DNA from: Halomonas sp. HAL1
GTDB taxonomy: Bacteria; Pseudomonadota; Gammaproteobacteria; Pseudomonadales; Halomonadaceae
Reading direction: 5' to 3'
NCBI RefSeq assembly: GCF_030544485.1
Contig: NZ_CP130610.1
Location: forward strand, 1,054,001-1,118,000
Length of the DNA: 64,000 nucleotides
The stretch's first letter is position 1, and every line of letters begins with the position of its first letter. Below the pieces are notes generated by a model. That model ran no database searches. It was not told where the DNA came from and saw only the letters and a list, made by a program, of their open reading frames with translations. Positions 1 through 64,000 of this stretch are shown piece after piece. The translations under genes were made by a program, and so were the position numbers.

Positions 1-858
1 CGTGTTGGTGCTGCCCAGGCGGATCTTGCTCAGGCCAAGAGCCAACTGGCTCAGACTGGCAGCGAAGCCGAGCGCGCCAGGGTATTGCTGGGGCGTCAGG
101 CCATTTCCCAAGAGGTGCACGACCAGCGTCAAGCGGCACTGAATAATGCTCGCGCTATGGTGGATGCCGCCGAGGCAGCGTTAGATACCGCCGAGCTAGA
201 CCTGGAATACACCCGCATTACGGCGCCGGTCAGTGGTCGTGCCGGTCGGGCAATGGTAACCCGCGGCAATCTGGCCAACGCCGATCAGAGCCTTTTGACC
301 ACGCTGGTGAGCATCGATCCGGTGCATGTCTATTTCGAGGCGGACGAACAAGCCGCGTTTGCCAGCCAGACACTGCTAATCGGTGATATGCCGAACAGCC
401 TCACCATTGAGTTGGGCGGCGACCCGCAGCGGCAACACGCAGGCGCCTTGGACTTTATCGACAACCATTTGAACCCCAATACGGGAACTCTGCAGTTCCG
501 AGCGGTGCTGGCCAACCCTGATGGTCGCATCCGGCCTGGGGAATTTGCGCGGGTCGAAATGCCGATAGCGCGTTTAGAGCAGGCGCTGCTGGTGGATCGC
601 AAGGCGGTATTAACCGACCAGGATCGCCGCTACGTTTATGTGGTGGATGCCAATAACCGCGCAGAGCGGCGCCAGGTAACCACCGGGCGCCAAGTGGCAG
701 AACAAACCGTCATCACTGAAGGGCTCACCGCCGGTGACCGAGTGATCGTTAATGGGGTGCAAAAAGTCTTTATGCCGGGTATGGAAGTCGCCCCTCATAA
801 GGTGGCTGATGTACCGCCGGTGAACGCTCAGCCCACCATTGCTGCCAGGGAAGATTAA
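1..858 (+). CDS. RND efflux periplasmic adaptor subunit (5' truncated)
   Basis: HlyD/AcrA-type membrane fusion protein that bridges an inner-membrane RND pump to an outer-membrane channel. The reading frame is open from base 1, so the N-terminus, including the lipoyl and signal regions, lies outside the window. Visible are the end of the coiled-coil hairpin (Ala/Gln-rich, residues about 1-50), the barrel-sandwich return strand beginning near DLEYTRITAPVSGR, the beta-barrel domain and the membrane-proximal domain. The RND pump gene follows 5 bases after the stop, so the two form one operon. The sequence best fits the MexE/OqxA side of the family because the partner pump looks MexF/OqxB-like. 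No outer-membrane factor gene follows. Confidence 0.9.
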   Translation, partial: RVGAAQADLAQAKSQLAQTGSEAERARVLLGRQAISQEVHDQRQAALNNARAMVDAAEAALDTAELDLEYTRITAPVSGRAGRAMVTRGNLANADQSLLTTLVSIDPVHVYFEADEQAAFASQTLLIGDMPNSLTIELGGDPQRQHAGALDFIDNHLNPNTGTLQFRAVLANPDGRIRPGEFARVEMPIARLEQALLVDRKAVLTDQDRRYVYVVDANNRAERRQVTTGRQVAEQTVITEGLTAGDRVIVNGVQKVFMPGMEVAPHKVADVPPVNAQPTIAARED

Positions 859-863
859 CCGCC

Positions 864-3800
864 ATGAATTTCTCCCGTTTCTTCGTGGATCGACCGATTT
901 TTGCGGCGGTGCTATCGATCATTATTCTGGCGGTGGGGCTGATCTCCATTCCCAATCTGCCCATTAGTGAGTACCCGGACGTGGTGCCGCCATCGGTGGT
1001 GGTTCGTACGGTCTACCCCGGCGCCAACCCGAAGGAAATTGCCGAGACCGTGGCGACGCCGTTGGAAGAAGCCATCAATGGCGTCGAGGACATGATGTAC
1101 CTCAAGTCCGTGGCGGGTTCTGATGGCGTGCTGCAAATGACCGTCACCTTCCGCCCAGGCACCGATGCCGAGCAGGCCGCCGTTCGGGTGCAGAACCGCG
1201 TTAGCCAGGCCGAGGCCCGGCTACCGGAAGCTGTGCGTCGTCAAGGTGTCACTACCCAGAAACAGTCGCCGACGTTTCTGATGGTCGTTCACCTAACCTC
1301 GCCCAGCGGTGAATATGACACCCTTTATTTGCGCAACTATGTGCGGCTGAATGTCCGTGACCGTCTCGCCCGGCTCGAAGGGATTGGGGATGCACAGATA
1401 TTTGGCGGTGGGGACTACGCCATGCGGGCGTGGCTTGATCCCGATCGCATAGCCACCCGCGGCCTGACAGCCAGCGATGTGGTGGGAGCCATGCGCGAAC
1501 AGAACGTGCAGGTCTCCGCCGGGCAGTTGGGAGCCGAACCCATTGAAGAGAGTGACTTTCTCACCCTGATCAACGCCCGAGGGCGGCTGGAAACAGTGGA
1601 GGAGTTTGGCGACATCGTGCTGAAGCGCGGCGAGAGCGGAGAGATCCTCAGGCTTTCGGATGTGGCCCGGCTGGAAATGGGCGCCGGGGACTATACGCTG
1701 CGCTCGCAGTTGGACAGCAAAAACGCGGTGGGTGTGGGGATATTCCAGGCCCCGGGGGCCAATGCGCTGGAGATTCGCGAGCAGGTGATCGCCACCATGG
1801 ATGAGCTGTCCGAGCAGTTCCCTGAAGGTGTTGAGTACGAAGCGGTCTACGACACCACCATCTTTGTGAATGACTCTATAGAGTCAGTGATAGCCACCCT
1901 ACTGGAAGCCGTGTTGCTGGTGGTGTTGGTGGTCACGCTGTTCCTGCAGACCTGGCGTGCGTCGATTATCCCGCTGCTGGCGGTGCCGGTCTCGGTGATC
2001 GGCACCTTTGGGGCGCTCTACCTGCTGGGGTACTCCATCAACACGCTGACCCTGTTTGGGCTGGTGCTGGCCATCGGTATCGTGGTCGATGACGCCATCG
2101 TGGTAGTGGAAAACGTGGAGCGGAACATCGAGGAAGGCCTCAAGCCCCAGGCCGCCGCGCATCAGGCTATGCGTGAAGTCTCCGGGCCTATCATCGCCGT
2201 GGGACTGGTGCTGTGTGCGGTGTTTATCCCCATGGCTTTCCTGTCGGGGGTGACCGGTCAGTTTTATAGCCAGTTCGCGGTGACGATTGCCATCTCCACG
2301 GTGATCTCCACCATCAACTCGCTGACCCTGTCGCCCGCGCTGGCGGCGATGCTGCTCAAGCCCCACGACGCGCCCAAAGATCGACTCACTCGAGTCATCG
2401 ATAAACTGTTTGGCTGGATTTTTCGTCCTTTCAACCGTTTCTTTAACGCCAGTTCCCACAAGTACCAGGGCGGTGTGGCCCGCTCCCTGAAGCATCGTGG
2501 TGCGGTGTTTGTGGTCTACGCGCTGTTGCTGCTGGGCACCGGGGTGATGTTCAAGGCGGTGCCGCCTGGATTTATTCCAGTGCAGGACAAGCTTTATCTG
2601 ATCGCGGGCGTAATTCTGCCGGAAGGTGCGTCGCTGGAGCGAACCGACCAGATGCTTCAGGACGTCGTGGACATTGCCATGGAGACCGAAGGTGTGGAGC
2701 ACGCCATTGCCTTTCCCGGCCTGAACGCGCTGCAGTTCACCAATACCTCCAACACCGGTGTGGCCTTTCTTACCCTTAGTGCCTTTGGTGAGCGCAGCCT
2801 TAGCGCTGCGGAAATAAATGCCCGCATCAACCAGGGAATTGGCGGCTTGAAAGAGGGCTTTGCGTTCTCCTTTATGCCTCCGCCGATCCTGGGGCTAGGC
2901 AATGGGTCTGGGTTTCAGCTGTTTATCGAGGATCGCGGCAACCTTGGCTATGGGGCGCTGCAGCAGGCGGTGAACCAACTCCAAGGCGCGATTGCGCAAA
3001 CGCCGGGGATGGGCTTTCCAATCAGCAGCTATCAATCCAACGTGCCGCAGTTGGATGCCGAGGTGGATCGGCTGAGGGCCAAGGCCCAGGGCGTACCCTT
3101 GACCGAGCTGTTCGACACCCTGCAGACCTATCTTGGCTCGACTTATGTGAATGACTTCAACCGCTTTGGCCGCACCTGGCAGGTGATCGCCCAGGCGGAC
3201 GCTCCTTACCGAGCCAGCGTGGAAGATATCGCCCGACTGCGCACTCGTAATGACCAGGGGGAAATGGTGCCCATCGGCACGATGGTGGATATCCGACAAA
3301 CCTTCGGCCCGGACCCAGTGTTGCGCTACAACGGCTACCCGGCGGCGGACCTGGCCGGCGAGTTCGATCCCCGGGTACTCTCTTCCACACAAGCAATGGA
3401 TACTATTACCGCCCTGGCGGAAGAGGTGCTGGCACCGGGCATGGCGTTGGAGTGGACCGATTTGAGCTACCAGCAGTCCACCCAAGGCAACGCGGCGCTG
3501 GTGGTCTTCCCGCTGTCGATCCTGCTGGTATTTCTGGTGTTGGCGGCCCTCTACGAGAGCTGGACGCTACCGCTGGCGGTGATTCTGATCGTGCCTATGT
3601 CGATGCTCGCGGCGCTGATTGGCGTCTGGTTTGGTGGCGGCGACAACAACATCTTTGTCCAAGTGGGCCTGGTGGTGCTGATTGGCCTGGCGTGTAAGAA
3701 CGCCATCCTGATCGTGGAGTTCGCCCGTGAGCTGGAGTTGCAGGGCAAGGACGTAGTGGAAGCGGCGCTGGAAGCCTGCCGGTTGCGGCTGCGGCCGATC

Positions 3801-4049
3801 ATCATGACGTCGATCGCCTTCACAGCGGCGGTGTTGCCTTCGGTAATCGCGACCGGCGCAGGCGCCGAGGTACGGGCGGCGCTGGGTACGGCGGTGTTTG
3901 CCGGCATGATTGGGGTGACGCTGTTTGGCCTGTTCCTGACTCCGGTGTTCTACGTAGCGCTGCGCAAGCTGGCTGGTCCTTTGACCAGCCATCACGCTTC
4001 GACCATGAACACTGAAGAAGATGTTAACCAGGGGGAATTGCCCGCCTAA
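864..4049 (+). CDS. RND multidrug efflux pump, inner-membrane permease (MexF/OqxB-like)
   Basis: Proton-driven resistance-nodulation-division transporter of 1061 aa, the usual length for a hydrophobe/amphiphile pump. It starts MNFSRFFVDRPIFAAVLSI, typical of AcrB/MexF proteins, with TM1, a large porter domain, a second TM cluster around residues 330-500 and the repeated architecture in the C-terminal half. The TM4 proton-relay pair is present in VDDAIVVVENVERN. The family exports drugs, dyes, organic acids or solvents; the substrate cannot be read from sequence. It is co-transcribed with the adaptor gene upstream. No frameshift was seen; the long antisense frames here are shadows. Confidence 0.95.
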   Translation: MNFSRFFVDRPIFAAVLSIIILAVGLISIPNLPISEYPDVVPPSVVVRTVYPGANPKEIAETVATPLEEAINGVEDMMYLKSVAGSDGVLQMTVTFRPGTDAEQAAVRVQNRVSQAEARLPEAVRRQGVTTQKQSPTFLMVVHLTSPSGEYDTLYLRNYVRLNVRDRLARLEGIGDAQIFGGGDYAMRAWLDPDRIATRGLTASDVVGAMREQNVQVSAGQLGAEPIEESDFLTLINARGRLETVEEFGDIVLKRGESGEILRLSDVARLEMGAGDYTLRSQLDSKNAVGVGIFQAPGANALEIREQVIATMDELSEQFPEGVEYEAVYDTTIFVNDSIESVIATLLEAVLLVVLVVTLFLQTWRASIIPLLAVPVSVIGTFGALYLLGYSINTLTLFGLVLAIGIVVDDAIVVVENVERNIEEGLKPQAAAHQAMREVSGPIIAVGLVLCAVFIPMAFLSGVTGQFYSQFAVTIAISTVISTINSLTLSPALAAMLLKPHDAPKDRLTRVIDKLFGWIFRPFNRFFNASSHKYQGGVARSLKHRGAVFVVYALLLLGTGVMFKAVPPGFIPVQDKLYLIAGVILPEGASLERTDQMLQDVVDIAMETEGVEHAIAFPGLNALQFTNTSNTGVAFLTLSAFGERSLSAAEINARINQGIGGLKEGFAFSFMPPPILGLGNGSGFQLFIEDRGNLGYGALQQAVNQLQGAIAQTPGMGFPISSYQSNVPQLDAEVDRLRAKAQGVPLTELFDTLQTYLGSTYVNDFNRFGRTWQVIAQADAPYRASVEDIARLRTRNDQGEMVPIGTMVDIRQTFGPDPVLRYNGYPAADLAGEFDPRVLSSTQAMDTITALAEEVLAPGMALEWTDLSYQQSTQGNAALVVFPLSILLVFLVLAALYESWTLPLAVILIVPMSMLAALIGVWFGGGDNNIFVQVGLVVLIGLACKNAILIVEFARELELQGKDVVEAALEACRLRLRPIIMTSIAFTAAVLPSVIATGAGAEVRAALGTAVFAGMIGVTLFGLFLTPVFYVALRKLAGPLTSHHASTMNTEEDVNQGELPA

Positions 4050-4148
4050 AGCTAACGAGGCTTGTCCTACCGTGTGATGGCTAATATGAGCAGTAGGTGG
4101 AAATGGGCGGTAGATTGAAAATAGGCAGTAGTTTGAAAATAGAGGCTC

Positions 4149-4172
4149 AGCCCCGCAGAAAAATGCGGGGCT
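4149..4172 (+). terminator. Hairpin downstream of the RND operon
   Basis: Perfect 9-bp stem AGCCCCGCA (4149-4157) with TGCGGGGCT (4164-4172) and a GAAAAA loop. No T-run follows, so it may be a weak terminator or an RNA-stabilising hairpin. The rest of 4050-4234 shows nothing else clear. Confidence 0.5.
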
Positions 4173-4234
4173 TACGCTGGTTTGGCTATAGTGAATAGAG
4201 TTAAAGCGTATTCAAGCCAGCACTGGAGGCAACT

Positions 4235-4705
4235 ATGCTGCTCGAAGGATCATGCCACTGCCAAGCAGTGACGTTTAGTGTGACGTCACACCACCCTTAT
4301 CCTTTCAACCGCTGTTACTGCTCCATCTGTCGCAAAACGGCAGGCGGTGGCGGCTACGCCATCAACCTTAGCGGCGATAACGAAACGCTAAAGGTGAGGG
4401 GTGAAGAGCATATCAGCGTCTATCGCGCGCTTATCAAGGGGGAGCAGAGCACAGGGGAGCGGCATTTCTGCAAACACTGCGCATCGTCGCTATGGGTTTA
4501 TGACCCCGATTGGCCCGAGCTGGTGCATCCCTTTGCCTCAGCGATTGATACCGACTTGCCGACCCCTCCCAAGAAAACGCACATGATGCTGGGAAGCCGG
4601 GCGGACTGGGTCGAGGTCAATGCGCAGTTTCAAGACAAATGCTTTGATGAGTATCCGGATGAGAGTCTTGCCGAGTGGCACCAGCGGCTAGGATTGGAGT
4701 GCTAG
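4235..4705 (+). CDS. GFA/CENP-V family zinc protein
   Basis: A 156-aa protein of the glutathione-dependent formaldehyde-activating enzyme (Gfa)-like fold. Cysteine pairs typical of the family are visible: C-H-C at residues 7-9, the CYCSIC segment near residue 28 and CKHC near residue 75, which together bind zinc. Most family members have no proven formaldehyde activity, and no formaldehyde dehydrogenase gene is nearby, so the physiological reaction is unknown. An AGGC stretch upstream of the ATG is a plausible ribosome site. It stands alone between the RND operon and the copper-storage gene. Confidence 0.8.
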   Translation: MLLEGSCHCQAVTFSVTSHHPYPFNRCYCSICRKTAGGGGYAINLSGDNETLKVRGEEHISVYRALIKGEQSTGERHFCKHCASSLWVYDPDWPELVHPFASAIDTDLPTPPKKTHMMLGSRADWVEVNAQFQDKCFDEYPDESLAEWHQRLGLEC

Positions 4706-4872
4706 GCCGTTAATGAGGCCGCTTGCTTCGCTTGTGTTGAAAGCAGGCTGTTCTACTCTTTTATACGAACTCCATAGAAATGCGGCCCATTGGAGCTCAA
4801 CGTACGGCTTGTAAGGCCTTATCTTGCGAACGTCCAGCCGTGCTCTCGTTTTTTGACAAGGAGGGTGGAAAG

Positions 4873-5202
4873 ATGGAATTTGAAAAATATAAGTCGTGTA
4901 TTGAAGCGTGTAATGTCTGTGCCGTTTATTGTGATGCTTGCGCCACGGCCTGCTTGCAAGAAGATGATGTGAAAATGATGGCTGAGTGTATTCGTCTGGA
5001 TCGCCAATGCGCGCAAATTTGCCGCTTGGCAGCTTCCTTCATGGCCCAGGGGAGTGAATACGCCAAGGAAATCTGCCGGATATGTGCTGATATTTGCAAA
5101 GCGTGCGGTGATGAGTGTGCCAAACACGATGCCGAGCATTGTCAGGAGTGCGCTAAAGCGTGCCATCATTGTGCCAGTGAGTGTGCTGCGATGGCTGCCT
5201 AA
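4873..5202 (+). CDS. Four-helix-bundle copper-binding protein (Csp3-like, DUF326)
   Basis: The frame is open from 4780, but the ATG at 4873 is preceded by a strong AGGAGG-type site (about 4859-4865) and gives a 109-aa protein matching the family. It has 19 cysteines, many in C-x3-C spacing along predicted helices (for example CIEACNVCAVYCDAC and CAKACHHCASEC). This is the signature of copper-storage proteins, whose helical bundle core is lined by Cys thiolates holding many Cu(I) ions. There is no signal peptide, so it should be cytosolic, as in Csp3. No copper ATPase or CueR-type regulator is adjacent. A hairpin terminator follows. Confidence 0.85.
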   Translation: MEFEKYKSCIEACNVCAVYCDACATACLQEDDVKMMAECIRLDRQCAQICRLAASFMAQGSEYAKEICRICADICKACGDECAKHDAEHCQECAKACHHCASECAAMAA

Positions 5203-5233
5203 GGCAGCGTAAAAGCCTAGCCCAAGCTTAAAC

Positions 5234-5280
5234 AAAGCCAGCTTTCATACGTCGTTCAAACGTGGTGAAAGCTGGCTTTT
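5234..5280. terminator. Bidirectional terminator between convergent genes
   Basis: A perfect 13-bp stem, AAAGCCAGCTTTC (5234-5246) with GAAAGCTGGCTTT (5267-5279), is followed by a T-rich run on the plus strand. It separates the copper-storage gene from the convergent phosphoribosyltransferase gene. Confidence 0.85.
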
Positions 5281-5309
5281 TTGTCTTTTAATCTATATCA
5301 AAGAGGGCG

Positions 5310-5963
5310 TTAAAAAGAGTGAGCCTTCTGCAAAAGGGTGATCACTTCGTCATCGCTGGTTTGGGTGAAATCCTGATAGTGAAGGCCAACAGCGATAAAG
5401 GGCTCGGGAGTAGCTAAACAGACCAAATCGTCAACCTCGGTAGCTAACTCATCCAGTGTGGACTGCGGGGCGACAGGCACTGCCAGAGTGACGGAAGCGG
5501 CGCCTGCCTGGCGTAGTGCTCTGGCGGCTGCTTTGGCGGTTCCGCCGGTGGCGATACCATCATCCACCAATAATACTCGACGTTCGCTGACGTTAATGGG
5601 TGCCCGGTTACCAATATAAGCCTGCCGGCGGCGGGTTATCTCGCTTAGTTGGCGCTCTACTTCAGCTTCAAGATATCGTTCAGAAGGCTGAAAAAACTGT
5701 AGCACATCCGCGGTCCATATCACCTGAGGGGGATCGCCATCGACGACAGCGCCTAGCCCAATCTCGGGTTGCCCAGGCGCGCCAATCTTACGCACGATGA
5801 CCACATCAAGCGGAAGTTTAAGGGCTATCGCTACCTCGTAGGCAACGGGCACACCCCCACGAGGTAATGCCAGCACTAGGTCATATCGCGCCCCGGATAA
5901 TGCGTGGGCAAGCTTTCGCCCTGCTTCACGCCGATTCTTGTAAAGCTCTTGTTGCTTGTGCAT
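5310..5963 (-). CDS. Phosphoribosyltransferase family protein
   Basis: A 217-aa type I phosphoribosyltransferase-fold protein. The PRPP-binding loop VLLVDDGIATGGT lies at residues 130-142, and the PRGGVPVAYEVA segment near residue 34 is typical of stand-alone predicted phosphoribosyltransferases often found beside stress or dienelactone-hydrolase genes. The substrate base is unknown. The ATG has a good TTAGGAG site in front of it. It lies 45 bases downstream of the CDP-alcohol phosphatidyltransferase gene on the same strand, probably co-transcribed. A role in nucleotide salvage is possible but not shown. Confidence 0.8.
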   Translation of the reverse strand: MHKQQELYKNRREAGRKLAHALSGARYDLVLALPRGGVPVAYEVAIALKLPLDVVIVRKIGAPGQPEIGLGAVVDGDPPQVIWTADVLQFFQPSERYLEAEVERQLSEITRRRQAYIGNRAPINVSERRVLLVDDGIATGGTAKAAARALRQAGAASVTLAVPVAPQSTLDELATEVDDLVCLATPEPFIAVGLHYQDFTQTSDDEVITLLQKAHSF

Positions 5964-6008
5964 GGGTGGCTCCTAAGCCGCCAAACGGCTCCCTATAAGA
6001 CGCAGTCG

Positions 6009-6737
6009 TTAGGAGGGTAATGTTTTTCGAGACAGCCACCAAACGTCAATACCAAAAGAATATAGCAATGAAATCAATGCACTAATGGCCAGCAGGCTGG
6101 CAGCAAAGTGGGAGGTAAGTGGCGTTAACGCCAACAGCAGCGCAACCACCTGCCAGACACATACGGCTTTACGGCGAAAGCTTTCGAACAGCGGTTCTGC
6201 AAGCCAGGGGAACGGCCAACTGGCGGCTACAAACAGGTAGCGCATCCCCCCAATCATCAGCACCCACAGGCCCAGAGACTCTAACCGCAGCAATCCTGCG
6301 CAAAGCAGCAGTATCAGTAGGGCATCCAGCTCCATGTCAAAGCGCGCGCCGAATAGCGAGTGGCTTTTGGTGCGCCTGGCAATCCAGCCATCAACGCCAT
6401 CCAACAGTAGAGCGATCACCGCAATTGCCAACCACTGCCAGATGACCTCTACAAACGCATTGGCGGCGAGCGCACCTGCCAGCAGCGCGACTAATACTGC
6501 GCGGGCAAGCGTTACCCGGTTTGCCCAGCCCAGTGAGCCGTGGGGCCAGAACACCATCACTAAGATAGCTATAAACGTGTAGAAGGCCAAGGCAACCCAC
6601 CAATTGGCCGAGGTAGCCATTAATTGAGGTAATCCTATACCTACAATCATTAGCACCAAGCCGCCCAGCAGTAGCTCTGCAGCGCTATAAAGCCGTTTGG
6701 GTAGTGTCATGGATGAGGCATTTGAAAAAAACGGCAT
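6009..6737 (-). CDS. CDP-alcohol phosphatidyltransferase family membrane protein
   Basis: A 242-aa integral membrane enzyme of the family that moves a phosphatidyl or related group from CDP-diacylglycerol (or a CDP-linked head group) to an alcohol. The catalytic signature is complete: D113, D116-G117, A120-R121, G130, D134 and D138 in the D-x2-DG-x2-AR-x8-G-x3-D-x3-D spacing. About six hydrophobic segments are visible. The acceptor alcohol cannot be assigned. The start at 6737 is tentative; an ATG at 6710 would give a product nine residues shorter. It is likely the first gene of a two-gene operon with the phosphoribosyltransferase. Confidence 0.85.
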   Translation of the reverse strand: MPFFSNASSMTLPKRLYSAAELLLGGLVLMIVGIGLPQLMATSANWWVALAFYTFIAILVMVFWPHGSLGWANRVTLARAVLVALLAGALAANAFVEVIWQWLAIAVIALLLDGVDGWIARRTKSHSLFGARFDMELDALLILLLCAGLLRLESLGLWVLMIGGMRYLFVAASWPFPWLAEPLFESFRRKAVCVWQVVALLLALTPLTSHFAASLLAISALISLLYSFGIDVWWLSRKTLPS

Positions 6738-6930
6738 GGTGGCTCACGAAGCGGCATCGCTGTCCGCAGTTGAAATAAATGATGCAAGTATTTTTATATG
6801 TACCATTCTTGTAGAAGAAGGTAGGGTTGTCTATATGATCAAAGAAAATAGTCTAGTTAGCTTCAAGTGTTGCACATTGTTAATCGAATAATTTCTCTTC
6901 AACCGCTACGCTAAAGATGGTGAGCCATTA

Positions 6931-7113
6931 ATGACTATTCTGCATGAGGCCATTCAAGAGGTGGTCGTCCAGTATGGTAAGGGGCCAAGTCACATAACGA
7001 GCAACCTCGCCTTAATGTGCAGCGCCATGGCCCCACGCTACTTTCAATGGAATGAAATAGAGCTCGGTTTAGTTGAGCTTGTAACGAAAAGGATCGCTCA
7101 TGTCGACGCCTGA
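6931..7113 (+). CDS. Possible small unrecognised protein (60 aa)
   Basis: This 60-codon frame sits in an otherwise empty 362-bp gap (6738-7099) and overlaps the start of the dehydrogenase gene by 14 bases, an arrangement that would allow translational coupling. The product is soluble-looking with no recognised motif. Its ribosome site is weak (GGTGAG). Nothing else convincing was found in the gap. It may be only a chance frame in the leader of the 7100 operon. Confidence 0.25.
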   Translation: MTILHEAIQEVVVQYGKGPSHITSNLALMCSAMAPRYFQWNEIELGLVELVTKRIAHVDA

Positions 7114-8119
7114 CGATGTTGGCAAAAATCTATACGCTGGCAAAAACCGCTGCGCCACCGCCTTCTGGGTGACCAGCCCAGCCCAAGGCGAGTTGCGGGC
7201 TGAGCCTCTGGCGACGCCCGCTCAGGATGAAGTGCAGGTACGCACCTTGTACAGCGGTATTAGCCGAGGCACCGAATCGCTGGTGTTTAACGGTCGCGTG
7301 CCTGAAAGCGAATTTTCGCGCATGCGCGCCCCTTTTCAGTCAGGTGAGTTTCCCGCCCCGGTCAAGTACGGTTACTGCAGCGTTGGTCGCGTTGAACAAG
7401 GGCCGGACGCGCTCTTAGATAAAACCGTCTTTTGCCTGTTCCCCCACCAGGACTACTACACCGTACCTGCTTCAGCGGTGCTTGAAGTGCCTGCCAATGT
7501 GCCCGCTAAACGCGCCGTATTGGCCGCCAATATGGAAACGGCCATCAACGGCGTGTGGGATGCCGAGCCCATGCTGGGCGAGCGGATTTGCGTTATTGGT
7601 GCCGGTGTCGTCGGTGCGCTAGTGGCGTACCTGTGTGCCCAGGTACCCGGCGTCGATGTGCATTTGGTCGACATCAACCCAGCGCGCCGCCAGCTCGCCG
7701 AGCAGCTAGGCGTTGCCTTCGCCACACCTGAACAAGCCCCCCATGATCAAGATTGCGTGATCCATGCCAGCGGCCACTCGGCTGGCTTGCGCCAGGCCTT
7801 GGAGGTAGTGGGTAGCGAAGGGCGCATTATCGAAATGAGCTGGTTTGGCGAGGGCGACGTCGCGATTCCTTTGGGCGGCGCTTTCCACTCCCAGCGGCTG
7901 ACGCTTAAAGCCAGCCAGGTAGGCCAACTGCCACCAAAACTTCGCCCACGTTGGGACTACCAGCGTCGCCTTAGGCTCGCGCTGAGCTTACTGGTGGATG
8001 AGCGGTTGGATGCACTGATCAGCGGTGAAAGCGACTTTAAACAATTGCCTACGCTTGCTAATACGCTGTTTGGGCGCGGTAGTGTTGAGCTCTGCCATCG
8101 GCTGCGATATTCCGCATAA
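7100..8119 (+). CDS. Medium-chain dehydrogenase/reductase (zinc-ADH superfamily, BchC-like type)
   Basis: A 339-aa MDR-superfamily oxidoreductase. The GroES-like N-terminal domain contains YSGISRGTES (51-60), where classical zinc alcohol dehydrogenases carry a catalytic Cys, and the structural-zinc Cys lobe is absent. The Rossmann motif GAGVVG is at 167-172, followed by an acidic residue (D191) after the second strand, suggesting NAD(H) preference. AAGGAT lies just upstream of the ATG. It is first in a run of four same-strand genes (dehydrogenase, PTPS-like, glycosyltransferase-methyltransferase, membrane protein). In that setting it could reduce or oxidise a pterin side chain; this is inference. 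Confidence 0.85.
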   Translation: MSTPDDVGKNLYAGKNRCATAFWVTSPAQGELRAEPLATPAQDEVQVRTLYSGISRGTESLVFNGRVPESEFSRMRAPFQSGEFPAPVKYGYCSVGRVEQGPDALLDKTVFCLFPHQDYYTVPASAVLEVPANVPAKRAVLAANMETAINGVWDAEPMLGERICVIGAGVVGALVAYLCAQVPGVDVHLVDINPARRQLAEQLGVAFATPEQAPHDQDCVIHASGHSAGLRQALEVVGSEGRIIEMSWFGEGDVAIPLGGAFHSQRLTLKASQVGQLPPKLRPRWDYQRRLRLALSLLVDERLDALISGESDFKQLPTLANTLFGRGSVELCHRLRYSA

Positions 8120-8152
8120 CTTGTGTTTTTAAACAATTAATCAGGAGTTTTT

Positions 8153-8551
8153 ATGTTTCGTTTATGCGTTCGTGACCATTTTATGATTGCCCACAGCTTT
8201 AACGGCGAGATATTTGGCCCCGCCCAGCGTACCCATGGCGCCACCTATGTGGTGGATGTGGTTTTCCAGCGCCCTGAGCTGGATGAGGATGGCTTAGTGA
8301 TCGATATTGGCCTTGCCAGCGAAACAGTCAAAGAGGTATTGGCAGGCTACAACTTTCAAAACCTGGATGACGTAAGTGAATTTAAAGGTAAAAACACCAC
8401 CACCGAATTTATGGCTAAGGTGATTTTCGACCAGCTAGCCAAAGCGATCGGCGAAGGCAAAATGGGCACCACCGCCCAGGGCATTACCCATATGGAGATC
8501 AAACTGCACGAGTCTCATGTAGCCTGGGCTAGTTACGAAGGCGCGCTATGA
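8153..8551 (+). CDS. 6-pyruvoyl-tetrahydropterin synthase/QueD-like protein, active site degenerate
   Basis: A 132-aa protein with the tunnelling-fold layout of PTPS/QueD: an early His (H14 in FMIAHSF), a histidine in THGATY, a K-N-T-T-T-E-F segment and a C-terminal Glu in LHESHVAW that would anchor a pterin. Family enzymes normally have a catalytic Cys and an H-G-H zinc pair. Here the HGH is H28-G-A30 and no Cys precedes it, so the third zinc ligand and the catalytic thiol are missing; H9 might substitute. It should therefore not be assumed to make 6-pyruvoyl- or 6-carboxy-tetrahydropterin. The stop overlaps the next gene's start (ATGA). Confidence 0.85.
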   Translation: MFRLCVRDHFMIAHSFNGEIFGPAQRTHGATYVVDVVFQRPELDEDGLVIDIGLASETVKEVLAGYNFQNLDDVSEFKGKNTTTEFMAKVIFDQLAKAIGEGKMGTTAQGITHMEIKLHESHVAWASYEGAL

Positions 8552-10512
8552 GTCGGCGTTTTACCTTGATCGTTGCCGGTGACCCTGCTCAGCGCACCGG
8601 TGGCTATATCTACGATGCGCGTATTGTCTCGGCCCTACGTGACCAGGGCTGGGAGATTGACGTCGTGGGCCTGGCAGGCGTGTTTCCCGATGCGGACGCC
8701 GAAGCGGCAGCGGCACTAGCTCAAGCGCTTGAGACACTTCCCGACCATGCGGCGGTGGTGATCGATGGCTTGGCCATGGGGGCGCTGCCTGACGTGGTTG
8801 CCCAGCATGCAACGCGGCTGGACATTACCGCGCTGCTGCACCATCCCTTAGGCGATGAACTGGGCCTTGATGAGGCTGATCAGCAGCGCTTTCATCGCAG
8901 CGAGTTAACCGCGCTGGCTTCTGTGGCGCGCACTATTGTCACCAGCCATTTTACCGCTCGGCGTTTGCCGGAACTGGCAGCGCACTACGCCATACCCATC
9001 AATGCAAGTGTCACCGTAGTGGAACCGGGCGTGGCCCAGGCACCGGTTAGCCCAGAAGCAGAAGCTGGTGAAACGCTGCGCCTGCTATGTGTGGCAACGC
9101 TAACGCCGCGCAAGGGGCAAGATGTTCTGGTTCAAGCGCTAGCGGGAGTGGCCGGTGATCAATGGCAGTGCGACTGCTATGGCGGCGCGCGAGACGCGGC
9201 GTTTACGCAACGCGTGCAACAGCTGATTGATCAGAACGGTTTACAAAGCAGTGTGCACCTCCACGGCGAGTGCGATAGCGAGACGTTGGAAGCGGCTTAC
9301 CAACACGCGCACGCATTAGTGCTGCCTTCCTGGTACGAGGGCTATGGCATGGTGGTCACCGAAGCCTTGGCCCATGGCCTGCCGGTGATTACCACCACCG
9401 GTGGCGCGCTACGCGACACCTTGCCAGAAGGTGCAGGTTTAAGCGTTGAACCGGGCAATGTTGCGGCGCTTCAAGACGCGTTGAGCCGATTTTGTAACGA
9501 TGCAAAACTGCGTCAGCAACTGCGTCATGGCGCTGCGCAGGCCCGTGGCCAGTTAAGCGATTGGCAGGCGGCGAGCGAGGCCTTCGCCGCGGCGTTAACA
9601 GCGCAAAACCATGCCGCCAATGATTCGCTAACCTTGCGCGCTGGGAGTCAGTTTGAATCCGATTGGCTAACGCTGCGCGAGGCCGCTGATTTCGCCTCAC
9701 GCAGCCAGCGCCTTGCTCAGTTCGCTTCAGAGTGGTTGGAGGCACGTAGCTCAACGCCGATGATCGCGGATCTTGGCTGTGGCCGGGGGAGCAATATGCG
9801 ATTTCTGGCCCCGCGTTTTAGCGCCCACCAGCGATGGGAGTTGATTGACCACGATGCCATTTTGTTAGCGCAGGCGCGCCAGCGTGCCGCCGGGTTAAGC
9901 GATAGCCAAGGGCAGCCTGTGGCCGTCGAAACGCACTGTGTATCGCTGGAGCCGCTTGACGATGTACCGCTGGGCGATGCGCACCTAGTCACGGCGTCGG
10001 CGCTGCTTGATCTGGTTTCTCAGCAATGGATCGAGGCATTAGTGGTGCGCTGTGACGAGCAGCAACAAGCGCTTCTAATCGCGCTGAGCGTGACCGGAGA
10101 GTGGCACTTTATCGATGCCCAGGGCGAGCCGTTGCTGGATGATGAAGACCACTGGCTGTTGGCTATGTTTATTGCCCACCAACAGCGCGATAAAGGCTTG
10201 GGCGATGCGCTGGGCGGTCAGGCTCAAGAGGTGTTAGTAGCTACCCTTGAGAAGGCCGATTATCGCATTGAGCAGGACGATACCCCATGGCAACTGACTG
10301 CTGGCAACCATGACCAGCAGCCGTTAATGATGGCGCTGTTGGAAGGTTGGGCTGAGGCCGCCACCGAACAAGCCCCTGACGCCGCGGCACGCATTGCCAG
10401 CTGGTTGGAGCAGCGCCAGCAGGCGGTGGCCAACGGCGAGCTGGGGATTTGGGTGGGGCACCGTGATCTCTTTGCCATCCCCCCGTTTGCCAAGCCTCAG
10501 GAAGAGGCCTAA
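8548..10512 (+). CDS. Fusion protein: GT4-type glycosyltransferase plus SAM-dependent methyltransferase
   Basis: A 654-aa two-domain protein. Residues 1-350 are a GT-B glycosyltransferase: LCVATLTPRKGQDVLVQAL starts the donor-binding half, and the GT4 signature E264-x7-E272 lies in SWYEGYGMVVTEA. Residues about 360-600 form a class I methyltransferase with motif I IADLGCGRGSN (406-416) and an acidic end of strand 2 (LIDHD). It starts inside the PTPS-like gene (4-base overlap), so the two are translationally coupled. There is no signal peptide; it should act in the cytosol. The context suggests it glycosylates and perhaps methylates a small product made by the flanking genes; acceptor and sugar are unknown. 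Confidence 0.85.
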   Translation: MSRRFTLIVAGDPAQRTGGYIYDARIVSALRDQGWEIDVVGLAGVFPDADAEAAAALAQALETLPDHAAVVIDGLAMGALPDVVAQHATRLDITALLHHPLGDELGLDEADQQRFHRSELTALASVARTIVTSHFTARRLPELAAHYAIPINASVTVVEPGVAQAPVSPEAEAGETLRLLCVATLTPRKGQDVLVQALAGVAGDQWQCDCYGGARDAAFTQRVQQLIDQNGLQSSVHLHGECDSETLEAAYQHAHALVLPSWYEGYGMVVTEALAHGLPVITTTGGALRDTLPEGAGLSVEPGNVAALQDALSRFCNDAKLRQQLRHGAAQARGQLSDWQAASEAFAAALTAQNHAANDSLTLRAGSQFESDWLTLREAADFASRSQRLAQFASEWLEARSSTPMIADLGCGRGSNMRFLAPRFSAHQRWELIDHDAILLAQARQRAAGLSDSQGQPVAVETHCVSLEPLDDVPLGDAHLVTASALLDLVSQQWIEALVVRCDEQQQALLIALSVTGEWHFIDAQGEPLLDDEDHWLLAMFIAHQQRDKGLGDALGGQAQEVLVATLEKADYRIEQDDTPWQLTAGNHDQQPLMMALLEGWAEAATEQAPDAAARIASWLEQRQQAVANGELGIWVGHRDLFAIPPFAKPQEEA

Positions 10513-10516
10513 GCCG

Positions 10517-12517
10517 ATGGGGTTTGCTCAGACGTTGTGCACCCGGCTAGGCGCGTACATTCGCCCATGCCTGCAAAGCCCATGGCTACGGCGGGTGGTG
10601 CTCAGTATTGCCTTGCTAGGGGCCGTGTTGTTGTGGGTCGACCCCCGGGCCATCGTGGCGGAAGTGCAGCGCTTCTCGGCTGGTTGGGTAGTGCTGGCGT
10701 TAGTCATCAGTACGCTGCAGATCATGCTCTGCGCTTGGCGTTGGCAGTTTACCGCTGGGTTGATTGATGTACCGCTGCGGTTTGCTTATGCCCTGCGAGA
10801 GTACTATTTGGCGCTGCTGGTTAATCAGCTGTTGCCCGGTGGAGTACTGGGCGACGCCGGGCGGGCACATCGTCATGCTGCTCAGGCGCAGTCACGCGGT
10901 CGCGCTTGGCGAGCGGTCATTATTGAGCGCGCCTCGGGCCAAGTGGCTGTGGTCGTGCTAACGCTCGCGGCATTGCTGCTATCACCGCTCTGGCATGCCG
11001 CGCTGGGAGTGTCAGTACTTACTACGGTGGGCTTAGGCGTCGTGGCTGCTCTCGCCGTGGTTATCGCCAGCGGCCTGCTGTTGCGCCAACATATAAGCCA
11101 TCGGTTGGCACGGCTGCCGCATTGGTGCCAAGCCCTGGCGCGCGACGTTAAACGTGGCTTATGGCGGCGTAATGTATGGCCTCAGCAACTATTCTCGTCG
11201 CTGGTCATTGTGCTGAGCTACGGCCTAGTGATGGTGTGTGCGGCGCGGGCAATTGGCGTTGAGCTAGCGGTATTGGAGGTGCTGGCACTGGCACCGGTGT
11301 TGCTGTTGGCGATGTTGGTGCCCTTTTCCGTGGCCGGATGGGGTTTACGGGAGGGCGCTGCGGCTGGTGTCTGGGCGCTGGTAGGACTGCCGCCCGCCCA
11401 AGGCGTGGCGGTGTCGTTGGCCTACGGTGTGCTGGTGCTGCTGGCGAGCCTACCAGGTATTTGGGTGGCGCTGAGCCGTCGCGAGAAAGCGCAGCCCTCA
11501 GGCGGTGGTATCCCGCAGATGCAGGTCGAACAGCGTGTCGTCGCCACAGCGGAAGGTGCGCGTGGGCGGGCGCAGCGCACTCTCAAGCGTCTGGATGGGC
11601 GTCATTTGAAGCCCTGGTCTGCCGGAGCCGATCAGCAGCGGGGCGACCAGCAGGTGCAGCCGGTCAACGGCGCCTGCTTCGATAAACTGAGATACCGTGA
11701 TACCGCCGCCTTCAATCAGCACACGGGGCAGGCCTTTATCGGCCAGCAGGGTGATGACATCAAGCGGATTGAACTGGCCATTGGCACCCAGTGGCAGCAC
11801 GCAACGTTGAACGTGGGCAGGCAGCGTCGTGTTCGCTACCCCAGGCCCCACAATCAGCAGTGTCGGCGCGGCACTGTTACACAGCAGCGCCAAGTCATTA
11901 GGGATACGGCCGCGTGGGTCCAGCACCACCCGCGTCGGGTTAGTACCGCTAACGTGTCGCACGGTCAGTTGAGGATTATCGGCGCTGGCGGTGCCGGCGC
12001 CCACGACCACCGCGTCGACCAGGGCGCGCAGGCGGTGCAGGTGAACCAAACTTTCATGGCCGTTGATGTAGTGGGAGTGGCCGCTTTCCGTCGCGATGCG
12101 ACCATCAAGGCTTTGGCCCAATTGAGCCACGACCCAGGCCAGGCGACTGGCCAGCGGGGTCAGGCAGTCGAGCAGCTCACGCGCCTCAACACTGACCGGC
12201 TGATCCGTTTGCCACTCGCCGCTTGGCGTCACGGTGATCGCCACCTCGCAAGGGCGCCGATGACGCAGAGCCGAGAGCCATTGCCAGGCATCGACCAGCG
12301 AAATAGTGCCGCTAGTATTCATAACACTGCTATTAACACCCGTATTGACATGGGAGTCGGGCATGACGCCTCCGCGCTAATAAATCCGCTTCATCATGCG
12401 GGCTCTACTTGGTCTAGGGCAAGTAGTTCAGAGCCAGTAGCCCGAGCAACTCGTTCAGCGCGAGCGCGTAATAACCCCCACGCCAGGAAGCCAGGAGGCC
12501 TACATGTACCAGATTGA
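10517..12517 (+). CDS. UPF0104/lysylphosphatidylglycerol synthase-type membrane protein, anomalous C-terminus
   Basis: The ATG at 10517 has AGGAAGAGG upstream and follows the previous stop by 4 bases. About 320 residues form the multi-helix integral membrane domain shared by MprF flippases and UPF0104 proteins, ending near SLPGIWVALSRREKAQPS (about 11460-11500). The frame then has no stop until 12517, and the last 340 or so codons are the exact antisense of the RibD-like reductase gene, giving a Gln/Arg/His-rich tail with no family likeness. Either the stop has been lost or a one-base indel near 11470 hides it (a TGA lies one frame away at 11472). The functional protein probably ends near 11500. 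It could flip or export the glycosylated product of the cluster. Confidence 0.65.
   Translation: MGFAQTLCTRLGAYIRPCLQSPWLRRVVLSIALLGAVLLWVDPRAIVAEVQRFSAGWVVLALVISTLQIMLCAWRWQFTAGLIDVPLRFAYALREYYLALLVNQLLPGGVLGDAGRAHRHAAQAQSRGRAWRAVIIERASGQVAVVVLTLAALLLSPLWHAALGVSVLTTVGLGVVAALAVVIASGLLLRQHISHRLARLPHWCQALARDVKRGLWRRNVWPQQLFSSLVIVLSYGLVMVCAARAIGVELAVLEVLALAPVLLLAMLVPFSVAGWGLREGAAAGVWALVGLPPAQGVAVSLAYGVLVLLASLPGIWVALSRREKAQPSGGGIPQMQVEQRVVATAEGARGRAQRTLKRLDGRHLKPWSAGADQQRGDQQVQPVNGACFDKLRYRDTAAFNQHTGQAFIGQQGDDIKRIELAIGTQWQHATLNVGRQRRVRYPRPHNQQCRRGTVTQQRQVIRDTAAWVQHHPRRVSTANVSHGQLRIIGAGGAGAHDHRVDQGAQAVQVNQTFMAVDVVGVAAFRRDATIKALAQLSHDPGQATGQRGQAVEQLTRLNTDRLIRLPLAAWRHGDRHLARAPMTQSREPLPGIDQRNSAASIHNTAINTRIDMGVGHDASALINPLHHAGSTWSRASSSEPVARATRSARARNNPHARKPGGLHVPD
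11498..12364 (-). CDS. RibD C-terminal-type reductase (dihydrofolate-reductase fold), no deaminase domain
   Basis: A 288-aa protein. Residues about 75-285 match the RibD reductase domain: AQLGQSLDGRIA (80-91), the NADPH-site region VVGAGTASADNPQLTVR (120-136) and VLIEGGG (215-221). In riboflavin synthesis this domain reduces the ribosylamino-pyrimidine to the ribitylamino form. The zinc deaminase domain of bifunctional RibD is absent; the first 75 residues resemble nothing I recognise. It is divergent from the GTP cyclohydrolase II-like gene, sharing a 139-bp promoter region (12365-12503). Its 3' end meets the membrane-protein gene convergently. It may reduce a pyrimidine or pterin that keeps its 2-amino group. 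Confidence 0.85.
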   Translation of the reverse strand: MPDSHVNTGVNSSVMNTSGTISLVDAWQWLSALRHRRPCEVAITVTPSGEWQTDQPVSVEARELLDCLTPLASRLAWVVAQLGQSLDGRIATESGHSHYINGHESLVHLHRLRALVDAVVVGAGTASADNPQLTVRHVSGTNPTRVVLDPRGRIPNDLALLCNSAAPTLLIVGPGVANTTLPAHVQRCVLPLGANGQFNPLDVITLLADKGLPRVLIEGGGITVSQFIEAGAVDRLHLLVAPLLIGSGRPGLQMTPIQTLESALRPPTRTFRCGDDTLFDLHLRDTTA

Positions 12518-13607
12518 ACGAGCTATTTTCGATATCCGTCGCGGATTGCCAGTAGTGGTAAATGCCGGTGAGCAGCGTTTGCTAGTGCAGGCACTGGAAG
12601 GCAGTGAATCAGTCGAAGCGCTTGCTCGGTTAGCAGGCGCGCGGCCTTCGCTGGTGCTTACCCGTCACCGCTTGGCAGCCATGGGCGTAACGTTAGCCGC
12701 TGAAGCAGCCAGTTTGCCGCTCGCGACCAGGATAAGCACCAATGAGCTGCATGGCTTAGCCACGGCGGAGGCGCTTTCGCAACCTGCGGGTGGGCTGCTA
12801 AGCGGCTTAAAGCCAGCGGGTTTAGCCGAACTAGGGGCCGTTACGTTGATGCGTCGCGCGCTGTTAATTCCAGCAGCGCTATGTGCTTTTGTCAGCAAAG
12901 AGGCCGCTGCGAATATCGAGCAGCAGCTAGCAGAAGGGCGGCTACTGGAAGTTACCGCTAAAGACGCTGAGCACTGCTTGGCCGGTGCGCCGGGCATGCT
13001 GAAGCGCGTTAGCGAAGCACATATTCCCTTGGAGGATGCCGCTGAAAGCCGCTTTGTGCTTTTCCGTGAGCCGGACGGCTTACGCGAGCATGTTGCCGTC
13101 GTTATTGGTAAGCCGGAGAGTTGGGAAGGTGCGGTGCCACTGCGCATGCACTCAGCGTGTTTAACCGGTGACCTGTTTGGCAGTTTGCGCTGTGACTGCG
13201 GCGAGCAATTACGCAATGCAGTCGCCGATATTCAGGCCATGGGCGGCGGTGTGCTGCTTTATTTGGCGCAAGAGGGGCGGGGCATCGGCTTAGCCAATAA
13301 ACTGCGCGCCTACACCTTGCAAGATGGTGGCCTGGATACGGTGGATGCCGACCAAGTGCTTGGTTTTGGGGACGATGAGCGCCAGTACGCCGTGGCGGTA
13401 GATATGCTCAACGCTCTTGATATTGAGCAAGTGCAGCTGCTGACCAACAATCCGCTGAAAATGGAAGCGCTGCGCCAGGGCGGTATCGAGGTCGTCTCGC
13501 GCCAGGCGCTGTACGGCAGCGTTACCGATCATAACCAGCGCTATCTAAACGCCAAGGCCACCCGCGGCGGGCATCTGTTAGAAGACGTACTAAGCGGGCA
13601 GCGTTAA
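12504..13607 (+). CDS. GTP cyclohydrolase II homologue with an extra N-terminal domain
   Basis: A 367-aa protein. Residues about 185-360 are the RibA domain: zinc ligands C219, C230 and C232 in the C-x10-C-x-C pattern, the QEGRGIGLANKLRAY segment with Y270 (equivalent to E. coli RibA Y105) and LLTNNPLKM. Retention of that Tyr argues for the normal formate-releasing reaction on GTP; a Streptomyces isozyme with Met there stops at the formamidopyrimidine. The first 185 residues occupy the place of the DHBP synthase domain in RibBA proteins but look degenerate (IRRGLPVVV near residue 11 is the main echo). Likely a pathway-specific second copy rather than housekeeping ribA. Confidence 0.85.
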   Translation: MYQIERAIFDIRRGLPVVVNAGEQRLLVQALEGSESVEALARLAGARPSLVLTRHRLAAMGVTLAAEAASLPLATRISTNELHGLATAEALSQPAGGLLSGLKPAGLAELGAVTLMRRALLIPAALCAFVSKEAAANIEQQLAEGRLLEVTAKDAEHCLAGAPGMLKRVSEAHIPLEDAAESRFVLFREPDGLREHVAVVIGKPESWEGAVPLRMHSACLTGDLFGSLRCDCGEQLRNAVADIQAMGGGVLLYLAQEGRGIGLANKLRAYTLQDGGLDTVDADQVLGFGDDERQYAVAVDMLNALDIEQVQLLTNNPLKMEALRQGGIEVVSRQALYGSVTDHNQRYLNAKATRGGHLLEDVLSGQR

Positions 13608-13645
13608 CCGCCGCAAACTCAAGCTGCTCCAATCGTGAAGTGGTT

Positions 13646-14419
13646 TTAGTTGGTTAGCGGCGGTAGGTGGGCAGTTTCTGTCACGACTGCCGCTAACTGG
13701 CGGGCATAATGCATTACCAGCCGCTCGCCTAATTCGGCGCTGGCGTGGCTGGCATCACCGGCCACACCATGGGAGCTTAAATCTTCCGCTAACCAGGCAA
13801 ACGCTGCTGCACCCTCTGCACTCACTAAGGCATTGCCAGCGGGCGCCGCAGGCGGTGTGGCTTGATAGTGATCTAGCTGGACAAGCATTGGTGCCAAATA
13901 GCGCATCATGGCAGTTTCGAGTAGCCCACCGTGTAACCCGTAACGCAGCTCATCAGCCTCAATGGCGCCTTCTAACGGTGGCAGCCGCGTGTAGGTGGCT
14001 TTTACCACGCGCATTCCATGCCGCCGCCGCAGGGTTAAGCCTGCTAAATCCATCACCGCTTTATTGCCACCGTGGCTATTAAGTAGTACCAGACGACGAA
14101 TGCCAGCGCGGGCCAGGCTGTCGCCATACGCTTCTAGCGTGGCGATCGCCAATGGCGCTGGTAGGCTCAGCGTGCCTGGGAAACTGGCGTGCTCATCGCT
14201 TGCGCCGACGGCAATGGCGGGTAGGCAGATCACATTAAGGTGCGGATCAAGCTCCTGCAGCATGGCGGCTTGCAGACCTTCGCCAATGGTCAGGTCTGTA
14301 GCTAGAGGAAGGTGGGTGCCGTGTTGTTCAATGGCGCCGAGTACCAGCACCGCTACCGGGTCGCGTTGGGCGAACTCGGCTAACTGCGGTGCGGTGAGCG
14401 TTTGCCAGTGGTGAATCAT
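13646..14419 (-). CDS. Creatininase-family amidohydrolase
   Basis: A 257-aa metal-dependent amidohydrolase of the creatininase/ArfB family. Metal-site motifs are E31-x-H33 in AIEQHGTHLPLATD with D42, NSHGGN at 114-119, and H163...E168 in LHGGLLETA. Characterised relatives open creatinine or deformylate a riboflavin/F420 precursor (archaeal ArfB); mycofactocin clusters also carry one. It converges on the GTP cyclohydrolase II-like gene but lies 21 bases after fkbM, so it is probably transcribed with opgG and fkbM. A deformylase or ring-opening role in the neighbouring pyrimidine/pterin pathway is plausible but unproven. Confidence 0.85.
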   Translation of the reverse strand: MIHHWQTLTAPQLAEFAQRDPVAVLVLGAIEQHGTHLPLATDLTIGEGLQAAMLQELDPHLNVICLPAIAVGASDEHASFPGTLSLPAPLAIATLEAYGDSLARAGIRRLVLLNSHGGNKAVMDLAGLTLRRRHGMRVVKATYTRLPPLEGAIEADELRYGLHGGLLETAMMRYLAPMLVQLDHYQATPPAAPAGNALVSAEGAAAFAWLAEDLSSHGVAGDASHASAELGERLVMHYARQLAAVVTETAHLPPLTN

Positions 14420-14440
14420 GAAATGAAAAGCCTTTAGGGT

Positions 14441-15280
14441 TTAAACATTGTTGTGGATATTGTTGTGAACATTGTTCTGAAGCAACTGATGATCCGAGCG
14501 GCAGGCGTAGAGATCGCCAGAGGCTAGCTCGTCAGCACCAGCGCTTAGCCATTCGGTCATCGCTTGCGGCGTTTGCCACTCGGCCCAAAGGAAATGGCGC
14601 TGCTCTCCAGCGACCACGTTATAGCGATACTCGCCAAGACGACTTAAATGGTTAACACAGTCGTGGTTGACCGCTAATGCACCAGCCACAAACTCCACCG
14701 AAAGCGCGGCCACCGGGCTGCTTAGTCCTGCCAGCACCTCTGCTTCAAAGCCCTCCACGTCAATTTTGATAAAGCTGGGCTCACCATACTCTTCAATTAA
14801 CGTATCCAGCGTGGTGACCGGTACCCGCAAGCGCTGTTCCCAGCGCACTTGGCTAAAGCCTGCATTGCGCTCGCCAATCTGTTCGCGCCATTCAGTGGCC
14901 AGGGTGGAAAGCGTCGGGTTGCCGGTGCTAATAGCGATGTCGGCAAAGCCCTCTGTTGGACCAGCCGCCATGGGGAGCAGCGTGATGCTTTTCGGCCTAA
15001 CCAATCGCTTAAACCACTTGGCGAGATCAGGCTGGGGCTCCAGGGCAATCACTTTTGCACCTAGCGCATGAAAAGCCGCGCTGCGGTCACCTAAGTGAGC
15101 GCCAATATCAAAGGCGATAGTGCCGGGCTGAATAAACGGCTGGTAGAGGCGCTGGAGCCCTCGCTGACGCCCCGGGCGCCAATAAATAAACAGCGAGCGA
15201 GCAAGCCCGCCCGCGCTCCGCAGCCGTTGCAGCGCCATGCGCCGCATTAGGCGGGTTTTCTGAATATCTTCATCCGGCAT
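14441..15280 (-). CDS. FkbM-family methyltransferase
   Basis: A class I SAM methyltransferase of about 279 aa. Motif I is FDIGAHLGDRSAAF, followed by strand-2 acid in VIALEPQP and the FkbM-typical FIKIDVEGFE. The family O-methylates sugars and polyketides. I place the start at the ATG at 15280, which overlaps the end of opgG by 11 bases; a GTG at 15310 would add ten residues. Neither has a clear ribosome site, so translational coupling to opgG is likely. Position between opgG and the creatininase suggests a sugar or glucan substrate, but this is inference. Confidence 0.8.
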   Translation of the reverse strand: MPDEDIQKTRLMRRMALQRLRSAGGLARSLFIYWRPGRQRGLQRLYQPFIQPGTIAFDIGAHLGDRSAAFHALGAKVIALEPQPDLAKWFKRLVRPKSITLLPMAAGPTEGFADIAISTGNPTLSTLATEWREQIGERNAGFSQVRWEQRLRVPVTTLDTLIEEYGEPSFIKIDVEGFEAEVLAGLSSPVAALSVEFVAGALAVNHDCVNHLSRLGEYRYNVVAGEQRHFLWAEWQTPQAMTEWLSAGADELASGDLYACRSDHQLLQNNVHNNIHNNV

Positions 15281-16847
15281 CGGGATACCAGACGTAATTC
15301 CATGTTTCACTAACGGGGTCGTCGTTCAGCATGAGTCGCAGGCGAACATCACTGGGTTGGTCGCTTGCGGGCAGCCGAAAGCTCGCTCGCCAGCCGCCAT
15401 TGGGGAGTGCGGTTACCTGGGGCAGTTGTACCTCGCCCTGGTGGGTGCTGATATCCAGCTCGACAGGTTGGTCGGCGGTGATATCCTCAAGCGCTCCGCC
15501 CTGGAAGTCGACAATGAACTGACGCTCCTCTGGCGTCGCCGAGTCCGCTTGCCCCGGCACGCCGGCACTGCCATGGCGGGTGCGGATCACACGGCCAAGG
15601 TGGTGCTCTTCCGGCTGCGTGTTGAGCGTGTGCGTCAGGTAGTGGAGGCGACGGGATTCGCCAGCATTTAACGCATCATCCGCGACCCAGTAAGCAACGA
15701 TATTGTCGTGAGTTTCATCGGGTGTCGGAATTTCGACCAGTTCCACGTGGCCCGGCCCCCACGCATCTAACGGTACCACCCACTGACTGGGGCGGCGGTG
15801 GTATTGTGCTTCGATATCAAGGTAGCGGTTAAAGTCACGCTCCCGCTGCATCAAGCCAAATCCTTGGGGAGAGCTATCAGCAAACGTCGAAGTGCGTAGC
15901 TGTGTTGGGTTGGTGAGCGGGCGCCAGATCCACTCGTCGCTACCGGTATGCATCAGCAGGCCGTCGGAGTCATGTACCTGGGGGCGGAAATCATCGGGAC
16001 GCTCACGGCTTGCCTCGCCGTAAGTGAACATACTGGTGAGCGGCGCAACCCCCAGCTTGGCAATGTCTTCGCGGGCAAACAGTTCCGCTTCCACCTCTAC
16101 CTGCGTTTTTTCACCGGGTTCAATAATAAATCGATAGGCACCGCTGACAGAGGGGCTGTCCATTAACGCTAATAGCTCAATCTGTTTGGCGTCTGCGCTG
16201 GGTTTATAAAGCCAAAATTTGCGAAACGCCGGAAACTCTTCACCCTCAGGCGAGGCGGTGTCGATCGCTAGCCCGCGGGTGGATAGTCCGTATGCTTGGT
16301 CGCGCCCCACTATGCGGAAGTAGCTAGCACCGAGAAAAACGGCAAACTCGTCGGCGTACTCTTCATTATTTAGGGGGTAATGCAGACGAAACCCGGCGTG
16401 GTCACTGCCAGATAAATCGTGCTCTTTCAGCTTTTCGGCATTGCCATCATAGGAGTAGTCTTCCGCCGAAAAGAGAAGCGGGGAGGCTGTGTCGTTTTCG
16501 ATCACATTGAGTGCAACCGGGGTTTGAAAGAGAAAGCCGCTGTGAAATAGCTGCAGGCTAAAGGGACTCTCATTGCGCCAATAGGCGTGATCAGGATCAA
16601 AGCGAATTTGCCGGTAGGTATCGTAATTGAGTTCACGTAATACCTCAGGCAGCGTCTCTTCAGGGGTTTGATAAGGCGCTTCAGCAAGCTGTTGGGCGCG
16701 CTCAATGACGGCGCTGAAATGTTTGTCGTCGTCGGCATAGGCGGTTGAAGCCACCGCACAGCCGAGTACAACTATCCATTTACTCGCTATCCACTTACCA
16801 GCTTGCCAATTACCAACCTGCCACCTGCAAACACGGCTAAAACGCAT
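15270..16847 (-). CDS. opgG: Periplasmic glucan biosynthesis protein OpgG/MdoG
   Basis: A 525-aa periplasmic protein of the OpgG/OpgD family needed for osmoregulated periplasmic glucan backbone maturation. The ATG at 16847 has AAGGAT eight bases upstream, better than the open-frame start at 16940. It yields a Sec signal peptide ending at STAYA/DD. The mature part begins with FSAVIERAQQLAEAPY and contains FDPDHAYW, both OpgG-like; the plain Sec signal favours OpgG over Tat-exported OpgD. The membrane glucosyltransferase opgH is not in the window. A divergent membrane sulfatase-like gene, possibly OpgB-like, starts 226 bases away. Confidence 0.88.
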   Translation of the reverse strand: MRFSRVCRWQVGNWQAGKWIASKWIVVLGCAVASTAYADDDKHFSAVIERAQQLAEAPYQTPEETLPEVLRELNYDTYRQIRFDPDHAYWRNESPFSLQLFHSGFLFQTPVALNVIENDTASPLLFSAEDYSYDGNAEKLKEHDLSGSDHAGFRLHYPLNNEEYADEFAVFLGASYFRIVGRDQAYGLSTRGLAIDTASPEGEEFPAFRKFWLYKPSADAKQIELLALMDSPSVSGAYRFIIEPGEKTQVEVEAELFAREDIAKLGVAPLTSMFTYGEASRERPDDFRPQVHDSDGLLMHTGSDEWIWRPLTNPTQLRTSTFADSSPQGFGLMQRERDFNRYLDIEAQYHRRPSQWVVPLDAWGPGHVELVEIPTPDETHDNIVAYWVADDALNAGESRRLHYLTHTLNTQPEEHHLGRVIRTRHGSAGVPGQADSATPEERQFIVDFQGGALEDITADQPVELDISTHQGEVQLPQVTALPNGGWRASFRLPASDQPSDVRLRLMLNDDPVSETWNYVWYPDAG

Positions 16848-17073
16848 GGGCGAAATCCTTATCGAGTGAAGGCCTGCAAAACGTTTGGCAATAAGCCAAG
16901 CAGTACGTGAAATTTTTACACAATAACTATACGATTGCATGCGGACGTACAGGATTATTGCGTTCTATTCCTTGCTCTTTTCTCTTGCGCTTGGGTACAC
17001 ACTCTTAAAGACCGAACATGGAGAGGTCGTACTTCAGACACTGTAAGCTAAAGCAGGTACAAATGAGAATGCG

Positions 17074-18702
17074 ATGATTCGAATATTATTAACGTCCTTA
17101 CTGCTGAATGTCCTGCTCGTTGCGCCGCTATGGTGGCGGTTTGGAGAGATCGATGCCCATTTGATCGCTTGGGAGGCGTTTATCATTGCGCCCCTTATGC
17201 TGTTGCTTCCCGTCGGTCAGGCGCGTCGTGTCGCCGGTGTTGGGCTTGTCAGTTGGATCATGTTGGCGACAGCTGTGAATTTAGGCACTGCCGCTACTCA
17301 CATGGCGTTTGCCCGGCCACTCAACCTCTATCTTGACGTACCTTTGCTGCGCTCCATTTATCACTTATTAGTAGGTAATGTAGGTCAGTTTTTGGCGGTT
17401 TGCGCAATGCTGGCAGGGGCTGCCGTGCTGCTTGGTATCGCCCTAGGCTTAGTGAGACTACTACTTCCTCCCGTCACTTACTCGATTAAACGGCTGCCCG
17501 GTGTCGCTGCGTTGACGCTATTAGTCATTGCCACCATCGGTACCGCACTTGAACTTAACGGTGTGCGGCTGGTGGATAGCGCCCGTTTGCCGATGGTCAA
17601 CAGCACACGGTTTCAATGGCAGCAAATGGCCGATACTCACGCCGCGCGCTTGGCCTTTACCGCGCAATTGGAGGCAGCGCCGCTGGAAAGTCAGCGGTTA
17701 CCTGGGCTCGATGGACACAATGTGCTGCTGACCTTTATTGAGTCTTATGGCGTCTCTGCGCTGGATAATGCCCGTTATGCAGACGTTCTGCTGCCGACCC
17801 TTGCCGATATGCAGCAGCGGCTAGAGGAGCGCGAGCTTCATGTTGTCTCCGGGTTGTTGGCGTCGCCGATTCGTGGCGGGCAATCCTGGCTGGCCCACGC
17901 AACAGCGCTCAGCGGGCGTTGGATTGATAACCAGCTGTGGTACCAGTTGATGTTAGACAGCGGCCACTCCACCTTGATTGATGATTTCAGCGCTACCGGC
18001 CAGCGGACCTTGGCAGTCATGCCCGCTATTACCCTGGCATGGCCGGAAGGGGAGGCCTACGGCTTCGATCAAATTGCCGCGGCAAAGGGTATCGACTATG
18101 CCGGGCCTGCGCTCAACTGGGTGACCATGCCCGATCAGTTCACCCTCGACTATACTCAGCGCCATTTGCTGGGTGAGTCGCCGGTGTTTGCCCAACTGGC
18201 ATTAATCTCTAGCCATGCCCCCTGGACGCCTATTCTGCCGGTGATTGATGAGTGGTCTTTGATTGGGGATGGCAGCATTTTTGCGCCCTGGGAGAACGCT
18301 GGCGACCCGCCAGAAGTACTGTGGCAGGACATTGAACGTATTCGTGACCACTATGCCTGGTCGGTGGACTACGCTGTAAAAGTGGCCGGACGCTGGGCCG
18401 AACGAGTGGTGGATGACCATACCTTGATGATAGTACTGGGTGATCATCAGGCCGCGCCATTGATTACCGGCGACGATGCCAGCGCAGCGGTACCCGTGCA
18501 TATTATCAGCGGTGATCCAGCGCTATTGGCGCCGTTTATAGAGCGTGGCTTTATTCCCGGCACGCTACCCGCGCTGGAGCAGGCAAGTCACGCGCCCAAG
18601 ATGAGCCAACTGCGCCACTGGCTGCAGGATGATTTTGGTGAGTTAACAGATGATACAGACACTCGCCCGGATACAAGGACGACCACAAGGACGCAGCAAT
18701 GA
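17074..18702 (+). CDS. Membrane-anchored alkaline-phosphatase-superfamily enzyme (sulfatase/phosphoglycerol transferase-like)
   Basis: A 542-aa protein. Four or five hydrophobic segments cover residues 1-165 and a periplasmic sulfatase-like domain follows. The metal/nucleophile region is LLTFIESYGVSALD, and later ALISSHAPWTPI and ILGDHQAA match conserved metal-site segments of LTA-synthase/OpgB-type enzymes. Such enzymes add phosphoglycerol or similar groups to periplasmic glucans or lipids, or cleave sulfate and phosphate esters. Its position divergent from opgG makes glucan decoration attractive. The stop overlaps the manC start (ATGA), so the two are co-translated. Confidence 0.75.
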   Translation: MIRILLTSLLLNVLLVAPLWWRFGEIDAHLIAWEAFIIAPLMLLLPVGQARRVAGVGLVSWIMLATAVNLGTAATHMAFARPLNLYLDVPLLRSIYHLLVGNVGQFLAVCAMLAGAAVLLGIALGLVRLLLPPVTYSIKRLPGVAALTLLVIATIGTALELNGVRLVDSARLPMVNSTRFQWQQMADTHAARLAFTAQLEAAPLESQRLPGLDGHNVLLTFIESYGVSALDNARYADVLLPTLADMQQRLEERELHVVSGLLASPIRGGQSWLAHATALSGRWIDNQLWYQLMLDSGHSTLIDDFSATGQRTLAVMPAITLAWPEGEAYGFDQIAAAKGIDYAGPALNWVTMPDQFTLDYTQRHLLGESPVFAQLALISSHAPWTPILPVIDEWSLIGDGSIFAPWENAGDPPEVLWQDIERIRDHYAWSVDYAVKVAGRWAERVVDDHTLMIVLGDHQAAPLITGDDASAAVPVHIISGDPALLAPFIERGFIPGTLPALEQASHAPKMSQLRHWLQDDFGELTDDTDTRPDTRTTTRTQQ

Positions 18703-20108
18703 TCCAACCGGTAATTTTAAGCGGTGGCAGCGGCACGCGGCTGTGGCCGCTTTCCCGAGAGCAGATGCCCAAACAATTTTTGCGCTTAACCTCGTCTCAA
18801 AGCTTACTGCAGCAAACCCTAAGCCGCTTAGCCGGGTTAACCGATGCAGCCCCAATGCTGATGGGCCACCATAGCCACCGCTTTTTAATGGCCGAACAGC
18901 TGCGCGAAATGAATCAAGCCGCCACCGTGGTGCTCGAACCTGAAGGCCGTAATACTGCGCCAGCGATTGCCTGTGCGGCGCTGCTAGCACGCCACTCAGG
19001 CGATGACCCACTGCTGCTGGTACTGCCCGCTGACCATGTGATTGGCGATGTAGAAGCTTTCCAGCATAGCGTGTCACTTGCCCAGCCGTTAGCCGAAGCG
19101 GGTTATCTCGTTACCTTTGGAGTAGTCCCGACCCAGCCTGAAACCGGCTATGGCTATATTGCCTGCGGCGAGCCGCTGGAAGGCGGCCATCATCTTGCGG
19201 CCTTTATTGAAAAACCCAATGCCCAGCGTGCCGCTGAACTGGTCAAAAGCGGTGATTACTTATGGAACAGCGGTATGTTTCTGCTGCGCGCCTCAAGCTA
19301 TCTGGATCAATTAAAGCGGCTACAGCCGACCATGCTGGAAGCCTGCCAGGAAGCGGTTAATAGCGCACACCGCGACTTGGATTTTCTGCGCCTGGGCGAA
19401 GCAGCATTTGGCCGTTGCCCGGCTGACTCCATCGACTACGCGGTGATGGAGCACTGTGAGCATGCCGCCGTAGTGCCCTTGGCCGCTGCGTGGAGTGATA
19501 TCGGCAGTTTTGATGCGCTATGGGCAACCGTTGAGCCTGACGCAGCGGGCAATGCCAGCAAAGGTGATGCCTGGCTAACCGATACCCAGGGTTCGCTGGT
19601 GTTTGCCGAGCATCGTCTTGTGGCCACGCTCGGCGTGCAGAACCTCATCGTCGTGGAAACATCGGATAGCGTGTTGGTGGCCCACCGCGACCAGGCGCAG
19701 CAGGTCAAGCAACTCGTGGCTTCGCTTACTCAGGCGGGGCGCAGCGAGCCCTGTTCGGCGCCCCAGGTGCAGCGACCTTGGGGCAGCTTTCAGGCGATGG
19801 ACAGCGGCGAGCGCTATCAGGTCAAACACATTACCGTGAAGCCCGGTGGCCGGCTTTCACTGCAGCGCCACCATCACCGCGCTGAGCACTGGATAGTAGT
19901 GAGGGGAACCGCGCATGTAACGCTTGAGGAACAAAGCTTTCTGGTGAGTGAAAATCAGTCGACCTATATCCCCATTGGCGCGCTCCATCGGCTGGAAAAT
20001 ACCGGCAAAATTCCCCTTGAGCTGATTGAAGTGCAGTCGGGAAGCTATCTCGGTGAAGACGATATCGAGCGCTTGGATGACGTTTACGCTCGACACAACA
20101 ACGAGTGA
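18699..20108 (+). CDS. manC: Mannose-1-phosphate guanylyltransferase/mannose-6-phosphate isomerase
   Basis: A 469-aa bifunctional enzyme making GDP-mannose. The nucleotidyltransferase domain begins with GGSGTRLWPLSREQMPKQF, contains FIEKPNAQRA and the SIDYAVME segment, and is followed by the C-terminal cupin isomerase domain with RPWGSFQAMDSGERYQVKHI, the His-rich LQRHHHRAEHW and a later histidine. Length and order match ManC/AlgA/CpsB. It supplies GDP-mannose for exopolysaccharide or LPS. The 4-base overlap with the upstream sulfatase-like gene ties the two enzymes together. It converges on the small membrane-protein gene at 20116. Confidence 0.95.
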   Translation: MIQPVILSGGSGTRLWPLSREQMPKQFLRLTSSQSLLQQTLSRLAGLTDAAPMLMGHHSHRFLMAEQLREMNQAATVVLEPEGRNTAPAIACAALLARHSGDDPLLLVLPADHVIGDVEAFQHSVSLAQPLAEAGYLVTFGVVPTQPETGYGYIACGEPLEGGHHLAAFIEKPNAQRAAELVKSGDYLWNSGMFLLRASSYLDQLKRLQPTMLEACQEAVNSAHRDLDFLRLGEAAFGRCPADSIDYAVMEHCEHAAVVPLAAAWSDIGSFDALWATVEPDAAGNASKGDAWLTDTQGSLVFAEHRLVATLGVQNLIVVETSDSVLVAHRDQAQQVKQLVASLTQAGRSEPCSAPQVQRPWGSFQAMDSGERYQVKHITVKPGGRLSLQRHHHRAEHWIVVRGTAHVTLEEQSFLVSENQSTYIPIGALHRLENTGKIPLELIEVQSGSYLGEDDIERLDDVYARHNNE

Positions 20109-20115
20109 GGGTAGC

Positions 20116-20466
20116 TTACCAAAGCCAGCTGGCAGGGCGTGCGGGAGGGCGGCCTTTGCGTACATCGATCCAACCGAGCACGCAGCGCACGCCCAACCAT
20201 CCCGCGAGCAGCGGCCAGAGCAGAGTGCCGATCATGACAATGCTGAGCAAAAAGGCGATGCAGGCATACAGTGTGCCAATCCAGAAGGTGCGAATCAGGT
20301 AACGGTAGTGCGGCTGTAGCCACGGTGCGGCGTCTTTGCGGTAGACATAGGCGATCACCACGCCAATCAGCAGGGTGATATTGGCAGTGACAATACCCGC
20401 CAGGAATAGCGCATAAATAATCTGCGGTGGGCGTATCTCATCCCGAGATAGAACGTTTTGGGTCAT
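20116..20466 (-). CDS. Small DUF4870-like membrane protein, copy A
   Basis: A 116-aa protein with three hydrophobic segments and no signal peptide. It shares with the product of 21418-21807 the core GVVIAYVYRK followed by HYRYLIRTFWIGTLY, the Tic20/DUF4870-type pattern. Its start is 13 bases downstream of the acyltransferase stop on the same strand. Function unknown; the two paralogues flank a lipid A-type acyltransferase, which suggests a link to envelope lipids. Confidence 0.75.
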   Translation of the reverse strand: MTQNVLSRDEIRPPQIIYALFLAGIVTANITLLIGVVIAYVYRKDAAPWLQPHYRYLIRTFWIGTLYACIAFLLSIVMIGTLLWPLLAGWLGVRCVLGWIDVRKGRPPARPASWLW

Positions 20467-20479
20467 CAGTAAGCTCTGG

Positions 20480-21415
20480 TTAATAAATCCGGTAGTCGCG
20501 GTAGTTAGCTAGCTTTTGCTGCTCTTGAACCACTTTACGGTAGCGCTTGTACTCCCACTGATACTGCGCAGGTTCCAAGCTTATTGCGGCTTCCACGCTG
20601 GCATTCACTCCGGTGGCAGACGTTTGGTCATCGGGGCTGTAAACACGCTCATCGGCATCGAGAAAATAAATCTCAAACCCGCTGCCGGGTACCCGTAGCG
20701 CGACCCCGGTGATCACACGTGCCTGGGTGCGGGCTACTAGTTTGGGTAGCAACGTGGCGGTGTAGGCATCGCGACCAAAGAAAGGCGCGAAAACGCCACT
20801 GCCCCAATCCGGCTCCTGGTCGGGCAGTATGCCAATCGCCTCGCTGCGCTTAAGCGCTTTGAGCAGTGCTGCAACGCCGCGGGGGTTGGTGGGCACTAGG
20901 CTCGCCCCCATGCGCTCGCGACCATGGCGAATCACTGGGTCAAGGGCGCTGATTTTTGGGGGCTCGTACATGGCGGTAAACGGGAAGTGGCTCGACAGCC
21001 AGAAGTTAAGCACTTCCCAGTTGCCGAAGTGCGGGGCGAGCACAATGACACCGCGGCCTTCGTTGCGCGCACTATCGAGTTTGTCGCGGCCGTGTACCGC
21101 TAAAATGCTATTTTCTACTCTATTGGGCTCTGCCATCCAGGCGTGGCCTAATTCCAGCATAGTAGCGGTTGAGTGCCGTAAACTCTGCCGGGCAAGAGTT
21201 TGACGCTCAGCGTTAGAGAGAGTGGGATAAATGACCGTCAGGTTGCGCTCGGTTACCTCTCGCTCACGCTTATTGAAACGGTAAACCACTGGGCCCAGTA
21301 CCGATGCCATGCGCCATAGCCGCTTAAGCGGCCAGCGTGATAGCTGGCGCCATAGCCAGCTAATCGCACTGGCCTTTGAAAAACGAAGTTGGGTATCACC
21401 CGTTTGTTGCGTCAT
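20480..21415 (-). CDS. LpxL/HtrB-type lysophospholipid/lipid A acyltransferase
   Basis: A 311-aa inner-membrane acyltransferase. The catalytic H-x4-E motif is H129-F-G-N-W-E134, preceded by a basic, amphipathic N-terminus. Downstream GILPDQEPDWGSGVFAPFFG is the conserved substrate-site block. LpxL/LpxM enzymes transfer a fatty acid to the primary acyl chains of lipid A; a phospholipid substrate is the alternative. It starts 2 bases after the stop of copy B and is followed 13 bases later by copy A, so all three form one operon. Confidence 0.88.
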   Translation of the reverse strand: MTQQTGDTQLRFSKASAISWLWRQLSRWPLKRLWRMASVLGPVVYRFNKREREVTERNLTVIYPTLSNAERQTLARQSLRHSTATMLELGHAWMAEPNRVENSILAVHGRDKLDSARNEGRGVIVLAPHFGNWEVLNFWLSSHFPFTAMYEPPKISALDPVIRHGRERMGASLVPTNPRGVAALLKALKRSEAIGILPDQEPDWGSGVFAPFFGRDAYTATLLPKLVARTQARVITGVALRVPGSGFEIYFLDADERVYSPDDQTSATGVNASVEAAISLEPAQYQWEYKRYRKVVQEQQKLANYRDYRIY

Positions 21416-21417
21416 AT

Positions 21418-21807
21418 CTAAAACAACCAGGTATCTACGTTGGAAGGGGCGCGTTTCTCTTGCAGCCCTTTGAAGCCTTTAACGCAGCGGATAATTAGCC
21501 AGACGGCGAGTGCCAGCAGCAACGGGAAGCCGATCAAGATGAGCGTCAAGACCGAAAAGACAATGCCGTAGACTAGCCCTATCCAGAACGTACGAATCTG
21601 ATAACGGTAGTGTTCATCTAGCCATGCAGGGCCTTTGCCTTTATAGACGTAGGCGATGATCACACCGATAAGCGACGTAAAACCGAGGAAGAAACTGGCC
21701 AGATAGAGCGCATAGTTCACCATTGCCATGGTGGTGTCGGGCTGTTGGGGGCGCTCTTCGCTGACAACGTTGCCTTCTAGTGGCGCCTCATTGGCGTTAT
21801 CTTGCAT
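21418..21807 (-). CDS. Small DUF4870-like membrane protein, copy B
   Basis: A 129-aa paralogue of the 20116-20466 product, with a 25-residue hydrophilic N-terminus and three membrane segments. The shared core is GVIIAYVYKG followed by HYRYQIRTFWIGLVYG. It is the first gene of the three-gene minus-strand operon with the acyltransferase. AAGGAAAT precedes the ATG. Function unknown. Confidence 0.75.
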   Translation of the reverse strand: MQDNANEAPLEGNVVSEERPQQPDTTMAMVNYALYLASFFLGFTSLIGVIIAYVYKGKGPAWLDEHYRYQIRTFWIGLVYGIVFSVLTLILIGFPLLLALAVWLIIRCVKGFKGLQEKRAPSNVDTWLF

Positions 21808-21946
21808 AACATTTCCTTTCGGTAAATCGCTATAAGTGCTGAGCAGGCAATGCTGAAGTAGGGATGCAAAGCACCCTCAGCAGAGGTTGCCCCGGCGCAC
21901 TATGATAGCGTGCGCTATTCGCCTTATCACTAACGAAAACTGGGCA

Positions 21947-22330
21947 CTAACGCGCAGCGGGGCGGCAAATCTCGAGTAGATTGCCGTCCGGGTCGCGCAG
22001 GTAGATCGACTCAATGGGGCCATTGGCGCCTTGGCGAGCAACGGGACCCAACTCTACATCAATAGCCAAGGCGTCTAAGTGTTGCTTAAACTCATCCAGC
22101 GGCAGTTGGCAACGCAAGCATAAATCCAGGCTGCCGGGTGTTGGGGTTGCTGAGATGGGGGCAATGTCGGTGTCGGTTTGATGCAGACGCAACGCGGTAT
22201 CACCGAGCATTAAATCCACCCGTTGAGCATCGCGGTAGCGTACATCTAAGCCTAAAACACGTGAGTAAAAATCGACGGCGCGACCCATGTCGGTCACGGT
22301 AACTACAAGATGATCCAGACCTGATAGCAT
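21947..22330 (-). CDS. VOC/glyoxalase-fold protein
   Basis: A 127-aa vicinal-oxygen-chelate protein. The ATG at 22330 has AAGGAAAG six bases upstream and starts MLSGLDHLVVTVTDM, the standard beginning of the fold; the longer open frame from 22405 is not needed. Candidate metal residues are H8, the mid-protein Glu/His region and the terminal DPDGNLLEI Glu. Relatives include virulence-associated VOC proteins and lactoylglutathione lyases; substrate unknown. It is divergent from the methyltransferase at 22371 with only 40 bases between the starts. Confidence 0.8.
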   Translation of the reverse strand: MLSGLDHLVVTVTDMGRAVDFYSRVLGLDVRYRDAQRVDLMLGDTALRLHQTDTDIAPISATPTPGSLDLCLRCQLPLDEFKQHLDALAIDVELGPVARQGANGPIESIYLRDPDGNLLEICRPAAR

Positions 22331-22370
22331 GCCACTTTCCTTAATTCGTAACGATAAGCCAGAGAATACG

Positions 22371-23015
22371 ATGATGCGCCGCTGTCCGCTCTGTGCGGAA
22401 TCCACTACTGCGCTCTACCACCGGGATCGGCGTCGTGACTACTACCAGTGTGCCACGTGCAAACTGGTATTTGTCCCCCCTGAGCAGCATTTGAGCGCCG
22501 CTGCAGAAAAGGCCGAATATGATAAACATCAAAACTCGCCGCATGATACGGGATATCGACGCTTTCTAGGGCGTTTATTTACCCCGCTGTTAGCGAAGCT
22601 CGCACCCAATGCCCGCGGGCTCGATTTTGGCTCCGGGCCAGGGCCGACGCTATCCGTCATGTTCGCCGAGCACGGTTTTCAGATGGCGATTTACGACCTC
22701 TATTATGCCCCTGATACCGCGGTTCTCACCCAGACGTTCGATTTTATCACCGCCACAGAAGTGGTGGAGCATTTGTCGCAGCCTGGCCAAGTGCTGGAAC
22801 AACTGGCCGAACAGCTCGCGCCCGGTGGTTATCTTGGCTTGATGACCAAGCGCGTTTCTACCCCGGACGCATTTGCTCGCTGGCACTATATTAGCGACCC
22901 CACGCATATCAGCTTTTTTAGTGAAGAGACCTTTCGTTGGTGGGCTCAAAAGAATAGTTTAGTAGTGGAATTTCCTGGGCCAGACACGGTTATTCTATAT
23001 AAATCGCTAAGGTGA
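22371..23015 (+). CDS. Zinc-ribbon class I SAM methyltransferase
   Basis: A 214-aa protein starting at tandem ATG codons (22371 and 22374). It opens with a zinc-ribbon-like CPLC...CATC (residues about 5-35), then motif I GLDFGSGPGPTLSVMF, strand 2 acid in MAIYDLYY, and ATEVVEHLSQP, the methyltransferase type 11/12 pattern. The target is unknown; zinc-ribbon members often act on small molecules or modified sugars. A 7-bp hairpin TTGCCCC-CTTT-GGGGCAA at 23045-23062 follows but lacks a T-run. Confidence 0.8.
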   Translation: MMRRCPLCAESTTALYHRDRRRDYYQCATCKLVFVPPEQHLSAAAEKAEYDKHQNSPHDTGYRRFLGRLFTPLLAKLAPNARGLDFGSGPGPTLSVMFAEHGFQMAIYDLYYAPDTAVLTQTFDFITATEVVEHLSQPGQVLEQLAEQLAPGGYLGLMTKRVSTPDAFARWHYISDPTHISFFSEETFRWWAQKNSLVVEFPGPDTVILYKSLR

Positions 23016-23184
23016 ATAATTGTAACCTTAGAAAAGCATTGACTTTGCCCCCTTTGGGGCAATAATTGCGCGCCGCTATCCCTGCCTGACTCGATGTGCC
23101 AGGTGAGATAACGGTCGTTGTGAAATCGCTCAGTCGCGTTTTTCACGCCTGTTTTTCACCACTTTTAGTCAAGACGAGGTTTTC

Positions 23185-24558
23185 ATGTCGCGGCAACTGC
23201 TAGCCATGGCGCTGGCGCCCCTATTAGGGCTATTCATTCTCGGAATAGGCAACGGTTTTCTTGCCACCTTAATTACCGTGCGCCTCGATGCCGCCGGTGA
23301 ATCGGCGACGGTGATCGGTATTGTCTCGTCGGCTTATTTCATCGGTTTGGCGTTGGGCGCAATGGTGAATGATCGCCTGTTGCTGCGTATTGGCCATATT
23401 CGCGCTTACGGCAGTTTTGCCTCGTTAGTGGCTGTCACCGTGTTACTGCAAGGCTTGTTTTTCGACCCATGGGCGTGGTTTGCGCTGCGCTTGGTCGGCG
23501 GCTGGGCAACGGTAGGGGTTTATCTGGTTATAGAGAGCTGGCTATTGACCGCCGGTGATCAAAGAGTCCGTGGCCGCCTATTGGCGCTCTATATGATTTC
23601 GCTGTACGCCGCTGGGGTGCTGGGTCAGTTGCTGCTAGGCGTGACGAACGCCATGGGTGTTACTGCGCCCTTTATGGTGATTGGCCTACTGGCTTCGCTC
23701 TCTGTACTGCCCATGGCGATGATTCCCCGCGTATCGCCGATTATCGAGCACGCTGAGCCGCTTCCCCCGCACCGCTTGATTACCCTGACGCCCACCGGCG
23801 TGATGGGTAGTTTAGGCTCGGGTATGGTCGTCGCCGCGGCCTACACGCTGTTGCCACTCTACCTGCAGCGTAATGGTATGAGCGTGAGTCAGGTGGGTCA
23901 GATGATGGCGGTACTCATCATGGGGGCCATGTTGCTGCAATACCCGATTGGCCGCTGGTCGGATCGCCATGACCGACAAATGGTGCTGATCGCCATCAGT
24001 GGTTTCTGTGTACTTATCTCTGCGGCGATGCTCTGGCTACCCCTTTCGACACCGCTATTGGCAGTGCTGCTGTTCCTGCTCGGCGGTGGCGTCTTTGCCC
24101 TTTATCCAGTGGCCGTAAGCCACGCCGCCGACCGTGCGCCTGCTGGGGCTCTGGTGCGGATGAGTCAAGGCTTGCTGTTGATCAACTCGATTGGCGCTAC
24201 CATTAGCCCACTGATGATTTCCCCGGTGATGACGGCAATGGGAGACGCGGGTCTGTTCTGGGCCTTCGGCTCGCTGAGTCTGTTCTTTGTGATGTTCTTC
24301 TCCTGGCGCCGTCATGTACGCCCAGCACCGGTGCCTGTGGCTCCGTTTACACCGACTACACCAATGACCGCTGCCGGTGCTGAACTGGTGGTGACTGAAG
24401 AGCTAATGCAGGGGGCACTGGAGCATGAGCACCTGGAAGACCTTTCCGATGCCGTTTGGGATGTCGATGCCGCCGAGCCGGTGGTGGGGCCGCCCGCAGA
24501 AGATGAGAGCCATATCACCTACTATGATGATGTGGAGCAAGCAAGTGAGCGAAAATAA
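23185..24558 (+). CDS. MFS transporter (YcaD-like)
   Basis: A 457-aa major facilitator with 12 hydrophobic segments across residues 5-390 and a roughly 65-residue acidic cytosolic C-terminal tail. The loop 2-3 region NDRLLLRIGHIRAYG resembles the MFS signature, and LVIESWLL in TM4 is typical of YcaD/UMF-type carriers. The substrate is unknown. CGAGG lies about 8 bases before the ATG. It stands alone; a 123-bp gap with a PsrA-like site separates it from the acyl-CoA dehydrogenase. Confidence 0.85.
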   Translation: MSRQLLAMALAPLLGLFILGIGNGFLATLITVRLDAAGESATVIGIVSSAYFIGLALGAMVNDRLLLRIGHIRAYGSFASLVAVTVLLQGLFFDPWAWFALRLVGGWATVGVYLVIESWLLTAGDQRVRGRLLALYMISLYAAGVLGQLLLGVTNAMGVTAPFMVIGLLASLSVLPMAMIPRVSPIIEHAEPLPPHRLITLTPTGVMGSLGSGMVVAAAYTLLPLYLQRNGMSVSQVGQMMAVLIMGAMLLQYPIGRWSDRHDRQMVLIAISGFCVLISAAMLWLPLSTPLLAVLLFLLGGGVFALYPVAVSHAADRAPAGALVRMSQGLLLINSIGATISPLMISPVMTAMGDAGLFWAFGSLSLFFVMFFSWRRHVRPAPVPVAPFTPTTPMTAAGAELVVTEELMQGALEHEHLEDLSDAVWDVDAAEPVVGPPAEDESHITYYDDVEQASERK

Positions 24559-24646
24559 ATACGGGTGAAGACGCTATTCATAGCGGGTGATACCTTGGGC
24601 TAATGGTGTGGGCGGGAGAGTGTTACTACTATCGTAGGCAGATTTT

Positions 24647-24660
24647 CAAACAATTGTTTA
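24647..24660. promoter_or_regulatory. PsrA-like operator before the acyl-CoA dehydrogenase
   Basis: The site CAAACAATTGTTTA contains the perfect 12-bp palindrome AAACAATTGTTT (24648-24659). It fits the published Pseudomonas PsrA pattern (C/G)AAAC-N2-4-GTTT(G/C) except for the last base. PsrA is a TetR-type fatty-acid-responsive repressor of beta-oxidation genes. The site ends 22 bases before the start codon at 24682. Regulation is inferred. Confidence 0.5.
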
Positions 24661-24681
24661 ATTTTCAGCCCGAGGTTCGCT

Positions 24682-26469
24682 ATGAATGTTTACGCCGCAC
24701 CGGTACGCGATTTGCGCTTTGTGCTCGAAGAGTTACTAGCGCACCGCTCGCTTAGCCTACCGGGCTTTGAAGAAGCCACGCCAGACTTGGTCGAGGCGGT
24801 ACTCGAAGAGGCCGCAAAACTGGCCGGTGACGTCTGGGGCCCACTTAATAAGATTGGCGATCAGCAGGGGGCCAAACGCCATGCCGACGGCAGTGTAACG
24901 ACCCCGGAAGGCTTCGCAGCGGCTTACCAGGCGTATGTCGAGGGGGGCTGGAACGGCATCGGTGTATCAGAAGCGCTAGGCGGTCAGAATCTGCCCGAAG
25001 TGGTGGCTAGCGCGGTCCAGGAGATGCTTCACGGGGCCAATATGGCGCTGGGGCTCTGCCCGATGCTGACCGCTGGTGCTATTGAAGCACTGGCGCATCA
25101 CGGCAGCGATACCCTCAAAACGACCTACTTGCCCAAACTGGTAGAAGGCACCTGGACGGGCACCATGAATCTCACCGAATCCCAAGCGGGGTCGGATCTC
25201 TCCCAGGTGCGCACTCGCGCGATCCCTGAAAACGACCACTACCGCATCAGCGGCCAGAAGATCTATATCACCTGGGGCGAACACGACGCCGCCGAGAATA
25301 TTATCCACTTGGTACTTGCCCGTAAGCCGGATGCACCGGAAGGCAACAAAGGCATCTCCCTGTTTTTGGTGCCCAAGTTCCTGGTTAACGAAGATGGCGC
25401 GCTGGGCGAGCGCAATGATGTCACCTGCGCGTCCATTGAGCATAAGCTGGGCATTCACGGCTCACCGACATGCACCCTCAGTTTTGGCGAAAATGGCGGC
25501 GCGATTGGCTACTTGGTCGGTGAAGAGGGGCGTGGTCTTAATCACATGTTCACCATGATGAACGAGGCACGTCATAAAGTCGGTATTCAGGGTATTGGCG
25601 TGGCCGAGCGAGCCTGCCAGCACGCCTTTGCCTATGCGTTGGAGCGTCGCCAGGGACGCTCTCCGAAGACGCGTGGCGGCGCTGAATGCAGCATCAGCGA
25701 TCACTTGGACGTGCGCCGTATGCTGCTCTCCATGCGTTCGCGCACCGATGCGCTACGTGCATTGGCGTTGTACTGCGCCGCCGAGCTGGATACCGCCCGC
25801 CACGCTGAAAGTAATGAAGCCCGCCAAACCGCCCAGGCCCGCGCCGATATTTTGATTCCGGTCATCAAAAGCTTCTCTACCGATCAGGCGGTGGATATTG
25901 CCTCCATGGGCATTCAGGTACACGGCGGGATGGGCTACGTGGAGGAGACCGGTGCCGCCCAGCTACTGCGCGATGCCCGCATTGCCCCGATTTACGAAGG
26001 CACCAACGGTATTCAGGCGCTCGACTTGGCAGGCCGTAAGCTCCAGCGTGATAACGGCGAAGCGCTTACCGCGCTGTTGAGAGAGGTCGCCGCCACCGTG
26101 GAGCAACTCAACGCCGACCCTGCATTGACAGCGTTGGGCAGTGGTTTGGCCGCAGGACTTGAGGATTTGAAAGCTGCCCAGGCCATTGTGTTGGTACAAG
26201 GCTCTGACCCTGAAAAGGGGGCAGATGCAGTGCAGGCATACGCCACGCCGTTCCTTAGCTTGGCAGGGCATGTACTGTGCGCGTGGCAGATGGGCCAAGC
26301 AGCGCTGAGCGCTCAGGCCGCCCTTAACAACGGCAACGACGATCCCTTCTATACTGCCAAAATGCGCAGCGCCGAATTTGCCATCACTCAGTGGCTACCG
26401 GTAGGTCGCGCTCAACGTGCGGTGATTGAGGCAGGTATGCAGTGTTTAAGCGAATTTGAGGTTCATTAA
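24682..26469 (+). CDS. Acyl-CoA dehydrogenase, DmdC-like long type
   Basis: A 595-aa flavoprotein oxidising acyl-CoA to 2-enoyl-CoA. It starts MNVYAAPVRDLRFVLEELL, shared by the long acyl-CoA dehydrogenases that include DmdC (methylmercaptopropionyl-CoA dehydrogenase). Visible are the FAD-site segment TMNLTESQAGSDLSQVRT, the base-containing stretch DARIAPIYEGTNGIQALDL and the extra C-terminal domain of this subfamily. CGAGG precedes the ATG. Fatty acyl-CoA is the default substrate and MMPA-CoA the alternative. It leads a same-strand set with a CoA ligase, a hydroxyacyl-CoA dehydrogenase and a hydratase. Confidence 0.9.
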   Translation: MNVYAAPVRDLRFVLEELLAHRSLSLPGFEEATPDLVEAVLEEAAKLAGDVWGPLNKIGDQQGAKRHADGSVTTPEGFAAAYQAYVEGGWNGIGVSEALGGQNLPEVVASAVQEMLHGANMALGLCPMLTAGAIEALAHHGSDTLKTTYLPKLVEGTWTGTMNLTESQAGSDLSQVRTRAIPENDHYRISGQKIYITWGEHDAAENIIHLVLARKPDAPEGNKGISLFLVPKFLVNEDGALGERNDVTCASIEHKLGIHGSPTCTLSFGENGGAIGYLVGEEGRGLNHMFTMMNEARHKVGIQGIGVAERACQHAFAYALERRQGRSPKTRGGAECSISDHLDVRRMLLSMRSRTDALRALALYCAAELDTARHAESNEARQTAQARADILIPVIKSFSTDQAVDIASMGIQVHGGMGYVEETGAAQLLRDARIAPIYEGTNGIQALDLAGRKLQRDNGEALTALLREVAATVEQLNADPALTALGSGLAAGLEDLKAAQAIVLVQGSDPEKGADAVQAYATPFLSLAGHVLCAWQMGQAALSAQAALNNGNDDPFYTAKMRSAEFAITQWLPVGRAQRAVIEAGMQCLSEFEVH

Positions 26470-26484
26470 CGCTAATGTATTAGC

Positions 26485-26520
26485 CAGCACCGCCGCCCTA
26501 GAGGCGGCGGTGCTGTTTTC
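26485..26520 (+). terminator. Strong hairpin terminator after the acyl-CoA dehydrogenase
   Basis: A perfect 13-bp stem CAGCACCGCCGCC (26485-26497) with GGCGGCGGTGCTG (26503-26515), a 5-base loop and then TTTTC. The downstream ligase therefore probably has its own promoter or depends on read-through. Confidence 0.85.
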
Positions 26521-26585
26521 AGCCCATCAAAACAAACATTTAAAACGAACGCTTTTAATAACATCAAAAAAATCAGGAGCCGACC

Positions 26586-28214
26586 ATGACCACCATTTTC
26601 GAGCAAGGCTTACCCAAAACCGTCGCTAACCACGTACCGCTTTCACCGCTGACCTTTATTGAACGCTCCGCGTCGATCTATCCCGACTACCCAGCGGTGG
26701 TTCATGGCAGTACGCGACGTACGTGGGGCCAATCCTGGGCGCGCTGCCGCCAGCTTGCTTCCGCCCTGCAACAGCGGGGCATTCAGCCAGGTCAGACGGT
26801 GGCGGCGATGCTGCCTAATATCCCGGCAATGTTCGAGGCGCACTTTGGCGTGCCGCTGGCGGGCTGCGTGTTGAACACCCTGAATATTCGCCTGGACGCC
26901 GAGGCGATCAGCTATATGCTGGAGCACGGCGAGGCTAAAGCAATTTTGGTCGATCCCGAGTTTGCTGAGGTCATCCAGCAAGCCGTTGCCAAGCTAACCC
27001 ACAAGCCGCTGATCATTGATGTTGCCGATGTAGAATTTCTCGGCGACACGCAAGGCATTGGCGAGATTGAGTACGAAGCGCTACTTAACGAGGGCGACGC
27101 CAATTTCGCCTATCAACTGCCTGCGGATGAGTGGGACGCGATCTCGCTTAACTACACCTCTGGCACTACCGGCAAGCCTAAGGGCGTGGTTTATCACCAT
27201 CGCGGCGCTTATCTCAACGCGGTGAGCAATATCATGGAGTGGGCAATGCCCCACCACCCGATCTACCTATGGACTCTGCCGATGTTCCACTGCAACGGCT
27301 GGTGTTTCCCCTGGACCATTGCCGCCAACGCCGGGGTCAACGTGTGCCTGCGCCGCGTCGACCCGAAAAAGATCATGCAGCTCATTGCTGAAGAGAAGGT
27401 TACTCACTTCAGCGGGGCGCCTATTATTCTTAATGGCTTAGTGAACCTGCCCGCGGAAGATAAGTGCCAGTTCGATCACCCCGTCAAAGTCACCACTGCC
27501 GGTGCCGCGCCGCCAGCCTCAGTGATTTCCGGGGTCGAGAAGCTGGGCATTGAAGTGACCCACGTGTATGGCTTAACCGAAGTGTATGGTCCGGTGACCG
27601 TCTGTGCCTGGCGGGAAGCGTGGGATGAACTGCCGCTGGAAGCACGGGCCAAAATAAAAGCCCGCCAGGGGGTGCGTTACCACATGCTCGAAGCGCTGTG
27701 CGTGGCTGACCCGCTCACCATGGAGCCAGTACCCAAGGATGGCCAGACCATGGGTGAAATACTGATGCGTGGCAACAACGTCATGAAGGGCTATTTAAAG
27801 AACCCGGAGGCCACCGAGCAAGCGCTGGACGGTGGCTGGTACCACACCGGCGATTTGGCGGTTTGGCATCCGGATGGCTATATCGAAATCAAAGACCGCT
27901 CGAAAGACATCATTATTTCCGGTGGAGAGAACATCTCGACCATCGAAGTGGAAGATGCCATTTACGGCCATCCCGCCGTTGAAGAGGCCGCAGTGGTCGC
28001 CAAGCCTGACGAGAAGTGGGGCGAAACGCCCTGTGCGTTTGTGAAGCTTAAGGTGGGTTACGGCGAAGTCACCGAGGCCGATATTATCGCCCACTGCCGT
28101 GAACATTTGGCGGGCTACAAAGTCCCTAAAACGGTTATTTTCAGCGAGCTACCTAAAACATCGACGGGCAAGATACAAAAATTCGTCTTGCGTGAAGAAG
28201 CTAAAAATCATTAA
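26586..28214 (+). CDS. Acyl-CoA synthetase (AlkK/DmdB-like AMP-binding ligase)
   Basis: A 542-aa ATP-dependent acyl-CoA ligase. The P-loop is YTSGTTGKPKG at 190-200, the A5 region is VYGLTEVYGP, the A8 region reads WYHTGDLAVWHPDGYIEIKDR, and the catalytic Lys lies near the C-terminus in TSTGKIQKF. The PMFHCNGWCFPW segment is typical of the medium-chain AlkK group that also contains DmdB. It activates medium-chain or methylthio-substituted acids. AGGAG precedes the start. An imperfect hairpin lies between it and the next gene at 28235-28261. Confidence 0.9.
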   Translation: MTTIFEQGLPKTVANHVPLSPLTFIERSASIYPDYPAVVHGSTRRTWGQSWARCRQLASALQQRGIQPGQTVAAMLPNIPAMFEAHFGVPLAGCVLNTLNIRLDAEAISYMLEHGEAKAILVDPEFAEVIQQAVAKLTHKPLIIDVADVEFLGDTQGIGEIEYEALLNEGDANFAYQLPADEWDAISLNYTSGTTGKPKGVVYHHRGAYLNAVSNIMEWAMPHHPIYLWTLPMFHCNGWCFPWTIAANAGVNVCLRRVDPKKIMQLIAEEKVTHFSGAPIILNGLVNLPAEDKCQFDHPVKVTTAGAAPPASVISGVEKLGIEVTHVYGLTEVYGPVTVCAWREAWDELPLEARAKIKARQGVRYHMLEALCVADPLTMEPVPKDGQTMGEILMRGNNVMKGYLKNPEATEQALDGGWYHTGDLAVWHPDGYIEIKDRSKDIIISGGENISTIEVEDAIYGHPAVEEAAVVAKPDEKWGETPCAFVKLKVGYGEVTEADIIAHCREHLAGYKVPKTVIFSELPKTSTGKIQKFVLREEAKNH

Positions 28215-28284
28215 CCAGCCCTAATAGAAATAAGCACTAGCGGTGATAACCGCCAGTAGTGATAACCAATAGAGGAGAGCGTGC

Positions 28285-29133
28285 ATGAGTGACCAACAAA
28301 TTGGCGTAGTGGGCGCCGGTACCATGGGGCAGGGGATTGCCCAGGTAGTGGCTGCCAGTGGCTTTAACGTGCGCCTTTACGATGTGGCCGAAAAGCAGCT
28401 TGGCCGCGCCAAGGCGAATATCGATAAAGGCTTGGGTAAATTGGTCACTAAAGAGAAAATCAGCGAGGCGGATAAAAGTGCCGCTCTCGCCCGTCTATCG
28501 ACCACTACCACACTCAATGCTCTCAGCGACTGCGCGATCATTATCGAGGCGGCCCCCGAACAGCCCGAACTCAAAGAGAAGCTGTTTCGCGATCTTAGCC
28601 AAATGAGCAGCACGGCTATTTTAGCCTCCAACACCTCGTCGCTGTCACTCACCCGCCTGGCGGCGGTATGCGAGCACCCTGAGCGCGTGGTGGGCATGCA
28701 CTTCTTCAATCCGGTGCCGGTGCTCAAACTGGTGGAAGTGATTCGCGCCGAGCAAACCTCGGACGCTACCGTGACCGAGATTGAAACGCTTGCAAAGGCG
28801 CTGGGCAAAACCGCCGTGCCGGTAGGTGATGCGCCGGGCTTTGCTGTGAATCGCCTGCTGGTGCCCATGATCAATGAGGCAGCGTTTATCGTGCAGGAGG
28901 GCACCGCAACGCCGGAAGCGGTTGATAACGCCATGAAGCTAGGCGCGGCTCACCCCATGGGGCCGCTAGCGCTGGCGGATTTGATTGGGCTGGATGTTTG
29001 CTTGGCGATCATGGAAGTGCTTCAAGAGGGCTTTGGCGACCCGAAATACCGTCCCTGCCCACTGCTTAAACGCATGGTCGCCGCGGGCTATCTAGGCCGT
29101 AAAAGTGGTCGCGGTTTCTATCACTACGACTAA
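28285..29133 (+). CDS. 3-hydroxyacyl-CoA (3-hydroxybutyryl-CoA type) dehydrogenase
   Basis: A 282-aa NAD-dependent enzyme of the length of monofunctional HBDH/PaaH proteins. The Rossmann motif GAGTMG is at residues 10-15, HFFNPVPVLKLVEV carries the catalytic His, and the C-terminal dimerisation domain includes GPLALADLIGLDVCL. It oxidises 3-hydroxyacyl-CoA to 3-oxoacyl-CoA. AGAGGAGAG lies before the ATG. It works between the hydratase downstream and a thiolase that is not in this window. Confidence 0.92.
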   Translation: MSDQQIGVVGAGTMGQGIAQVVAASGFNVRLYDVAEKQLGRAKANIDKGLGKLVTKEKISEADKSAALARLSTTTTLNALSDCAIIIEAAPEQPELKEKLFRDLSQMSSTAILASNTSSLSLTRLAAVCEHPERVVGMHFFNPVPVLKLVEVIRAEQTSDATVTEIETLAKALGKTAVPVGDAPGFAVNRLLVPMINEAAFIVQEGTATPEAVDNAMKLGAAHPMGPLALADLIGLDVCLAIMEVLQEGFGDPKYRPCPLLKRMVAAGYLGRKSGRGFYHYD

Positions 29134-29173
29134 CTTGCGCTGACGAAACTAGCTCGGCATAAAGAAGTCATTG

Positions 29174-29206
29174 CCACTCAACCAAGCGTTCGCTAGGGTT
29201 GAGTGG
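29174..29206 (+). repeat. Intergenic inverted repeat between dehydrogenase and hydratase genes
   Basis: A perfect 10-bp stem CCACTCAACC (29174-29183) with GGTTGAGTGG (29197-29206) and a 13-base loop, with no clear T-run after it. It may attenuate or stabilise the transcript ahead of the hydratase. Confidence 0.55.
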
Positions 29207-29250
29207 TATTCACTTTCATGTTCAATAATAAATCGAATAAGGAGTCCGCC

Positions 29251-30024
29251 ATGAGCGAAGCAGTGATCGAGAAGGTTGATAACGATGGGATGGTGCGACT
29301 GACCATCAATCGTCCTAAAGCGCTGAATGCCCTTAACAGCGAAGTGCTTGCCGCGCTGGAAGCACATTTGGTTGAGCTTGAAGCCCACCCGAACCTACGC
29401 GCCGTGCTAATTACCGGTGCGGGCGAGAAGTCCTTCGTGGCGGGTGCAGATATCACTGAAATGCGTGAAAAAACACCTGAAGAAGCGCGGGCCTTTGCCA
29501 GCCAAGCGCTGCGTACCATTAAACGCCTAGAGACACTCCCCGTGCCGGTGGTCGCGTTGGTGAACGGGTTTTGCCTTGGCGGCGGCTGCGAACTGGCACT
29601 GGCCTGCGACTGGGCCGTAGCCAGCGATAACGCGGTATTCGGCCAGCCGGAAGTACTGCTGGGCGTCATCCCTGGCTTTGGCGGCACCCAGCGCCTGCCT
29701 CGTCGCGTCGGGCCGGCCATGGCGATTGATCTGGTCACAACCGGGCGCAAAATCGATGCCCAAGAAGCGCTGCGTATCGGCCTAGTGAACCGCGTGATGC
29801 CGCAAGCTGAACTGGAGAGCTACGTTGAAGAGCTCACCAAGCAACTCAAAGGCAACGGCCCACAGTCAGTGCGCGGCGCCAAGCAGGCCGTTCACGACGG
29901 TATGGATCAAGACCTTGATAGCGCACTAGCGCTGGAAACCAGCCTGTTCGCCTTCTGCTTTGCCGGTGACGAGCAAAAAGAGGGCATGGCGGCATTTGTC
30001 GATAAGCGCAAACCGAACTTTTAA
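29251..30024 (+). CDS. Enoyl-CoA hydratase/isomerase family protein
   Basis: The ATG at 29251 has AAGGAG eight bases upstream, so the longer frame from 29203 is rejected; the product is 257 aa, the normal crotonase size. Oxyanion-hole segments are KSFVAGADI and NGFCLGGGCELAL, and the two catalytic glutamates are both present in GGCELAL and QPEVLLGVIPG. It hydrates 2-enoyl-CoA. It completes the degradation set in this region. Confidence 0.92.
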   Translation: MSEAVIEKVDNDGMVRLTINRPKALNALNSEVLAALEAHLVELEAHPNLRAVLITGAGEKSFVAGADITEMREKTPEEARAFASQALRTIKRLETLPVPVVALVNGFCLGGGCELALACDWAVASDNAVFGQPEVLLGVIPGFGGTQRLPRRVGPAMAIDLVTTGRKIDAQEALRIGLVNRVMPQAELESYVEELTKQLKGNGPQSVRGAKQAVHDGMDQDLDSALALETSLFAFCFAGDEQKEGMAAFVDKRKPNF

Positions 30025-30060
30025 CACTAGGCTCTAGGTTATTCGTTCCAATTTTGATTA

Positions 30061-30090
30061 GGGGGTGGCGCTTGCGCCACCCCCGTTTTA
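30061..30090 (+). terminator. Rho-independent terminator after the hydratase
   Basis: GGGGGTGGCG (30061-30070) pairs with CGCCACCCCC (30075-30084) around a CTTG loop, followed by GTTTTA. It ends the acyl-CoA degradation genes. Confidence 0.85.
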
Positions 30091-30130
30091 TTCTCGAAAG
30101 CTAACCGTTCCCTTCAGGAGAGCCGCCACT

Positions 30131-30748
30131 ATGCAATGGGCCGCGTTTATCCTCGCCGCACTTGGTTTCGCTTATTTACCTGGGCCTGCAATGCTATATA
30201 CCGCAGCGCAAACGTTGGGGCGCGGCCGACGGGCAGGGTGGTTAGCGGTCATCGGTGTGCATATGGGGTGTTATGTGCATGTAGTTGCCGCCGCGCTAGG
30301 ATTAGCGCTGCTGTTTGCGGCGATTCCACCTGCCTACATCGCCATGAAAGTCGTCGGTGGGCTCTACCTGCTCTGGATGGGGCTGCGGCTATGGCAGCAG
30401 GGCATTCGCGCCCACGGCGAAGAGGTGCCGCTGGCAACCACGAAACGCGTGCTGCGCGACAGCTTTCTGGTGGAGATGCTCAACCCTAAAACTGCACTTT
30501 TCTTTGTCGCGTTTCTGCCTCAGTTTGTGCAACCCGAGAGCGCAATGCCGGTAGCTTGGCAACTGCTCTGGCTAGGTATCGCCACCAATGTGCTGTTCTC
30601 CTCTGCGGATGTCATGGTGGTGCTACTTGCGAGTCCTCTTCGCGAATGGCTACAAAAATCCCACGGCTCCTCTCGGCTCATTCAGCGCATTGGCGGTGGT
30701 GTATTAATGGGATTAGGGGGCAACACCCTCGCTCAGGCAGCACGTTAA
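30131..30748 (+). CDS. LysE/RhtB-family amino acid exporter
   Basis: The ATG at 30131 follows AGGAGA; the frame open from 30065 includes the terminator and is rejected. The product is 205 aa with five or six membrane helices. The signature YLPGPAMLYTAAQTLGRGRRAG near residue 16 matches the LysE family start. Exporters of this family remove amino acids such as homoserine, threonine or lysine; substrate unknown. It is followed by a GST gene with its own ribosome site. Confidence 0.85.
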   Translation: MQWAAFILAALGFAYLPGPAMLYTAAQTLGRGRRAGWLAVIGVHMGCYVHVVAAALGLALLFAAIPPAYIAMKVVGGLYLLWMGLRLWQQGIRAHGEEVPLATTKRVLRDSFLVEMLNPKTALFFVAFLPQFVQPESAMPVAWQLLWLGIATNVLFSSADVMVVLLASPLREWLQKSHGSSRLIQRIGGGVLMGLGGNTLAQAAR

Positions 30749-30789
30749 TATTGATCGGCTACTTCAATTTCACACACAAGGAGCGCTGT

Positions 30790-31485
30790 ATGTTTGATCT
30801 CTATATCGCTAACAAGAACTACTCTTCTTGGTCGCTGCGCCCTTGGGTGTTGATGAAGGTATTGGAGATTACGTTCGACGAACATCTGATGCCGTTTGAA
30901 GGCGGTTTTGGCGCTAGCCATGACGTTTATACCCGCTTTTCGCCATCGGGCTTAGTGCCCTGTTTAGTGGATAGGGAGAGTGATCTGGCGGTGTGGGATT
31001 CGCTGGCGATTGTTGAGTATTTGGCTGAGCAATACCCTAACGTATGGCCGAGTGATAAAACCGCCCGCGGCTGGGCACGCTCAGCCACTGCTGAAATGCA
31101 CAGCGGCTTTGGCGCCCTGCGCGACGAGTGTTCAATGAATTGCGGTGTGCGAGTGGAACTGAAGGACTATTCAACTAAACTCAAGGCCGATGTGGCCCGC
31201 TTAGATGCGTTGTGGCAACAGGGGCTTGAGCGCTTTGGTGGGCCGTTTTTAGCGGGTGAACACTTCTCAGCGGTAGACGCGTTTTATGCCCCAGTGGCCT
31301 TTCGCGTACAGACATTCAACCTACCGGTGAGTGAGGAATCCCAAGCCTATCTCGAGCGTCTACTAGCGCTACCTGCCATGCAGGCGTGGTATCAGGCCGC
31401 GCTAGAAGAGACATGGCGCGAGCCTATGCACGAAGCTGAAACGCTAAAGAATGGCACGCTGGAAGTTGATTACCGCACATCTTAA
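30790..31485 (+). CDS. Glutathione S-transferase family protein
   Basis: The ATG at 30790 is preceded by AAGGAG, giving 231 aa. The N-terminal thioredoxin-like domain starts MFDLYIANKNYSSWSLRPWV, where the Ser of SSWS is the likely catalytic residue as in zeta- or YfcF-like GSTs; a cis-Pro segment GLVPCLVD and the DSLAIVEYLAEQYP helix follow, then an alpha-helical C-domain. Substrate unknown. The longer open frame overlaps lysE and is not used. Confidence 0.85.
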   Translation: MFDLYIANKNYSSWSLRPWVLMKVLEITFDEHLMPFEGGFGASHDVYTRFSPSGLVPCLVDRESDLAVWDSLAIVEYLAEQYPNVWPSDKTARGWARSATAEMHSGFGALRDECSMNCGVRVELKDYSTKLKADVARLDALWQQGLERFGGPFLAGEHFSAVDAFYAPVAFRVQTFNLPVSEESQAYLERLLALPAMQAWYQAALEETWREPMHEAETLKNGTLEVDYRTS

Positions 31486-31554
31486 CCTTGTGACAACTCA
31501 CCAGGGACACCCGGCATCGGGTACACTGGCGCAAATTTTCGTTTGGAAACGTCC

Positions 31555-32094
31555 ATGGCTCTTAGTGCAACGCCTTACAAAGTTGATATTAATCTGACGG
31601 ACCTGGATCGCGGGGTGTATGAAACATTGCGCTTTACCGTGGCCCGCCACCCATCAGAAACCGAGGAGCGCATGACTGCGCGCTTACTCGCCTATGTACT
31701 GTGGTACAGCGAGACGCTGGCTTTCGGGCGTGGGCTTTCCGATGTAGACGAGCCAGCGCTGTGGGAGAAGAGTTTAGACGGTCGCTTGCTGCACTGGATT
31801 GAAGTCGGCCTGCCGGATGCCGAGCGTATCACCTGGTGTTCACGGCGGGCGGAGCGCGTGTCATTACTCGCCTACGGTCGGGTAGACCAGTGGGAGAGTA
31901 AGGTGCTGCCCAGTGTGGCGTCGCTGAAAAATGTGCATGTAGCGGGGTTGCCACAAGAAGCCCTTGCGACCATTGCGAAAGACCTGCCACGAGCGATTAA
32001 TTGGGCCGTTATGATCAGCGAAGGGTCGCTGTTTATTACCGATGAACAGGGGCAGCATGAAATTACGCCCCAGTGGTTGTTGCGCGATCGCTAG
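31555..32094 (+). CDS. YaeQ-family protein
   Basis: A 179-aa protein from the ATG at 31555 (GGAA six bases upstream); a TTG at 31543 is an in-frame alternative. It matches the YaeQ family throughout, with the opening ALSATPYKVDINLTDLDRGVYE and the central RLLAYVLWYSETLAFGRGLSD. The fold is PD-(D/E)XK-like; it was once linked to RfaH-type transcription effects but its biochemical role is not settled. A terminator follows at 32152. Confidence 0.88.
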   Translation: MALSATPYKVDINLTDLDRGVYETLRFTVARHPSETEERMTARLLAYVLWYSETLAFGRGLSDVDEPALWEKSLDGRLLHWIEVGLPDAERITWCSRRAERVSLLAYGRVDQWESKVLPSVASLKNVHVAGLPQEALATIAKDLPRAINWAVMISEGSLFITDEQGQHEITPQWLLRDR

Positions 32095-32151
32095 AAATCA
32101 TCAGACTTTCGTCTATCCTTTTATGCTAGAGGATTAAGCGATAGATAGATA

Positions 32152-32184
32152 AAGGGATGGCCAATGGGTCATCCCTTATTTTTT
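32152..32184 (+). terminator. Rho-independent terminator after yaeQ-like gene
   Basis: AAGGGATG (32152-32159) pairs with CATCCCTT (32170-32177), followed by ATTTTTT. Confidence 0.8.
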
Positions 32185-32270
32185 AAAAGTATGCTTGCTA
32201 TCTTTTTGCACAATTACATACAATCAACAATGTTTGTTGTTGATCTAAAGTCTATCTCAAGGAACGAGTA

Positions 32271-33260
32271 ATGAACGGAAATAACCCTTCGCGCTGGCAA
32301 TTGCTCCCGCTGATAGCTGCTATTACTCTGATGTCTTCGCTGGCGCACGCCGACGATAGTGTGCTCTCGATTAAGCATGAAAATGATGGCTTGGCCAGCA
32401 GTGATGATGGCCACTTTACCAGTGGTTTTGAGCTTAATTGGGCGTTTGAACCCGAAGCGAAAAGCTGGACACAGCGGTTAGCCACTGTATTGCCGGATAG
32501 CATTATTGGTAACGCTGATATGGCAGCTTTCCGGCTGGTGCATCAAATTTATACGCCCAACAATATTGAGCAGCGCGGGCTAATTGAAGATGATCGCCCC
32601 TACGCCGGGATCGTTTATGGTGGGCTCTCGCTTTATGAAGATGTGCCAATGGGCAACTGGCGCCAAGCGACCGATCTGCATCTCGATATTGGTTTGGTAG
32701 GGCCGTCGTCACTGGCTGACAGCATTCAACGCGAAGTACACCGCATTACTGAGAGTGAACGCCCCAGTGGTTGGAACAACCAGCTGGGTGATGAAGCCAT
32801 TGTGAATGTCGCAATGCGTCGCCAGTGGTGGCATAGCTCCCCATTTATCGGTAAGCAGTTTGCCCACGGCCCTAGCGTTAGCGCCGCTTTGGGGAACTTT
32901 TATACCTATGCAAGCGCTGGATATAGTGTGCGCTGGGGCGACGAGGCATCCGGCATCCCTACGCTAACGCCCAACCCCGGTAGCCGCCACCACATGACCG
33001 GAAAAGAGGGGTGGCAGTGGTACTTGTTTGCGAGTGTGGATGGTTACTACATGGCGCAAAACCTGACATTGGATGGCAACAGCTTCAGAAATAGCCACTC
33101 GGTTGACCGCAAAGAGTGGGTGGGTGACATTTCCGCAGGGCTGGCGCTGGCCTGGGAAGAGTGGCAAGTTACTTACGCCGCTGTTCAACGTTCTCGTGAG
33201 TTCGATGGCCAGGAAGAGCAAGACAAGTTTGGGGCCATTACGCTATCCCGGCGTTTTTAG
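32271..33260 (+). CDS. lpxR: LpxR-type outer-membrane lipid A deacylase (DUF2219)
   Basis: A 329-aa protein with a signal peptide ending near SSLAHA/DD and a beta-barrel pattern to the C-terminal Phe. Family motifs are present: HEND near residue 37, HFTSGFELNW, DDRPYAGIVYGGLSLY, and VHRITESERPSGWNNQ, which carries the catalytic His. Salmonella LpxR removes the 3'-acyloxyacyl group of lipid A. CAAGGA precedes the ATG. It is followed closely by an acetyltransferase gene. Confidence 0.85.
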   Translation: MNGNNPSRWQLLPLIAAITLMSSLAHADDSVLSIKHENDGLASSDDGHFTSGFELNWAFEPEAKSWTQRLATVLPDSIIGNADMAAFRLVHQIYTPNNIEQRGLIEDDRPYAGIVYGGLSLYEDVPMGNWRQATDLHLDIGLVGPSSLADSIQREVHRITESERPSGWNNQLGDEAIVNVAMRRQWWHSSPFIGKQFAHGPSVSAALGNFYTYASAGYSVRWGDEASGIPTLTPNPGSRHHMTGKEGWQWYLFASVDGYYMAQNLTLDGNSFRNSHSVDRKEWVGDISAGLALAWEEWQVTYAAVQRSREFDGQEEQDKFGAITLSRRF

Positions 33261-33284
33261 GCACGGTTACCAAAAGGCTCAATC

Positions 33285-33848
33285 ATGACTGAGCGTGAAA
33301 AAATGCTGGCGGGGGAGTGGTACAACGCCCAGGACGAAGAGTTACTAACGCTGCGCCGAAAGGCGCGGCTGACCATGCAAGCATTTAACGCTACCCGTGA
33401 TGACGCTTGCGCTGAACGTACATCTCTCTTGCAGCAGCTGTTGCCTAATGCGGGCAGCAAATTATGGATAGAGCCACCATTCTACTGCGATTATGGTGAG
33501 CACATCGCCTTAGGTAATAACGTTTTCTTCAATTTTAACTGTGTGGTACTTGATGTTGCCTGGGTAACTATTGGCAATAATGTTCTATTCGGTCCTAACG
33601 TCCAACTTTACACCGCTACTCATCCACTGGACGCGCAACAGCGCCGCAGTGGTTTAGAAGCTGGTCGTCCGATCACTATTGGCAATGACTGCTGGATTGG
33701 CGGTAGCGTGATTATTAATCCTGGTATTACGGTGGGCGAGCGCAGTGTAATTGGCGCTGGCAGTGTCGTTACGAAGGATATTCCTGCAGATGTATTTGCG
33801 GCAGGTAATCCCTGTAAGGTAATTCGCTACTTACATAGCTCTCCGTAG
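33285..33848 (+). CDS. Maltose/galactoside O-acetyltransferase-like hexapeptide transferase
   Basis: A 187-aa left-handed beta-helix acetyltransferase. The Maa domain begins MTEREKMLAGEWYNAQDEEL; hexapeptide repeats run from IALGNNVFFNFNCVVLD to the C-terminus, and the catalytic His is in YTATHPLDAQQR. It acetylates sugars with acetyl-CoA, as in Maa/LacA/NodL. AAAAGGCTC precedes the start. Physiological substrate unknown. Confidence 0.9.
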   Translation: MTEREKMLAGEWYNAQDEELLTLRRKARLTMQAFNATRDDACAERTSLLQQLLPNAGSKLWIEPPFYCDYGEHIALGNNVFFNFNCVVLDVAWVTIGNNVLFGPNVQLYTATHPLDAQQRRSGLEAGRPITIGNDCWIGGSVIINPGITVGERSVIGAGSVVTKDIPADVFAAGNPCKVIRYLHSSP

Positions 33849-33858
33849 GTGCTCGTTT

Positions 33859-34179
33859 ATGGCTAATAAATATCCTCACACGCCTGATGGGCGCTACTTT
33901 GTGGCCAAAAATCGCCTGTGGCGCTGCACTGATCCGCGCTTAGGCGAAGACCAAAAGCGCATCCATATCAAAGAGTTGATGAAAGCCCGCCGGGCCGTCA
34001 GAACGGCCCAACAGCAAGAAGATGACGATGCGCTTCGCCAAGCCCGTGACGCGGTTCAAGCTGCTAAAGAAGCGCTTGGGGAGCGTGGCCCAGTGTGGTG
34101 GGATGATGATGCCCCCGATGAAGGCGGCCTTGCGCCCCATAACAGTTCCTACGCCAAGTGGTGGGAGAGCCAGCACTAA
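33859..34179 (+). CDS. Conserved hypothetical protein (106 aa)
   Basis: A small soluble protein with a pattern I recall from uncharacterised proteobacterial proteins: PHTPDGRYFVAKNRLWRCTDP at the start, a basic coiled-coil-prone middle (about 30-75) and a C-terminal GERGPVWWDDDAPD. It starts 10 bases after the acetyltransferase stop. Function unknown; no catalytic motif visible. Confidence 0.7.
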   Translation: MANKYPHTPDGRYFVAKNRLWRCTDPRLGEDQKRIHIKELMKARRAVRTAQQQEDDDALRQARDAVQAAKEALGERGPVWWDDDAPDEGGLAPHNSSYAKWWESQH

Positions 34180-34276
34180 ATATTTTCCTTGCGTATACAA
34201 CTAGCACAGGAGTGCTAGCCTGGGCAGAGATGTGCAGCTGTTTGCATATCGCTTGATACCCAAGGAGAACACGCAT

Positions 34277-34798
34277 ATGGAACTGGTATTTTTTAACGGC
34301 TGGAGCAGTTTGTTTCGTATTTTGATTATCGGCCTATTGGCGTATGCAACGCTAATCCTCTTTCTGCGCCTATCGGGCAACCGTACGCTTTCAAAAATGA
34401 ATGCCTTCGACTTAATCGTCACAGTAGCGCTGGGTTCCACGCTGGCAACCGTGCTGCTGTCTAAGGATGTGGCTTTGGCGGATGGAGCGGTCGCCTTAGC
34501 GCTACTAATTTCACTTCAATTTATAATCACCTGGACCAGTGTGCGATTTCGCTGGGTACGCCGATTAGTGACTGGCGAGCCGCTGATGCTGCTTTACCAA
34601 GGTGAGTTCCTTTTAACGTCATTGCGAAAAGCGCGGGTAACGCAAGACGAGGTACTTTCCGCCATTCGTAGCAGTGGCCTTAGTGATGTATCCGCAGTAG
34701 AAGCCGTCGTGCTAGAAACAGATGGCTCGTTAAGCATTGTCAAAAACCAGGCAGAGAGCGGCCAATCAAGTTTAGAAGGCGTTCGTGGCCCCTCATAA
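34277..34798 (+). CDS. YetF/DUF421-family membrane protein
   Basis: The ATG at 34277 follows AAGGAG and gives 173 aa; the frame open from 34232 is longer than needed. There are three N-terminal membrane segments, with RLSGNRTLSKMNAFDLIVTVALGS between the first two as in YetF/YdfR proteins, then the small cytosolic domain with GEPLMLLYQGEF and VTQDEVLSAIRSSGL. Function is unclear; relatives in Bacillus associate with spores and the envelope. Confidence 0.85.
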   Translation: MELVFFNGWSSLFRILIIGLLAYATLILFLRLSGNRTLSKMNAFDLIVTVALGSTLATVLLSKDVALADGAVALALLISLQFIITWTSVRFRWVRRLVTGEPLMLLYQGEFLLTSLRKARVTQDEVLSAIRSSGLSDVSAVEAVVLETDGSLSIVKNQAESGQSSLEGVRGPS

Positions 34799-34859
34799 GT
34801 CTTAGTAAGCCCGTGGGGGAAGCGGTTAGTTGACACAGCATGATGAGATCCTTATATTT

Positions 34860-34894
34860 ACACGAATAAAAATCACTCTCATTAATATTCGTGT
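34860..34894. promoter_or_regulatory. Fur-like box within an inverted repeat before the TonB receptor
   Basis: The inverted repeat ACACGAATA (34860-34868) / TATTCGTGT (34886-34894) is perfect over 9 bp with a 17-base spacer. The spacer holds TCATTA, and the segment starting about 34868 matches the 19-bp Fur consensus at roughly 11 positions by hand count. It lies 35-69 bases upstream of the ATG at 34929. Iron repression is inferred; the outer repeat may be the site of a second regulator. Confidence 0.45.
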
Positions 34895-34928
34895 TAATAA
34901 CAGCATTATAATTTGCTCCGGGATCACT

Positions 34929-37040
34929 ATGTACACTCCACATTTTCGTTTGCGCAAGCTAGCCCGCGCCATCGCGCTCGCCTCTTTGTGCGGTGCGTCG
35001 ACTTATGCGCTCGCCCAAGAAGGATTAACCTCTCCTGCTGTTGAGCTAGACACTGTCGAGGTAACGGCAGCATCAGCGGGTCAATTCGGCTATATCGAAA
35101 TGGAAGAGATGCCAAGCGTCGGCAAAATGAACGTGCCGATTAATGAGCAGCCTTTTTCGATGTCGGTGGTGGATGAAGAGTTTATCCAGGATAGCGGCGC
35201 TAAAAATATTCAAGAAGCGTTGTTGTACACACCCGGTGTTAACGCGGGTAACTACGGGTTTGATACTCGGATTGATAGTGCGACCGTGCGTGGCCTTGAA
35301 GCTGGCCGCTACCTAGACGGTTTGCGCCAGATTTACGGCTCTTACAACAGCGTGCGTAGCAATGTGTATGCGCTGGAAAGTGTAGAGGTTCTACGCGGCC
35401 CGTCTTCCATGCTTTACGGCCAGGCGGATTTAGGTGGCGTCATTAATGGGGTTTCCAAACTGCCTGAAGAGGAACGCAGCGGCGAAATATGGGCGCAGTA
35501 CGGCTCGCATAATCGAAAACAGTTAGGGTTTGATTTTACCGGTGCTGCCGATGATGAGGGTAAGTTGCTATACCGCTTGGTGGGGTTGCAGCGCAATAGT
35601 GACACCCAGGTTGATCATGTCGAAGATGACGGCTACTTCATAGCACCGTCATTGACTTGGCGCCCTAGTGATGACACTAGCATTACGTTGTTGGTTAATC
35701 GGCAAGAGAGTGATAGCCAGGTCTCTGCTCAGTTTTTACCTCAGGTGGGCACGCTACAGCCAGGCTCCCAAGGCTTTATCGGTTCTGAGCGATTTGTCGG
35801 CGAGCCGGGCTGGGATCGTTATGATGGTGAGAAAAACGAAACCACGCTGTTCTTCGATCACCAGTTAAATAATAACTGGGCCTTTGCGGCTACCGCCCGC
35901 TATACCGATTCAAGTACCGAAACGCGCGAGCACTGGGTGGATATTCCCAGCGTGCCAGATGCCAACGGTGAAGTGTCACGTACTATTTTTACCGCTGACG
36001 CAGCTACCCAGATTCTGAACCTGGATGCACGAATGGAAGGTGAGTTTGACCTTGGCGCGACGAAGCACACGATGGTGGTCGGCTTGGATCGCCAGGATGC
36101 ACGCTGGGAGCAGGACAACTACTTCTCTGGCGCTGGGTTGGGCGGCACTATCGATATCTACAATCCGCAGTACGGTAATTTACAGCTGGATGCATTGAAT
36201 CCCACTGACCGGCCAGATAATGAAATTGAACAGGTAGGTGTTTACCTGGCCGATCATATCGAGCTGGGTCGGGTGGTGGTATCTGCAGGGCTACGTCATG
36301 ACTGGGCTGAAAACCGCACTCTGGCACTGTCAGGGCCCGATACCGTAAGCGACCAAGAGGCGACGACTGGGCGTTTAGGCTTGATGTACCGCTTCGATAA
36401 TGGTGTTTCACCGTATGTCAGCTACTCCGAAGCCTTCACCATGAACCTGGGGACGGATGGCACGGCGGCGGCGAATGCGCTCGATCCCACGACGGGGGAT
36501 CAGCAGGAAGCAGGGGTAAAATACCTCTCTCCCGATCAGTCATTAGCGATCAGCGCCGCTTATTTTGATATCACTCAGCAGAACCGTGTTAGTGATGGCG
36601 TAACGCCAGGTGGTGTTGAGCAAACAGGCGCGGTGGTAGACGGTTGGGAGCTTCAAGTTAACAAGCGCTGGCAGAACTTTGAAACGCAGTTGGCTTACAC
36701 CAATATGAATGCCACTGACGACAGTACCGGCGAGCGCCTGTCGGCGGTAGCGGAAGAGCAGGCCTCTTGGTGGAACCGGCTCTATGTAGGTAACCATTGG
36801 CGTGTTGGGGCCGGGGTACGTTACGTTGGCGATAATGTTGGCTTTGGTGGTTCGCCCGTGGTGCCCTCAAGCACCCTCTATGACGCTATGGTGGGCTATA
36901 CGATTGATGAGTGGGATTTCTCAGTGGATGTTAAAAACCTCACCGACGATGAAACTATTTCCTGGTGCCGTTATGAGGGGGGAGACTGCGGTTACGGCGC
37001 ACGCCGAAATGTGACGGCTAACGTGCGTTATCAGTTCTAA
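34929..37040 (+). CDS. TonB-dependent siderophore receptor
   Basis: A 703-aa outer-membrane receptor. The ATG at 34929 starts a signal peptide ending at TYALAQ; the longer open frame from 34830 runs through the promoter and is rejected. The TonB-box region is LDTVEVTA, the plug domain contains SVVDEEFIQDSGAKNIQEAL and the YLDGLRQIYGSYNS segment typical of FpvA/FhuE-type siderophore receptors, and the 22-stranded barrel ends in the aromatic VRYQF. It imports a ferric siderophore, identity unknown. No siderophore synthesis or ABC genes are adjacent. A terminator follows. Confidence 0.92.
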   Translation: MYTPHFRLRKLARAIALASLCGASTYALAQEGLTSPAVELDTVEVTAASAGQFGYIEMEEMPSVGKMNVPINEQPFSMSVVDEEFIQDSGAKNIQEALLYTPGVNAGNYGFDTRIDSATVRGLEAGRYLDGLRQIYGSYNSVRSNVYALESVEVLRGPSSMLYGQADLGGVINGVSKLPEEERSGEIWAQYGSHNRKQLGFDFTGAADDEGKLLYRLVGLQRNSDTQVDHVEDDGYFIAPSLTWRPSDDTSITLLVNRQESDSQVSAQFLPQVGTLQPGSQGFIGSERFVGEPGWDRYDGEKNETTLFFDHQLNNNWAFAATARYTDSSTETREHWVDIPSVPDANGEVSRTIFTADAATQILNLDARMEGEFDLGATKHTMVVGLDRQDARWEQDNYFSGAGLGGTIDIYNPQYGNLQLDALNPTDRPDNEIEQVGVYLADHIELGRVVVSAGLRHDWAENRTLALSGPDTVSDQEATTGRLGLMYRFDNGVSPYVSYSEAFTMNLGTDGTAAANALDPTTGDQQEAGVKYLSPDQSLAISAAYFDITQQNRVSDGVTPGGVEQTGAVVDGWELQVNKRWQNFETQLAYTNMNATDDSTGERLSAVAEEQASWWNRLYVGNHWRVGAGVRYVGDNVGFGGSPVVPSSTLYDAMVGYTIDEWDFSVDVKNLTDDETISWCRYEGGDCGYGARRNVTANVRYQF

Positions 37041-37080
37041 GTCTGGCAGCAAGAGTGGTTTAGCCGATAGACAGTCGTTA

Positions 37081-37120
37081 AAAAGGGCCTACGCTGAGTC
37101 AACACGCGTAGGCTCTTTTA
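37081..37120. terminator. Terminator between TonB receptor and yghU
   Basis: AAAAGGGCCTACGC (37081-37094) pairs with GCGTAGGCTCTTTT (37106-37119), with one G-T pair, and is AT-rich on both flanks, so it can act for the convergent genes. Confidence 0.8.
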
Positions 37121-37143
37121 GTTGCTGTGTGTTTAGCGGTTAG

Positions 37144-38013
37144 TTATTGGTCGTCAAGTTTGTCTTGAGTGCGAAGCTCGAAATCGCTGGCGTCATGGCG
37201 CTCATGCAACTGCTCGTGAGGTTCGCCCCAGGTGCGGTTGACCATGCGGCCACGTTTAACGGCGGGGCGCTCATCGATCTCTTCGGTCCAGCGTAGAACG
37301 TTTTTGTAAGTGTGTGCTTCCAAAAACTCCGCCGCTTCGTAAACGCGGTTTTTTACCAGCGCGCCGTACCAGGGGTGAATCGCCATATCGGCAATGGTGT
37401 ACTCATCGCCTGCCATAAAGCGGTTTTCCGCCAAGTGGCGATCCAACACATCCAGCTGGCGCTTCACTTCCATGGTGTAGCGGTCAATTGGGTACTGATA
37501 CTTTTCAGGTGCGTAGGCATAGAAATGACCAAAGCCGCCGCCTAGCATCGGCGCGCTACCCATTTGCCAAAATAGCCAGGAGAGACATTCGGTGCGCTTC
37601 GCTGGGTCTTTGGGTAGGAAAGCGTCAAATTTTTCAGCCAGATAAAGCAGGATGGCACCAGACTCAAACACCTGCTGGGGCGGCTGGGTGGAGTGATCCA
37701 TCAGCGCAGGGATTTTAGAGTTGGGATTCACCTCGACAAAACCACTGCTGAACTGGTCGCCTTCGCCAATTTGAATCAGATAAGCGTCGTACTCAGCACC
37801 AGTCACACCTTTTTCTAACAGCTCTTCAAGCATCACGGTGACTTTGACACCGTTGGGGGTGGCTAAGGAGTAGAGTTGCAACGGGTGTTTACCTACCGGC
37901 AGTGCTTTGTCATGGGTGGGGCCCGCAATGGGGCGATTGATATTGGCAAATTTACCGCCATTGCCAGGTTCCCATTTCCAAACGCTCGGTGGGGTATAAG
38001 TGTTATCGCTCAT
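37144..38013 (-). CDS. yghU: Glutathione-dependent disulfide-bond oxidoreductase YghU
   Basis: A 289-aa Nu-class GST-like protein. It has the YghU-type N-terminal extension (YTPPSVWKWEPGNGGKFANINRPIAG) before the thioredoxin-like domain with LYSLATPNGVKVTVMLEELLE, and the NPNSKIPALMD glutathione-site segment. E. coli YghU binds two glutathione molecules and reduces disulfides. GAGGAAAT precedes the ATG. It converges on the TonB receptor gene. Confidence 0.92.
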   Translation of the reverse strand: MSDNTYTPPSVWKWEPGNGGKFANINRPIAGPTHDKALPVGKHPLQLYSLATPNGVKVTVMLEELLEKGVTGAEYDAYLIQIGEGDQFSSGFVEVNPNSKIPALMDHSTQPPQQVFESGAILLYLAEKFDAFLPKDPAKRTECLSWLFWQMGSAPMLGGGFGHFYAYAPEKYQYPIDRYTMEVKRQLDVLDRHLAENRFMAGDEYTIADMAIHPWYGALVKNRVYEAAEFLEAHTYKNVLRWTEEIDERPAVKRGRMVNRTWGEPHEQLHERHDASDFELRTQDKLDDQ

Positions 38014-38177
38014 TATTTCCTCGCTATTAACCGGTTATCGGTAACTGCTGGGTACAGGGATGAACCTCTTCTCTGTGCGACTATTCTAAGGTTATGGGGG
38101 TGATGAAAAGCCGCTACAAGGGTCGGCTGGTGATTAGCCTGTTAATAAAGTAGTCCAAGTTCTCTGGGAGGTTATGG

Positions 38178-38870
38178 ATGCGTGTCATTGGCGTACTGGG
38201 CGGCATGAGCTGGGAGTCGAGTCAAAGCTACTACCGGGCCTTAAATGAAGGCGTTAAAGCGGCGCTAGGCGGCTTTCATTCGGCCAAGATCGTAATGATC
38301 AGTGTCGATTTTGCAGAGATAGAAGCCATGCAGCAGCGGGGCGATTGGGACGCGGCAGGCGAGCTACTCGCCAGCGCTGCTCAAGGAGTCGAACGTGCAG
38401 GTGCTAACTGTTTGTTGATTGCCACGAATACCATGCACAAAGTGGCGCCCGCGATTGAACAGGTGATTACCATTCCTCTGCTGCATATTGCCGACGCCAC
38501 TGCTTTACAGCTACAAGCCGACGGAATTAATCGGGTGGGCCTATTAGGCACCCGCTTTACCATGGAGCAGGACTTTTATATTGGTCGATTAGAAGAGCAG
38601 TTCGGCATCAAGGTTGTGGTGCCGGGGCAATCTGAGCGCGACACTATTCATCAGGTGATCTTTGATGAGCTCTGCCAAGGCCGTATAGAAGATGTCTCCC
38701 GCCAACGCTATCTAGCCATTATCGATTCACTTTATGCGCAAGGCGCTCAGGCGGTGATTCTAGGCTGTACTGAAATCGCCATGCTAGTCAGCCAGCAAGA
38801 TACCGCGGTGCCGCTTTATGACACCACCGCTCTGCATGTGCAGAGAGCGGTGGCATGGGCACTAACATGA
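38178..38870 (+). CDS. ygeA: Aspartate/glutamate racemase family protein YgeA
   Basis: A 230-aa enzyme, the same length as E. coli YgeA. GVLGGMSWES is at 5-14. The two catalytic positions are T83 (IATNTMHK) and C197 (ILGCTEI), the unusual Thr/Cys pair described for the E. coli L-aspartate/glutamate-specific racemase rather than the usual Cys/Cys. It interconverts L- and D-Asp/Glu. GGGAGG precedes the ATG. It converges on ohr. Confidence 0.9.
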   Translation: MRVIGVLGGMSWESSQSYYRALNEGVKAALGGFHSAKIVMISVDFAEIEAMQQRGDWDAAGELLASAAQGVERAGANCLLIATNTMHKVAPAIEQVITIPLLHIADATALQLQADGINRVGLLGTRFTMEQDFYIGRLEEQFGIKVVVPGQSERDTIHQVIFDELCQGRIEDVSRQRYLAIIDSLYAQGAQAVILGCTEIAMLVSQQDTAVPLYDTTALHVQRAVAWALT

Positions 38871-38893
38871 TGACTAAAACGAAATAACGACTC

Positions 38894-39325
38894 TTAGACC
38901 AACGTCAGCGTGACATTGATGTTGCCACGGGTGGCGTTTGAGTAGGGGCATACGGTGTGGGCTTTTTCGACCAACTGCTGAGCGACGTCCTGCTCCAGGC
39001 CTGGGAGGCTGATTTTTAGCTCGACTTCAATGCCAAAGCCGGTTGGGATTGCACCGATACCCACATGCCCATCAATTTTCGTCTCTTGGGGCAGCTTTAC
39101 TTTTACCTGGCTCGCCACGTGCTTTAGCGCACCTAAAAAACAGGCCGAGTAGCCAGCTGCGAAGAGCTGCTCGGGGTTGGTGCCGTCACCGCCAGCGCCG
39201 CCCAACTCTTTCGGCGTGCTGAGTTTTACGTCCAATGCGCCGTCGGATGATTTGGCATGACCTTCGCGGCCACCCGTAGCGGTAGCATGGGCGCGATAAA
39301 CAACTTTCTCGATAGTGGTCGTCAT
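38894..39325 (-). CDS. ohr: Organic hydroperoxide resistance protein Ohr
   Basis: A 143-aa thiol peroxidase of the Ohr/OsmC fold. The catalytic cysteines are C62 (YSACFLGAL) and C126 (TVCPYSNAT), with the Ohr-specific segment [21 protein letters not shown]. It reduces organic peroxides using lipoyl-linked thiols. CAGGAGAT lies upstream. The ohrR repressor gene is 148 bp upstream on the same strand. Confidence 0.95.
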
Positions 39326-39473
39326 TCTTAATCTCCTGTTAACACGTTCATCATGGTTCTATTAATTATTGGTTTTGCGGAATGGACTTGCGGATTTAAT
39401 TTAGCGCAGCTTTATTTTGCGCGCAAGATAAATAATGAAAAAGAGTCGAGATCCTTTGTGAGAGAACGAAGGG

Positions 39474-39917
39474 CTACTGATTTTTCTGCAAGCTATCGCG
39501 CAATCGCACCAGATCTTCTTTTAATGTGGTCAACGCTTCGATTGACTGATCGCTGGCATGCACTACACAGCTGGGGATGTGGTAGGCCTGTTCACGCAGC
39601 GCTTTGCCTTTATCGGTAAGGTAAAGTTCCACCACGCGTTCGTCTTGGTGACTGCGCTTGCGGTTCAATAGCTGGTCGGCTTCAAGGCGCTTGAGCAGTG
39701 GCGTAAGCGAACCAGGATCGGTTAGAAGCCGCTTACTCATCGCACCTACTGTCATACCGTCGTTTTGCCACAAGACCAGCATGGCAAGGTACTGCGGGTA
39801 GGTAAGTCCTAACTCTTTGAGCAGTGGCTTATATACCTTGGTCATCATCAATGAAGTTGAGTAGAGCGCAAAGCAGAGCTGATGATCGAGTTCTAAGTCG
39901 CTACAAGATGGTTGCAC
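39474..39917 (-). CDS. ohrR: MarR-type organic peroxide sensor OhrR
   Basis: A 147-aa winged-helix repressor. The peroxide-sensing Cys is C15 in LCFALYSTSL, as in OhrR of Xanthomonas and Bacillus. The recognition-helix region LLTDPGSLTPLLKRLEADQLL and wing RKRSHQDERVVELYLTDKG are typical. It would repress ohr until oxidised. The AT-rich 39326-39473 spacer should hold the operator, but I could not fix a site by eye. The C-terminal region reads into a second Cys at SCVVHASD. Confidence 0.92.
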   Translation of the reverse strand: MQPSCSDLELDHQLCFALYSTSLMMTKVYKPLLKELGLTYPQYLAMLVLWQNDGMTVGAMSKRLLTDPGSLTPLLKRLEADQLLNRKRSHQDERVVELYLTDKGKALREQAYHIPSCVVHASDQSIEALTTLKEDLVRLRDSLQKNQ

Positions 39918-40013
39918 AAGTATGGGTTCCGATCCGAAATATGTAGGGTAATGTAGCGCGCGAAGCGGTGAGTGGCTATCCCTAGACGTTGGTCGTAAGT
40001 TGGCAGTTTTGTT

Positions 40014-40131
40014 TTGACACGCACTTGGCAGCTAGCTAGCCTTCGCATCATTAATGTTACCGGTAACAATTTGGCGCTCATTAAATTAGCCAGTAACAAC
40101 TCAATTCATACCCATTCACCGTTAACAACAA
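40014..40131 (+). promoter_or_regulatory. Promoter and GntR operators of the TRAP-gluconate operon
   Basis: TTGACA at 40014-40019 and a weak TAGCCT at 40037-40042 (17-base gap) form a candidate promoter. At 40054-40069 ATGTTACCGGTAACAA contains the perfect palindrome TGTTACCGGTAACA and matches the E. coli GntR operator ATGTTACCGGTAACAT at 15 of 16 bases, sitting at the expected start of transcription. Weaker relatives TTAGCCAGTAACA (40086-40098) and CACCGTTAACA (40117-40127) follow. A gntR gene lies at the end of the operon. The remaining 39918-40013 shows nothing clear. Confidence 0.8.
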
Positions 40132-40152
40132 CGAATATTTGGAGATCACGCG

Positions 40153-41226
40153 ATGACAACTATTTGGCGCAGCACGCTAACCCTGGTCGGTGCGACTACA
40201 CTGACGTTTGGTATGGCGCATGCTCAGAGCCCAGAACTCTCTGATCCGCCTGAGATCGAGGGCGAGGTAGTCGGCGATCATGGTTCGCACACACTACGTA
40301 TGGGCATCGGCCTTGCGGAAAGCTCGCCACAGTTCTTGTCTAGCCAATATTTTGGTGAGATTTTGGAGCAGCGTACCGACGGTCGCATTAAGGTTAACGT
40401 TTTCCCTAACAGCCAGTTAGGTGACGACGTTCAGATGTTGGAAATGCTGCAAACCGGTACGCTGGATATGACTTACCCCTCTAGCTCCGCCACTACTGGC
40501 TACGTTGAACAGCTTTCTGCTTTTGACCTGCCGTTCCTGCTGCCTAGCCGTGAAGCCGCGGTTGCCGTCATGCAGAGCGAAGTGGCCCAAGGCATGCTGG
40601 ACGCCTTTGATGGCACCGGCCTAAAAGCACTCGCGTTTTCTGAGAATGGCTATCGCCAGCTCTCTAACAGTGCTCGCCCGGTAGCAAGTCCTGACGACGT
40701 AGCAGGTCTTGATGTGCGCGGTTTAAGCGTTCGTACCATGGAAAACCCGGTGCATCTGGCAATTTGGGAAGCCTTAGGCGCTAACCCAACGCCGATGGCT
40801 TTTGGTGAGCTTTTCTCTGCGATGGAGCAGGGCGTGGTAGATGGCCAGGAAAACCCTTGGAGCACCATCCTTACCTCGAATTTTAATGAAGTTCAGGATT
40901 ATGGCACCGAAACACGCCACGTCTATACTCCCTTTATCATGATGCTTTCCGAGCGTACTTGGGAGCGCATGGCACCCGAATATCAGGAACTGGTACTGGA
41001 AGCAGCGCGTCAGTCAGCCGACTATGAAATTCAGCTGTCAGCTGAGTACGATGACTGGTCACGTGATCAGTTGGCAGAGCGCGGTATGGAAATTACCCGC
41101 CTGGACGACGAGCAGTTAGCCGCTTTCCAAGATGCCGTTCAGCCTGTATATGCAGAGTGGGCGCCGCGCATTGGTGAAGACCTGATCGCCGATATCCAAA
41201 AGATCGTTGAAGAGAGCAGCAACTAA
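40153..41226 (+). CDS. TRAP transporter solute-binding protein (DctP family), probably for gluconate
   Basis: A 357-aa periplasmic receptor with a signal peptide ending at GMAHA/QS. The DctP pattern is visible: LRMGIGLAESSPQFLSSQYFGEILEQRT, then NSQLGDDVQMLEMLQTGTLDM and VDGQENPWSTI with the family Arg segment LDVRGLSVRTMENP. It binds a carboxylate, normally through that Arg. TTGGAG lies before the ATG. The GntR operator upstream and gntK/gntR downstream point to gluconate or a related sugar acid. Confidence 0.9.
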   Translation: MTTIWRSTLTLVGATTLTFGMAHAQSPELSDPPEIEGEVVGDHGSHTLRMGIGLAESSPQFLSSQYFGEILEQRTDGRIKVNVFPNSQLGDDVQMLEMLQTGTLDMTYPSSSATTGYVEQLSAFDLPFLLPSREAAVAVMQSEVAQGMLDAFDGTGLKALAFSENGYRQLSNSARPVASPDDVAGLDVRGLSVRTMENPVHLAIWEALGANPTPMAFGELFSAMEQGVVDGQENPWSTILTSNFNEVQDYGTETRHVYTPFIMMLSERTWERMAPEYQELVLEAARQSADYEIQLSAEYDDWSRDQLAERGMEITRLDDEQLAAFQDAVQPVYAEWAPRIGEDLIADIQKIVEESSN

Positions 41227-41244
41227 ACCTTACGTTTAGCGCGC

Positions 41245-41273
41245 CATCGGGCAGGCAACGTGCCTGCCCGATG
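41245..41273 (+). repeat. Intercistronic hairpin after the binding-protein gene
   Basis: CATCGGGCAGGCA (41245-41257) and TGCCTGCCCGATG (41261-41273) form a perfect 13-bp stem with a 3-base loop. With no T-run it more likely protects the upstream message than ends it, which would keep binding protein in excess of the permease. Confidence 0.75.
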
Positions 41274-41295
41274 TGTTAGTGCCCCTGGAGTTCCT

Positions 41296-41889
41296 ATGTC
41301 ACTCTCCTCTACACCCCCTAACTCTCCTACGCCGATTGAAGATCCTTCGGTGTATCTAGACGACCCCAACCGCAAGCTTCTGGAAATCGATACCGATGCC
41401 CGCCAAGGCCCGGCGCTGTTCCGCTGGCTTACCTTAGGTATGGAGTATCTTATCGGCGCTATTTTAGCGGCGTTGATTGTGTCCGTTTCTTGCAACGTGG
41501 TAGGGCGCGCGCTGTTTAATTACTCCCTGCCGTGGGCGGATGAGCTGGCGCGTATGCTGTTTATATGGCTGGTGTTTATCGGGGCCGCCGCGGCGTTTTC
41601 CCGTTACGAGCACATTGCCGTTGATGCCTTGGTGCGGCGCTTGCCGCTGCGCTTGGCGCACATGCTCTATTTACTGCAGCACCTGATTATTACCGGCCTA
41701 ATGGTGGTAATGATTTGGGGTGGCTACCAAGTGCTGTCGCGTTCAAGCGGGCGCTCAGCGATTATGGATGTGCCATTGAGTTTTATCAGCCTTTCGCTGG
41801 TGCTGTGTGTCATCTTTATTGCGGTGGTAGCGGTGTGGCGGATGTGGGTCAGCCTTAACGTTATTCGCCACTCTGAGCGGGAGCGCTAA
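41296..41889 (+). CDS. TRAP transporter small permease subunit (DctQ family)
   Basis: The ATG at 41296 follows CTGGAG and gives 197 aa. After a hydrophilic 45-residue N-terminus there are four membrane helices; the DctQ hallmark NYSLPWADELARMLFIWLVFIGAAAAF spans helices 2 and 3. It pairs with the large permease, whose gene starts 2 bases after this stop. A GTG or ATG further upstream in the open frame would extend into the hairpin region. Confidence 0.9.
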   Translation: MSLSSTPPNSPTPIEDPSVYLDDPNRKLLEIDTDARQGPALFRWLTLGMEYLIGAILAALIVSVSCNVVGRALFNYSLPWADELARMLFIWLVFIGAAAAFSRYEHIAVDALVRRLPLRLAHMLYLLQHLIITGLMVVMIWGGYQVLSRSSGRSAIMDVPLSFISLSLVLCVIFIAVVAVWRMWVSLNVIRHSERER

Positions 41890-41891
41890 TC

Positions 41892-43172
41892 ATGCTATGG
41901 ATTTTCCTGGCCATTTTATTGGTCTCTATCGTTATTGGGCTGCCCATTGCCTTTGGTTTAGGCGTGGCGGCGCTGGTCATGGCGGTACTTTCAGATATTC
42001 CGCTGTCGATCATGATCGAACAGTCGATTCGTGGGGTGAACAGCTTTCCGCTGCTCGCCATCCCGTTCTTTATTTTAGTCGGTGAGGTGATGAGTAATGG
42101 TGGCATCGCTCGTCGCTTGATGGAACTGGCTGGCGCTATGGTCGGCTTTATGCGCGGTGGGCTAGGGCAGGTTGCCATTACCGGTTCGATGTTCTTTGGT
42201 GGCATCAGTGGCTCAGCGGTGGCCGATACGGCCGCTACCGGCGCGATGATGATTCCCTCCATGAAAGAGCAGGGCTACACCGCGGCGAATGCAACCGCGA
42301 TCAACACCGTGTCCTCGGTGATCGGGATCATTATTCCGCCCTCCATCCCGCTGATTCTGTACGGCATCGTCACTGAAACCTCGATTAGCCGCCTGTTTAT
42401 TGCCGGTATCATTCCGGGTCTGTTGATTGGCTTTGCGCTGATGGTGACCACCTATATTCTTGCCAAAAAAGATGGCGGCGGTGTGCAGAAGTTCCGCTGG
42501 GATCGCCTCTGGAAAGCCTTCAAAGACGCTTGGCTTGCGCTGGTACTCCCGGTCATCGTGATTGGCGGTATTATTGGCGGTGTATTTACCGCGACCGAAG
42601 CGGCCGTAGCGGCACTGCTTTATGCGCTGGCTATCTCGCTGGTGGTTTACCGTGAGTTCAAGATCAAAGAGCTCGGCGGTATGCTGATTCGTACTGCTCG
42701 TTTGACCGGCATGGTCATGATGCTGCTGGCATTCGCTACGGTGATTGCCTGGTTCCTGACCATCAATATGGTGCCGCAGACCCTGGTCAGCCAAGTGCAG
42801 GCGATTACCCAAGACCCGTTCCTACTACTGCTGATTGTGGCAACGTTGCTGCTGTTGGTGGGCTTTGTCATGGACTTAACCCCGGCCATGGTCATCATGG
42901 CGCCTATGCTTGCACCGATCGTGACCTCGGTAGGTGTTGATGCTGCTTACTTTGGCGTACTAATGGCCTTTGTATTGGGCATCGGGCTGCTAACCCCACC
43001 GGTTGGCACCTGCCTTTACGTCGGTTGTGGTGTGGGTAAAGTCTCTATGGAGTCGTTGGTCAAAGCGATGCTGCCGTACTACGCAGCGCTCCTCGTCGTG
43101 CTGGTGATCCTGATCGCCTTCCCGGGTATCGTTACTTGGCTGCCGGATTTGACTGCCGTGCGCGGTAACTGA
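41892..43172 (+). CDS. TRAP transporter large permease subunit (DctM family)
   Basis: A 426-aa membrane protein with about 12 hydrophobic segments. Family motifs include FFGGISGSAVADTAATGAMMIPSM and GIIIPPSIPLILYGIVT in the first half, and DLTPAMVIMAPMLAPI and GLLTPPVGTCLYVG in the second. It forms the Na+-coupled channel with the small subunit. The gntK gene follows directly, so uptake and phosphorylation are co-expressed. Confidence 0.95.
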   Translation: MLWIFLAILLVSIVIGLPIAFGLGVAALVMAVLSDIPLSIMIEQSIRGVNSFPLLAIPFFILVGEVMSNGGIARRLMELAGAMVGFMRGGLGQVAITGSMFFGGISGSAVADTAATGAMMIPSMKEQGYTAANATAINTVSSVIGIIIPPSIPLILYGIVTETSISRLFIAGIIPGLLIGFALMVTTYILAKKDGGGVQKFRWDRLWKAFKDAWLALVLPVIVIGGIIGGVFTATEAAVAALLYALAISLVVYREFKIKELGGMLIRTARLTGMVMMLLAFATVIAWFLTINMVPQTLVSQVQAITQDPFLLLLIVATLLLLVGFVMDLTPAMVIMAPMLAPIVTSVGVDAAYFGVLMAFVLGIGLLTPPVGTCLYVGCGVGKVSMESLVKAMLPYYAALLVVLVILIAFPGIVTWLPDLTAVRGN

Positions 43173-43201
43173 GGTTCTTGGTAATGAATAGGAGAGCTTC
43201 T

Positions 43202-43729
43202 GTGAAGACCCTCTCACATCGCATTTTAGTAATGGGTGTGTCTGGCTCTGGAAAGTCGCACATTGGCCGCCAGTTGGCCCAAACCGTAGGGGCGACGTTC
43301 ATTGACGGCGACGATTACCATTCGCCCGCCAATGTAGCCAAAATGGCCAGTGGCACACCGCTCAATGACGATGACCGGAGCGAGTGGCTCGATACGTTGG
43401 CGGCGCTATTCGCCGAGTATCGGGCCAGAGATGCGTCGCTAGTGATTGCCTGCTCAGGGTTGAAAAGGCGCTACCGTGACCGACTGCGCCAAGGTGACTC
43501 AGCGCTGCAGATTCTCTACTTAGAGGGCACGCAAGAGCTGCTGCTTGAGCGGCTAGAGACCCGAGCAGGGCACTTCTTCAAAGGCGATACCATGTTGGCC
43601 AGTCAATTGGCTGATTTAGAACCGCCTGATGAAGAGGAGGCGTTTAACGCCTCCATTGCCCTGTCGCCCATGCAAATCGTCGATCAATTTGCTGCCACGT
43701 TACTGCTACCCAGCCGCACACTAGGCTAA
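43202..43729 (+). CDS. gntK: Gluconokinase
   Basis: A GTG at 43202 with AGGAGA eight bases upstream is the best start, giving 175 aa, the usual GntK length; the open frame from 43178 adds eight unneeded residues. The Walker A motif is GVSGSGKS, followed by FIDGDDYHSPANVAKMASGTPLNDDDR, the GntK-specific substrate loop, and ACSGLKRRYRDRLR. It phosphorylates gluconate to 6-phosphogluconate. It follows the TRAP permease closely and precedes gntR. Confidence 0.95.
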   Translation: MKTLSHRILVMGVSGSGKSHIGRQLAQTVGATFIDGDDYHSPANVAKMASGTPLNDDDRSEWLDTLAALFAEYRARDASLVIACSGLKRRYRDRLRQGDSALQILYLEGTQELLLERLETRAGHFFKGDTMLASQLADLEPPDEEEAFNASIALSPMQIVDQFAATLLLPSRTLG

Positions 43730-43760
43730 CGCTCACTAGGCAAAAGCGTTAATAGGTATT

Positions 43761-43789
43761 GAGGCCGCCGCTGATTGAAGGGCGGCCTC
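43761..43789 (+). repeat. Hairpin between gntK and gntR
   Basis: GAGGCCGCC (43761-43769) pairs perfectly with GGCGGCCTC (43781-43789) around an 11-base loop. There is no T-run. It makes a start at 43775 for gntR, inside the hairpin, unlikely. Confidence 0.6.
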
Positions 43790-43822
43790 AATGCTCCCTC
43801 ACTGCATAAGGCAGTTACCCCC

Positions 43823-44818
43823 TTGAAGAAAAAACGCCCCACCCTCCAGGACATTGCCGACCACGTAGGGGCTACCAAAATGACGGTCAGCCGCTGCCTG
43901 CGCGAACCTGAAACGGTTTCGGAAGGGCTTCGTGAGCGCATTTTCTCGATTGCCGAACAGATCGGCTATATTCCCAACCGTGCGCCCGATTTACTTTCCA
44001 GGGCCACCAGTCATTCGATTGGCGTGCTGGTGCCGTCGCTGACCAACCAAGTGTTCGCCGATATCATTGTCGGCATTGAGGCGTTAACGGAACCCGCGGG
44101 CTATCACTTAATGCTCTCTCACTATGGCTATAGCCCTGAGCTTGAAGAGCGCAGCCTAGCGTCATTGCTCTCCTATAACGTCGATGGCGTTATCCTTTCT
44201 GACCGTGATCACACGCCGCGTAGCCTGCGTATGCTGGAAACCGCCGGTATCCCGATTGTCGAAATCATGGACACCCATCGCCCTCCGCTACAACAGACCG
44301 TGGGCTACGACAACGTACAAGCCGCCTATGACATGGTGAGTGAGATGATCCGCCGCGGTCGTCGCCAAGTGATTTATCTGGCGGTGCGGTTGGATGAACG
44401 TACCCGGCAGCGTGAGTTGGGCTACCGTCGTGCCATGGAAGAGCACGGATTACCGCCGGTGACGCTGCAAAGCACCCAACGCTCTTCTTACAGCGTGGGA
44501 GCTGCCCTACTCAAGCAGGTGTTAGTTGACTACCCAGCGGCGGATGGCCTGTTTTGTACCAATGACGACGTTGCCGTAGGCGCTTACTTTGAATGCCAAC
44601 GACGCGGTATTGAGGTGCCTGGGCGCATCGCCTTGGCGGGCTTTCATGGCCACGATGTGGGCCATGTGATGACACCACGCTTGGCCAGCGTGGTGACACC
44701 GCGTCAGGCCATTGGCGAAGCTGCAGCGGGTCAGCTGTTAGCGCGTATTCGCGGTGAGCCACTGACCCAGAAAGTGGTGGATTTAGGCTACCGTATCGAA
44801 ACAGGCATGACGCTATAG
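43823..44818 (+). CDS. gntR: LacI-family gluconate repressor GntR
   Basis: A TTG at 43823 (LKKKRPTLQDIADHVGATKMTVSRC) gives 331 aa, the exact length of E. coli GntR, which starts KKKRP in the same way; the open frame from 43775 lies in a hairpin. The HTH is at residues 6-25, followed by RAPDLLSRATSHSIGVLVPSL and the periplasmic-binding-protein-like core with SLTNQVFADIIVG and FCTNDDVAVGA. It should bind the operator at 40054-40069 and release it when gluconate is present. Confidence 0.92.
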   Translation: MKKKRPTLQDIADHVGATKMTVSRCLREPETVSEGLRERIFSIAEQIGYIPNRAPDLLSRATSHSIGVLVPSLTNQVFADIIVGIEALTEPAGYHLMLSHYGYSPELEERSLASLLSYNVDGVILSDRDHTPRSLRMLETAGIPIVEIMDTHRPPLQQTVGYDNVQAAYDMVSEMIRRGRRQVIYLAVRLDERTRQRELGYRRAMEEHGLPPVTLQSTQRSSYSVGAALLKQVLVDYPAADGLFCTNDDVAVGAYFECQRRGIEVPGRIALAGFHGHDVGHVMTPRLASVVTPRQAIGEAAAGQLLARIRGEPLTQKVVDLGYRIETGMTL

Positions 44819-44902
44819 GCTACGTTTTATAAACCATGCTTTCGAGTAGCGATCGCCATCATGAGTGGCTAAAGTAGTCTTTTTACTTGTCGCGAGGCTG
44901 CC

Positions 44903-45751
44903 GTGCAGATTACTCAACTCACCATCTACCCCGTTAAATCGCTAAAAGGCATCAGCGTTGACCAAAGTGTCCTGCAAGAGCACGGGCTTGAGTGGGATCG
45001 CCGCTGGATGCTGGTCGACGCTCATCAGCGCTTTATGACCCAACGCCAGCTACCGGCGCTGGCGACCATTGAGGTAGCCCTCACCGACGAGTACTTGGTG
45101 CTTTCACACCCCAGCGTTGAGCCGATGAAAGTACCGCTGGCCGAGCCTGAGGGGAATCTGCGCCTGGTCAGCGTGTGGAGCGATCATTGTAAAGCGCTGC
45201 CAGAAAGCGAAGACATCTCACGCTGGCTGGTTGCCGCGCTGGGCGATCAGGCCCAAGGGCTTAGCTTAGTGCGTTTTGCCACCGAGTTTACCCGGGCAGT
45301 GGAAGAGGATTTTCTTGACGGTGGAGCGGCGCATACCTACTTTTCCGATGGTTACCCGTTTCTGATAACGTCCACGGGCTCGTTGGATGCACTCAATCAG
45401 GCGTTGGTGGCAAAAGGGGGCGCGCCAGTGCCCATGAACCGTTTCCGGCCCAATATTGTAGTAGAGAGCGATGAAGCGTGGGCTGAAGACCGTTGGGCGA
45501 CGCTTTCTGAGCAAGAGGGAGCTTTCCAACTAGCGCTGCGCAAGCCCTGCAAGCGCTGCAAGATCACTACTATCGATCAGCATACGGCGGCAGTACCAGC
45601 CCCTGCTGAGCCGCTAAAAACCTTGATTGAGCTTAATACTCAGCCCGCCTTGAAAGGCGCCCACTTTGGCCAGAACGCCACGCTGATCGAAGGCGCAGGT
45701 AGCATTATTCGTGTGGGGGATAGACTGGTGGCGGCGTTTCGCGACGCTTGA
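44903..45751 (+). CDS. MOSC-domain protein (YcbX-like)
   Basis: A 282-aa protein starting at a GTG. The N-terminal MOSC beta-barrel domain begins with ITQLTIYPVKSLKGIS, and the C-terminal MOSC domain contains FRPNIVVESDEAWAEDRW and the KPCKRCKITTID block whose Cys binds the molybdenum cofactor. YcbX detoxifies N-hydroxylated bases and uses Moco. There is no ferredoxin-like C-terminal domain, unlike E. coli YcbX. The 3' end overlaps the convergent EamA gene by 47 bases. Confidence 0.88.
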   Translation: MQITQLTIYPVKSLKGISVDQSVLQEHGLEWDRRWMLVDAHQRFMTQRQLPALATIEVALTDEYLVLSHPSVEPMKVPLAEPEGNLRLVSVWSDHCKALPESEDISRWLVAALGDQAQGLSLVRFATEFTRAVEEDFLDGGAAHTYFSDGYPFLITSTGSLDALNQALVAKGGAPVPMNRFRPNIVVESDEAWAEDRWATLSEQEGAFQLALRKPCKRCKITTIDQHTAAVPAPAEPLKTLIELNTQPALKGAHFGQNATLIEGAGSIIRVGDRLVAAFRDA

Positions 45752-46610
45752 CGCGTAGCAGTTTAGTGGCGATTGCCGTGCCGATGAGGGTAATGACCAT
45801 GCCCGCGATAATCTGAGCGTTTAGCGTCTCTCCGAGCAGTAGATAACCCCATATTAGCGCGCTTACCGGCACCAGGAACGTCACCGTTGAGGTGGCGGTG
45901 GCGCCCGCGCTGGCGAGTAAGCCAAAGTAGAGCAGGAAGGCCAGGGTGGTGCTTAGCGCTGCCAGTGCCAGTGCGTTTCCCCAGGCCAGAGTGCTAATGG
46001 GCTCGCTTGGCCATAATAGAATGCCAGGAATCAGCAGCACTAACGCTGACATGGCGCTACTGCCTGCGGCGAGTACACGTGTGGGTAGGTGACCAAGGCG
46101 CGTTTTAGAATAATTGCCTGCAATGCCGTAGCAAAACGTGGCGCCTAAGACAGCCAAAATAAACCAGCCGTCGCCGCCCAGGGCGAAATCGAGTCGATCC
46201 GCAGAGAGTACATAGACCCCCAGCAGTGCCAGGGCGAGGCCTAAGTACTGCTGGCGCTGTATGGCGGTAGCGAAAAACAGCGCGCCGATCAGCGCAGTAA
46301 AAATCGGCGTGGTAGCATTAATTAATGAGGTAAAGCCCGCCTCTAGTCGCGTAGTGGCAAGTGCCAGTAACGAAAAAGGCAGCACGTGATTCACAATACC
46401 TAAAAAAAGCAGCGGGCCCTTATGCTGCCAAATCAACCGCAGGTAATGCAGGCTGATCAACAGCGGCATGAGCAGCAGTGCGCCAATTCCCATACGTACC
46501 AATACTAACGGTACCGCGCCAAATTCGGGGGCGGCTACGCGCATAAAGATAAACGAAAGGCCCCACAGAGAAGAGAGCAGTATCAAACGCAGCGCATCAG
46601 CCGACGACAT
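45705..46610 (-). CDS. EamA/DMT-superfamily transporter
   Basis: A 301-aa carrier with ten hydrophobic segments in two EamA repeats; typical segments are SSLWGLSFIFMRVAAPEFG and TTRLEAGFTSLINATTPIFTALIGALFF. It ends with a short basic cytosolic tail. Substrate unknown; relatives export amino acids and metabolites. The last 47 bases overlap the MOSC gene end to end. The 216-bp gap to osmC shows no clear element. Confidence 0.85.
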   Translation of the reverse strand: MSSADALRLILLSSLWGLSFIFMRVAAPEFGAVPLVLVRMGIGALLLMPLLISLHYLRLIWQHKGPLLFLGIVNHVLPFSLLALATTRLEAGFTSLINATTPIFTALIGALFFATAIQRQQYLGLALALLGVYVLSADRLDFALGGDGWFILAVLGATFCYGIAGNYSKTRLGHLPTRVLAAGSSAMSALVLLIPGILLWPSEPISTLAWGNALALAALSTTLAFLLYFGLLASAGATATSTVTFLVPVSALIWGYLLLGETLNAQIIAGMVITLIGTAIATKLLRVKRRETPPPVYPPHE

Positions 46611-46826
46611 GGCGAGTCCTTAACATCAAATAAGTAACGCAGTTAGGTAGCTAACTAGCTTACGGCTGAACGAGAGTTGATGGAAGCGATGGAAGTAAGG
46701 GGGGCGGCAGAGAAACAAAAAATCAGCTACGCTGGTGAGGTGGTCAAGCGGCAATCCTCGCCGAACCCACACTGACACTTACACTGACAATATGTTTACG
46801 CATATTGGCACACACAAGGAGTTGTT

Positions 46827-47249
46827 ATGGATCGTACAGCTAGCGCACGTTGGGAAGGTGGTCTTAAGGATGGCAAAGGCACCATTTCAACCGAGAGTGG
46901 CGTTTTAGATGCCAGTTACTCCTTCAGCAAGCGCTTTGAAGATGAAAAAGGCACTAATCCTGAGGAACTGATTGGCGCAGCACACGCCAGCTGCTTCTCC
47001 ATGGCGCTCTCCATGATTTTAGGTGAGAAAGGCTATACCGCTGATTCTATTGAAACCAGCGCTAAAGTCACTCTTTCCCAGAGCGATGCAGGATTTGATA
47101 TTTCTAAAATCCATCTGGATGTAGTCGCCGCCATCAGTGGCGCCGACGACGCAGCTTTCCAGGAAGCGGCGGAAACGGCGAAAGCTAATTGCCCCGTTTC
47201 AAAAGTGCTTAAAGCTGACATTAGCATGACGGCTAAGTTAAAGGGCTAA
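46827..47249 (+). CDS. osmC: OsmC-family peroxidase
   Basis: A 140-aa Ohr/OsmC-fold protein. The catalytic pair is C56 (AHASCFSMAL) and C122 (NCPVSK); the opening SARWEGGLKDGKGTISTESG is characteristic of OsmC rather than Ohr. It reduces organic hydroperoxides and is often stress- or osmotically induced. AAGGAG precedes the ATG. Together with ohr this gives the strain two related peroxidases about 7.5 kb apart. Confidence 0.92.
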   Translation: MDRTASARWEGGLKDGKGTISTESGVLDASYSFSKRFEDEKGTNPEELIGAAHASCFSMALSMILGEKGYTADSIETSAKVTLSQSDAGFDISKIHLDVVAAISGADDAAFQEAAETAKANCPVSKVLKADISMTAKLKG

Positions 47250-47357
47250 TTTAATCAGCGTTCTGGTTCACGCATCGCGATTATGTGTGAACCTTTATGG
47301 CTTTTAAATAAAAGCTAGCCATAAAGTAATTCTTTAAGTACTAAATTAAAAGCAATA

Positions 47358-47387
47358 AAAAAGCCTTGGCAATTGCCAAGGCTTTTT
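47358..47387. terminator. Palindromic bidirectional terminator
   Basis: A perfect 30-bp palindrome: AAAAAGCCTTGGCAA (47358-47372) joined directly to its complement (47373-47387), with A-run and T-run flanks. It lies between the convergent osmC and PRC-barrel genes. Confidence 0.88.
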
Positions 47388-47417
47388 GTATGACTGTCTT
47401 ATATGACTGAAGTAAGC

Positions 47418-47846
47418 TTATTCGTCTTCCAAGTCGCCGTTACGGTTATACTCTTCTGCAGATTCTAGTGCGTCTTGTGAAGCATTAACGGTAATGATGT
47501 AATCTTCACCATCTTCGTCTTTGGTTAATTCAAGTGAATCCCATTCGATAGCGACATTTTTCTCGCCCATACCTAGGAAACCACCAACGCCTACTACCAC
47601 CGCATTAATTTGGCCATCTTCACCGATGACAAGGTCAGTGATGGTGCCGATGTCTTCGTCATCTTCGACACTACTCTTGACTTGATTGCCGGTTAAGGCA
47701 TCAGCATGAAAAGTACCTTCTGGTGTTTCGGTCAGGTAGGTTGCTTCCATGGTAGTGGTATTCTCTTCGGCATTAACGGTGCCTGCAGCAAACATAACGG
47801 CTGGAACCATGAGAGTACCTAGAAAGGCGGGTTTGATCATTTTCAT
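47418..47846 (-). CDS. Periplasmic PRC-barrel domain protein
   Basis: The ATG at 47846 follows AAGGAGC, giving 142 aa; the open frame to 47909 is longer than needed. A signal peptide ends near AGTVNA/EE. The mature part holds one PRC-barrel domain (ADALTGNQVKSSVEDDEDIGTITDLVIGEDGQINAVVVGVGGFLGMG) and a very acidic C-terminus. Such proteins are abundant in halotolerant bacteria; function unknown, possibly envelope stress. The high acidic content suits a periplasm exposed to salt. Confidence 0.8.
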   Translation of the reverse strand: MKMIKPAFLGTLMVPAVMFAAGTVNAEENTTTMEATYLTETPEGTFHADALTGNQVKSSVEDDEDIGTITDLVIGEDGQINAVVVGVGGFLGMGEKNVAIEWDSLELTKDEDGEDYIITVNASQDALESAEEYNRNGDLEDE

Positions 47847-48204
47847 TTTACTTGCTCCTTGCGATTTCATTGGGCTTAACGACTCCGCGAAATAGCCCGC
47901 ATAAATCAATAGCAGAGGGTGTTAGCTGTGCTTTAAAGTAGCTTTACAACGCCAGTGCTATTACTCCTGTGTATGTTAATTACGCTTGAGTAATTAACGC
48001 CGCCATGCGCGTCACTGCGCTAAGACAATTAATAGATTAGTCGTTGTGATCAAAAATACAACCAATTCACTAAAACTTTTAGTTGGCTACGTTTATGGCA
48101 GTGCAGCACGTGAGGCTGTCCCCGCGTCATTGTGCGACAGTCTGTCGAATTGACCTGCTTCGCCCCAGTCGTCATATTCCTACCCTAAAAGGAGAAACCT
48201 GACG
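47847..48204. promoter_or_regulatory. Divergent promoter region with a perfect inverted repeat
   Basis: This 358-bp gene-free region separates the divergent PRC-barrel and L,D-transpeptidase genes. GTTAATTAC (47975-47983) and GTAATTAAC (47990-47998) form a perfect 9-bp inverted repeat with spacer GCTTGA, a candidate operator. AAAGGAGAAA before 48205 is the transpeptidase ribosome site. No small gene or RNA was recognised. Confidence 0.4.
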
Positions 48205-49164
48205 ATGATTTCCCAGTACCACCCTTTACGACGTATAAAGCAGGTCTGTGTCAGTAGTGTCGCGCTGGGAGCATGGCTATTAGCGTCCACTGCCGCCGCT
48301 GACAGCAGTGAACTGCCCAAAGGTCATTTCCCGCTTCCGGAGCAAGGCAATATGGTGGGCGAGGTATATACCGTCACCGCCAGCGAAGAAGATACGCTGA
48401 TGGATATTGCCCGAGCGCATAATGTTGGCTACGAAGAAATTCGTATGGCCAATCCGGATACCAGCCTCTGGGTGCCGGGCGAAGGCACCGAGGTGACGAT
48501 TCCCGGTCAGTTTATTCTGCCCGATGAAGCGCGTACCGGCATTGTCATTAACGTGGCGGAGCTTCGCCTCTATTATTACCCCGAGGTAGAAGAGGGCGAA
48601 ACGCCGCGGGTAGAAACCTATCCCATTGGTATTGGACGCGATGCCTATAACACCCCGCTGGGAATTACCGAAACCACTATGCGGCTTGAAAACCCAGCCT
48701 GGTATCCGCCTGAGTCGATTCGCCGTGAAGCCGCCGAACGTGGCGACCCCGCGCCATCAGTTGTACCGCCTGGTGCTGATAACCCGCTAGGGCAGTACGC
48801 TATTTTGCTGGATATCCCCGGTTACCTGATCCATGGCACCAACCAGCCGGACGGCATTGGCATGCGGGCCAGCCGCGGCTGTATTCGTATGCACCCGGAA
48901 GATATTGAAGCGGTATTCTGGCGTGTGCCGGTGGGCACCCAAGTCAATATTATCGATTCACCGATCAAGGTAGGCTGGGATGCCGCTGAGCGAGGTTATG
49001 TCCAGGCGTTTACCGCCACGGATGAAACCGCTTATGGCATGGACACGCTGTTGGACGTCGTCGGCCTTATAGAGCACCACGAGGGTGGCCCCAGCAGCGC
49101 GGATTACGAACAGGTACGTGAAGTGCTGGAGCGGGCTAACGGTCAAATTGTACCGTTAACCTGA
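48205..49164 (+). CDS. L,D-transpeptidase with LysM domain (ErfK/YbiS type)
   Basis: A 319-aa periplasmic enzyme. The signal peptide ends at STAAA/DS. A LysM-like domain (about 52-100) starts with EVYTVTASEEDTLMDIARAHN; the YkuD catalytic domain follows (about 110-255). The active-site residues are H210, S223, C226 and R228 in HGTNQ...RASRGCIRMH. It cross-links peptidoglycan or attaches Braun-type lipoprotein. AAAGGAGAAA precedes the ATG. It converges on the 2OG oxygenase gene, 15 bases apart. Confidence 0.92.
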   Translation: MISQYHPLRRIKQVCVSSVALGAWLLASTAAADSSELPKGHFPLPEQGNMVGEVYTVTASEEDTLMDIARAHNVGYEEIRMANPDTSLWVPGEGTEVTIPGQFILPDEARTGIVINVAELRLYYYPEVEEGETPRVETYPIGIGRDAYNTPLGITETTMRLENPAWYPPESIRREAAERGDPAPSVVPPGADNPLGQYAILLDIPGYLIHGTNQPDGIGMRASRGCIRMHPEDIEAVFWRVPVGTQVNIIDSPIKVGWDAAERGYVQAFTATDETAYGMDTLLDVVGLIEHHEGGPSSADYEQVREVLERANGQIVPLT

Positions 49165-49179
49165 TAAGGCTTGGGCGTG

Positions 49180-49848
49180 TTAGCGCGCGGGGTCAAGCAC
49201 ACCACCCAGCGAGGCATTGCGCCGAAACCAGCCCGCAATACTGGTGCGCGGGCAGCGAGTAGGCAGCACTTCATGGGGAATGGTTTCAGATAGAAAGCAG
49301 GCGAAGGTGCCCGCTTCGGGTATGACACGGGCGACCTCTTGGCTGGGGTCGTCAGGATGGTAAATCACCATTTCACCGCCGCCATCGCTTGGCCAGTCGG
49401 GCGTCAGATAACCCACGGTAGAGATCACGCGGTTAGCGCGGCCGCGGAAGCTATCCACATGGCGCTGATAAAAAGCGCCGGGTGGGTAGTGAGCGAAGTG
49501 GGCTTCGTACTCAAATAAACCCAAAAACAACGCATGGTTGAGCGCCTGCTGCAATTCGCGCATGGCATCTAAATAACGCCGCTGGGCGGCGCTTTCACGG
49601 TCCAGCCAATGAATGGCGTCACCGCGGATATCCTTACGCAACAGGTGCTGCTGGCCGCGGCCAATGCCCGCTTCGTCCAACCCGTTATAGGCCGCTCGAT
49701 GCAGTAGTTCATGGTTCAGTGCTTCACAGAGCTCAAGGTCAATCACCTCGCGGCCCACATACCAGCCCTGCTCAACCAGCGCATCGACAAGGGCAACTTG
49801 CGTCGCTGGCTGGAGCGCAGGCGAAAACGTAGCAACACTGGGGGTCAT
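49180..49848 (-). CDS. 2-oxoglutarate/Fe(II) oxygenase
   Basis: A 222-aa double-stranded beta-helix oxygenase. The iron ligands are H130, D132 and H192, with R201 for 2-oxoglutarate: QRHVDSFRG then TIPHEVLPTRCPR. It resembles prolyl 4-hydroxylase-like PKHD proteins. Substrate unknown; it might hydroxylate a ribosomal or other protein. Its start overlaps the stop of the upstream Nudix gene by 4 bases (ATGA), so they are co-translated. Confidence 0.85.
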   Translation of the reverse strand: MTPSVATFSPALQPATQVALVDALVEQGWYVGREVIDLELCEALNHELLHRAAYNGLDEAGIGRGQQHLLRKDIRGDAIHWLDRESAAQRRYLDAMRELQQALNHALFLGLFEYEAHFAHYPPGAFYQRHVDSFRGRANRVISTVGYLTPDWPSDGGGEMVIYHPDDPSQEVARVIPEAGTFACFLSETIPHEVLPTRCPRTSIAGWFRRNASLGGVLDPAR

Positions 49849-50516
49849 TTGTTGGATCTCGATGGGGCTGGGCGGGAAGTGTTAGTAGATGGAGAAGAGA
49901 GACGAGTTTTACGTTCCGGATAATGGCGCAGCGGGCCCAAGGGGCGTTGATACAGATCAATCGGCATCCCAAAGCCTTCGGCCAATAGCTCCACCAGCAT
50001 CATCGCTGAAAGTCCCCAGATGACATGGCCGTCCACGTGATAGCTGGGCACGTAGTGCGCCACGCCATCGACAGTGATGACATCGGTATGGGTGCGATGG
50101 TCGTCCAGGAAGTGGCTGAGCGGCACTTCAAAAATAGCGTCTAGCTCACCTGGGTCGGCCACCAGCGGTAAATCAGGCGGAATGATACCGACCCAAGGGG
50201 TAACGCGAATGCCGTGCAGCGAAATAACATCCGACAGCCGCCCCAGGGGTTGTACCAGGGTTGGGTCGAGGGCAATCTCTTCCTCTGCTTCGCGCAGCGC
50301 AGTGGCGTAAAGATCAGTATCGAAGGGCTCGCGCTTACCACCAGGAAATGCTACTTGGCCGCTATGCGTACTCAAATGGCTGGCGCGGCGGGTAAACAGC
50401 AGGGTAGGTGCTGGCCGGTCGACAATGGGCAATAGTACCGCAGCCTCGGGCATTACCACGTGGTCTAAGCGTTGAGGCGTCAGTTGTTGCAGCTGATTGC
50501 GAAGTTTCTCTAACAT
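49845..50516 (-). CDS. NudL-type CoA pyrophosphatase (Nudix hydrolase)
   Basis: The ATG at 50516 gives 223 aa; the open frame to 50591 runs toward the divergent Nudix gene. The Nudix box is GGKREPFDTDLYATALREAEEEI, preceded by LLFTRRASHLSTHSGQVAFPGG, the CoA-pyrophosphatase (UPF0035) signature. It cleaves CoA or acyl-CoA to 4'-phosphopantetheine and ADP. A Ser/Pro/Arg-rich C-terminal tail of about 20 residues looks disordered. Translationally coupled to the oxygenase. Confidence 0.88.
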   Translation of the reverse strand: MLEKLRNQLQQLTPQRLDHVVMPEAAVLLPIVDRPAPTLLFTRRASHLSTHSGQVAFPGGKREPFDTDLYATALREAEEEIALDPTLVQPLGRLSDVISLHGIRVTPWVGIIPPDLPLVADPGELDAIFEVPLSHFLDDHRTHTDVITVDGVAHYVPSYHVDGHVIWGLSAMMLVELLAEGFGMPIDLYQRPLGPLRHYPERKTRLSSPSTNTSRPAPSRSNK

Positions 50517-50610
50517 AGGGCATCCAGTAACTTTGTTCTCTTTTACCCAGCAGCGGTCATTGACGTCAAGCGCGTCGAGGCTTCTATTCACTAGCCGTTG
50601 AGAATACGCG

Positions 50611-51168
50611 ATGAACTTTTGTAGCCACTGTGGTGATAAGGTGCGTTTTGCAGTCCCCGAAGGCGATGATCGCCCACGCTACCTGTGCGATGCCTGCGGG
50701 ACGATTCACTATCAGAATCCACGTATTGTGGCCGGCACGCTGCCCGTTAGCGGTAGCAAGGTATTGCTCTGTAAGCGTGCAATTTCACCGCGCAAAGGCT
50801 ACTGGACGCTGCCTGCTGGCTATATGGAAAACGCTGAATCAACCCAGCAGGCTGCCGCCAGAGAGACCCGCGAAGAGGCCTGTGCCGAGGTCAAACTGGC
50901 CAACCTCTATACCCTGATTGATTTACCGCATATCAATCAGGTTTATATGATTTTTCGTGCCGAATTAATCGGCGGCTTCAGCGCCGGACCGGAAAGCCTG
51001 GAAGTTGCGCTATTTGAGGAACACGAAATTCCCTGGGATGAACTGGCCTTTACGACCATTGAGCGCACGCTACGGCACTTCTACGCTGACCGCCCCCATA
51101 ACGAGTTTCCGCTGCATATCAGCATGGTGACGCCTGAAGATCGGGAACGCTATTTTGGCAGTGCATAA
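50611..51168 (+). CDS. Nudix hydrolase with N-terminal zinc ribbon
   Basis: A 185-aa protein. The zinc ribbon is CSHCGDKV...CDACGTIHYQNPRIV (residues 4-39), as in NADH pyrophosphatase NudC, and the Nudix box follows at GYMENAESTQQAAARETREEA. It lacks the NudC N-terminal domain. Likely substrates are NADH, ADP-ribose or related diphosphates; not settled. It is divergent from the NudL-type gene with 94 bases between starts. Confidence 0.88.
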   Translation: MNFCSHCGDKVRFAVPEGDDRPRYLCDACGTIHYQNPRIVAGTLPVSGSKVLLCKRAISPRKGYWTLPAGYMENAESTQQAAARETREEACAEVKLANLYTLIDLPHINQVYMIFRAELIGGFSAGPESLEVALFEEHEIPWDELAFTTIERTLRHFYADRPHNEFPLHISMVTPEDRERYFGSA

Positions 51169-51193
51169 GGCACACTGCCACTGCGTCAACTCG

Positions 51194-51505
51194 CTATAGA
51201 TCGGCTAATTGCCACACATCATAAGCGACTTCTTCGTAGGGATGGGCAAGTTTCAAGGCCTCGATAGCACCATGGATGTGTGCGTCATCACAGACTAGTT
51301 CCACTTTGAACTCTTCGACTTTTTCTAGGCTGCCCACCGAACCAATGTGCGGGTGGGCACCTTCGGTCGGGCGAAACTGCCCCGTACCACGGGTTTGAAA
51401 ACAGACACTCTCGTACGCACCCATACGCCCGGCACCAGCTTCAAACACGGCTTGCTTAACGCTGTCGGCATCTTCCACGGGAACAAAAAAAGCCAATTTG
51501 TACAT
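51194..51505 (-). CDS. NIF3-like/YqfO-type protein
   Basis: A 103-aa single-domain protein related to the insert domain of NIF3/YqfO proteins, with a CutA-like fold. Typical blocks are MYKLAFFVPVEDADSVKQAVFEAGAGRMG at the start, GTGQFRPTEGAHPHIGSVG in the middle and LAHPYEEVAYDVWQL at the end. GAGGGG precedes the ATG. Function unknown; possibly metal or nucleotide binding. Confidence 0.85.
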   Translation of the reverse strand: MYKLAFFVPVEDADSVKQAVFEAGAGRMGAYESVCFQTRGTGQFRPTEGAHPHIGSVGSLEKVEEFKVELVCDDAHIHGAIEALKLAHPYEEVAYDVWQLADL

Positions 51506-51633
51506 GCTAATCCCCTCTGCAATCCATTCATCATCAAGCGCTGTACTACACGTATGTTAGCGGATAGACGACTACTGGTCGCGGGCTTAGCTTTGTATGA
51601 TGATGTTTCAGTACTCATTAAGTGAGCCATTAT

Positions 51634-52224
51634 ATGGATAAATTTGAGGTAAAGCTGGACCAGGCGGCCAGGGCCGCCTGGATGTCTTACGTGGGGGGAA
51701 TGACCCAGGATGAGATCGCCAGCCAGTTGGGTGTTTCACGGCCAGGCGTGCAGCGCTTGTTAGCCTTGGCTCGCCAGGAGGGGCTGGTGAAAGTGCATAT
51801 TGATCACCCGATCTCTAACTGTATGGCGCTAGGCAGCACGTTGCGTGATCACTTTGGTTTGACCTACTGCGACGTGGTTCCTGCCGATAACCACGCCGCC
51901 GAAAGTGCGGCTTCTTACCTAGCCGTGGCAGCCGCCGAGCGGGTGGCGCAGTTGGTTGAACGCAGTGAGCCGTTGACGCTTTCGTTAGGCACCGGGCGTT
52001 CGGTGCGGGCAGCGGTAGAAGCGCTAAGCCGTGTTGAGCGGCCTCAGCATCGCTTTGTCTCGTTAGTGGGGAATGTTGCCCGGGACGGCTCGGCTAACCG
52101 TTACGATGCGGTGATGGTGATGGCGGATAAAACCGGCGGTGAACGCTTTTTGCTACCCGCACCAGTGGTGGCGGAAACGCTTGTTGAAAAAGAGGCGATG
52201 CTGACGCAGCGGTTATTTAAAAAA
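51634..52224 (+). pseudogene. SorC/DeoR-family sugar-responsive regulator, N-terminal part (interrupted)
   Basis: Codons 1-197 of a regulator cut by the ISL3-type element. The HTH is at about residues 22-45 (YVGGMTQDEIASQLGVSRPGVQRLLALA), followed by the start of the SorC sugar-phosphate-binding domain with LSLGTGRSVRAAVEAL. The reading frame runs 12 codons into the element and stops at 52260, so a truncated 208-residue protein could still be made from 51634 (a GTG at 51622 is an alternative start). Its continuation is at 59612-59971. The gene most likely controlled the polyol ABC operon that follows. Confidence 0.9.
52218..52224 (+). repeat. Left copy of the 7-bp target-site duplication
   Basis: TAAAAAA immediately before the left terminal repeat; the right copy is at 59605-59611. 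Deleting one copy with the element restores the regulator frame. ISL3 elements usually make 8-bp duplications, so a one-base slip in the A-run is possible. Confidence 0.75.
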
Positions 52225-52246
52225 GGGTATCCGGATTATCTGGTTG
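52225..52246 (+). repeat. Left terminal inverted repeat of the ISL3 element
   Basis: Begins GGGTATCCGGATTA, then TC, then TGGTTG. The right repeat read in reverse complement has AG at the two central bases and is otherwise identical. Confidence 0.9.
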
Positions 52247-52295
52247 CTATGCGAAATTGAAAGGTGGGCGACAAGCAAAACTCACAACGGATTAA

Positions 52296-52469
52296 CTGGT
52301 TGATAGGCCCTACATAACCACACTTGAAGCCATAGCCGCTTACTTGGCCGCCGTTGATAAAGCGAAGGAGAACCGGACTACCTGGTTCATGCTCGGGAAG
52401 CTGTGGAATTGGCCAGGACAAGAGGGACTACGCTGGGTGATGGCTCGCCAGGCTACCCTGATCACGTAG
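52296..52469 (+). other. Open remnant of unknown origin next to the left repeat
   Basis: A 57-codon open stretch without a proper start codon reads as plausible protein (ITTLEAIAAYLAAVDKAKEN, then TTWFMLGKLWNWPG) and ends at TAG 52467-52469. It may be a 5'-truncated relic of an accessory gene. The opposite-strand frame at 52236-52421 looks like a shadow of it. No family recognised. Confidence 0.3.
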
Positions 52470-52477
52470 CTTCTCGG

Positions 52478-53577
52478 CTAGGCGTTGACTTTCTCAGCAT
52501 CCCGTGTGAACCGTGGCGAACGACGGGGAACCCCCGTGTGTTGTTGGCGATTCTGATTCTGACATGATTGGCACCTCCACAGCACCAGCACCCCGTGGGC
52601 CAGCGCCGCGCCGGACTGCAGGCCGAACAGGGCAATGGCGGCGGCCACGGCTAGCTCGAAGAAGTTGCTGGCACCGATCATCGCTCCCGGGGCGGCGACA
52701 TTGTGGGGCACTTTCCACGCCTTGGCCCAGCCGTAGGCAATGAAGAAGATCAGGAAGGTCTGGATGATCAGCGGGATGGCGATCAGCACGATGTGCAGCG
52801 GGTTGTTGAGTATGACATCGCCCTGGAAGGCGAATAACAGCACCAGGGTGATAATCAGGCCGATGGGCGTGATCGGTCCTACCTTTTTCATGAAGACGTT
52901 GTCGTACCACTCGATGCCGCGACGGGCGATCAGGGTGCGCCGGGTCAGGTAACCGGCGGCCAGCGGGATGACGATGTAGAGCACCACCGACAGCGCCACC
53001 GTGTCGTAGGGTACCTGGATGTTCGACACGCCGAGCAGCAGGATCACGATGGGGGCGAAGGCGAACAGCATGATCAGGTCGTTGACCGCCACCTGGACAA
53101 GAGTGTAAGCAGCATCGCCGCGGGTCAGGTAACTCCACACGAAGACCATAGCGGTACATGGCGCGGTCCCCAGCAGGATGGCACCGGCAAGGTACTGGCT
53201 GGCCAGCTCTTCGGGAATGAAGGGCCTGAACAGCACCATCAGGAAAAACCAGGCGATGGCGAACATGGTGAAGGGCTTGATCAGCCAGTTCACCGTGGTA
53301 GTGATGACAAGCCCCTTGGGCTGGCGGCGCACACCGAGCACAGCGGTAAAGTCGATCTGCGCCATCATCGGGAAGATCATCGCCCAGATGAGGATGGCTA
53401 CTGGGATCGACACCTGGGCGACTTCGAAGCGCGAGAGGGTTTCGGGCACCGCCGGGCGAACTGGCCCAGCAGTACGCCGGCGACGATGGCCATCGCCACC
53501 CATACCGAAAGATAACGCTCGAAACGACCCATGCCCTCGGTGGCGCTTGGGGCTTGGGATTCTTGGAGTGCGGTCAT
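52478..53577 (-). pseudogene. acr3: Acr3-type arsenite efflux permease, frameshifted
   Basis: The start MTALQESQ at 53577 leads into [24 protein letters not shown], then the frame breaks near 53454 and resumes as [26 protein letters not shown], the ACR3 signature. Restoring one C to the run there joins the two. The main part has ten membrane segments including LLGTAPCTAMVFVWSYLTRGD with the essential Cys, and GASNFFELAVAAAIALFG. The C-terminus breaks again near 52590, with the expected EVPIM and ANNTRG pieces in other frames. Family members export arsenite by proton exchange. As written it is non-functional. Confidence 0.85.
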
Positions 53578-53590
53578 GGTGTGACTCCTA

Positions 53591-54317
53591 TCAGATGGCA
53601 CATTGATTCACGCGCCGAGAAACGTCTTCCGCGCTTTCCACTCGCTCAGAGTAGCGGTCTGTCAAGTAGTCGCTTCGTCCTCGGATCATCAGGGTGAACT
53701 TGGTCAGTTCCTCGCAAACATCCACTATGCGGAGGTACAGAGGAGAGGGCTTCATGCGGCCATCTTCGTCGAATTCATTGAAAGCTTTCGGTACCGAAGA
53801 CTGATTGGGGATCGTCACCATGCGCATCCAACGACCGAGGATGCGCATTTGGTTAACCGCGTTAAAGCTCTGGCTCCCGCCTGATACCTGTATCACGGCC
53901 AGGGTCTTCCCTGAGTGGGACGAATGCCGCCTAGTGACAACGGAATCCAGTCGATCTGGGCCTTCATGATGGCCGTCATGGCACCATGGCGTTCGGGACT
54001 GACCCACAGCATGCCTTCCGACCACTCGGCCAACTCGCGTAACTCCTGAACCTTGGGGTGGTCAGCCCCCGCATCATCCGGCAAGGGCAGGCCGCTAGGG
54101 TTGTAAGTCCGCACCTCGCATCCGAACCAACGCAGCAGTCGCCCGGCTTCCTCGGCAACGAAACGTGAGTAGGATCGTTCTCGCAGGGATCCGTAGAGCA
54201 CCAAAATACGTGGCGCATGCTGGGGGTCTCGGGGCCTGCCAACAGTGTCGTGTCGATGGAACGCAACTGGGAAGGATCAATATTGGGGAGGTCTGCCGGC
54301 ATCTTGATGTCTTTCAT
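53591..54317 (-). pseudogene. arsH: ArsH organoarsenical/NADPH-FMN oxidoreductase, two frameshifts
   Basis: Three frames together spell an ArsH protein. The start at 54317 ([18 protein letters not shown]) breaks at a run of five G on the plus strand (54222-54226); the next frame continues [16 protein letters not shown]...[18 protein letters not shown]...IRPTQG and breaks near 53909-53911; the third gives [22 protein letters not shown] to the end at RVNQCAI. Adding one base at each point restores the gene. ArsH oxidises trivalent methylated arsenicals. Its start overlaps the arsC stop (ATGA). Confidence 0.88.
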
Positions 54318-54725
54318 GGCGCGATTCCTGGGTAATGGATGACTTCACCATCTTCCTTGATGAAGTGCGCTACTGGGTGGTCAAGGAGATCCAGCACCGT
54401 CTCCGATGGTCGGCATAGCCTGGCACCCTTCAGTGTCACCACGATCGGTCGATTGATCAGAATCGGTTCCGCCAGCATGGCATCGATCAGCTGATCATCC
54501 GTCAACGCCGGGTCGTCCAGCCCCAATGCCTCGTAGGGGTTCCCTTGCGCCGCAGTAGATCCCGAGGGCAGATACCCATCTTCGCCAGCAGCTCCACGAT
54601 GCGTTCCCGGCTTGGGGCGTATTGAGATATTCGATGATCTCGGGAGGTTCACCAGAGGCCCTCATCATCGCCAAGGTATTGCGTGATGTGCCGCAGTTCG
54701 GGTTGTGATAGATCTGGGGAAGCAT
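54314..54725 (-). pseudogene. arsC: Glutaredoxin-type arsenate reductase ArsC, two frameshifts
   Basis: The first frame has IYHNPNCGTSRNTLAMMRASGE with the catalytic Cys of the ArsC/Spx family, then IIEYLNTP, and breaks at the GGGG run 54614-54617. A middle frame carries RERIVELLAKMGICPRDLLRRKG, and after a second break near 54542-54544 the third frame gives NPYEALGLDDPALTDDQLIDAML and RPIVVTLKGARLCRPSE. One added G/C at each point restores about 137 codons. It would reduce arsenate to arsenite for Acr3. AAGGAAT precedes the start; it is 6 bases after arsR. Confidence 0.88.
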
Positions 54726-54731
54726 ACTGTT

Positions 54732-55082
54732 TCATTCCTTATCTTGATTCGGAGTGTAACCGATCAGGGACTCCGCTAAGGGGCCACACACCTCCGGATG
54801 CCCCGCGCAGCAGTCGCGCACCAGGAAGCGGATGGCTTCCTGCATGTGGTTTAGATTCGCCCGATAGATGATCGAGCGCCCCTGACGACGGGATACCACC
54901 AGACCTGCCCGCGACAGCACAGACAGGTGCGCCGACATCGTGGCATGGGGCACCGATAGCTGCCGTGCGAGCTCGCCGGCGGCGAGCCCATCCGGTTCCT
55001 GGCGTACCAGCAGGCGAAAGACCGCCAGGCGTGTCTCCTGGGCAAGAGCGGAAAAGCTCTCGATTACGTTTGATGTTTCCAT
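54732..55082 (-). CDS. arsR: ArsR-family arsenite-responsive repressor
   Basis: An intact 116-aa winged-helix repressor. The HTH is LARQLSVPHATMSAHLSVLSRAGLV (39-63). The likely As(III) site is near the C-terminus, C91-C92 and C99 in RDCCAGHPEVCGP, resembling the Acidithiobacillus ArsR arrangement rather than the plasmid R773 type in helix 3. It should control both divergent arsenic modules. It is first in the leftward operon. Confidence 0.92.
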   Translation of the reverse strand: METSNVIESFSALAQETRLAVFRLLVRQEPDGLAAGELARQLSVPHATMSAHLSVLSRAGLVVSRRQGRSIIYRANLNHMQEAIRFLVRDCCAGHPEVCGPLAESLIGYTPNQDKE

Positions 55083-55084
55083 AT

Positions 55085-55100
55085 TTCCAAAATTATGGAA
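55085..55100. promoter_or_regulatory. Candidate ArsR operator
   Basis: TTCCAAAATTATGGAA is a hyphenated dyad (TTCCA / TGGAA with AATT at the centre) ending 2 bases upstream of the arsR start, in the 131-bp region shared with the divergent arsenate-reductase gene. Confidence 0.55.
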
Positions 55101-55213
55101 TTATTGGGGGCGTGTCAAGTCGTTCACTCAAGGTAGAAGCGTAGAACGTCCTAGCAGCACGCAACATCTTTCTATCCGCACATATGCAAGCCCGCATCAA
55201 TGAGGGTCAACTG

Positions 55214-55639
55214 ATGAGACTGCGACGTGTTCTGTTCCTGTGCAATGCCAACTCGGCCAGGTCCCTGATGGGCGAAGCCCTGTTACGTCACCTGGCGGGA
55301 GACCGCTTTGAGGCGTTCAGCGCTGGTTCCGAGCCGGATCGCCCCCATGAGATCACCTTGGCTACCTTGAGCAAGCTAGGTATCGACACTCAGGGGCTCG
55401 CCAGCAAGTCCCTGGGCGATTTCGCCGGTGAGCATTTCGATTCGGTGATCGTGCTTTGTGACAAGGCCCAGCAGGCATGCCGTGACTGGCAGGGCAGCAG
55501 TGATGAGTATCTCTACTGGGATATCCGCGATCCTCGCCTTATCGAGCGGTGGGATGCCTACGAGCAGGCGCTGGCCGAAATCCGTCATCGGCTATTGCTC
55601 TGGCTGGAGATCCAGGAGCGCGACGACATCGAGCGCTGA
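55214..55639 (+). CDS. LMW-phosphatase-type arsenate reductase
   Basis: The ATG at 55214 has GAGGG seven bases upstream, giving 141 aa; the open frame from 55184 is longer than needed. The P-loop is LCNANSARS near residue 10, the low-molecular-weight tyrosine phosphatase/thioredoxin-type ArsC signature. A conserved acidic stretch WDIRDPRLIE carries the DP general-acid motif. It probably reduces arsenate, although a phosphatase role in the GAPDH/ArsJ pathway is possible. It heads the rightward operon and is unbroken. Confidence 0.85.
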   Translation: MRLRRVLFLCNANSARSLMGEALLRHLAGDRFEAFSAGSEPDRPHEITLATLSKLGIDTQGLASKSLGDFAGEHFDSVIVLCDKAQQACRDWQGSSDEYLYWDIRDPRLIERWDAYEQALAEIRHRLLLWLEIQERDDIER

Positions 55640-55685
55640 ACCTCGATCCATCGAGACCCACGACTAAATTCAAAGCGAGGTAACT

Positions 55686-56716
55686 ATGACTCTGCGTATT
55701 GGTATCAATGGCTTCGGACGCATTGGCAGATTGACGCTGCGCAGCCTCTGGCGCTCCGTCGAATCGGGCGAGGTCGAGATCGGCTTGATCAACGATCCGG
55801 GCGGTGACGCTGCCACCTTCGCCCACCTGCTGGAGTTCGACTCGGTGCATGGCCACTGGGCACCGGGAAAGGGAATCGACGCCACCGAGGCGGACATCCT
55901 CATCGACGGTCGGCGCCTGGCTTTTACCTCCAAGGTCGCCACGGCCGACAGCGACTGGTCGGGCTGCGACGTTGTCATCGAGTGTTCGGGCAAGATCAAG
56001 ACCCGCGAGAAACTGCAGGCCTACCTGGACCAGGGCGTCGGTCGGGTGGTGGTAAGCGCGCCGGTGAAGGAAGAGGGCGTGCTGAACGTGGTGATGGGGG
56101 TCAATGACGACCGCTACGATCCTGAGACACACCGCATCGTCACCGCGGCGAGCTGCACCACCAACTGCCTGGCGCCGGTGGTCAAGGTTATCCACGAGAC
56201 CTATGGCATCCGCCACGGCTCCATGACCACCGTCCACGATATCACCAATACCCAGACCATCCTCGACGCCCCCCACAAGGACTTGCGCCGAGCCCGTGCC
56301 TGCGGCATGAGCCTGATTCCCACCACCACCGGCTCGGCCAAGGCGATCACCGCCATCTTTCCCGAGCTCGAGGGCAAGCTGAACGGCCACGCCGTGCGGG
56401 TGCCCCTGGCCAACGCCTCGCTCACCGACATGGTCTTCGAACTCGAACGCGAGGTGACGGTGGACGAGGTCAATGCTGCTCTGAAGGCCGCCGCCGAGGG
56501 CCGCTAGCCGGCATCCTGGGCTACGAGGAGCGCCCGCTGGTCTCCATCGACTACCGTACCGATCCGCGCAGCTCGATCATCGACGCGCTTTCGACCATGG
56601 TGGTCAACGGCACCCAGCTCAAGCTCTACGCCTGGTATGACAACGAGTGGGGCTACGCCAACCGGACCGCCGAGCTGGCGATGAAGGTGGGGAGTGAGCA
56701 GGTGGGCCATGTCTGA
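55686..56716 (+). pseudogene. ArsJ-associated glyceraldehyde-3-phosphate dehydrogenase, one frameshift
   Basis: The first frame runs to 56507 and stops at EGR; a one-base loss at about 56498-56502 (ggccgctag for ggcccgctag) causes this. With the base restored the frame continues [21 protein letters not shown] to EQVGHV at 56716, a full-length GAPDH of about 343 aa. NAD-site [11 protein letters not shown] and the catalytic Cys in [10 protein letters not shown] are present. In ars operons this enzyme makes 1-arseno-3-phosphoglycerate from arsenate, which ArsJ exports. arsJ begins inside its last codons. Confidence 0.88.
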
Positions 56717-57943
56717 GGCAGGGAAGCTCGGGATCCGCTTGAAGGGGCTGCCCTTCGAGGTGCGCCAGTACCTGCTGATCACCGGCAACTACTGGGCCTT
56801 CACCCTCACCGACGGTGCCCTGCGCATGTTGGTGGTGCTCTACTTCCATCAGTTGGGCTACTCACCGCTGGAGGTGGCGCTGCTGTTCCTCTTCTACGAG
56901 GCCTTCGGCGTAGTCACCAACCTGGTGGGGGCTGGCTGGGGGCACGCCTGGGCCTCAACCGCACCATGAACGTGGGCCTCGGCCTGCAGATCGTCGCGCT
57001 GGTCATGCTGATGGTGCCCGCCGCGGCGCTAACCGTGCCCTGGGTGATGGCCGCCCAAGCGCTCTCGGGCATCGCCAAGGACCTCAACAAGATGAGCGCC
57101 AAGAGCGCGGTCAAGGTGCTGGTGCCCAAGGACAGCCCTAGTGCCGGCAGTGCCCTCTACCGCTGGGTAGCGATCCTCACCGGTTCCAAGAACGCGCTGA
57201 AGGGGGCCGGTTTCTTCCTCGGCGGCCTGCTGCTGACTCTGATCGGCTTCCGCGGTGCGGTCATCGCCATGGCATTGATGCTCGTCGCGGTGTTGACGCT
57301 GTCGCTGATAAGGCTCAAGGCTGACCTGGGTCGCCAGAAGCGCAAGCCCAAGTTCACCGAGGTGTTCTCCAAGTCCCGGGCCATCAACGTGCTCTCGGCG
57401 GCGCGGCTATGCCTGTTCGCCTCCCGGGACGTGTGGTTCGTGGTGGCGTTGCCGGTGTTCCTCTACGACCAGCACGGCTGGAGCCATTGGACGGTGGGCG
57501 GCCTGCTGGCTATCTGGGTGATCGGCTATGGTGGGGTGCAGACCCAGGCGCCGCGCCTCACCGGCCTGGTCAAGGGCGGGGCGCGGGCCGTCACCGTGTT
57601 CTGGGCGTTGGCCCTGGCCGGCTTGCCAGCGCTGCTGGCCCTGCTGCCCCTGGCCGAAGTGGGCTGGTTGGTGACGGGGCTTTTGGCCTTCGGCGTGCTC
57701 TTCGCCGTCAACTCCAGCTGGCACAGCTACCTGATCGTGCACTATGCCCGCGCCGATGGCGTCTCCATGGACGTGGGCTTCTATTACATGGCCAACGCCA
57801 TGGGCCGCCTCGCCGGCACACTACTCTCCGGTTGGGTGTACCAGGTGTATGGCCTGGCCGCCTGTCTGTGGATCTCGGCCGCTCTGGTGGCGGCCAGCGC
57901 CCTGATGGCTCTTGCGCTGCCACAGGAGGCGTCTGGGGAATGA
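56709..57943 (+). pseudogene. arsJ: ArsJ MFS-type organoarsenate exporter, one frameshift
   Basis: The ATG at 56709 starts [20 protein letters not shown] and TM segments typical of ArsJ. The frame breaks at the GGGGG run 56927-56931; adding one G turns NLVGAGWGHAW into NLVGGWLGARLGLNRTMN and joins it to the frame that runs to 57943, with QALSGIAKDLNKMSAKSAVKVL and about 11 membrane segments. ArsJ exports 1-arseno-3-phosphoglycerate made by the adjacent GAPDH. About 411 residues when repaired. Confidence 0.88.
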
Positions 57944-58254
57944 TGTGGGGCTACCCGACGCTGACCTTGCCCCACGGCTATCGACTGAGCCCCAGGACCC
58001 TCTACCCCATGCTGCATTCGATGGAGCGCAAGGGGGCCTGCCCTCCGTGATTAGTACAAGGGAAGCACACGACGCAGGCTCTACCGTCGCTGTTCGCGCT
58101 GGGCGCCGCCGTGCTCAACGGTCCCCTCAACCAGGGGATCATCCACGGCCTCAAGGTCAGTGGCGGCATTCTCGTCACCATGTAGCTGGCATCGTCCTCA
58201 ATGCCAAACAGGCACTATCCCGATAAACATACTTGCCACGAAAACGCCCAAGAT
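57944..58254 (+). pseudogene. Decayed region with a PadR-like HTH relic
   Basis: Within the frame ending at 58050, HGYRLSPRTLYPMLHSMERK (about 57975-58034) is the recognition region of PadR-family repressors. It has no promoter-proximal start and breaks off at once. Farther on, another frame reads SLFALGAAVLNGPLNQGIIH before a stop near 58185, perhaps the end of an unrelated membrane protein. The region looks like debris between arsJ and the transposase. Confidence 0.5.
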
Positions 58255-59556
58255 ATGACGCACTTTTCTGACAACATTCTCCACCTGCCGGAATACCACG
58301 TCCTGGGCACCAAGGTGGAAGAGCATGATCTCCACTACCAGATCGAAGCTCCTGAGCCTCTAGCTTGCGAGGAATGCGGCGTTGAGAATGAGTTTGTCAG
58401 GTTCGGCAAGCGCGATGTGGCCTATCGTGACCTACCCATCCACGGCAAGCGGGTCACCCTCTGGGTGGTCCGTCGCCGGTACACATGTCGAGCCTGCGGA
58501 AAGACATTCCGTCCGACGCTCCCCGAGATGGTGGACACTCATCGCATGACGCGGAGGCTTTACAGCCATGTTGAAAAGGAGGCCTTCAACCACCCCTACG
58601 CCTATGTAGCCGATACCACGGGCCTCGATGAGAAGACCATACGCGAAATCTTCAAGAAAAAGGCTGAGTTCCTGGCGATTTGGCACCGCTTCGAGACTCC
58701 TCGTTGCCTGGGCATCGACGAGCTGTACCTGAATCGCCGCTACCGCTGCATCCTGACCAACTTGGAGGAGCGTACTCTGTTAGACCTGCTGCCCGGTCGT
58801 CAGCAGGACGCGGTGACGAAGCGGCTCATGAGCATGACTGAGCGCGACAAGGTCGAGATCGTCAGCATGGACATGTGGAAGCCCTACCGCCGTGCCGTTC
58901 AGGCGGTGCTGCCACAGGCCCGCATTGTGGTCGATAAGTTCCATGTGGTGCGTATGGCCAACGAAGCCCTGGAGAAGGTCCGCAAGGGGCTCAGGAAGGA
59001 GTTGACGGCCAACCAGCGACGAACCCTTAAGGGCGACCGGAAGATCCTGCTGAAGCGGGCTCACGACGTCTCAGACCGCGAGCGTCTCATCATGGAAACC
59101 TGGACAGGGGCCTTCCCCCAGCTCCTGGCAGCCTATGAGCACAAGGAGCGGTTCTACCACATCTGGGGCTGTGCCACCCGGCGGGATGCTGAGAAGGCGT
59201 TGGCTGCCTGGGTTGACGGCATCCCGCAGGGGCAGAAGGAGGTCTGGAAGGATCTCGTTAGCGCCGTCAGTGGCTGGCGTGAGGAGGTGCTGACCTACTT
59301 CGAGACCGACATCCCAATCACCAACGCCTTCACGGAGTCGATCAACCGGCTGGCCAAGGACAAGAACCGCGATGGCCGGGGCTATTCATTCGAGGTGATG
59401 CGGGCCCGGATGCTCTACACCACCAAGCACAAGAAGAAGACGCCACAGACCAAGGAATCTCCGTTCCTGGGCAAGGCCACCATGACCTACAGCATGGGTC
59501 TCCCCGAGGCCGAGAAGAACTACGGCGTCGATCTATCAACCTTCTGGGAGGATTAA
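58255..59556 (+). CDS. ISL3-family transposase
   Basis: An intact transposase of about 433 aa from the ATG at 58255 (an ATG at 58201 adds 18 residues). The N-terminal zinc finger is CEECGVENEF and CRACGKTF; an HTH follows. The DDE catalytic triad fits GIDELYLN, DMWKPYR and the Glu in FTESINRL. It should act on the 22-bp repeats at both ends of the element. It is transcribed toward the right end and stops 26 bases before the right repeat. Confidence 0.92.
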   Translation: MTHFSDNILHLPEYHVLGTKVEEHDLHYQIEAPEPLACEECGVENEFVRFGKRDVAYRDLPIHGKRVTLWVVRRRYTCRACGKTFRPTLPEMVDTHRMTRRLYSHVEKEAFNHPYAYVADTTGLDEKTIREIFKKKAEFLAIWHRFETPRCLGIDELYLNRRYRCILTNLEERTLLDLLPGRQQDAVTKRLMSMTERDKVEIVSMDMWKPYRRAVQAVLPQARIVVDKFHVVRMANEALEKVRKGLRKELTANQRRTLKGDRKILLKRAHDVSDRERLIMETWTGAFPQLLAAYEHKERFYHIWGCATRRDAEKALAAWVDGIPQGQKEVWKDLVSAVSGWREEVLTYFETDIPITNAFTESINRLAKDKNRDGRGYSFEVMRARMLYTTKHKKKTPQTKESPFLGKATMTYSMGLPEAEKNYGVDLSTFWED

Positions 59557-59582
59557 GGTTTTGGTGGATCAGAGGGGATCAT

Positions 59583-59604
59583 CAACCACTTAATCCGGAT
59601 ACCC
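59583..59604 (-). repeat. Right terminal inverted repeat of the ISL3 element
   Basis: Ends with AATCCGGATACCC on the plus strand, the complement of the left repeat start GGGTATCCGGATT. It is followed by the right target duplication TAAAAAA (59605-59611). Confidence 0.9.
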
Positions 59605-59611
59605 TAAAAAA
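59605..59611 (+). repeat. Right copy of the 7-bp target-site duplication
   Basis: TAAAAAA, identical to 52218-52224, joins the element to the rest of the regulator gene. Confidence 0.75.
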
Positions 59612-59971
59612 ATTGCCGATGTGGCGCGCGAGTCCGAGGCTGCTTTTATTGGCGTTGGGCGCATCGACCGCCAGGCCACGCTGTTTCAAGATCACTTTAT
59701 TAGCGAAAGCGAACTAGATGAGTTGCTGGGTTTGGCAGCGGTAGGGGAGTTGCTTGGCTGGCCGCTGAATAGCGACGGCGAGGTGATCGACTGCTCGATT
59801 ACCCGGCGGGTCACTAGTCTGCCCCTGGAGCGCTTTGGCAAGCACCATATGGTGGCGATAGCGGGAGGACGTGAAAAAGCCCCGGCGATTCATGCCGCGC
59901 TGCGTGGCAGTTGGTTAAAAGGGTTGGTGACTGACGAAGTGGCCGCTCGACAAATTGTCGACGCGCTATAG
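59612..59971 (+). pseudogene. SorC/DeoR-family regulator, C-terminal part (interrupted)
   Basis: The frame is open from the duplication and reads IADVARESEAAFIGVGRIDRQ, then GDVE-like acidic stretches and the end RQIVDAL at 59971. Joined to 51634-52224 after removing the element and one duplicate it gives 951 bases, 316 codons plus stop, the normal SorC-family length. GVGRI and VAIAGGREKAPAIHAAL match the sugar-phosphate-binding domain. A GTG at 59621 could start a fragment but no function is expected. Confidence 0.9.
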
Positions 59972-59995
59972 GAGGTTTCAAACCTAGGTGCGTGC

Positions 59996-60097
59996 ACTGC
60001 AACATGCAGTAAGGGTAATAAGTTAGCGTAAAGTCTAATCCGATCGGCTTTGCTTTTTTTTGTCTTACGTACGATCATTTGTTCGGTTGATGATCAA
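59996..60097 (+). promoter_or_regulatory. Candidate operators before the polyol ABC operon
   Basis: The 174-bp gap before 60146 holds two dyads: ACTGCA-ACA-TGCAGT (59996-60010) and TTGAT-G-ATCAA (60087-60097), the latter also paired with GATCAT at 60073-60078. They are candidates for the disrupted SorC-type regulator. A CCGATCGG followed by a T-run (60040-60061) could terminate the regulator transcript. Confidence 0.4.
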
Positions 60098-60145
60098 TAA
60101 GATCAAGGCGACAACAATGCCAATACAAGCCCATAGGAGTGCTTT

Positions 60146-61468
60146 ATGCGACTCGCACGTCACTTGCCCGTCACCACGCTAGCGGCCGCCATTGCCATAT
60201 CGAGCCATGCCCAGGCGCAAACCGAAATCACCGTGGCCACGGTTAACAACAACGATATGGTGATTATGCAGAGCCTCACCGAGGCTTTTGAAGAAGCTCA
60301 CCCCGACATCACCTTGGATTGGGTGGTGCTTGAGGAGAACGTTCTGCGTCAACGCATGACCACCGATATTGCCACTGGTGGCGGCCAATTTGACGTCATG
60401 ACCATCGGTACTTACGAAGTGCCCATCTGGGCAGAGCGCGGCTGGCTGTCACCACTGGATAATCTACCCGACAACTACAACGAAGACGACCTGCTCGCCT
60501 CAGTGCGCGATGGCTTGAGTCTGGATGGTACGCTTCACGCGCTGCCGTTTTACGCCGAAAGCTCGATGATGTACTACCGCCAGGATCTGTTTGATAAAGC
60601 GGGTATTGAGATGACCGAACAGCCCACCTGGGAAGAGGTGCGTGAGTGGGCGGGCGAATTGCACGGCAGCGAAGAAGGGCTGGCTGGCATCTGCCTGCGC
60701 GGCAAGCCGGGCTGGGGCGAGAACATGGCTTTCATCACCACGCTCGTGAACACCTACGGTGGTCGCTGGTTCGATGAAGAGTGGAATCCAGAGCTTAACT
60801 CCGAGCCATGGACGAACGCTGTCCAGTTCTATGTCGACCTGCTGAATGATTACGGCCCGCCAGGGGCAAGCTCTAACGGCTTTAACGAAAATCTGGCGCT
60901 GTTCGCACGCGGTAACTGTGCAATGTGGGTAGATGCCACTTCAGCCGCTGGCAAACTGTTCGACGAAAATGAGTCCGATGTAGCAGACAGCTTAGGTTTT
61001 GCACCAGCACCGATAGCAGAAACCCCCAAAGGCTCACACTGGTTATGGTCTTGGGCGCTCGCGATTCCGGCCTCTTCCGAAAAACAGGAAGCAGCGCTTG
61101 AGTTCATTACCTGGGCCACCTCAGAAGACTACATTGAGCTGGTGGGTGAAACGGAAGGCTGGACCAGCGTTCCCCCGGGCACTCGTGAGTCTACTTACGC
61201 GAACGAGCAGTACACCGAAGCGGCACCTTTTGCTGATTTCGTTTTAAAGGCCATTCAAGAAACCGACCCGAATGACTCAACCCTAGAACCCAACCCCTAC
61301 GTTGGCGTACAGACGGTCAACATCCCCGAGTTCCAGTCCATCGGTACTCAGGTCGGTCAGACTATCGCCGCTGCGTTAACCGGCGACACGACGGTAGAGC
61401 AGGCGCTAGATAACGCCCAGCGTGCCACTGAACGCACGATGCAGCGGGCGGGCTACATCGAACGCTAA
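60146..61468 (+). CDS. Sorbitol/mannitol-type ABC transporter substrate-binding protein
   Basis: A 440-aa periplasmic receptor. The signal peptide ends near SSHAQA/QT. It has the extracellular-solute-binding family 1 layout with EITVATVNNNDMVIMQSL, DVMTIGTYEVPIWAERGWL and the hinge WATSEDYIELV. The resemblance is to SmoE/MtlE polyol receptors, as befits the neighbouring permeases. AGGAG precedes the ATG. It heads a four-gene operon. Confidence 0.9.
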   Translation: MRLARHLPVTTLAAAIAISSHAQAQTEITVATVNNNDMVIMQSLTEAFEEAHPDITLDWVVLEENVLRQRMTTDIATGGGQFDVMTIGTYEVPIWAERGWLSPLDNLPDNYNEDDLLASVRDGLSLDGTLHALPFYAESSMMYYRQDLFDKAGIEMTEQPTWEEVREWAGELHGSEEGLAGICLRGKPGWGENMAFITTLVNTYGGRWFDEEWNPELNSEPWTNAVQFYVDLLNDYGPPGASSNGFNENLALFARGNCAMWVDATSAAGKLFDENESDVADSLGFAPAPIAETPKGSHWLWSWALAIPASSEKQEAALEFITWATSEDYIELVGETEGWTSVPPGTRESTYANEQYTEAAPFADFVLKAIQETDPNDSTLEPNPYVGVQTVNIPEFQSIGTQVGQTIAAALTGDTTVEQALDNAQRATERTMQRAGYIER

Positions 61469-61477
61469 AACGAGACC

Positions 61478-61522
61478 AGCGCCTGCCTGTTCACTTGGTT
61501 ACTGACAGTGAGGGCAGGCGCT
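61478..61522 (+). repeat. Intercistronic hairpin after the binding-protein gene
   Basis: AGCGCCTGCC (61478-61487) and GGCAGGCGCT (61513-61522) form a perfect 10-bp stem with a 25-base loop. As in the TRAP operon it lies between the receptor and permease genes and probably lowers permease expression. Confidence 0.65.
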
Positions 61523-61578
61523 TTATCGATGTTGTCTAGCCGTTTTCGTATAAAGCCTCGTATTTCGCAGGTAATCCC

Positions 61579-62469
61579 ATGACTAAAACCCGTGCTTCCG
61601 GCCGTACTGTTGGCGGGCTGAGAACGCTTGCACTTCAAGCCCCAGCCGTGACGCTACTGTTGCTCTGGATGATTGTGCCGTTAGGCATGACGCTATGGTT
61701 CTCCTTTCAGTACTACAACCTGCTAATGCCCGACATGACCGGCTTTGCCGGGGTGGAAAACTATGAATATCTGTTAACCGACCCCGCGCTATGGAAAGCC
61801 ATGGGCAATACGCTGCTGTTGGTGGGTTGGGTGCTGGTGATTACCGTTGTGGGTGGCACGCTGTTAGCCGTGCTGTTTCAACAAGAGTTTGCGGGTCGTG
61901 GTATTGCTCGTGTACTGGCAATTTCACCGTTCTTTATCATGCCCACCGTCAGCGCACTGGTGTGGAAAAATATGATGATGCACCCGTCAAACGGGGTGCT
62001 GTCTTGGCTGTTTGAGTCCGTTGGGCTGCCTGCATTGGACTGGTTCTCTGCATTACCGCTGACCTCCATTGTGATCATCGTCGCGTGGCAATGGCTGCCC
62101 TTTGCACTGTTGATTCTTCTGACGGCGATGCAGTCGCTGGATGAAGATCAAGTCGAAGCCGCCCGCATGGATGGCGCGGGCCCTGTCGCCATCTTCTTCT
62201 TTATTACCCTGCCGCATTTAAGGCGCGCGATCAGCGTGGTGATCATGATTGAAATGATCTTCCTGCTGACTATTTTCGCGGAAATTTTTGTGACGACGTC
62301 GGGGGGGCCTGGTTTAGCGACGACGAATCTGGCCTATCTGATTTACATCCGTGCGCTACTTGATTTTGACGTGGGCACTGCGTCCGCCGGTGGGGTGATC
62401 GCGATCATCCTGGCCAATATCGTGGCGATCTTCCTGGTCCGTATGGTGGCCAAAAACCTGGAAGACTAG
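61579..62469 (+). CDS. Polyol ABC transporter permease (SmoF/MalF type)
   Basis: A 296-aa inner-membrane subunit with six helices. The EAA loop EAARMDGAGPVAIFFFITLPHL contacts the ATPase. The opening region LLLLWMIVPLGMTLWFSFQYYNLL is typical of the sugar permease family. It pairs with the next gene product. Confidence 0.92.
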   Translation: MTKTRASGRTVGGLRTLALQAPAVTLLLLWMIVPLGMTLWFSFQYYNLLMPDMTGFAGVENYEYLLTDPALWKAMGNTLLLVGWVLVITVVGGTLLAVLFQQEFAGRGIARVLAISPFFIMPTVSALVWKNMMMHPSNGVLSWLFESVGLPALDWFSALPLTSIVIIVAWQWLPFALLILLTAMQSLDEDQVEAARMDGAGPVAIFFFITLPHLRRAISVVIMIEMIFLLTIFAEIFVTTSGGPGLATTNLAYLIYIRALLDFDVGTASAGGVIAIILANIVAIFLVRMVAKNLED

Positions 62470-62498
62470 ACCGGCACTTGTGTCCTGGGAGCACTTCG

Positions 62499-63365
62499 AT
62501 GACAACTTTAGGTTCCAAAACAGCTGCGCCACGCTCGACAACGGGGTGGCGGTCAGCACAGGCCAAACGGGCCATGATAACGGTGCTGGGCTGGTCGGTC
62601 GCCCTGGTCATCTTCTTTCCGATTTTCTGGATGATATTGACCGGGTTTAAAACGGAAACGGCGGCGATCGCCGACCCAACGCTGATTTTTTCGCCCACTC
62701 TGGAAAGTTACCAAGAGGTACAGGAGCGCTCGGGCTATGCGCGGTTTGCGCTCAATAGCGTTGCGGTAGCCTTTGGCTCTACCTTCTTCGCGCTGTTAAT
62801 TGCTATTCCCTGCGCCTACGCCATGGCTTTTTTGCCGACTAAACGTACCAAGGGCACGCTGCTATGGATGCTCTCCACCAAAATGCTGCCCTCTGTGGGC
62901 GTACTGGTGCCGATATATCTGATTTTTCGCGATGTTGGCCTGCTCGATACCCGAACGGGGCTGATCATCGTCTACACCCTAATGAACCTGCCGATTGTGG
63001 TGTGGATGCTTTACACCTTCTTCAAGGATATGCCCAAGGACATTCTTGAAGCAGGGCGTATGGATGGCGCTTCGACACTTCAGGAGGTGATGTTTCTATT
63101 GCTGCCGCTGACGCTGCCGGGCATCGCTTCAACGGGCTTGCTATCGGTGATTTTGAGTTGGAACGAGGCGTTCTGGAGTCTCAACCTGACCACCTCAAAT
63201 GCCGCCCCGTTAACCGCTTACATCGCCTCATTCTCAAGCCCTGAGGGGCTGTTCTGGGCCAAACTATCTGCCGCTTCCACCATGGCGATTGCGCCTATTT
63301 TGATACTTGGTTGGATGACGCAAAAACAAATGGTACGTGGCCTGACCTTTGGCGCCGTCAAGTAA
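62499..63365 (+). CDS. Polyol ABC transporter permease (SmoG/MalG type)
   Basis: The ATG at 62499 with GGGAG seven bases upstream gives 288 aa; the open frame from 62478 adds seven residues. Six membrane helices and the EAA loop EAGRMDGASTLQEVMFLLLPLTLPG are visible. It is the second channel subunit of the uptake system. Confidence 0.92.
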   Translation: MTTLGSKTAAPRSTTGWRSAQAKRAMITVLGWSVALVIFFPIFWMILTGFKTETAAIADPTLIFSPTLESYQEVQERSGYARFALNSVAVAFGSTFFALLIAIPCAYAMAFLPTKRTKGTLLWMLSTKMLPSVGVLVPIYLIFRDVGLLDTRTGLIIVYTLMNLPIVVWMLYTFFKDMPKDILEAGRMDGASTLQEVMFLLLPLTLPGIASTGLLSVILSWNEAFWSLNLTTSNAAPLTAYIASFSSPEGLFWAKLSAASTMAIAPILILGWMTQKQMVRGLTFGAVK

Positions 63366-63377
63366 AGGATCTTCCTC

Positions 63378-64000
63378 ATGGCAACACTACAACTGCACAA
63401 TATTACCAAGCGTTTTGGCGACACCGAGGTGATCAAGGGCATCGATCTCGAGGTGAATGACCGCGAGTTTGTCGTCTTCGTTGGTCCTTCTGGCTGTGGT
63501 AAATCGACCCTGATGCGCATGATCGCCGGGCTGGAGAGCGCTACCGACGGCGATATTTTGATCGACGGACAGCGTATCAATGACGTTGGCCCAGCGGACC
63601 GCGGCCTCGCCATGGTATTTCAGAGCTACGCGCTTTACCCACATATGACGGTAGAAGGCAATATGGGCTTCAGCATGCGCTTGGCGGGGGTTCCCAAAGA
63701 GGAGCGCCGTGCCAAGGTGCTGGAAGCGGCCAAGATTCTGCAGCTAGAGCCGCTGTTAGACCGTAAGCCCAAAGCGCTCTCCGGCGGTCAGCGCCAGCGG
63801 GTGGCTATTGGCCGTGCGATTGTGCGTAACCCCAGCATCTTCCTGTTCGACGAACCGCTCTCCAACCTGGATGCCGCGCTGCGTGTGCAGATGCGCATCG
63901 AATTGGCGCGGCTTCATGATGAGCTGGACGCCACCATGATCTACGTGACCCACGATCAGATCGAAGCGATGACCATGGCGGACAAGATCGTTGTGCTCCA
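63378..64000 (+). CDS. Polyol ABC transporter ATP-binding protein (3' truncated by window end)
   Basis: The frame from ATG 63378 is open to the last base, about 207 codons. Walker A is GPSGCGKST, the Q-loop [13 protein letters not shown], the signature [14 protein letters not shown], Walker [13 protein letters not shown] and the switch His in [14 protein letters not shown]. The MalK/UgpC/SmoK type with a C-terminal regulatory domain is expected beyond the window. It completes the transporter. Confidence 0.92.

Follow-up and report, generated by a model that had tools for sequence, protein, structure and literature searches.

The gene cluster of Halomonas sp. HAL1 analysed here probably encodes a dedicated branch that leaves the riboflavin route before deamination and leads to a glycosylated, methylated and membrane-handled pyrimidine or pteridine. 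The genes concerned lie in the window (the whole 64-kb stretch of DNA analysed) as follows.

D: 6009..6737, minus strand, CDP-alcohol phosphatidyltransferase (PF01066, 52 bits), divergent to the other cluster genes
E: 7100..8119, plus strand, MDR-family dehydrogenase (Pfam/NCBIfam), marker gene for the distribution survey
F: 8153..8551, plus strand, PTPS-like T-fold protein of the SCO6650 (PDB 3D7J) type (PF01242, 93 bits)
G: 8548..10512, plus strand, GT4 glycosyltransferase fused to a class I SAM methyltransferase (Pfam)
H: 10517..12517, plus strand, UPF0104/LPG_synthase_TM protein, flippase-like, 666 aa (PF03706, 139 bits)
I: 11498..12364, minus strand, RibD_C reductase (PF01872, 139 bits)
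J: 12504..13607, plus strand, N-terminally extended GTP cyclohydrolase II (PF00925, 185 bits)
K: 13646..14419, minus strand, creatininase-family amidohydrolase, candidate formamidase (PF02633, 209 bits; NxHGGN motif)
L: 14441..15310, minus strand, FkbM-family methyltransferase, possible accessory member (PF05050)
N: 17074..18702, plus strand, large membrane protein, possible accessory member (from relatives' loci)

All seven families that the preliminary description had named at 7100-14419 were confirmed from the open reading frames and Pfam/NCBIfam profiles; its gene set holds for these seven genes but overlooked D, an eighth conserved member. The order D to K is kept in all loci of the genus examined. 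The GT4 and methyltransferase parts, fused in HAL1, are encoded separately by adjacent genes in many other taxa, and protein N gave no Pfam match at 1e-3. Downstream in the window lie FkbM, MdoG and ManC-type mannose-phosphate genes.

Conserved linkage in other genomes was looked for and found, and the conservation, co-occurrence and motif gains and losses reported here were established by computation. The core was seen in Gamma-, Beta- and Alphaproteobacteria, Acidobacteria, Gemmatimonadota, Actinomycetota and haloarchaea. Within the phylum, the 22 of 349 genomes with strong E matches are exactly those with strong F matches, and I matches of that strength occur in 21 of the 22 and in no other genome of the 349; the log10 p values for co-occurrence, about -35 and -32, assume independent genomes, which these are not. 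In one genome (G342) I is present even though some 62 kb separate it from E and F, and another (G403) has E and F without a strong match to I. The E match contains one TGA in G407, G578 and G652 and is in two pieces in G530, F having none there.

Across 115 loci overall, I is present in 98 and D in 92. Near E in the 44 loci from outside the Halomonadaceae, a number that counts one contig twice (L072 and L151), the most constant partners are F (39), G (38) and I (37), followed by D (32), H (16), J (13) and K (12). At least L034/L088, L039/L094, L044/L092 and L072/L151 are, judged by length, the same contigs, and locus counts are not organism counts. The linkage claimed for the seven genes recurs, but they form no fixed unit outside the Halomonadaceae, H, J and K occurring together in 4 of the 44 loci; that these three lie away from most of the non-Halomonadaceae cores counts against the dedicated branch. 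Further points against it are the E genes with no F and G nearby in L072/L151, L120, L126, L141 and L144, and the Arthrobacter region L174, which holds E, F and G only and gave no profile match to I. No such match was found in any of the nine haloarchaeal regions. Two Streptomyces plasmids (L165 and L166) carry F with no other cluster profile match within 9 kb, and in Rhodococcus L183 and Nonomuraea L182 the E-like frames stand alone.

Departure from the riboflavin route before deamination is suggested by reductase I. No RibD deaminase had been noticed in the cluster, and I does carry PF01872 and nothing else at 1e-3; the two solved structures closest to it, 6p8c and 2azn, are both stand-alone reductases, with the RibD structure 2b3z ranking behind. 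I of HAL1 has Gln where bacterial RibD has Lys. Among the 98 cluster copies this specificity position is Gln in 69, His in 17, Ser in two and Ala in one (nine unread), and it is Lys in HAL1's own ribD and in all nine non-cluster RibD proteins read (L258-L266). According to a section of PMC3631187, Lys in RibD reductases accompanies the deaminated substrate, with Thr (fungi) or Asn (archaea) found otherwise, and the yeast RIB7 T35K mutant shifts its substrate preference. The replacement of Lys by Gln or His, residues other than those tested in the published enzymology, in most cluster copies of I supports a non-deaminated route, and with it the earlier proposal that GTP is opened and reduced and not deaminated (same section of PMC3631187). 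I would then reduce the ribosyl chain to ribityl with the 2-amino group still in place (step 2).

J and I have riboflavin enzymes as homologues and could be extra riboflavin genes serving to boost the production or secretion of flavin, with their neighbours as passengers. This is very improbable given the further copies elsewhere in the genome, the altered specificity residue of I, the lack of a deaminase domain in I, the failure to find an FMN riboswitch (no Rfam family at threshold within 6500-15500) and how closely the occurrence of I follows that of E and F in the 349 genomes. A housekeeping riboflavin role was rejected on the first four of these points. The cluster copies are not the sole ribA/ribD genes, the HAL1 genome having a further RibD and two more genes for cyclohydrolase II: the Lys-bearing ribD adjoins a 418-aa ribBA-type frame near C1:1336056-1338100, and a ribA lies at C1:4024959.

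In step 1 of the dedicated branch, J would open GTP to 2,5-diamino-6-ribosylamino-pyrimidinone 5'-phosphate, and K may strip the formyl group in cases where ring opening has not already removed it. J scores 337 bits against NF006456 (PRK08815), under the 464 cut-off of that model, and has Tyr at the switch position (KLRAY), with [KR]xRAY in 61 of 64 J proteins. In SCO6655-type cyclohydrolases, Met at the switch position presumably leads to a formyl product; J of HAL1, with Tyr and not Met, is not of this type at the switch, and the cyclohydrolase II of Streptomyces fungicidicus has Met (KLRAM) and a creatininase alongside. Against the proposed step, a Tyr-type J should already release formate, and a deformylating K would then be superfluous. 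The K family motif NxHGGN is present in 60 of 62 relatives, and K can be aligned to creatininase 1q3k and scores 18.9 bits against the ArfB model (cut-off 180); BrbF, a creatininase-family formamidase annotated as creatinine amidohydrolase, is a precedent described in part of PMC9478397. GCH III lies directly at E in four of the nine haloarchaeal regions (Pfam-confirmed in two), and this recruitment of unrelated cyclohydrolases beside the core, II in bacteria and III in haloarchaea, supports GTP-opening chemistry. Steps 1 and 2, as predicted, are supported by the residues and by published enzymology; steps 3 to 5 and the product we infer, as we do the terms 'glycosylated, methylated and exported' and 'pterin' of the preliminary description.

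F, which has kept a ring-anchoring Glu and lost the PTPS signature, and E would convert the resulting pyrimidine in step 3, perhaps closing or modifying a second ring; no enzyme supplying the second-ring carbons was recognised, which counts against this reading. F aligns over its full length (residues 1-132) with 3D7J (E 7.6e-48). What we take to be the PTPS/QueD signature, a catalytic Cys and an HGH zinc motif (C...HGH), is found in none of 107 F proteins, and in HAL1 Ala replaces the Cys and HGA replaces HGH. The Glu, at what is presumably the PTPS ring-anchoring site, is detected by a loose pattern in 104 of the 107, and the tails of the remaining three also show a Glu. F as a true PTPS was rejected on these residues, and the role of pterin maker earlier given to it was not borne out. 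MDR dehydrogenases usually carry zinc ligands; the alignment of E contains no invariant Cys, and its usual zinc ligands seem to have been lost.

A pterin route from GTP cyclohydrolase I, from which biopterin is made, would instead have F making a tetrahydropterin in the manner of PTPS/QueD, E reducing its side chain, I acting as a dihydropterin reductase and the GT4 glycosylating the product, as happens with the pterin glycosides of cyanobacteria and green sulfur bacteria. F does fall in the PTPS family by profile, I has a DHFR-like fold and weakly matches dihydrofolate reductase 1cz3 (E 0.0008), and Chlorobium tepidum has a pteridine glycosyltransferase (PMC5683033, in part). This route is nevertheless unlikely: C...HGH is missing from all 107 F proteins, the cyclohydrolases found beside the core, with types II and III looked for, are of those two types, and I keeps SLDGR.A in 72 of 98 copies and GG in all 98 and scores far better with ribosylaminopyrimidine reductases.

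On the preferred reading, a branch before deamination, the GT4 and methyltransferase would decorate the compound (step 4), and D and H would attach it to the membrane or move it across (step 5); the compound is probably exported, and the product is possibly lipid-linked. HAL1 D and 90 of its 92 relatives have DxxDGxxARx8GxxxDxxxD, which we take to be the CDP-alcohol phosphatidyltransferase motif, and D occurs in six of the nine haloarchaeal regions; CDP-alcohol phosphotransferases usually act on lipid substrates. Separate GT4 and methyltransferase-type genes are found in L167, L168, L170, L171 and L176. L is present in 10 and N in 13 of the 44 non-Halomonadaceae loci; L adjoins D in Rhizobium sp. 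SL42, and the 'sulfatase'-annotated gene of the Rhizobium cluster matches the N profile (4.5e-162), as does a frame of L171 (2.3e-148).

The families of YceI, MdoG, MdoH, D, H, FkbM and N recur around the core in these 44 loci, which, with the FkbM, MdoG and ManC-type genes downstream in the window, would suit an envelope glycolipid cluster whose D, G, H, L and N build and flip a membrane lipid and whose F, I, J and K act on a head group that derives from a nucleotide and has no relation to riboflavin precursors. We regard this as improbable: F, G and I are the most constant with E, the residue at the specificity position of I suggests a ribosylaminopyrimidine as substrate, and H has no profile match in the nine haloarchaeal regions.

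The frame of H continues past its domain to 12517, antisense over the entire RibD_C gene I, with about 290 C-terminal codons antisense to I and a stop 13 nt past the ATG of J. In 43 loci the H frame stays open opposite I over all or almost all of that gene, mostly stopping 13 nt into the gene that follows, and in 42 loci the antisense stretch contains no stop-making codons where 205 were expected. The third-position conservation excess of I is 0.147, against 0.102 to 0.182 for seven other genes (42 loci, composition allowed for); selection on the sequence of the antisense tail was rejected, the third positions of I being not clearly more conserved than those of its neighbours. The codon counts point to selection for an open H frame, not for a particular tail sequence. 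Noncontiguous operons, in which the genes on both sides of an opposite-strand gene are co-transcribed, also have such a gene inside the operon (PMC7154746, in part); here the arrangement is seen at the level of the genes, and the antisense stretch, there an internal untranslated region, is covered by an upstream H frame open throughout. Statistically, the nesting makes a strong example of two long frames that use both strands of one DNA segment.

A bolder reading, which we hold to be doubtful, makes the product a new membrane-bound redox- or light-active lipid with a glycosylated, methylated ribityl-diaminopyrimidine or ribityl-pterin head group. The lipid would be a phospholipid or an archaeal lipid, built by D from a lipid in CDP-activated form, and H would flip it outward in bacteria; the Halomonas group would keep the H frame open across I so that translation reaches J. 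The lack of H near the nine haloarchaeal clusters makes this less probable.

The SCO6650/SCO6655 system of Streptomyces coelicolor is a partial precedent for the branch we propose, HAL1 F matching the SCO6650 structure 3D7J full-length. Its biochemistry is reportedly due to Spoonamore and co-workers, and SCO6650 is said to be inactive on dihydroneopterin triphosphate; we know of no product of the system. SCO6655 appears as a table entry in part of a metabolic-model paper (PMC2853524). The S. fungicidicus plasmid NZ_CP023408 has a CDP-alcohol enzyme, dehydrogenase, PTPS-like protein, GT4, methyltransferase, LPG_TM frame, creatininase and ribA (Met switch), whereas HAL1 has the Tyr switch in J, a fused GT4-methyltransferase and a RibD_C gene, to which no profile match was found within 9 kb either side of F in S. 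fungicidicus. The pseudoiodinine (psd) and toxoflavin (tox) clusters likewise divert a GTP cyclohydrolase II and a RibD homologue to a secondary metabolite, but in the relevant part of PMC9911603 none of the seven annotated psd genes is an MDR, PTPS-like, GT4, CDP-alcohol or UPF0104 gene, and the psd route is drawn, unlike that proposed for HAL1, via deaminated ribitylaminouracil. Archaeal GCH III with ArfB, and Sinorhizobium BrbF, share a formyl intermediate and a formamidase (PMC9478397, in part) but feed riboflavin, whereas the HAL1 cluster brings a reductase and decorating enzymes of its own. The Chlorobium and cyanobacterial pteridine glycosyltransferases also act on a GTP-derived ring, but on biopterin, according to part of PMC5683033, whereas the HAL1-type clusters have cyclohydrolases of types II and III and a changed PTPS. 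No paper describing the cluster or naming a product for it was found in the open-licence PubMed Central literature.

SCO6650-type proteins are annotated as 6-carboxytetrahydropterin synthase in many records; if the proposed pathway is true, they do something other than 6-carboxytetrahydropterin synthesis. A part of a 2026 review of bacterial pterin signalling leaves the membrane crossing of pterins unexplained (PMC13259868), and H would be a candidate for that transport should the product be a pterin. A pathway kept across several bacterial phyla and haloarchaea is a promising source of a new cofactor, lipid or signal.

The cluster lies in a 4.44-Mb genome of the Vreelandella/Halomonas group, and open reading frames and family scans verified every gene named in the preliminary description, from whose list D was absent. 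Its genes, lettered D to K, are as follows.

Genes of the cluster, from open reading frames and family scans (positions in the window)
6009-6737, minus strand: D, CDP-alcohol phosphatidyltransferase
7100-8119, plus strand: E, MDR dehydrogenase
8153-8551, plus strand: F, PTPS-like protein
8548-10512, plus strand: G, GT4-methyltransferase
10517-12517, plus strand: H, UPF0104/LPG_TM protein
11498-12364, minus strand: I, RibD_C reductase
12504-13607, plus strand: J, GTP cyclohydrolase II
13646-14419, minus strand: K, creatininase family

An Rfam scan of 6500-15500 returned no family at its threshold. The periplasmic glucan gene MdoG lies beside the cluster (15270-16940), MdoH-like genes lie by it in many relatives (e.g. 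at 4941-6890 of fetched locus L052), and an annotated mdoH adjoins E in Methylosinus (L168:6079-7881).

The cluster homologues of ribA and ribD are not sole copies. The genome holds another RibD at 1336056 and two further cyclohydrolase II matches, at 4024959 on contig 1 (C1) and at 1337546, the latter adjoining the RibD gene; its 418-aa frame is probably ribBA, with the RibB part judged by eye. Other PTPS-family matches in this genome are confined to two adjoining stretches of one 282-aa frame (C1:2270544-2271290; L186, L187), and the same genome-wide search showed no separate QueD-type match.

One set of 349 genomes from the phylum was searched for E, F and I. E was found in 22 (E ≤ 1e-15). 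F was found in 72 at a loose limit of 1e-8, among which 22 score at ≤6.5e-33 (the next at 1.9e-14), and these are exactly the 22 genomes with E. For I, 52 genomes match at a loose limit of 1e-25 and 21 at ≤6.3e-50 (next 1.6e-30); all 21 have E, the one E genome lacking a strong I being G403. The log10 probability of the overlap with E is -34.6 for F and -32.1 for I assuming independent genomes, figures that overstate the case because the genomes are related and the cut-offs were placed at gaps after the scores were known. In G342 some 62 kb separate I from E and F. The match to E carries one TGA in G407, G578 and G652 and falls in two pieces in G530.

Within the genus, I is present at ≥60% identity in 33 of 37 genomes, our own counted; it is split into two pieces on one contig in G032 (68% and 75%), and G002, G009 and G015 hold only weak, housekeeping-type matches. 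Twenty fetched loci, 19 from the genus and one from another family, keep the order D to K, with the exceptions that L041 starts at E because the stretch was cut there, that K lies ~4 kb further away in L047, that J matched only in part in L051, and that the locus from the other family, L050, carries D to I but lacks J and K. In a sample of the class, E occurs in 16 of 274 genomes (E ≤ 1e-20). Named genomes scanned with an alignment of E gave at least 593 pattern matches, at least 586 of them confirmed; the best 80 of these come from Gamma-, Beta- and Alphaproteobacteria, Acidobacteria, Gemmatimonadota and Polyangiaceae, many being metagenome bins.

Profile searches of the resulting 115 loci (20 + 15 + 80, at least four repeats included) found D in 92, E in 115, F in 107, G in 106, H in 70, I in 98, J in 64 and K in 62. 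Sixty-two loci lie outside Halomonadaceae, and the 44 with at least 6 kb on either side of E were used for neighbour counts: F 39, G 38, I 37, D 32, H 16, J 13 and K 12, together with a large membrane protein, N (13), and an FkbM methyltransferase (10). All three of H, J and K are present in four of the 44 (L076, L111, L112, L128). On these counts we regard E, F, G, I and D as the core and J, K and H as accessories. The linkage is thus conserved in other genomes, as the order D to K in relatives and as the core beyond Halomonadaceae, and the core chemical idea of the preliminary description, that GTP is opened and reduced but not deaminated, withstood the tests proposed with it, namely other ribA/ribD copies and conserved linkage.

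YceI genes are neighbours of the core in 16 of the 44 loci and cytochrome b561 genes less often, in three. Neighbours of this kind, seen for instance at L079:11211-11786, L103:7543-8097, L167:12026-12565 and L171:11528-12085, hint at a redox or membrane link. Two genomes of ~1.0-1.1 Mb, 96% and 99% complete (L079 and L080; G311 and G199), retain D, E, F, G, H and I; that genomes this reduced keep these genes suggests that they do something useful.

By profile, plasmid records from other groups carry E, F, G, I and D in Rhizobium (L167), Microbacterium (L170) and Thiodictyon (L171), the same set without D in Methylosinus (L168) and a Rhodobacteraceae plasmid (L175), and only E, F and G in Arthrobacter (L174). 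Streptomyces fungicidicus (L176) has D, E, F, G, H, J and K, with no I within ~9 kb. Streptomyces plasmids L165 (9001-9426) and L166 (9001-9399) bear a lone SCO6650-type gene near cupin genes, with no other cluster gene found by profile within 9 kb. Nine haloarchaeal regions gave profile matches to E in nine, F in eight, G-type genes in eight, D in six and K in two, and none to H, I or J. Four of these regions, three from Haloarcula and one from Natrarchaeobaculum, have a GTP cyclohydrolase III (GCH III) gene that overlaps the start of E; Pfam confirmed PF05165 in two of these genes, and the listing of a second Natrarchaeobaculum record has the same pair. GCH III is unrelated to GCH II, and therefore the same kind of first step has been recruited from different families. 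The archaeal riboflavin route itself makes a reduced, non-deaminated intermediate, which fits the lack of I from these clusters. A hypothetical gene and an IS5 transposase come after the GCH III-E pair in Natrarchaeobaculum L179 (8240-11458), where neither F nor G gave a profile match; this is possibly a broken cluster.

In the window the frame of H has no stop after its membrane domain, runs antisense over all of I and ends at 12517, which is 13 nt into J (ATG at 12504). Forty-three Halomonadaceae loci, at least three repeats among them, have the same open, codon-aligned antisense frame over I; in six of them the H frame stops before it reaches the annotated I start, by 9 to 303 nt. Five other Halomonadaceae loci have convergent H and I without the open frame (L070, L116, L117, L121, L157), and L105-L107 have I with no match to H. 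J has a recognised start in 34 of the 43 (none in the other nine): in 26 of these the H frame ends exactly 13 nt into J, and in the remaining eight it stops 33 to 165 nt ahead of the J start. Among the H relatives listed, 111 of 120 are 610-677 aa long, in a search that admits only proteins of at least ~366 aa and in which short forms are not visible.

Codons that place a stop on the opposite strand (TTA, CTA, TCA) number 8 of 12636 in I of the open loci, six being H's own stop and two lying beyond it. They account for 2.1 to 3.3% of the codons in E, F, G, J and K of the same loci and for 1.4% (260/18382) in 55 I genes without open H. Halomonadaceae I genes without the open frame carry 7 (L070), 6 (L116), 7 (L157), 8 (L105), 1 (L107) and 0 (L106, L117, L121), so a single I gene proves little. 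After the first 110 codons of I, none was observed against 205 expected (42 loci), and none against 71 once the set was thinned to 14 lineages with <45% third-position identity (log10 p ~ -31), a comparison that is conditional, the loci having been picked for being open; controls gave 282/364 for E, 636/687 for G, 487/450 for J, 367/299 for K and 499/403 for D (observed/expected). Rates of this size would leave a single I gene open by chance <1% of the time, whereas the frame is open in 43 of the 48 convergent Halomonadaceae loci. The simplest explanation is that translation must run on to J, for coupling or against premature transcription termination. Alternatively the antisense tail may itself be functional; third-position conservation did not show constraint on the tail sequence. 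Antisense proteins are the subject of a review (PMC7457138, in excerpt). The gene arrangement resembles that of noncontiguous operons, although the crossed region there, as excerpts of PMC7154746 describe it, is untranslated, unlike the open H frame.

In bacterial RibD/RibG a lysine (Lys151 of BsRibG) recognises the deaminated substrate; the position is Thr in fungi and Asn in archaea, and the T35K change in yeast RIB7 favours the deaminated substrate (PMC3631187, in excerpt). Among 98 cluster I proteins the position is Gln in 69, His in 17, Ser in two, Ala in one and unread in nine, and the lysine is kept in our genome's ribD and in all nine non-cluster RibD proteins read (L258-L266). The best solved relatives of I are the stand-alone reductases 6p8c and 2azn. 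These residues support a reductase that would act without deamination, the substitutions in the excerpted PMC3631187 including neither Gln nor His.

The only PDB match of F, over its full length, is 3D7J, SCO6650 of Streptomyces coelicolor, reportedly without zinc and catalytic triad and inactive as a PTPS. The C...HGH motif is found in none of 107 cluster F proteins, 103 of which have HGA or HGT; those of L082-L084 carry Glu in place of the Cys, together with an H.H.Y motif, and that of L097 is out of register. All five haloarchaeal F proteins in the alignment belong to this Glu type, and the putative ring-anchoring Glu of F is retained. SCO6655 is said to give a formyl intermediate owing to Met where other enzymes carry Tyr. 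The S. fungicidicus cyclohydrolase has Met at this switch (KLRAM), and J of the window has Tyr, [KR]xRAY being found in 61 of 64 J proteins. K retains its family patterns, ExH...D in 61 of 62 and NxHGGN in 60 of 62. The formyl intermediate has a known formamidase in BrbF, an enzyme formerly annotated as a creatinine amidohydrolase (PMC9478397, in excerpt). K is a candidate for such a role, although J of the window, being of the Tyr type, would not require it.

We propose that the ring would be opened in a first step and reduced without deamination in a second, judging from these residues and the recruitment from different families. The roles of F and E, the nature of the added groups, and the choice between a lipid-linked product of D and H and one that is simply exported are matters of inference. 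Known YceI members bind lipid. Lipid linkage is proposed because the families of D and H handle lipids and 16 of 44 loci have YceI genes by the core; we consider it unlikely, and slightly more so since no H turned up by profile in the haloarchaeal regions. No description of the pathway emerged from the open-licence PubMed Central literature searched; Streptomyces offers a partial precedent. We rate the cluster as a probable diversion of riboflavin precursors, of a kind already known, and this version of it as new.
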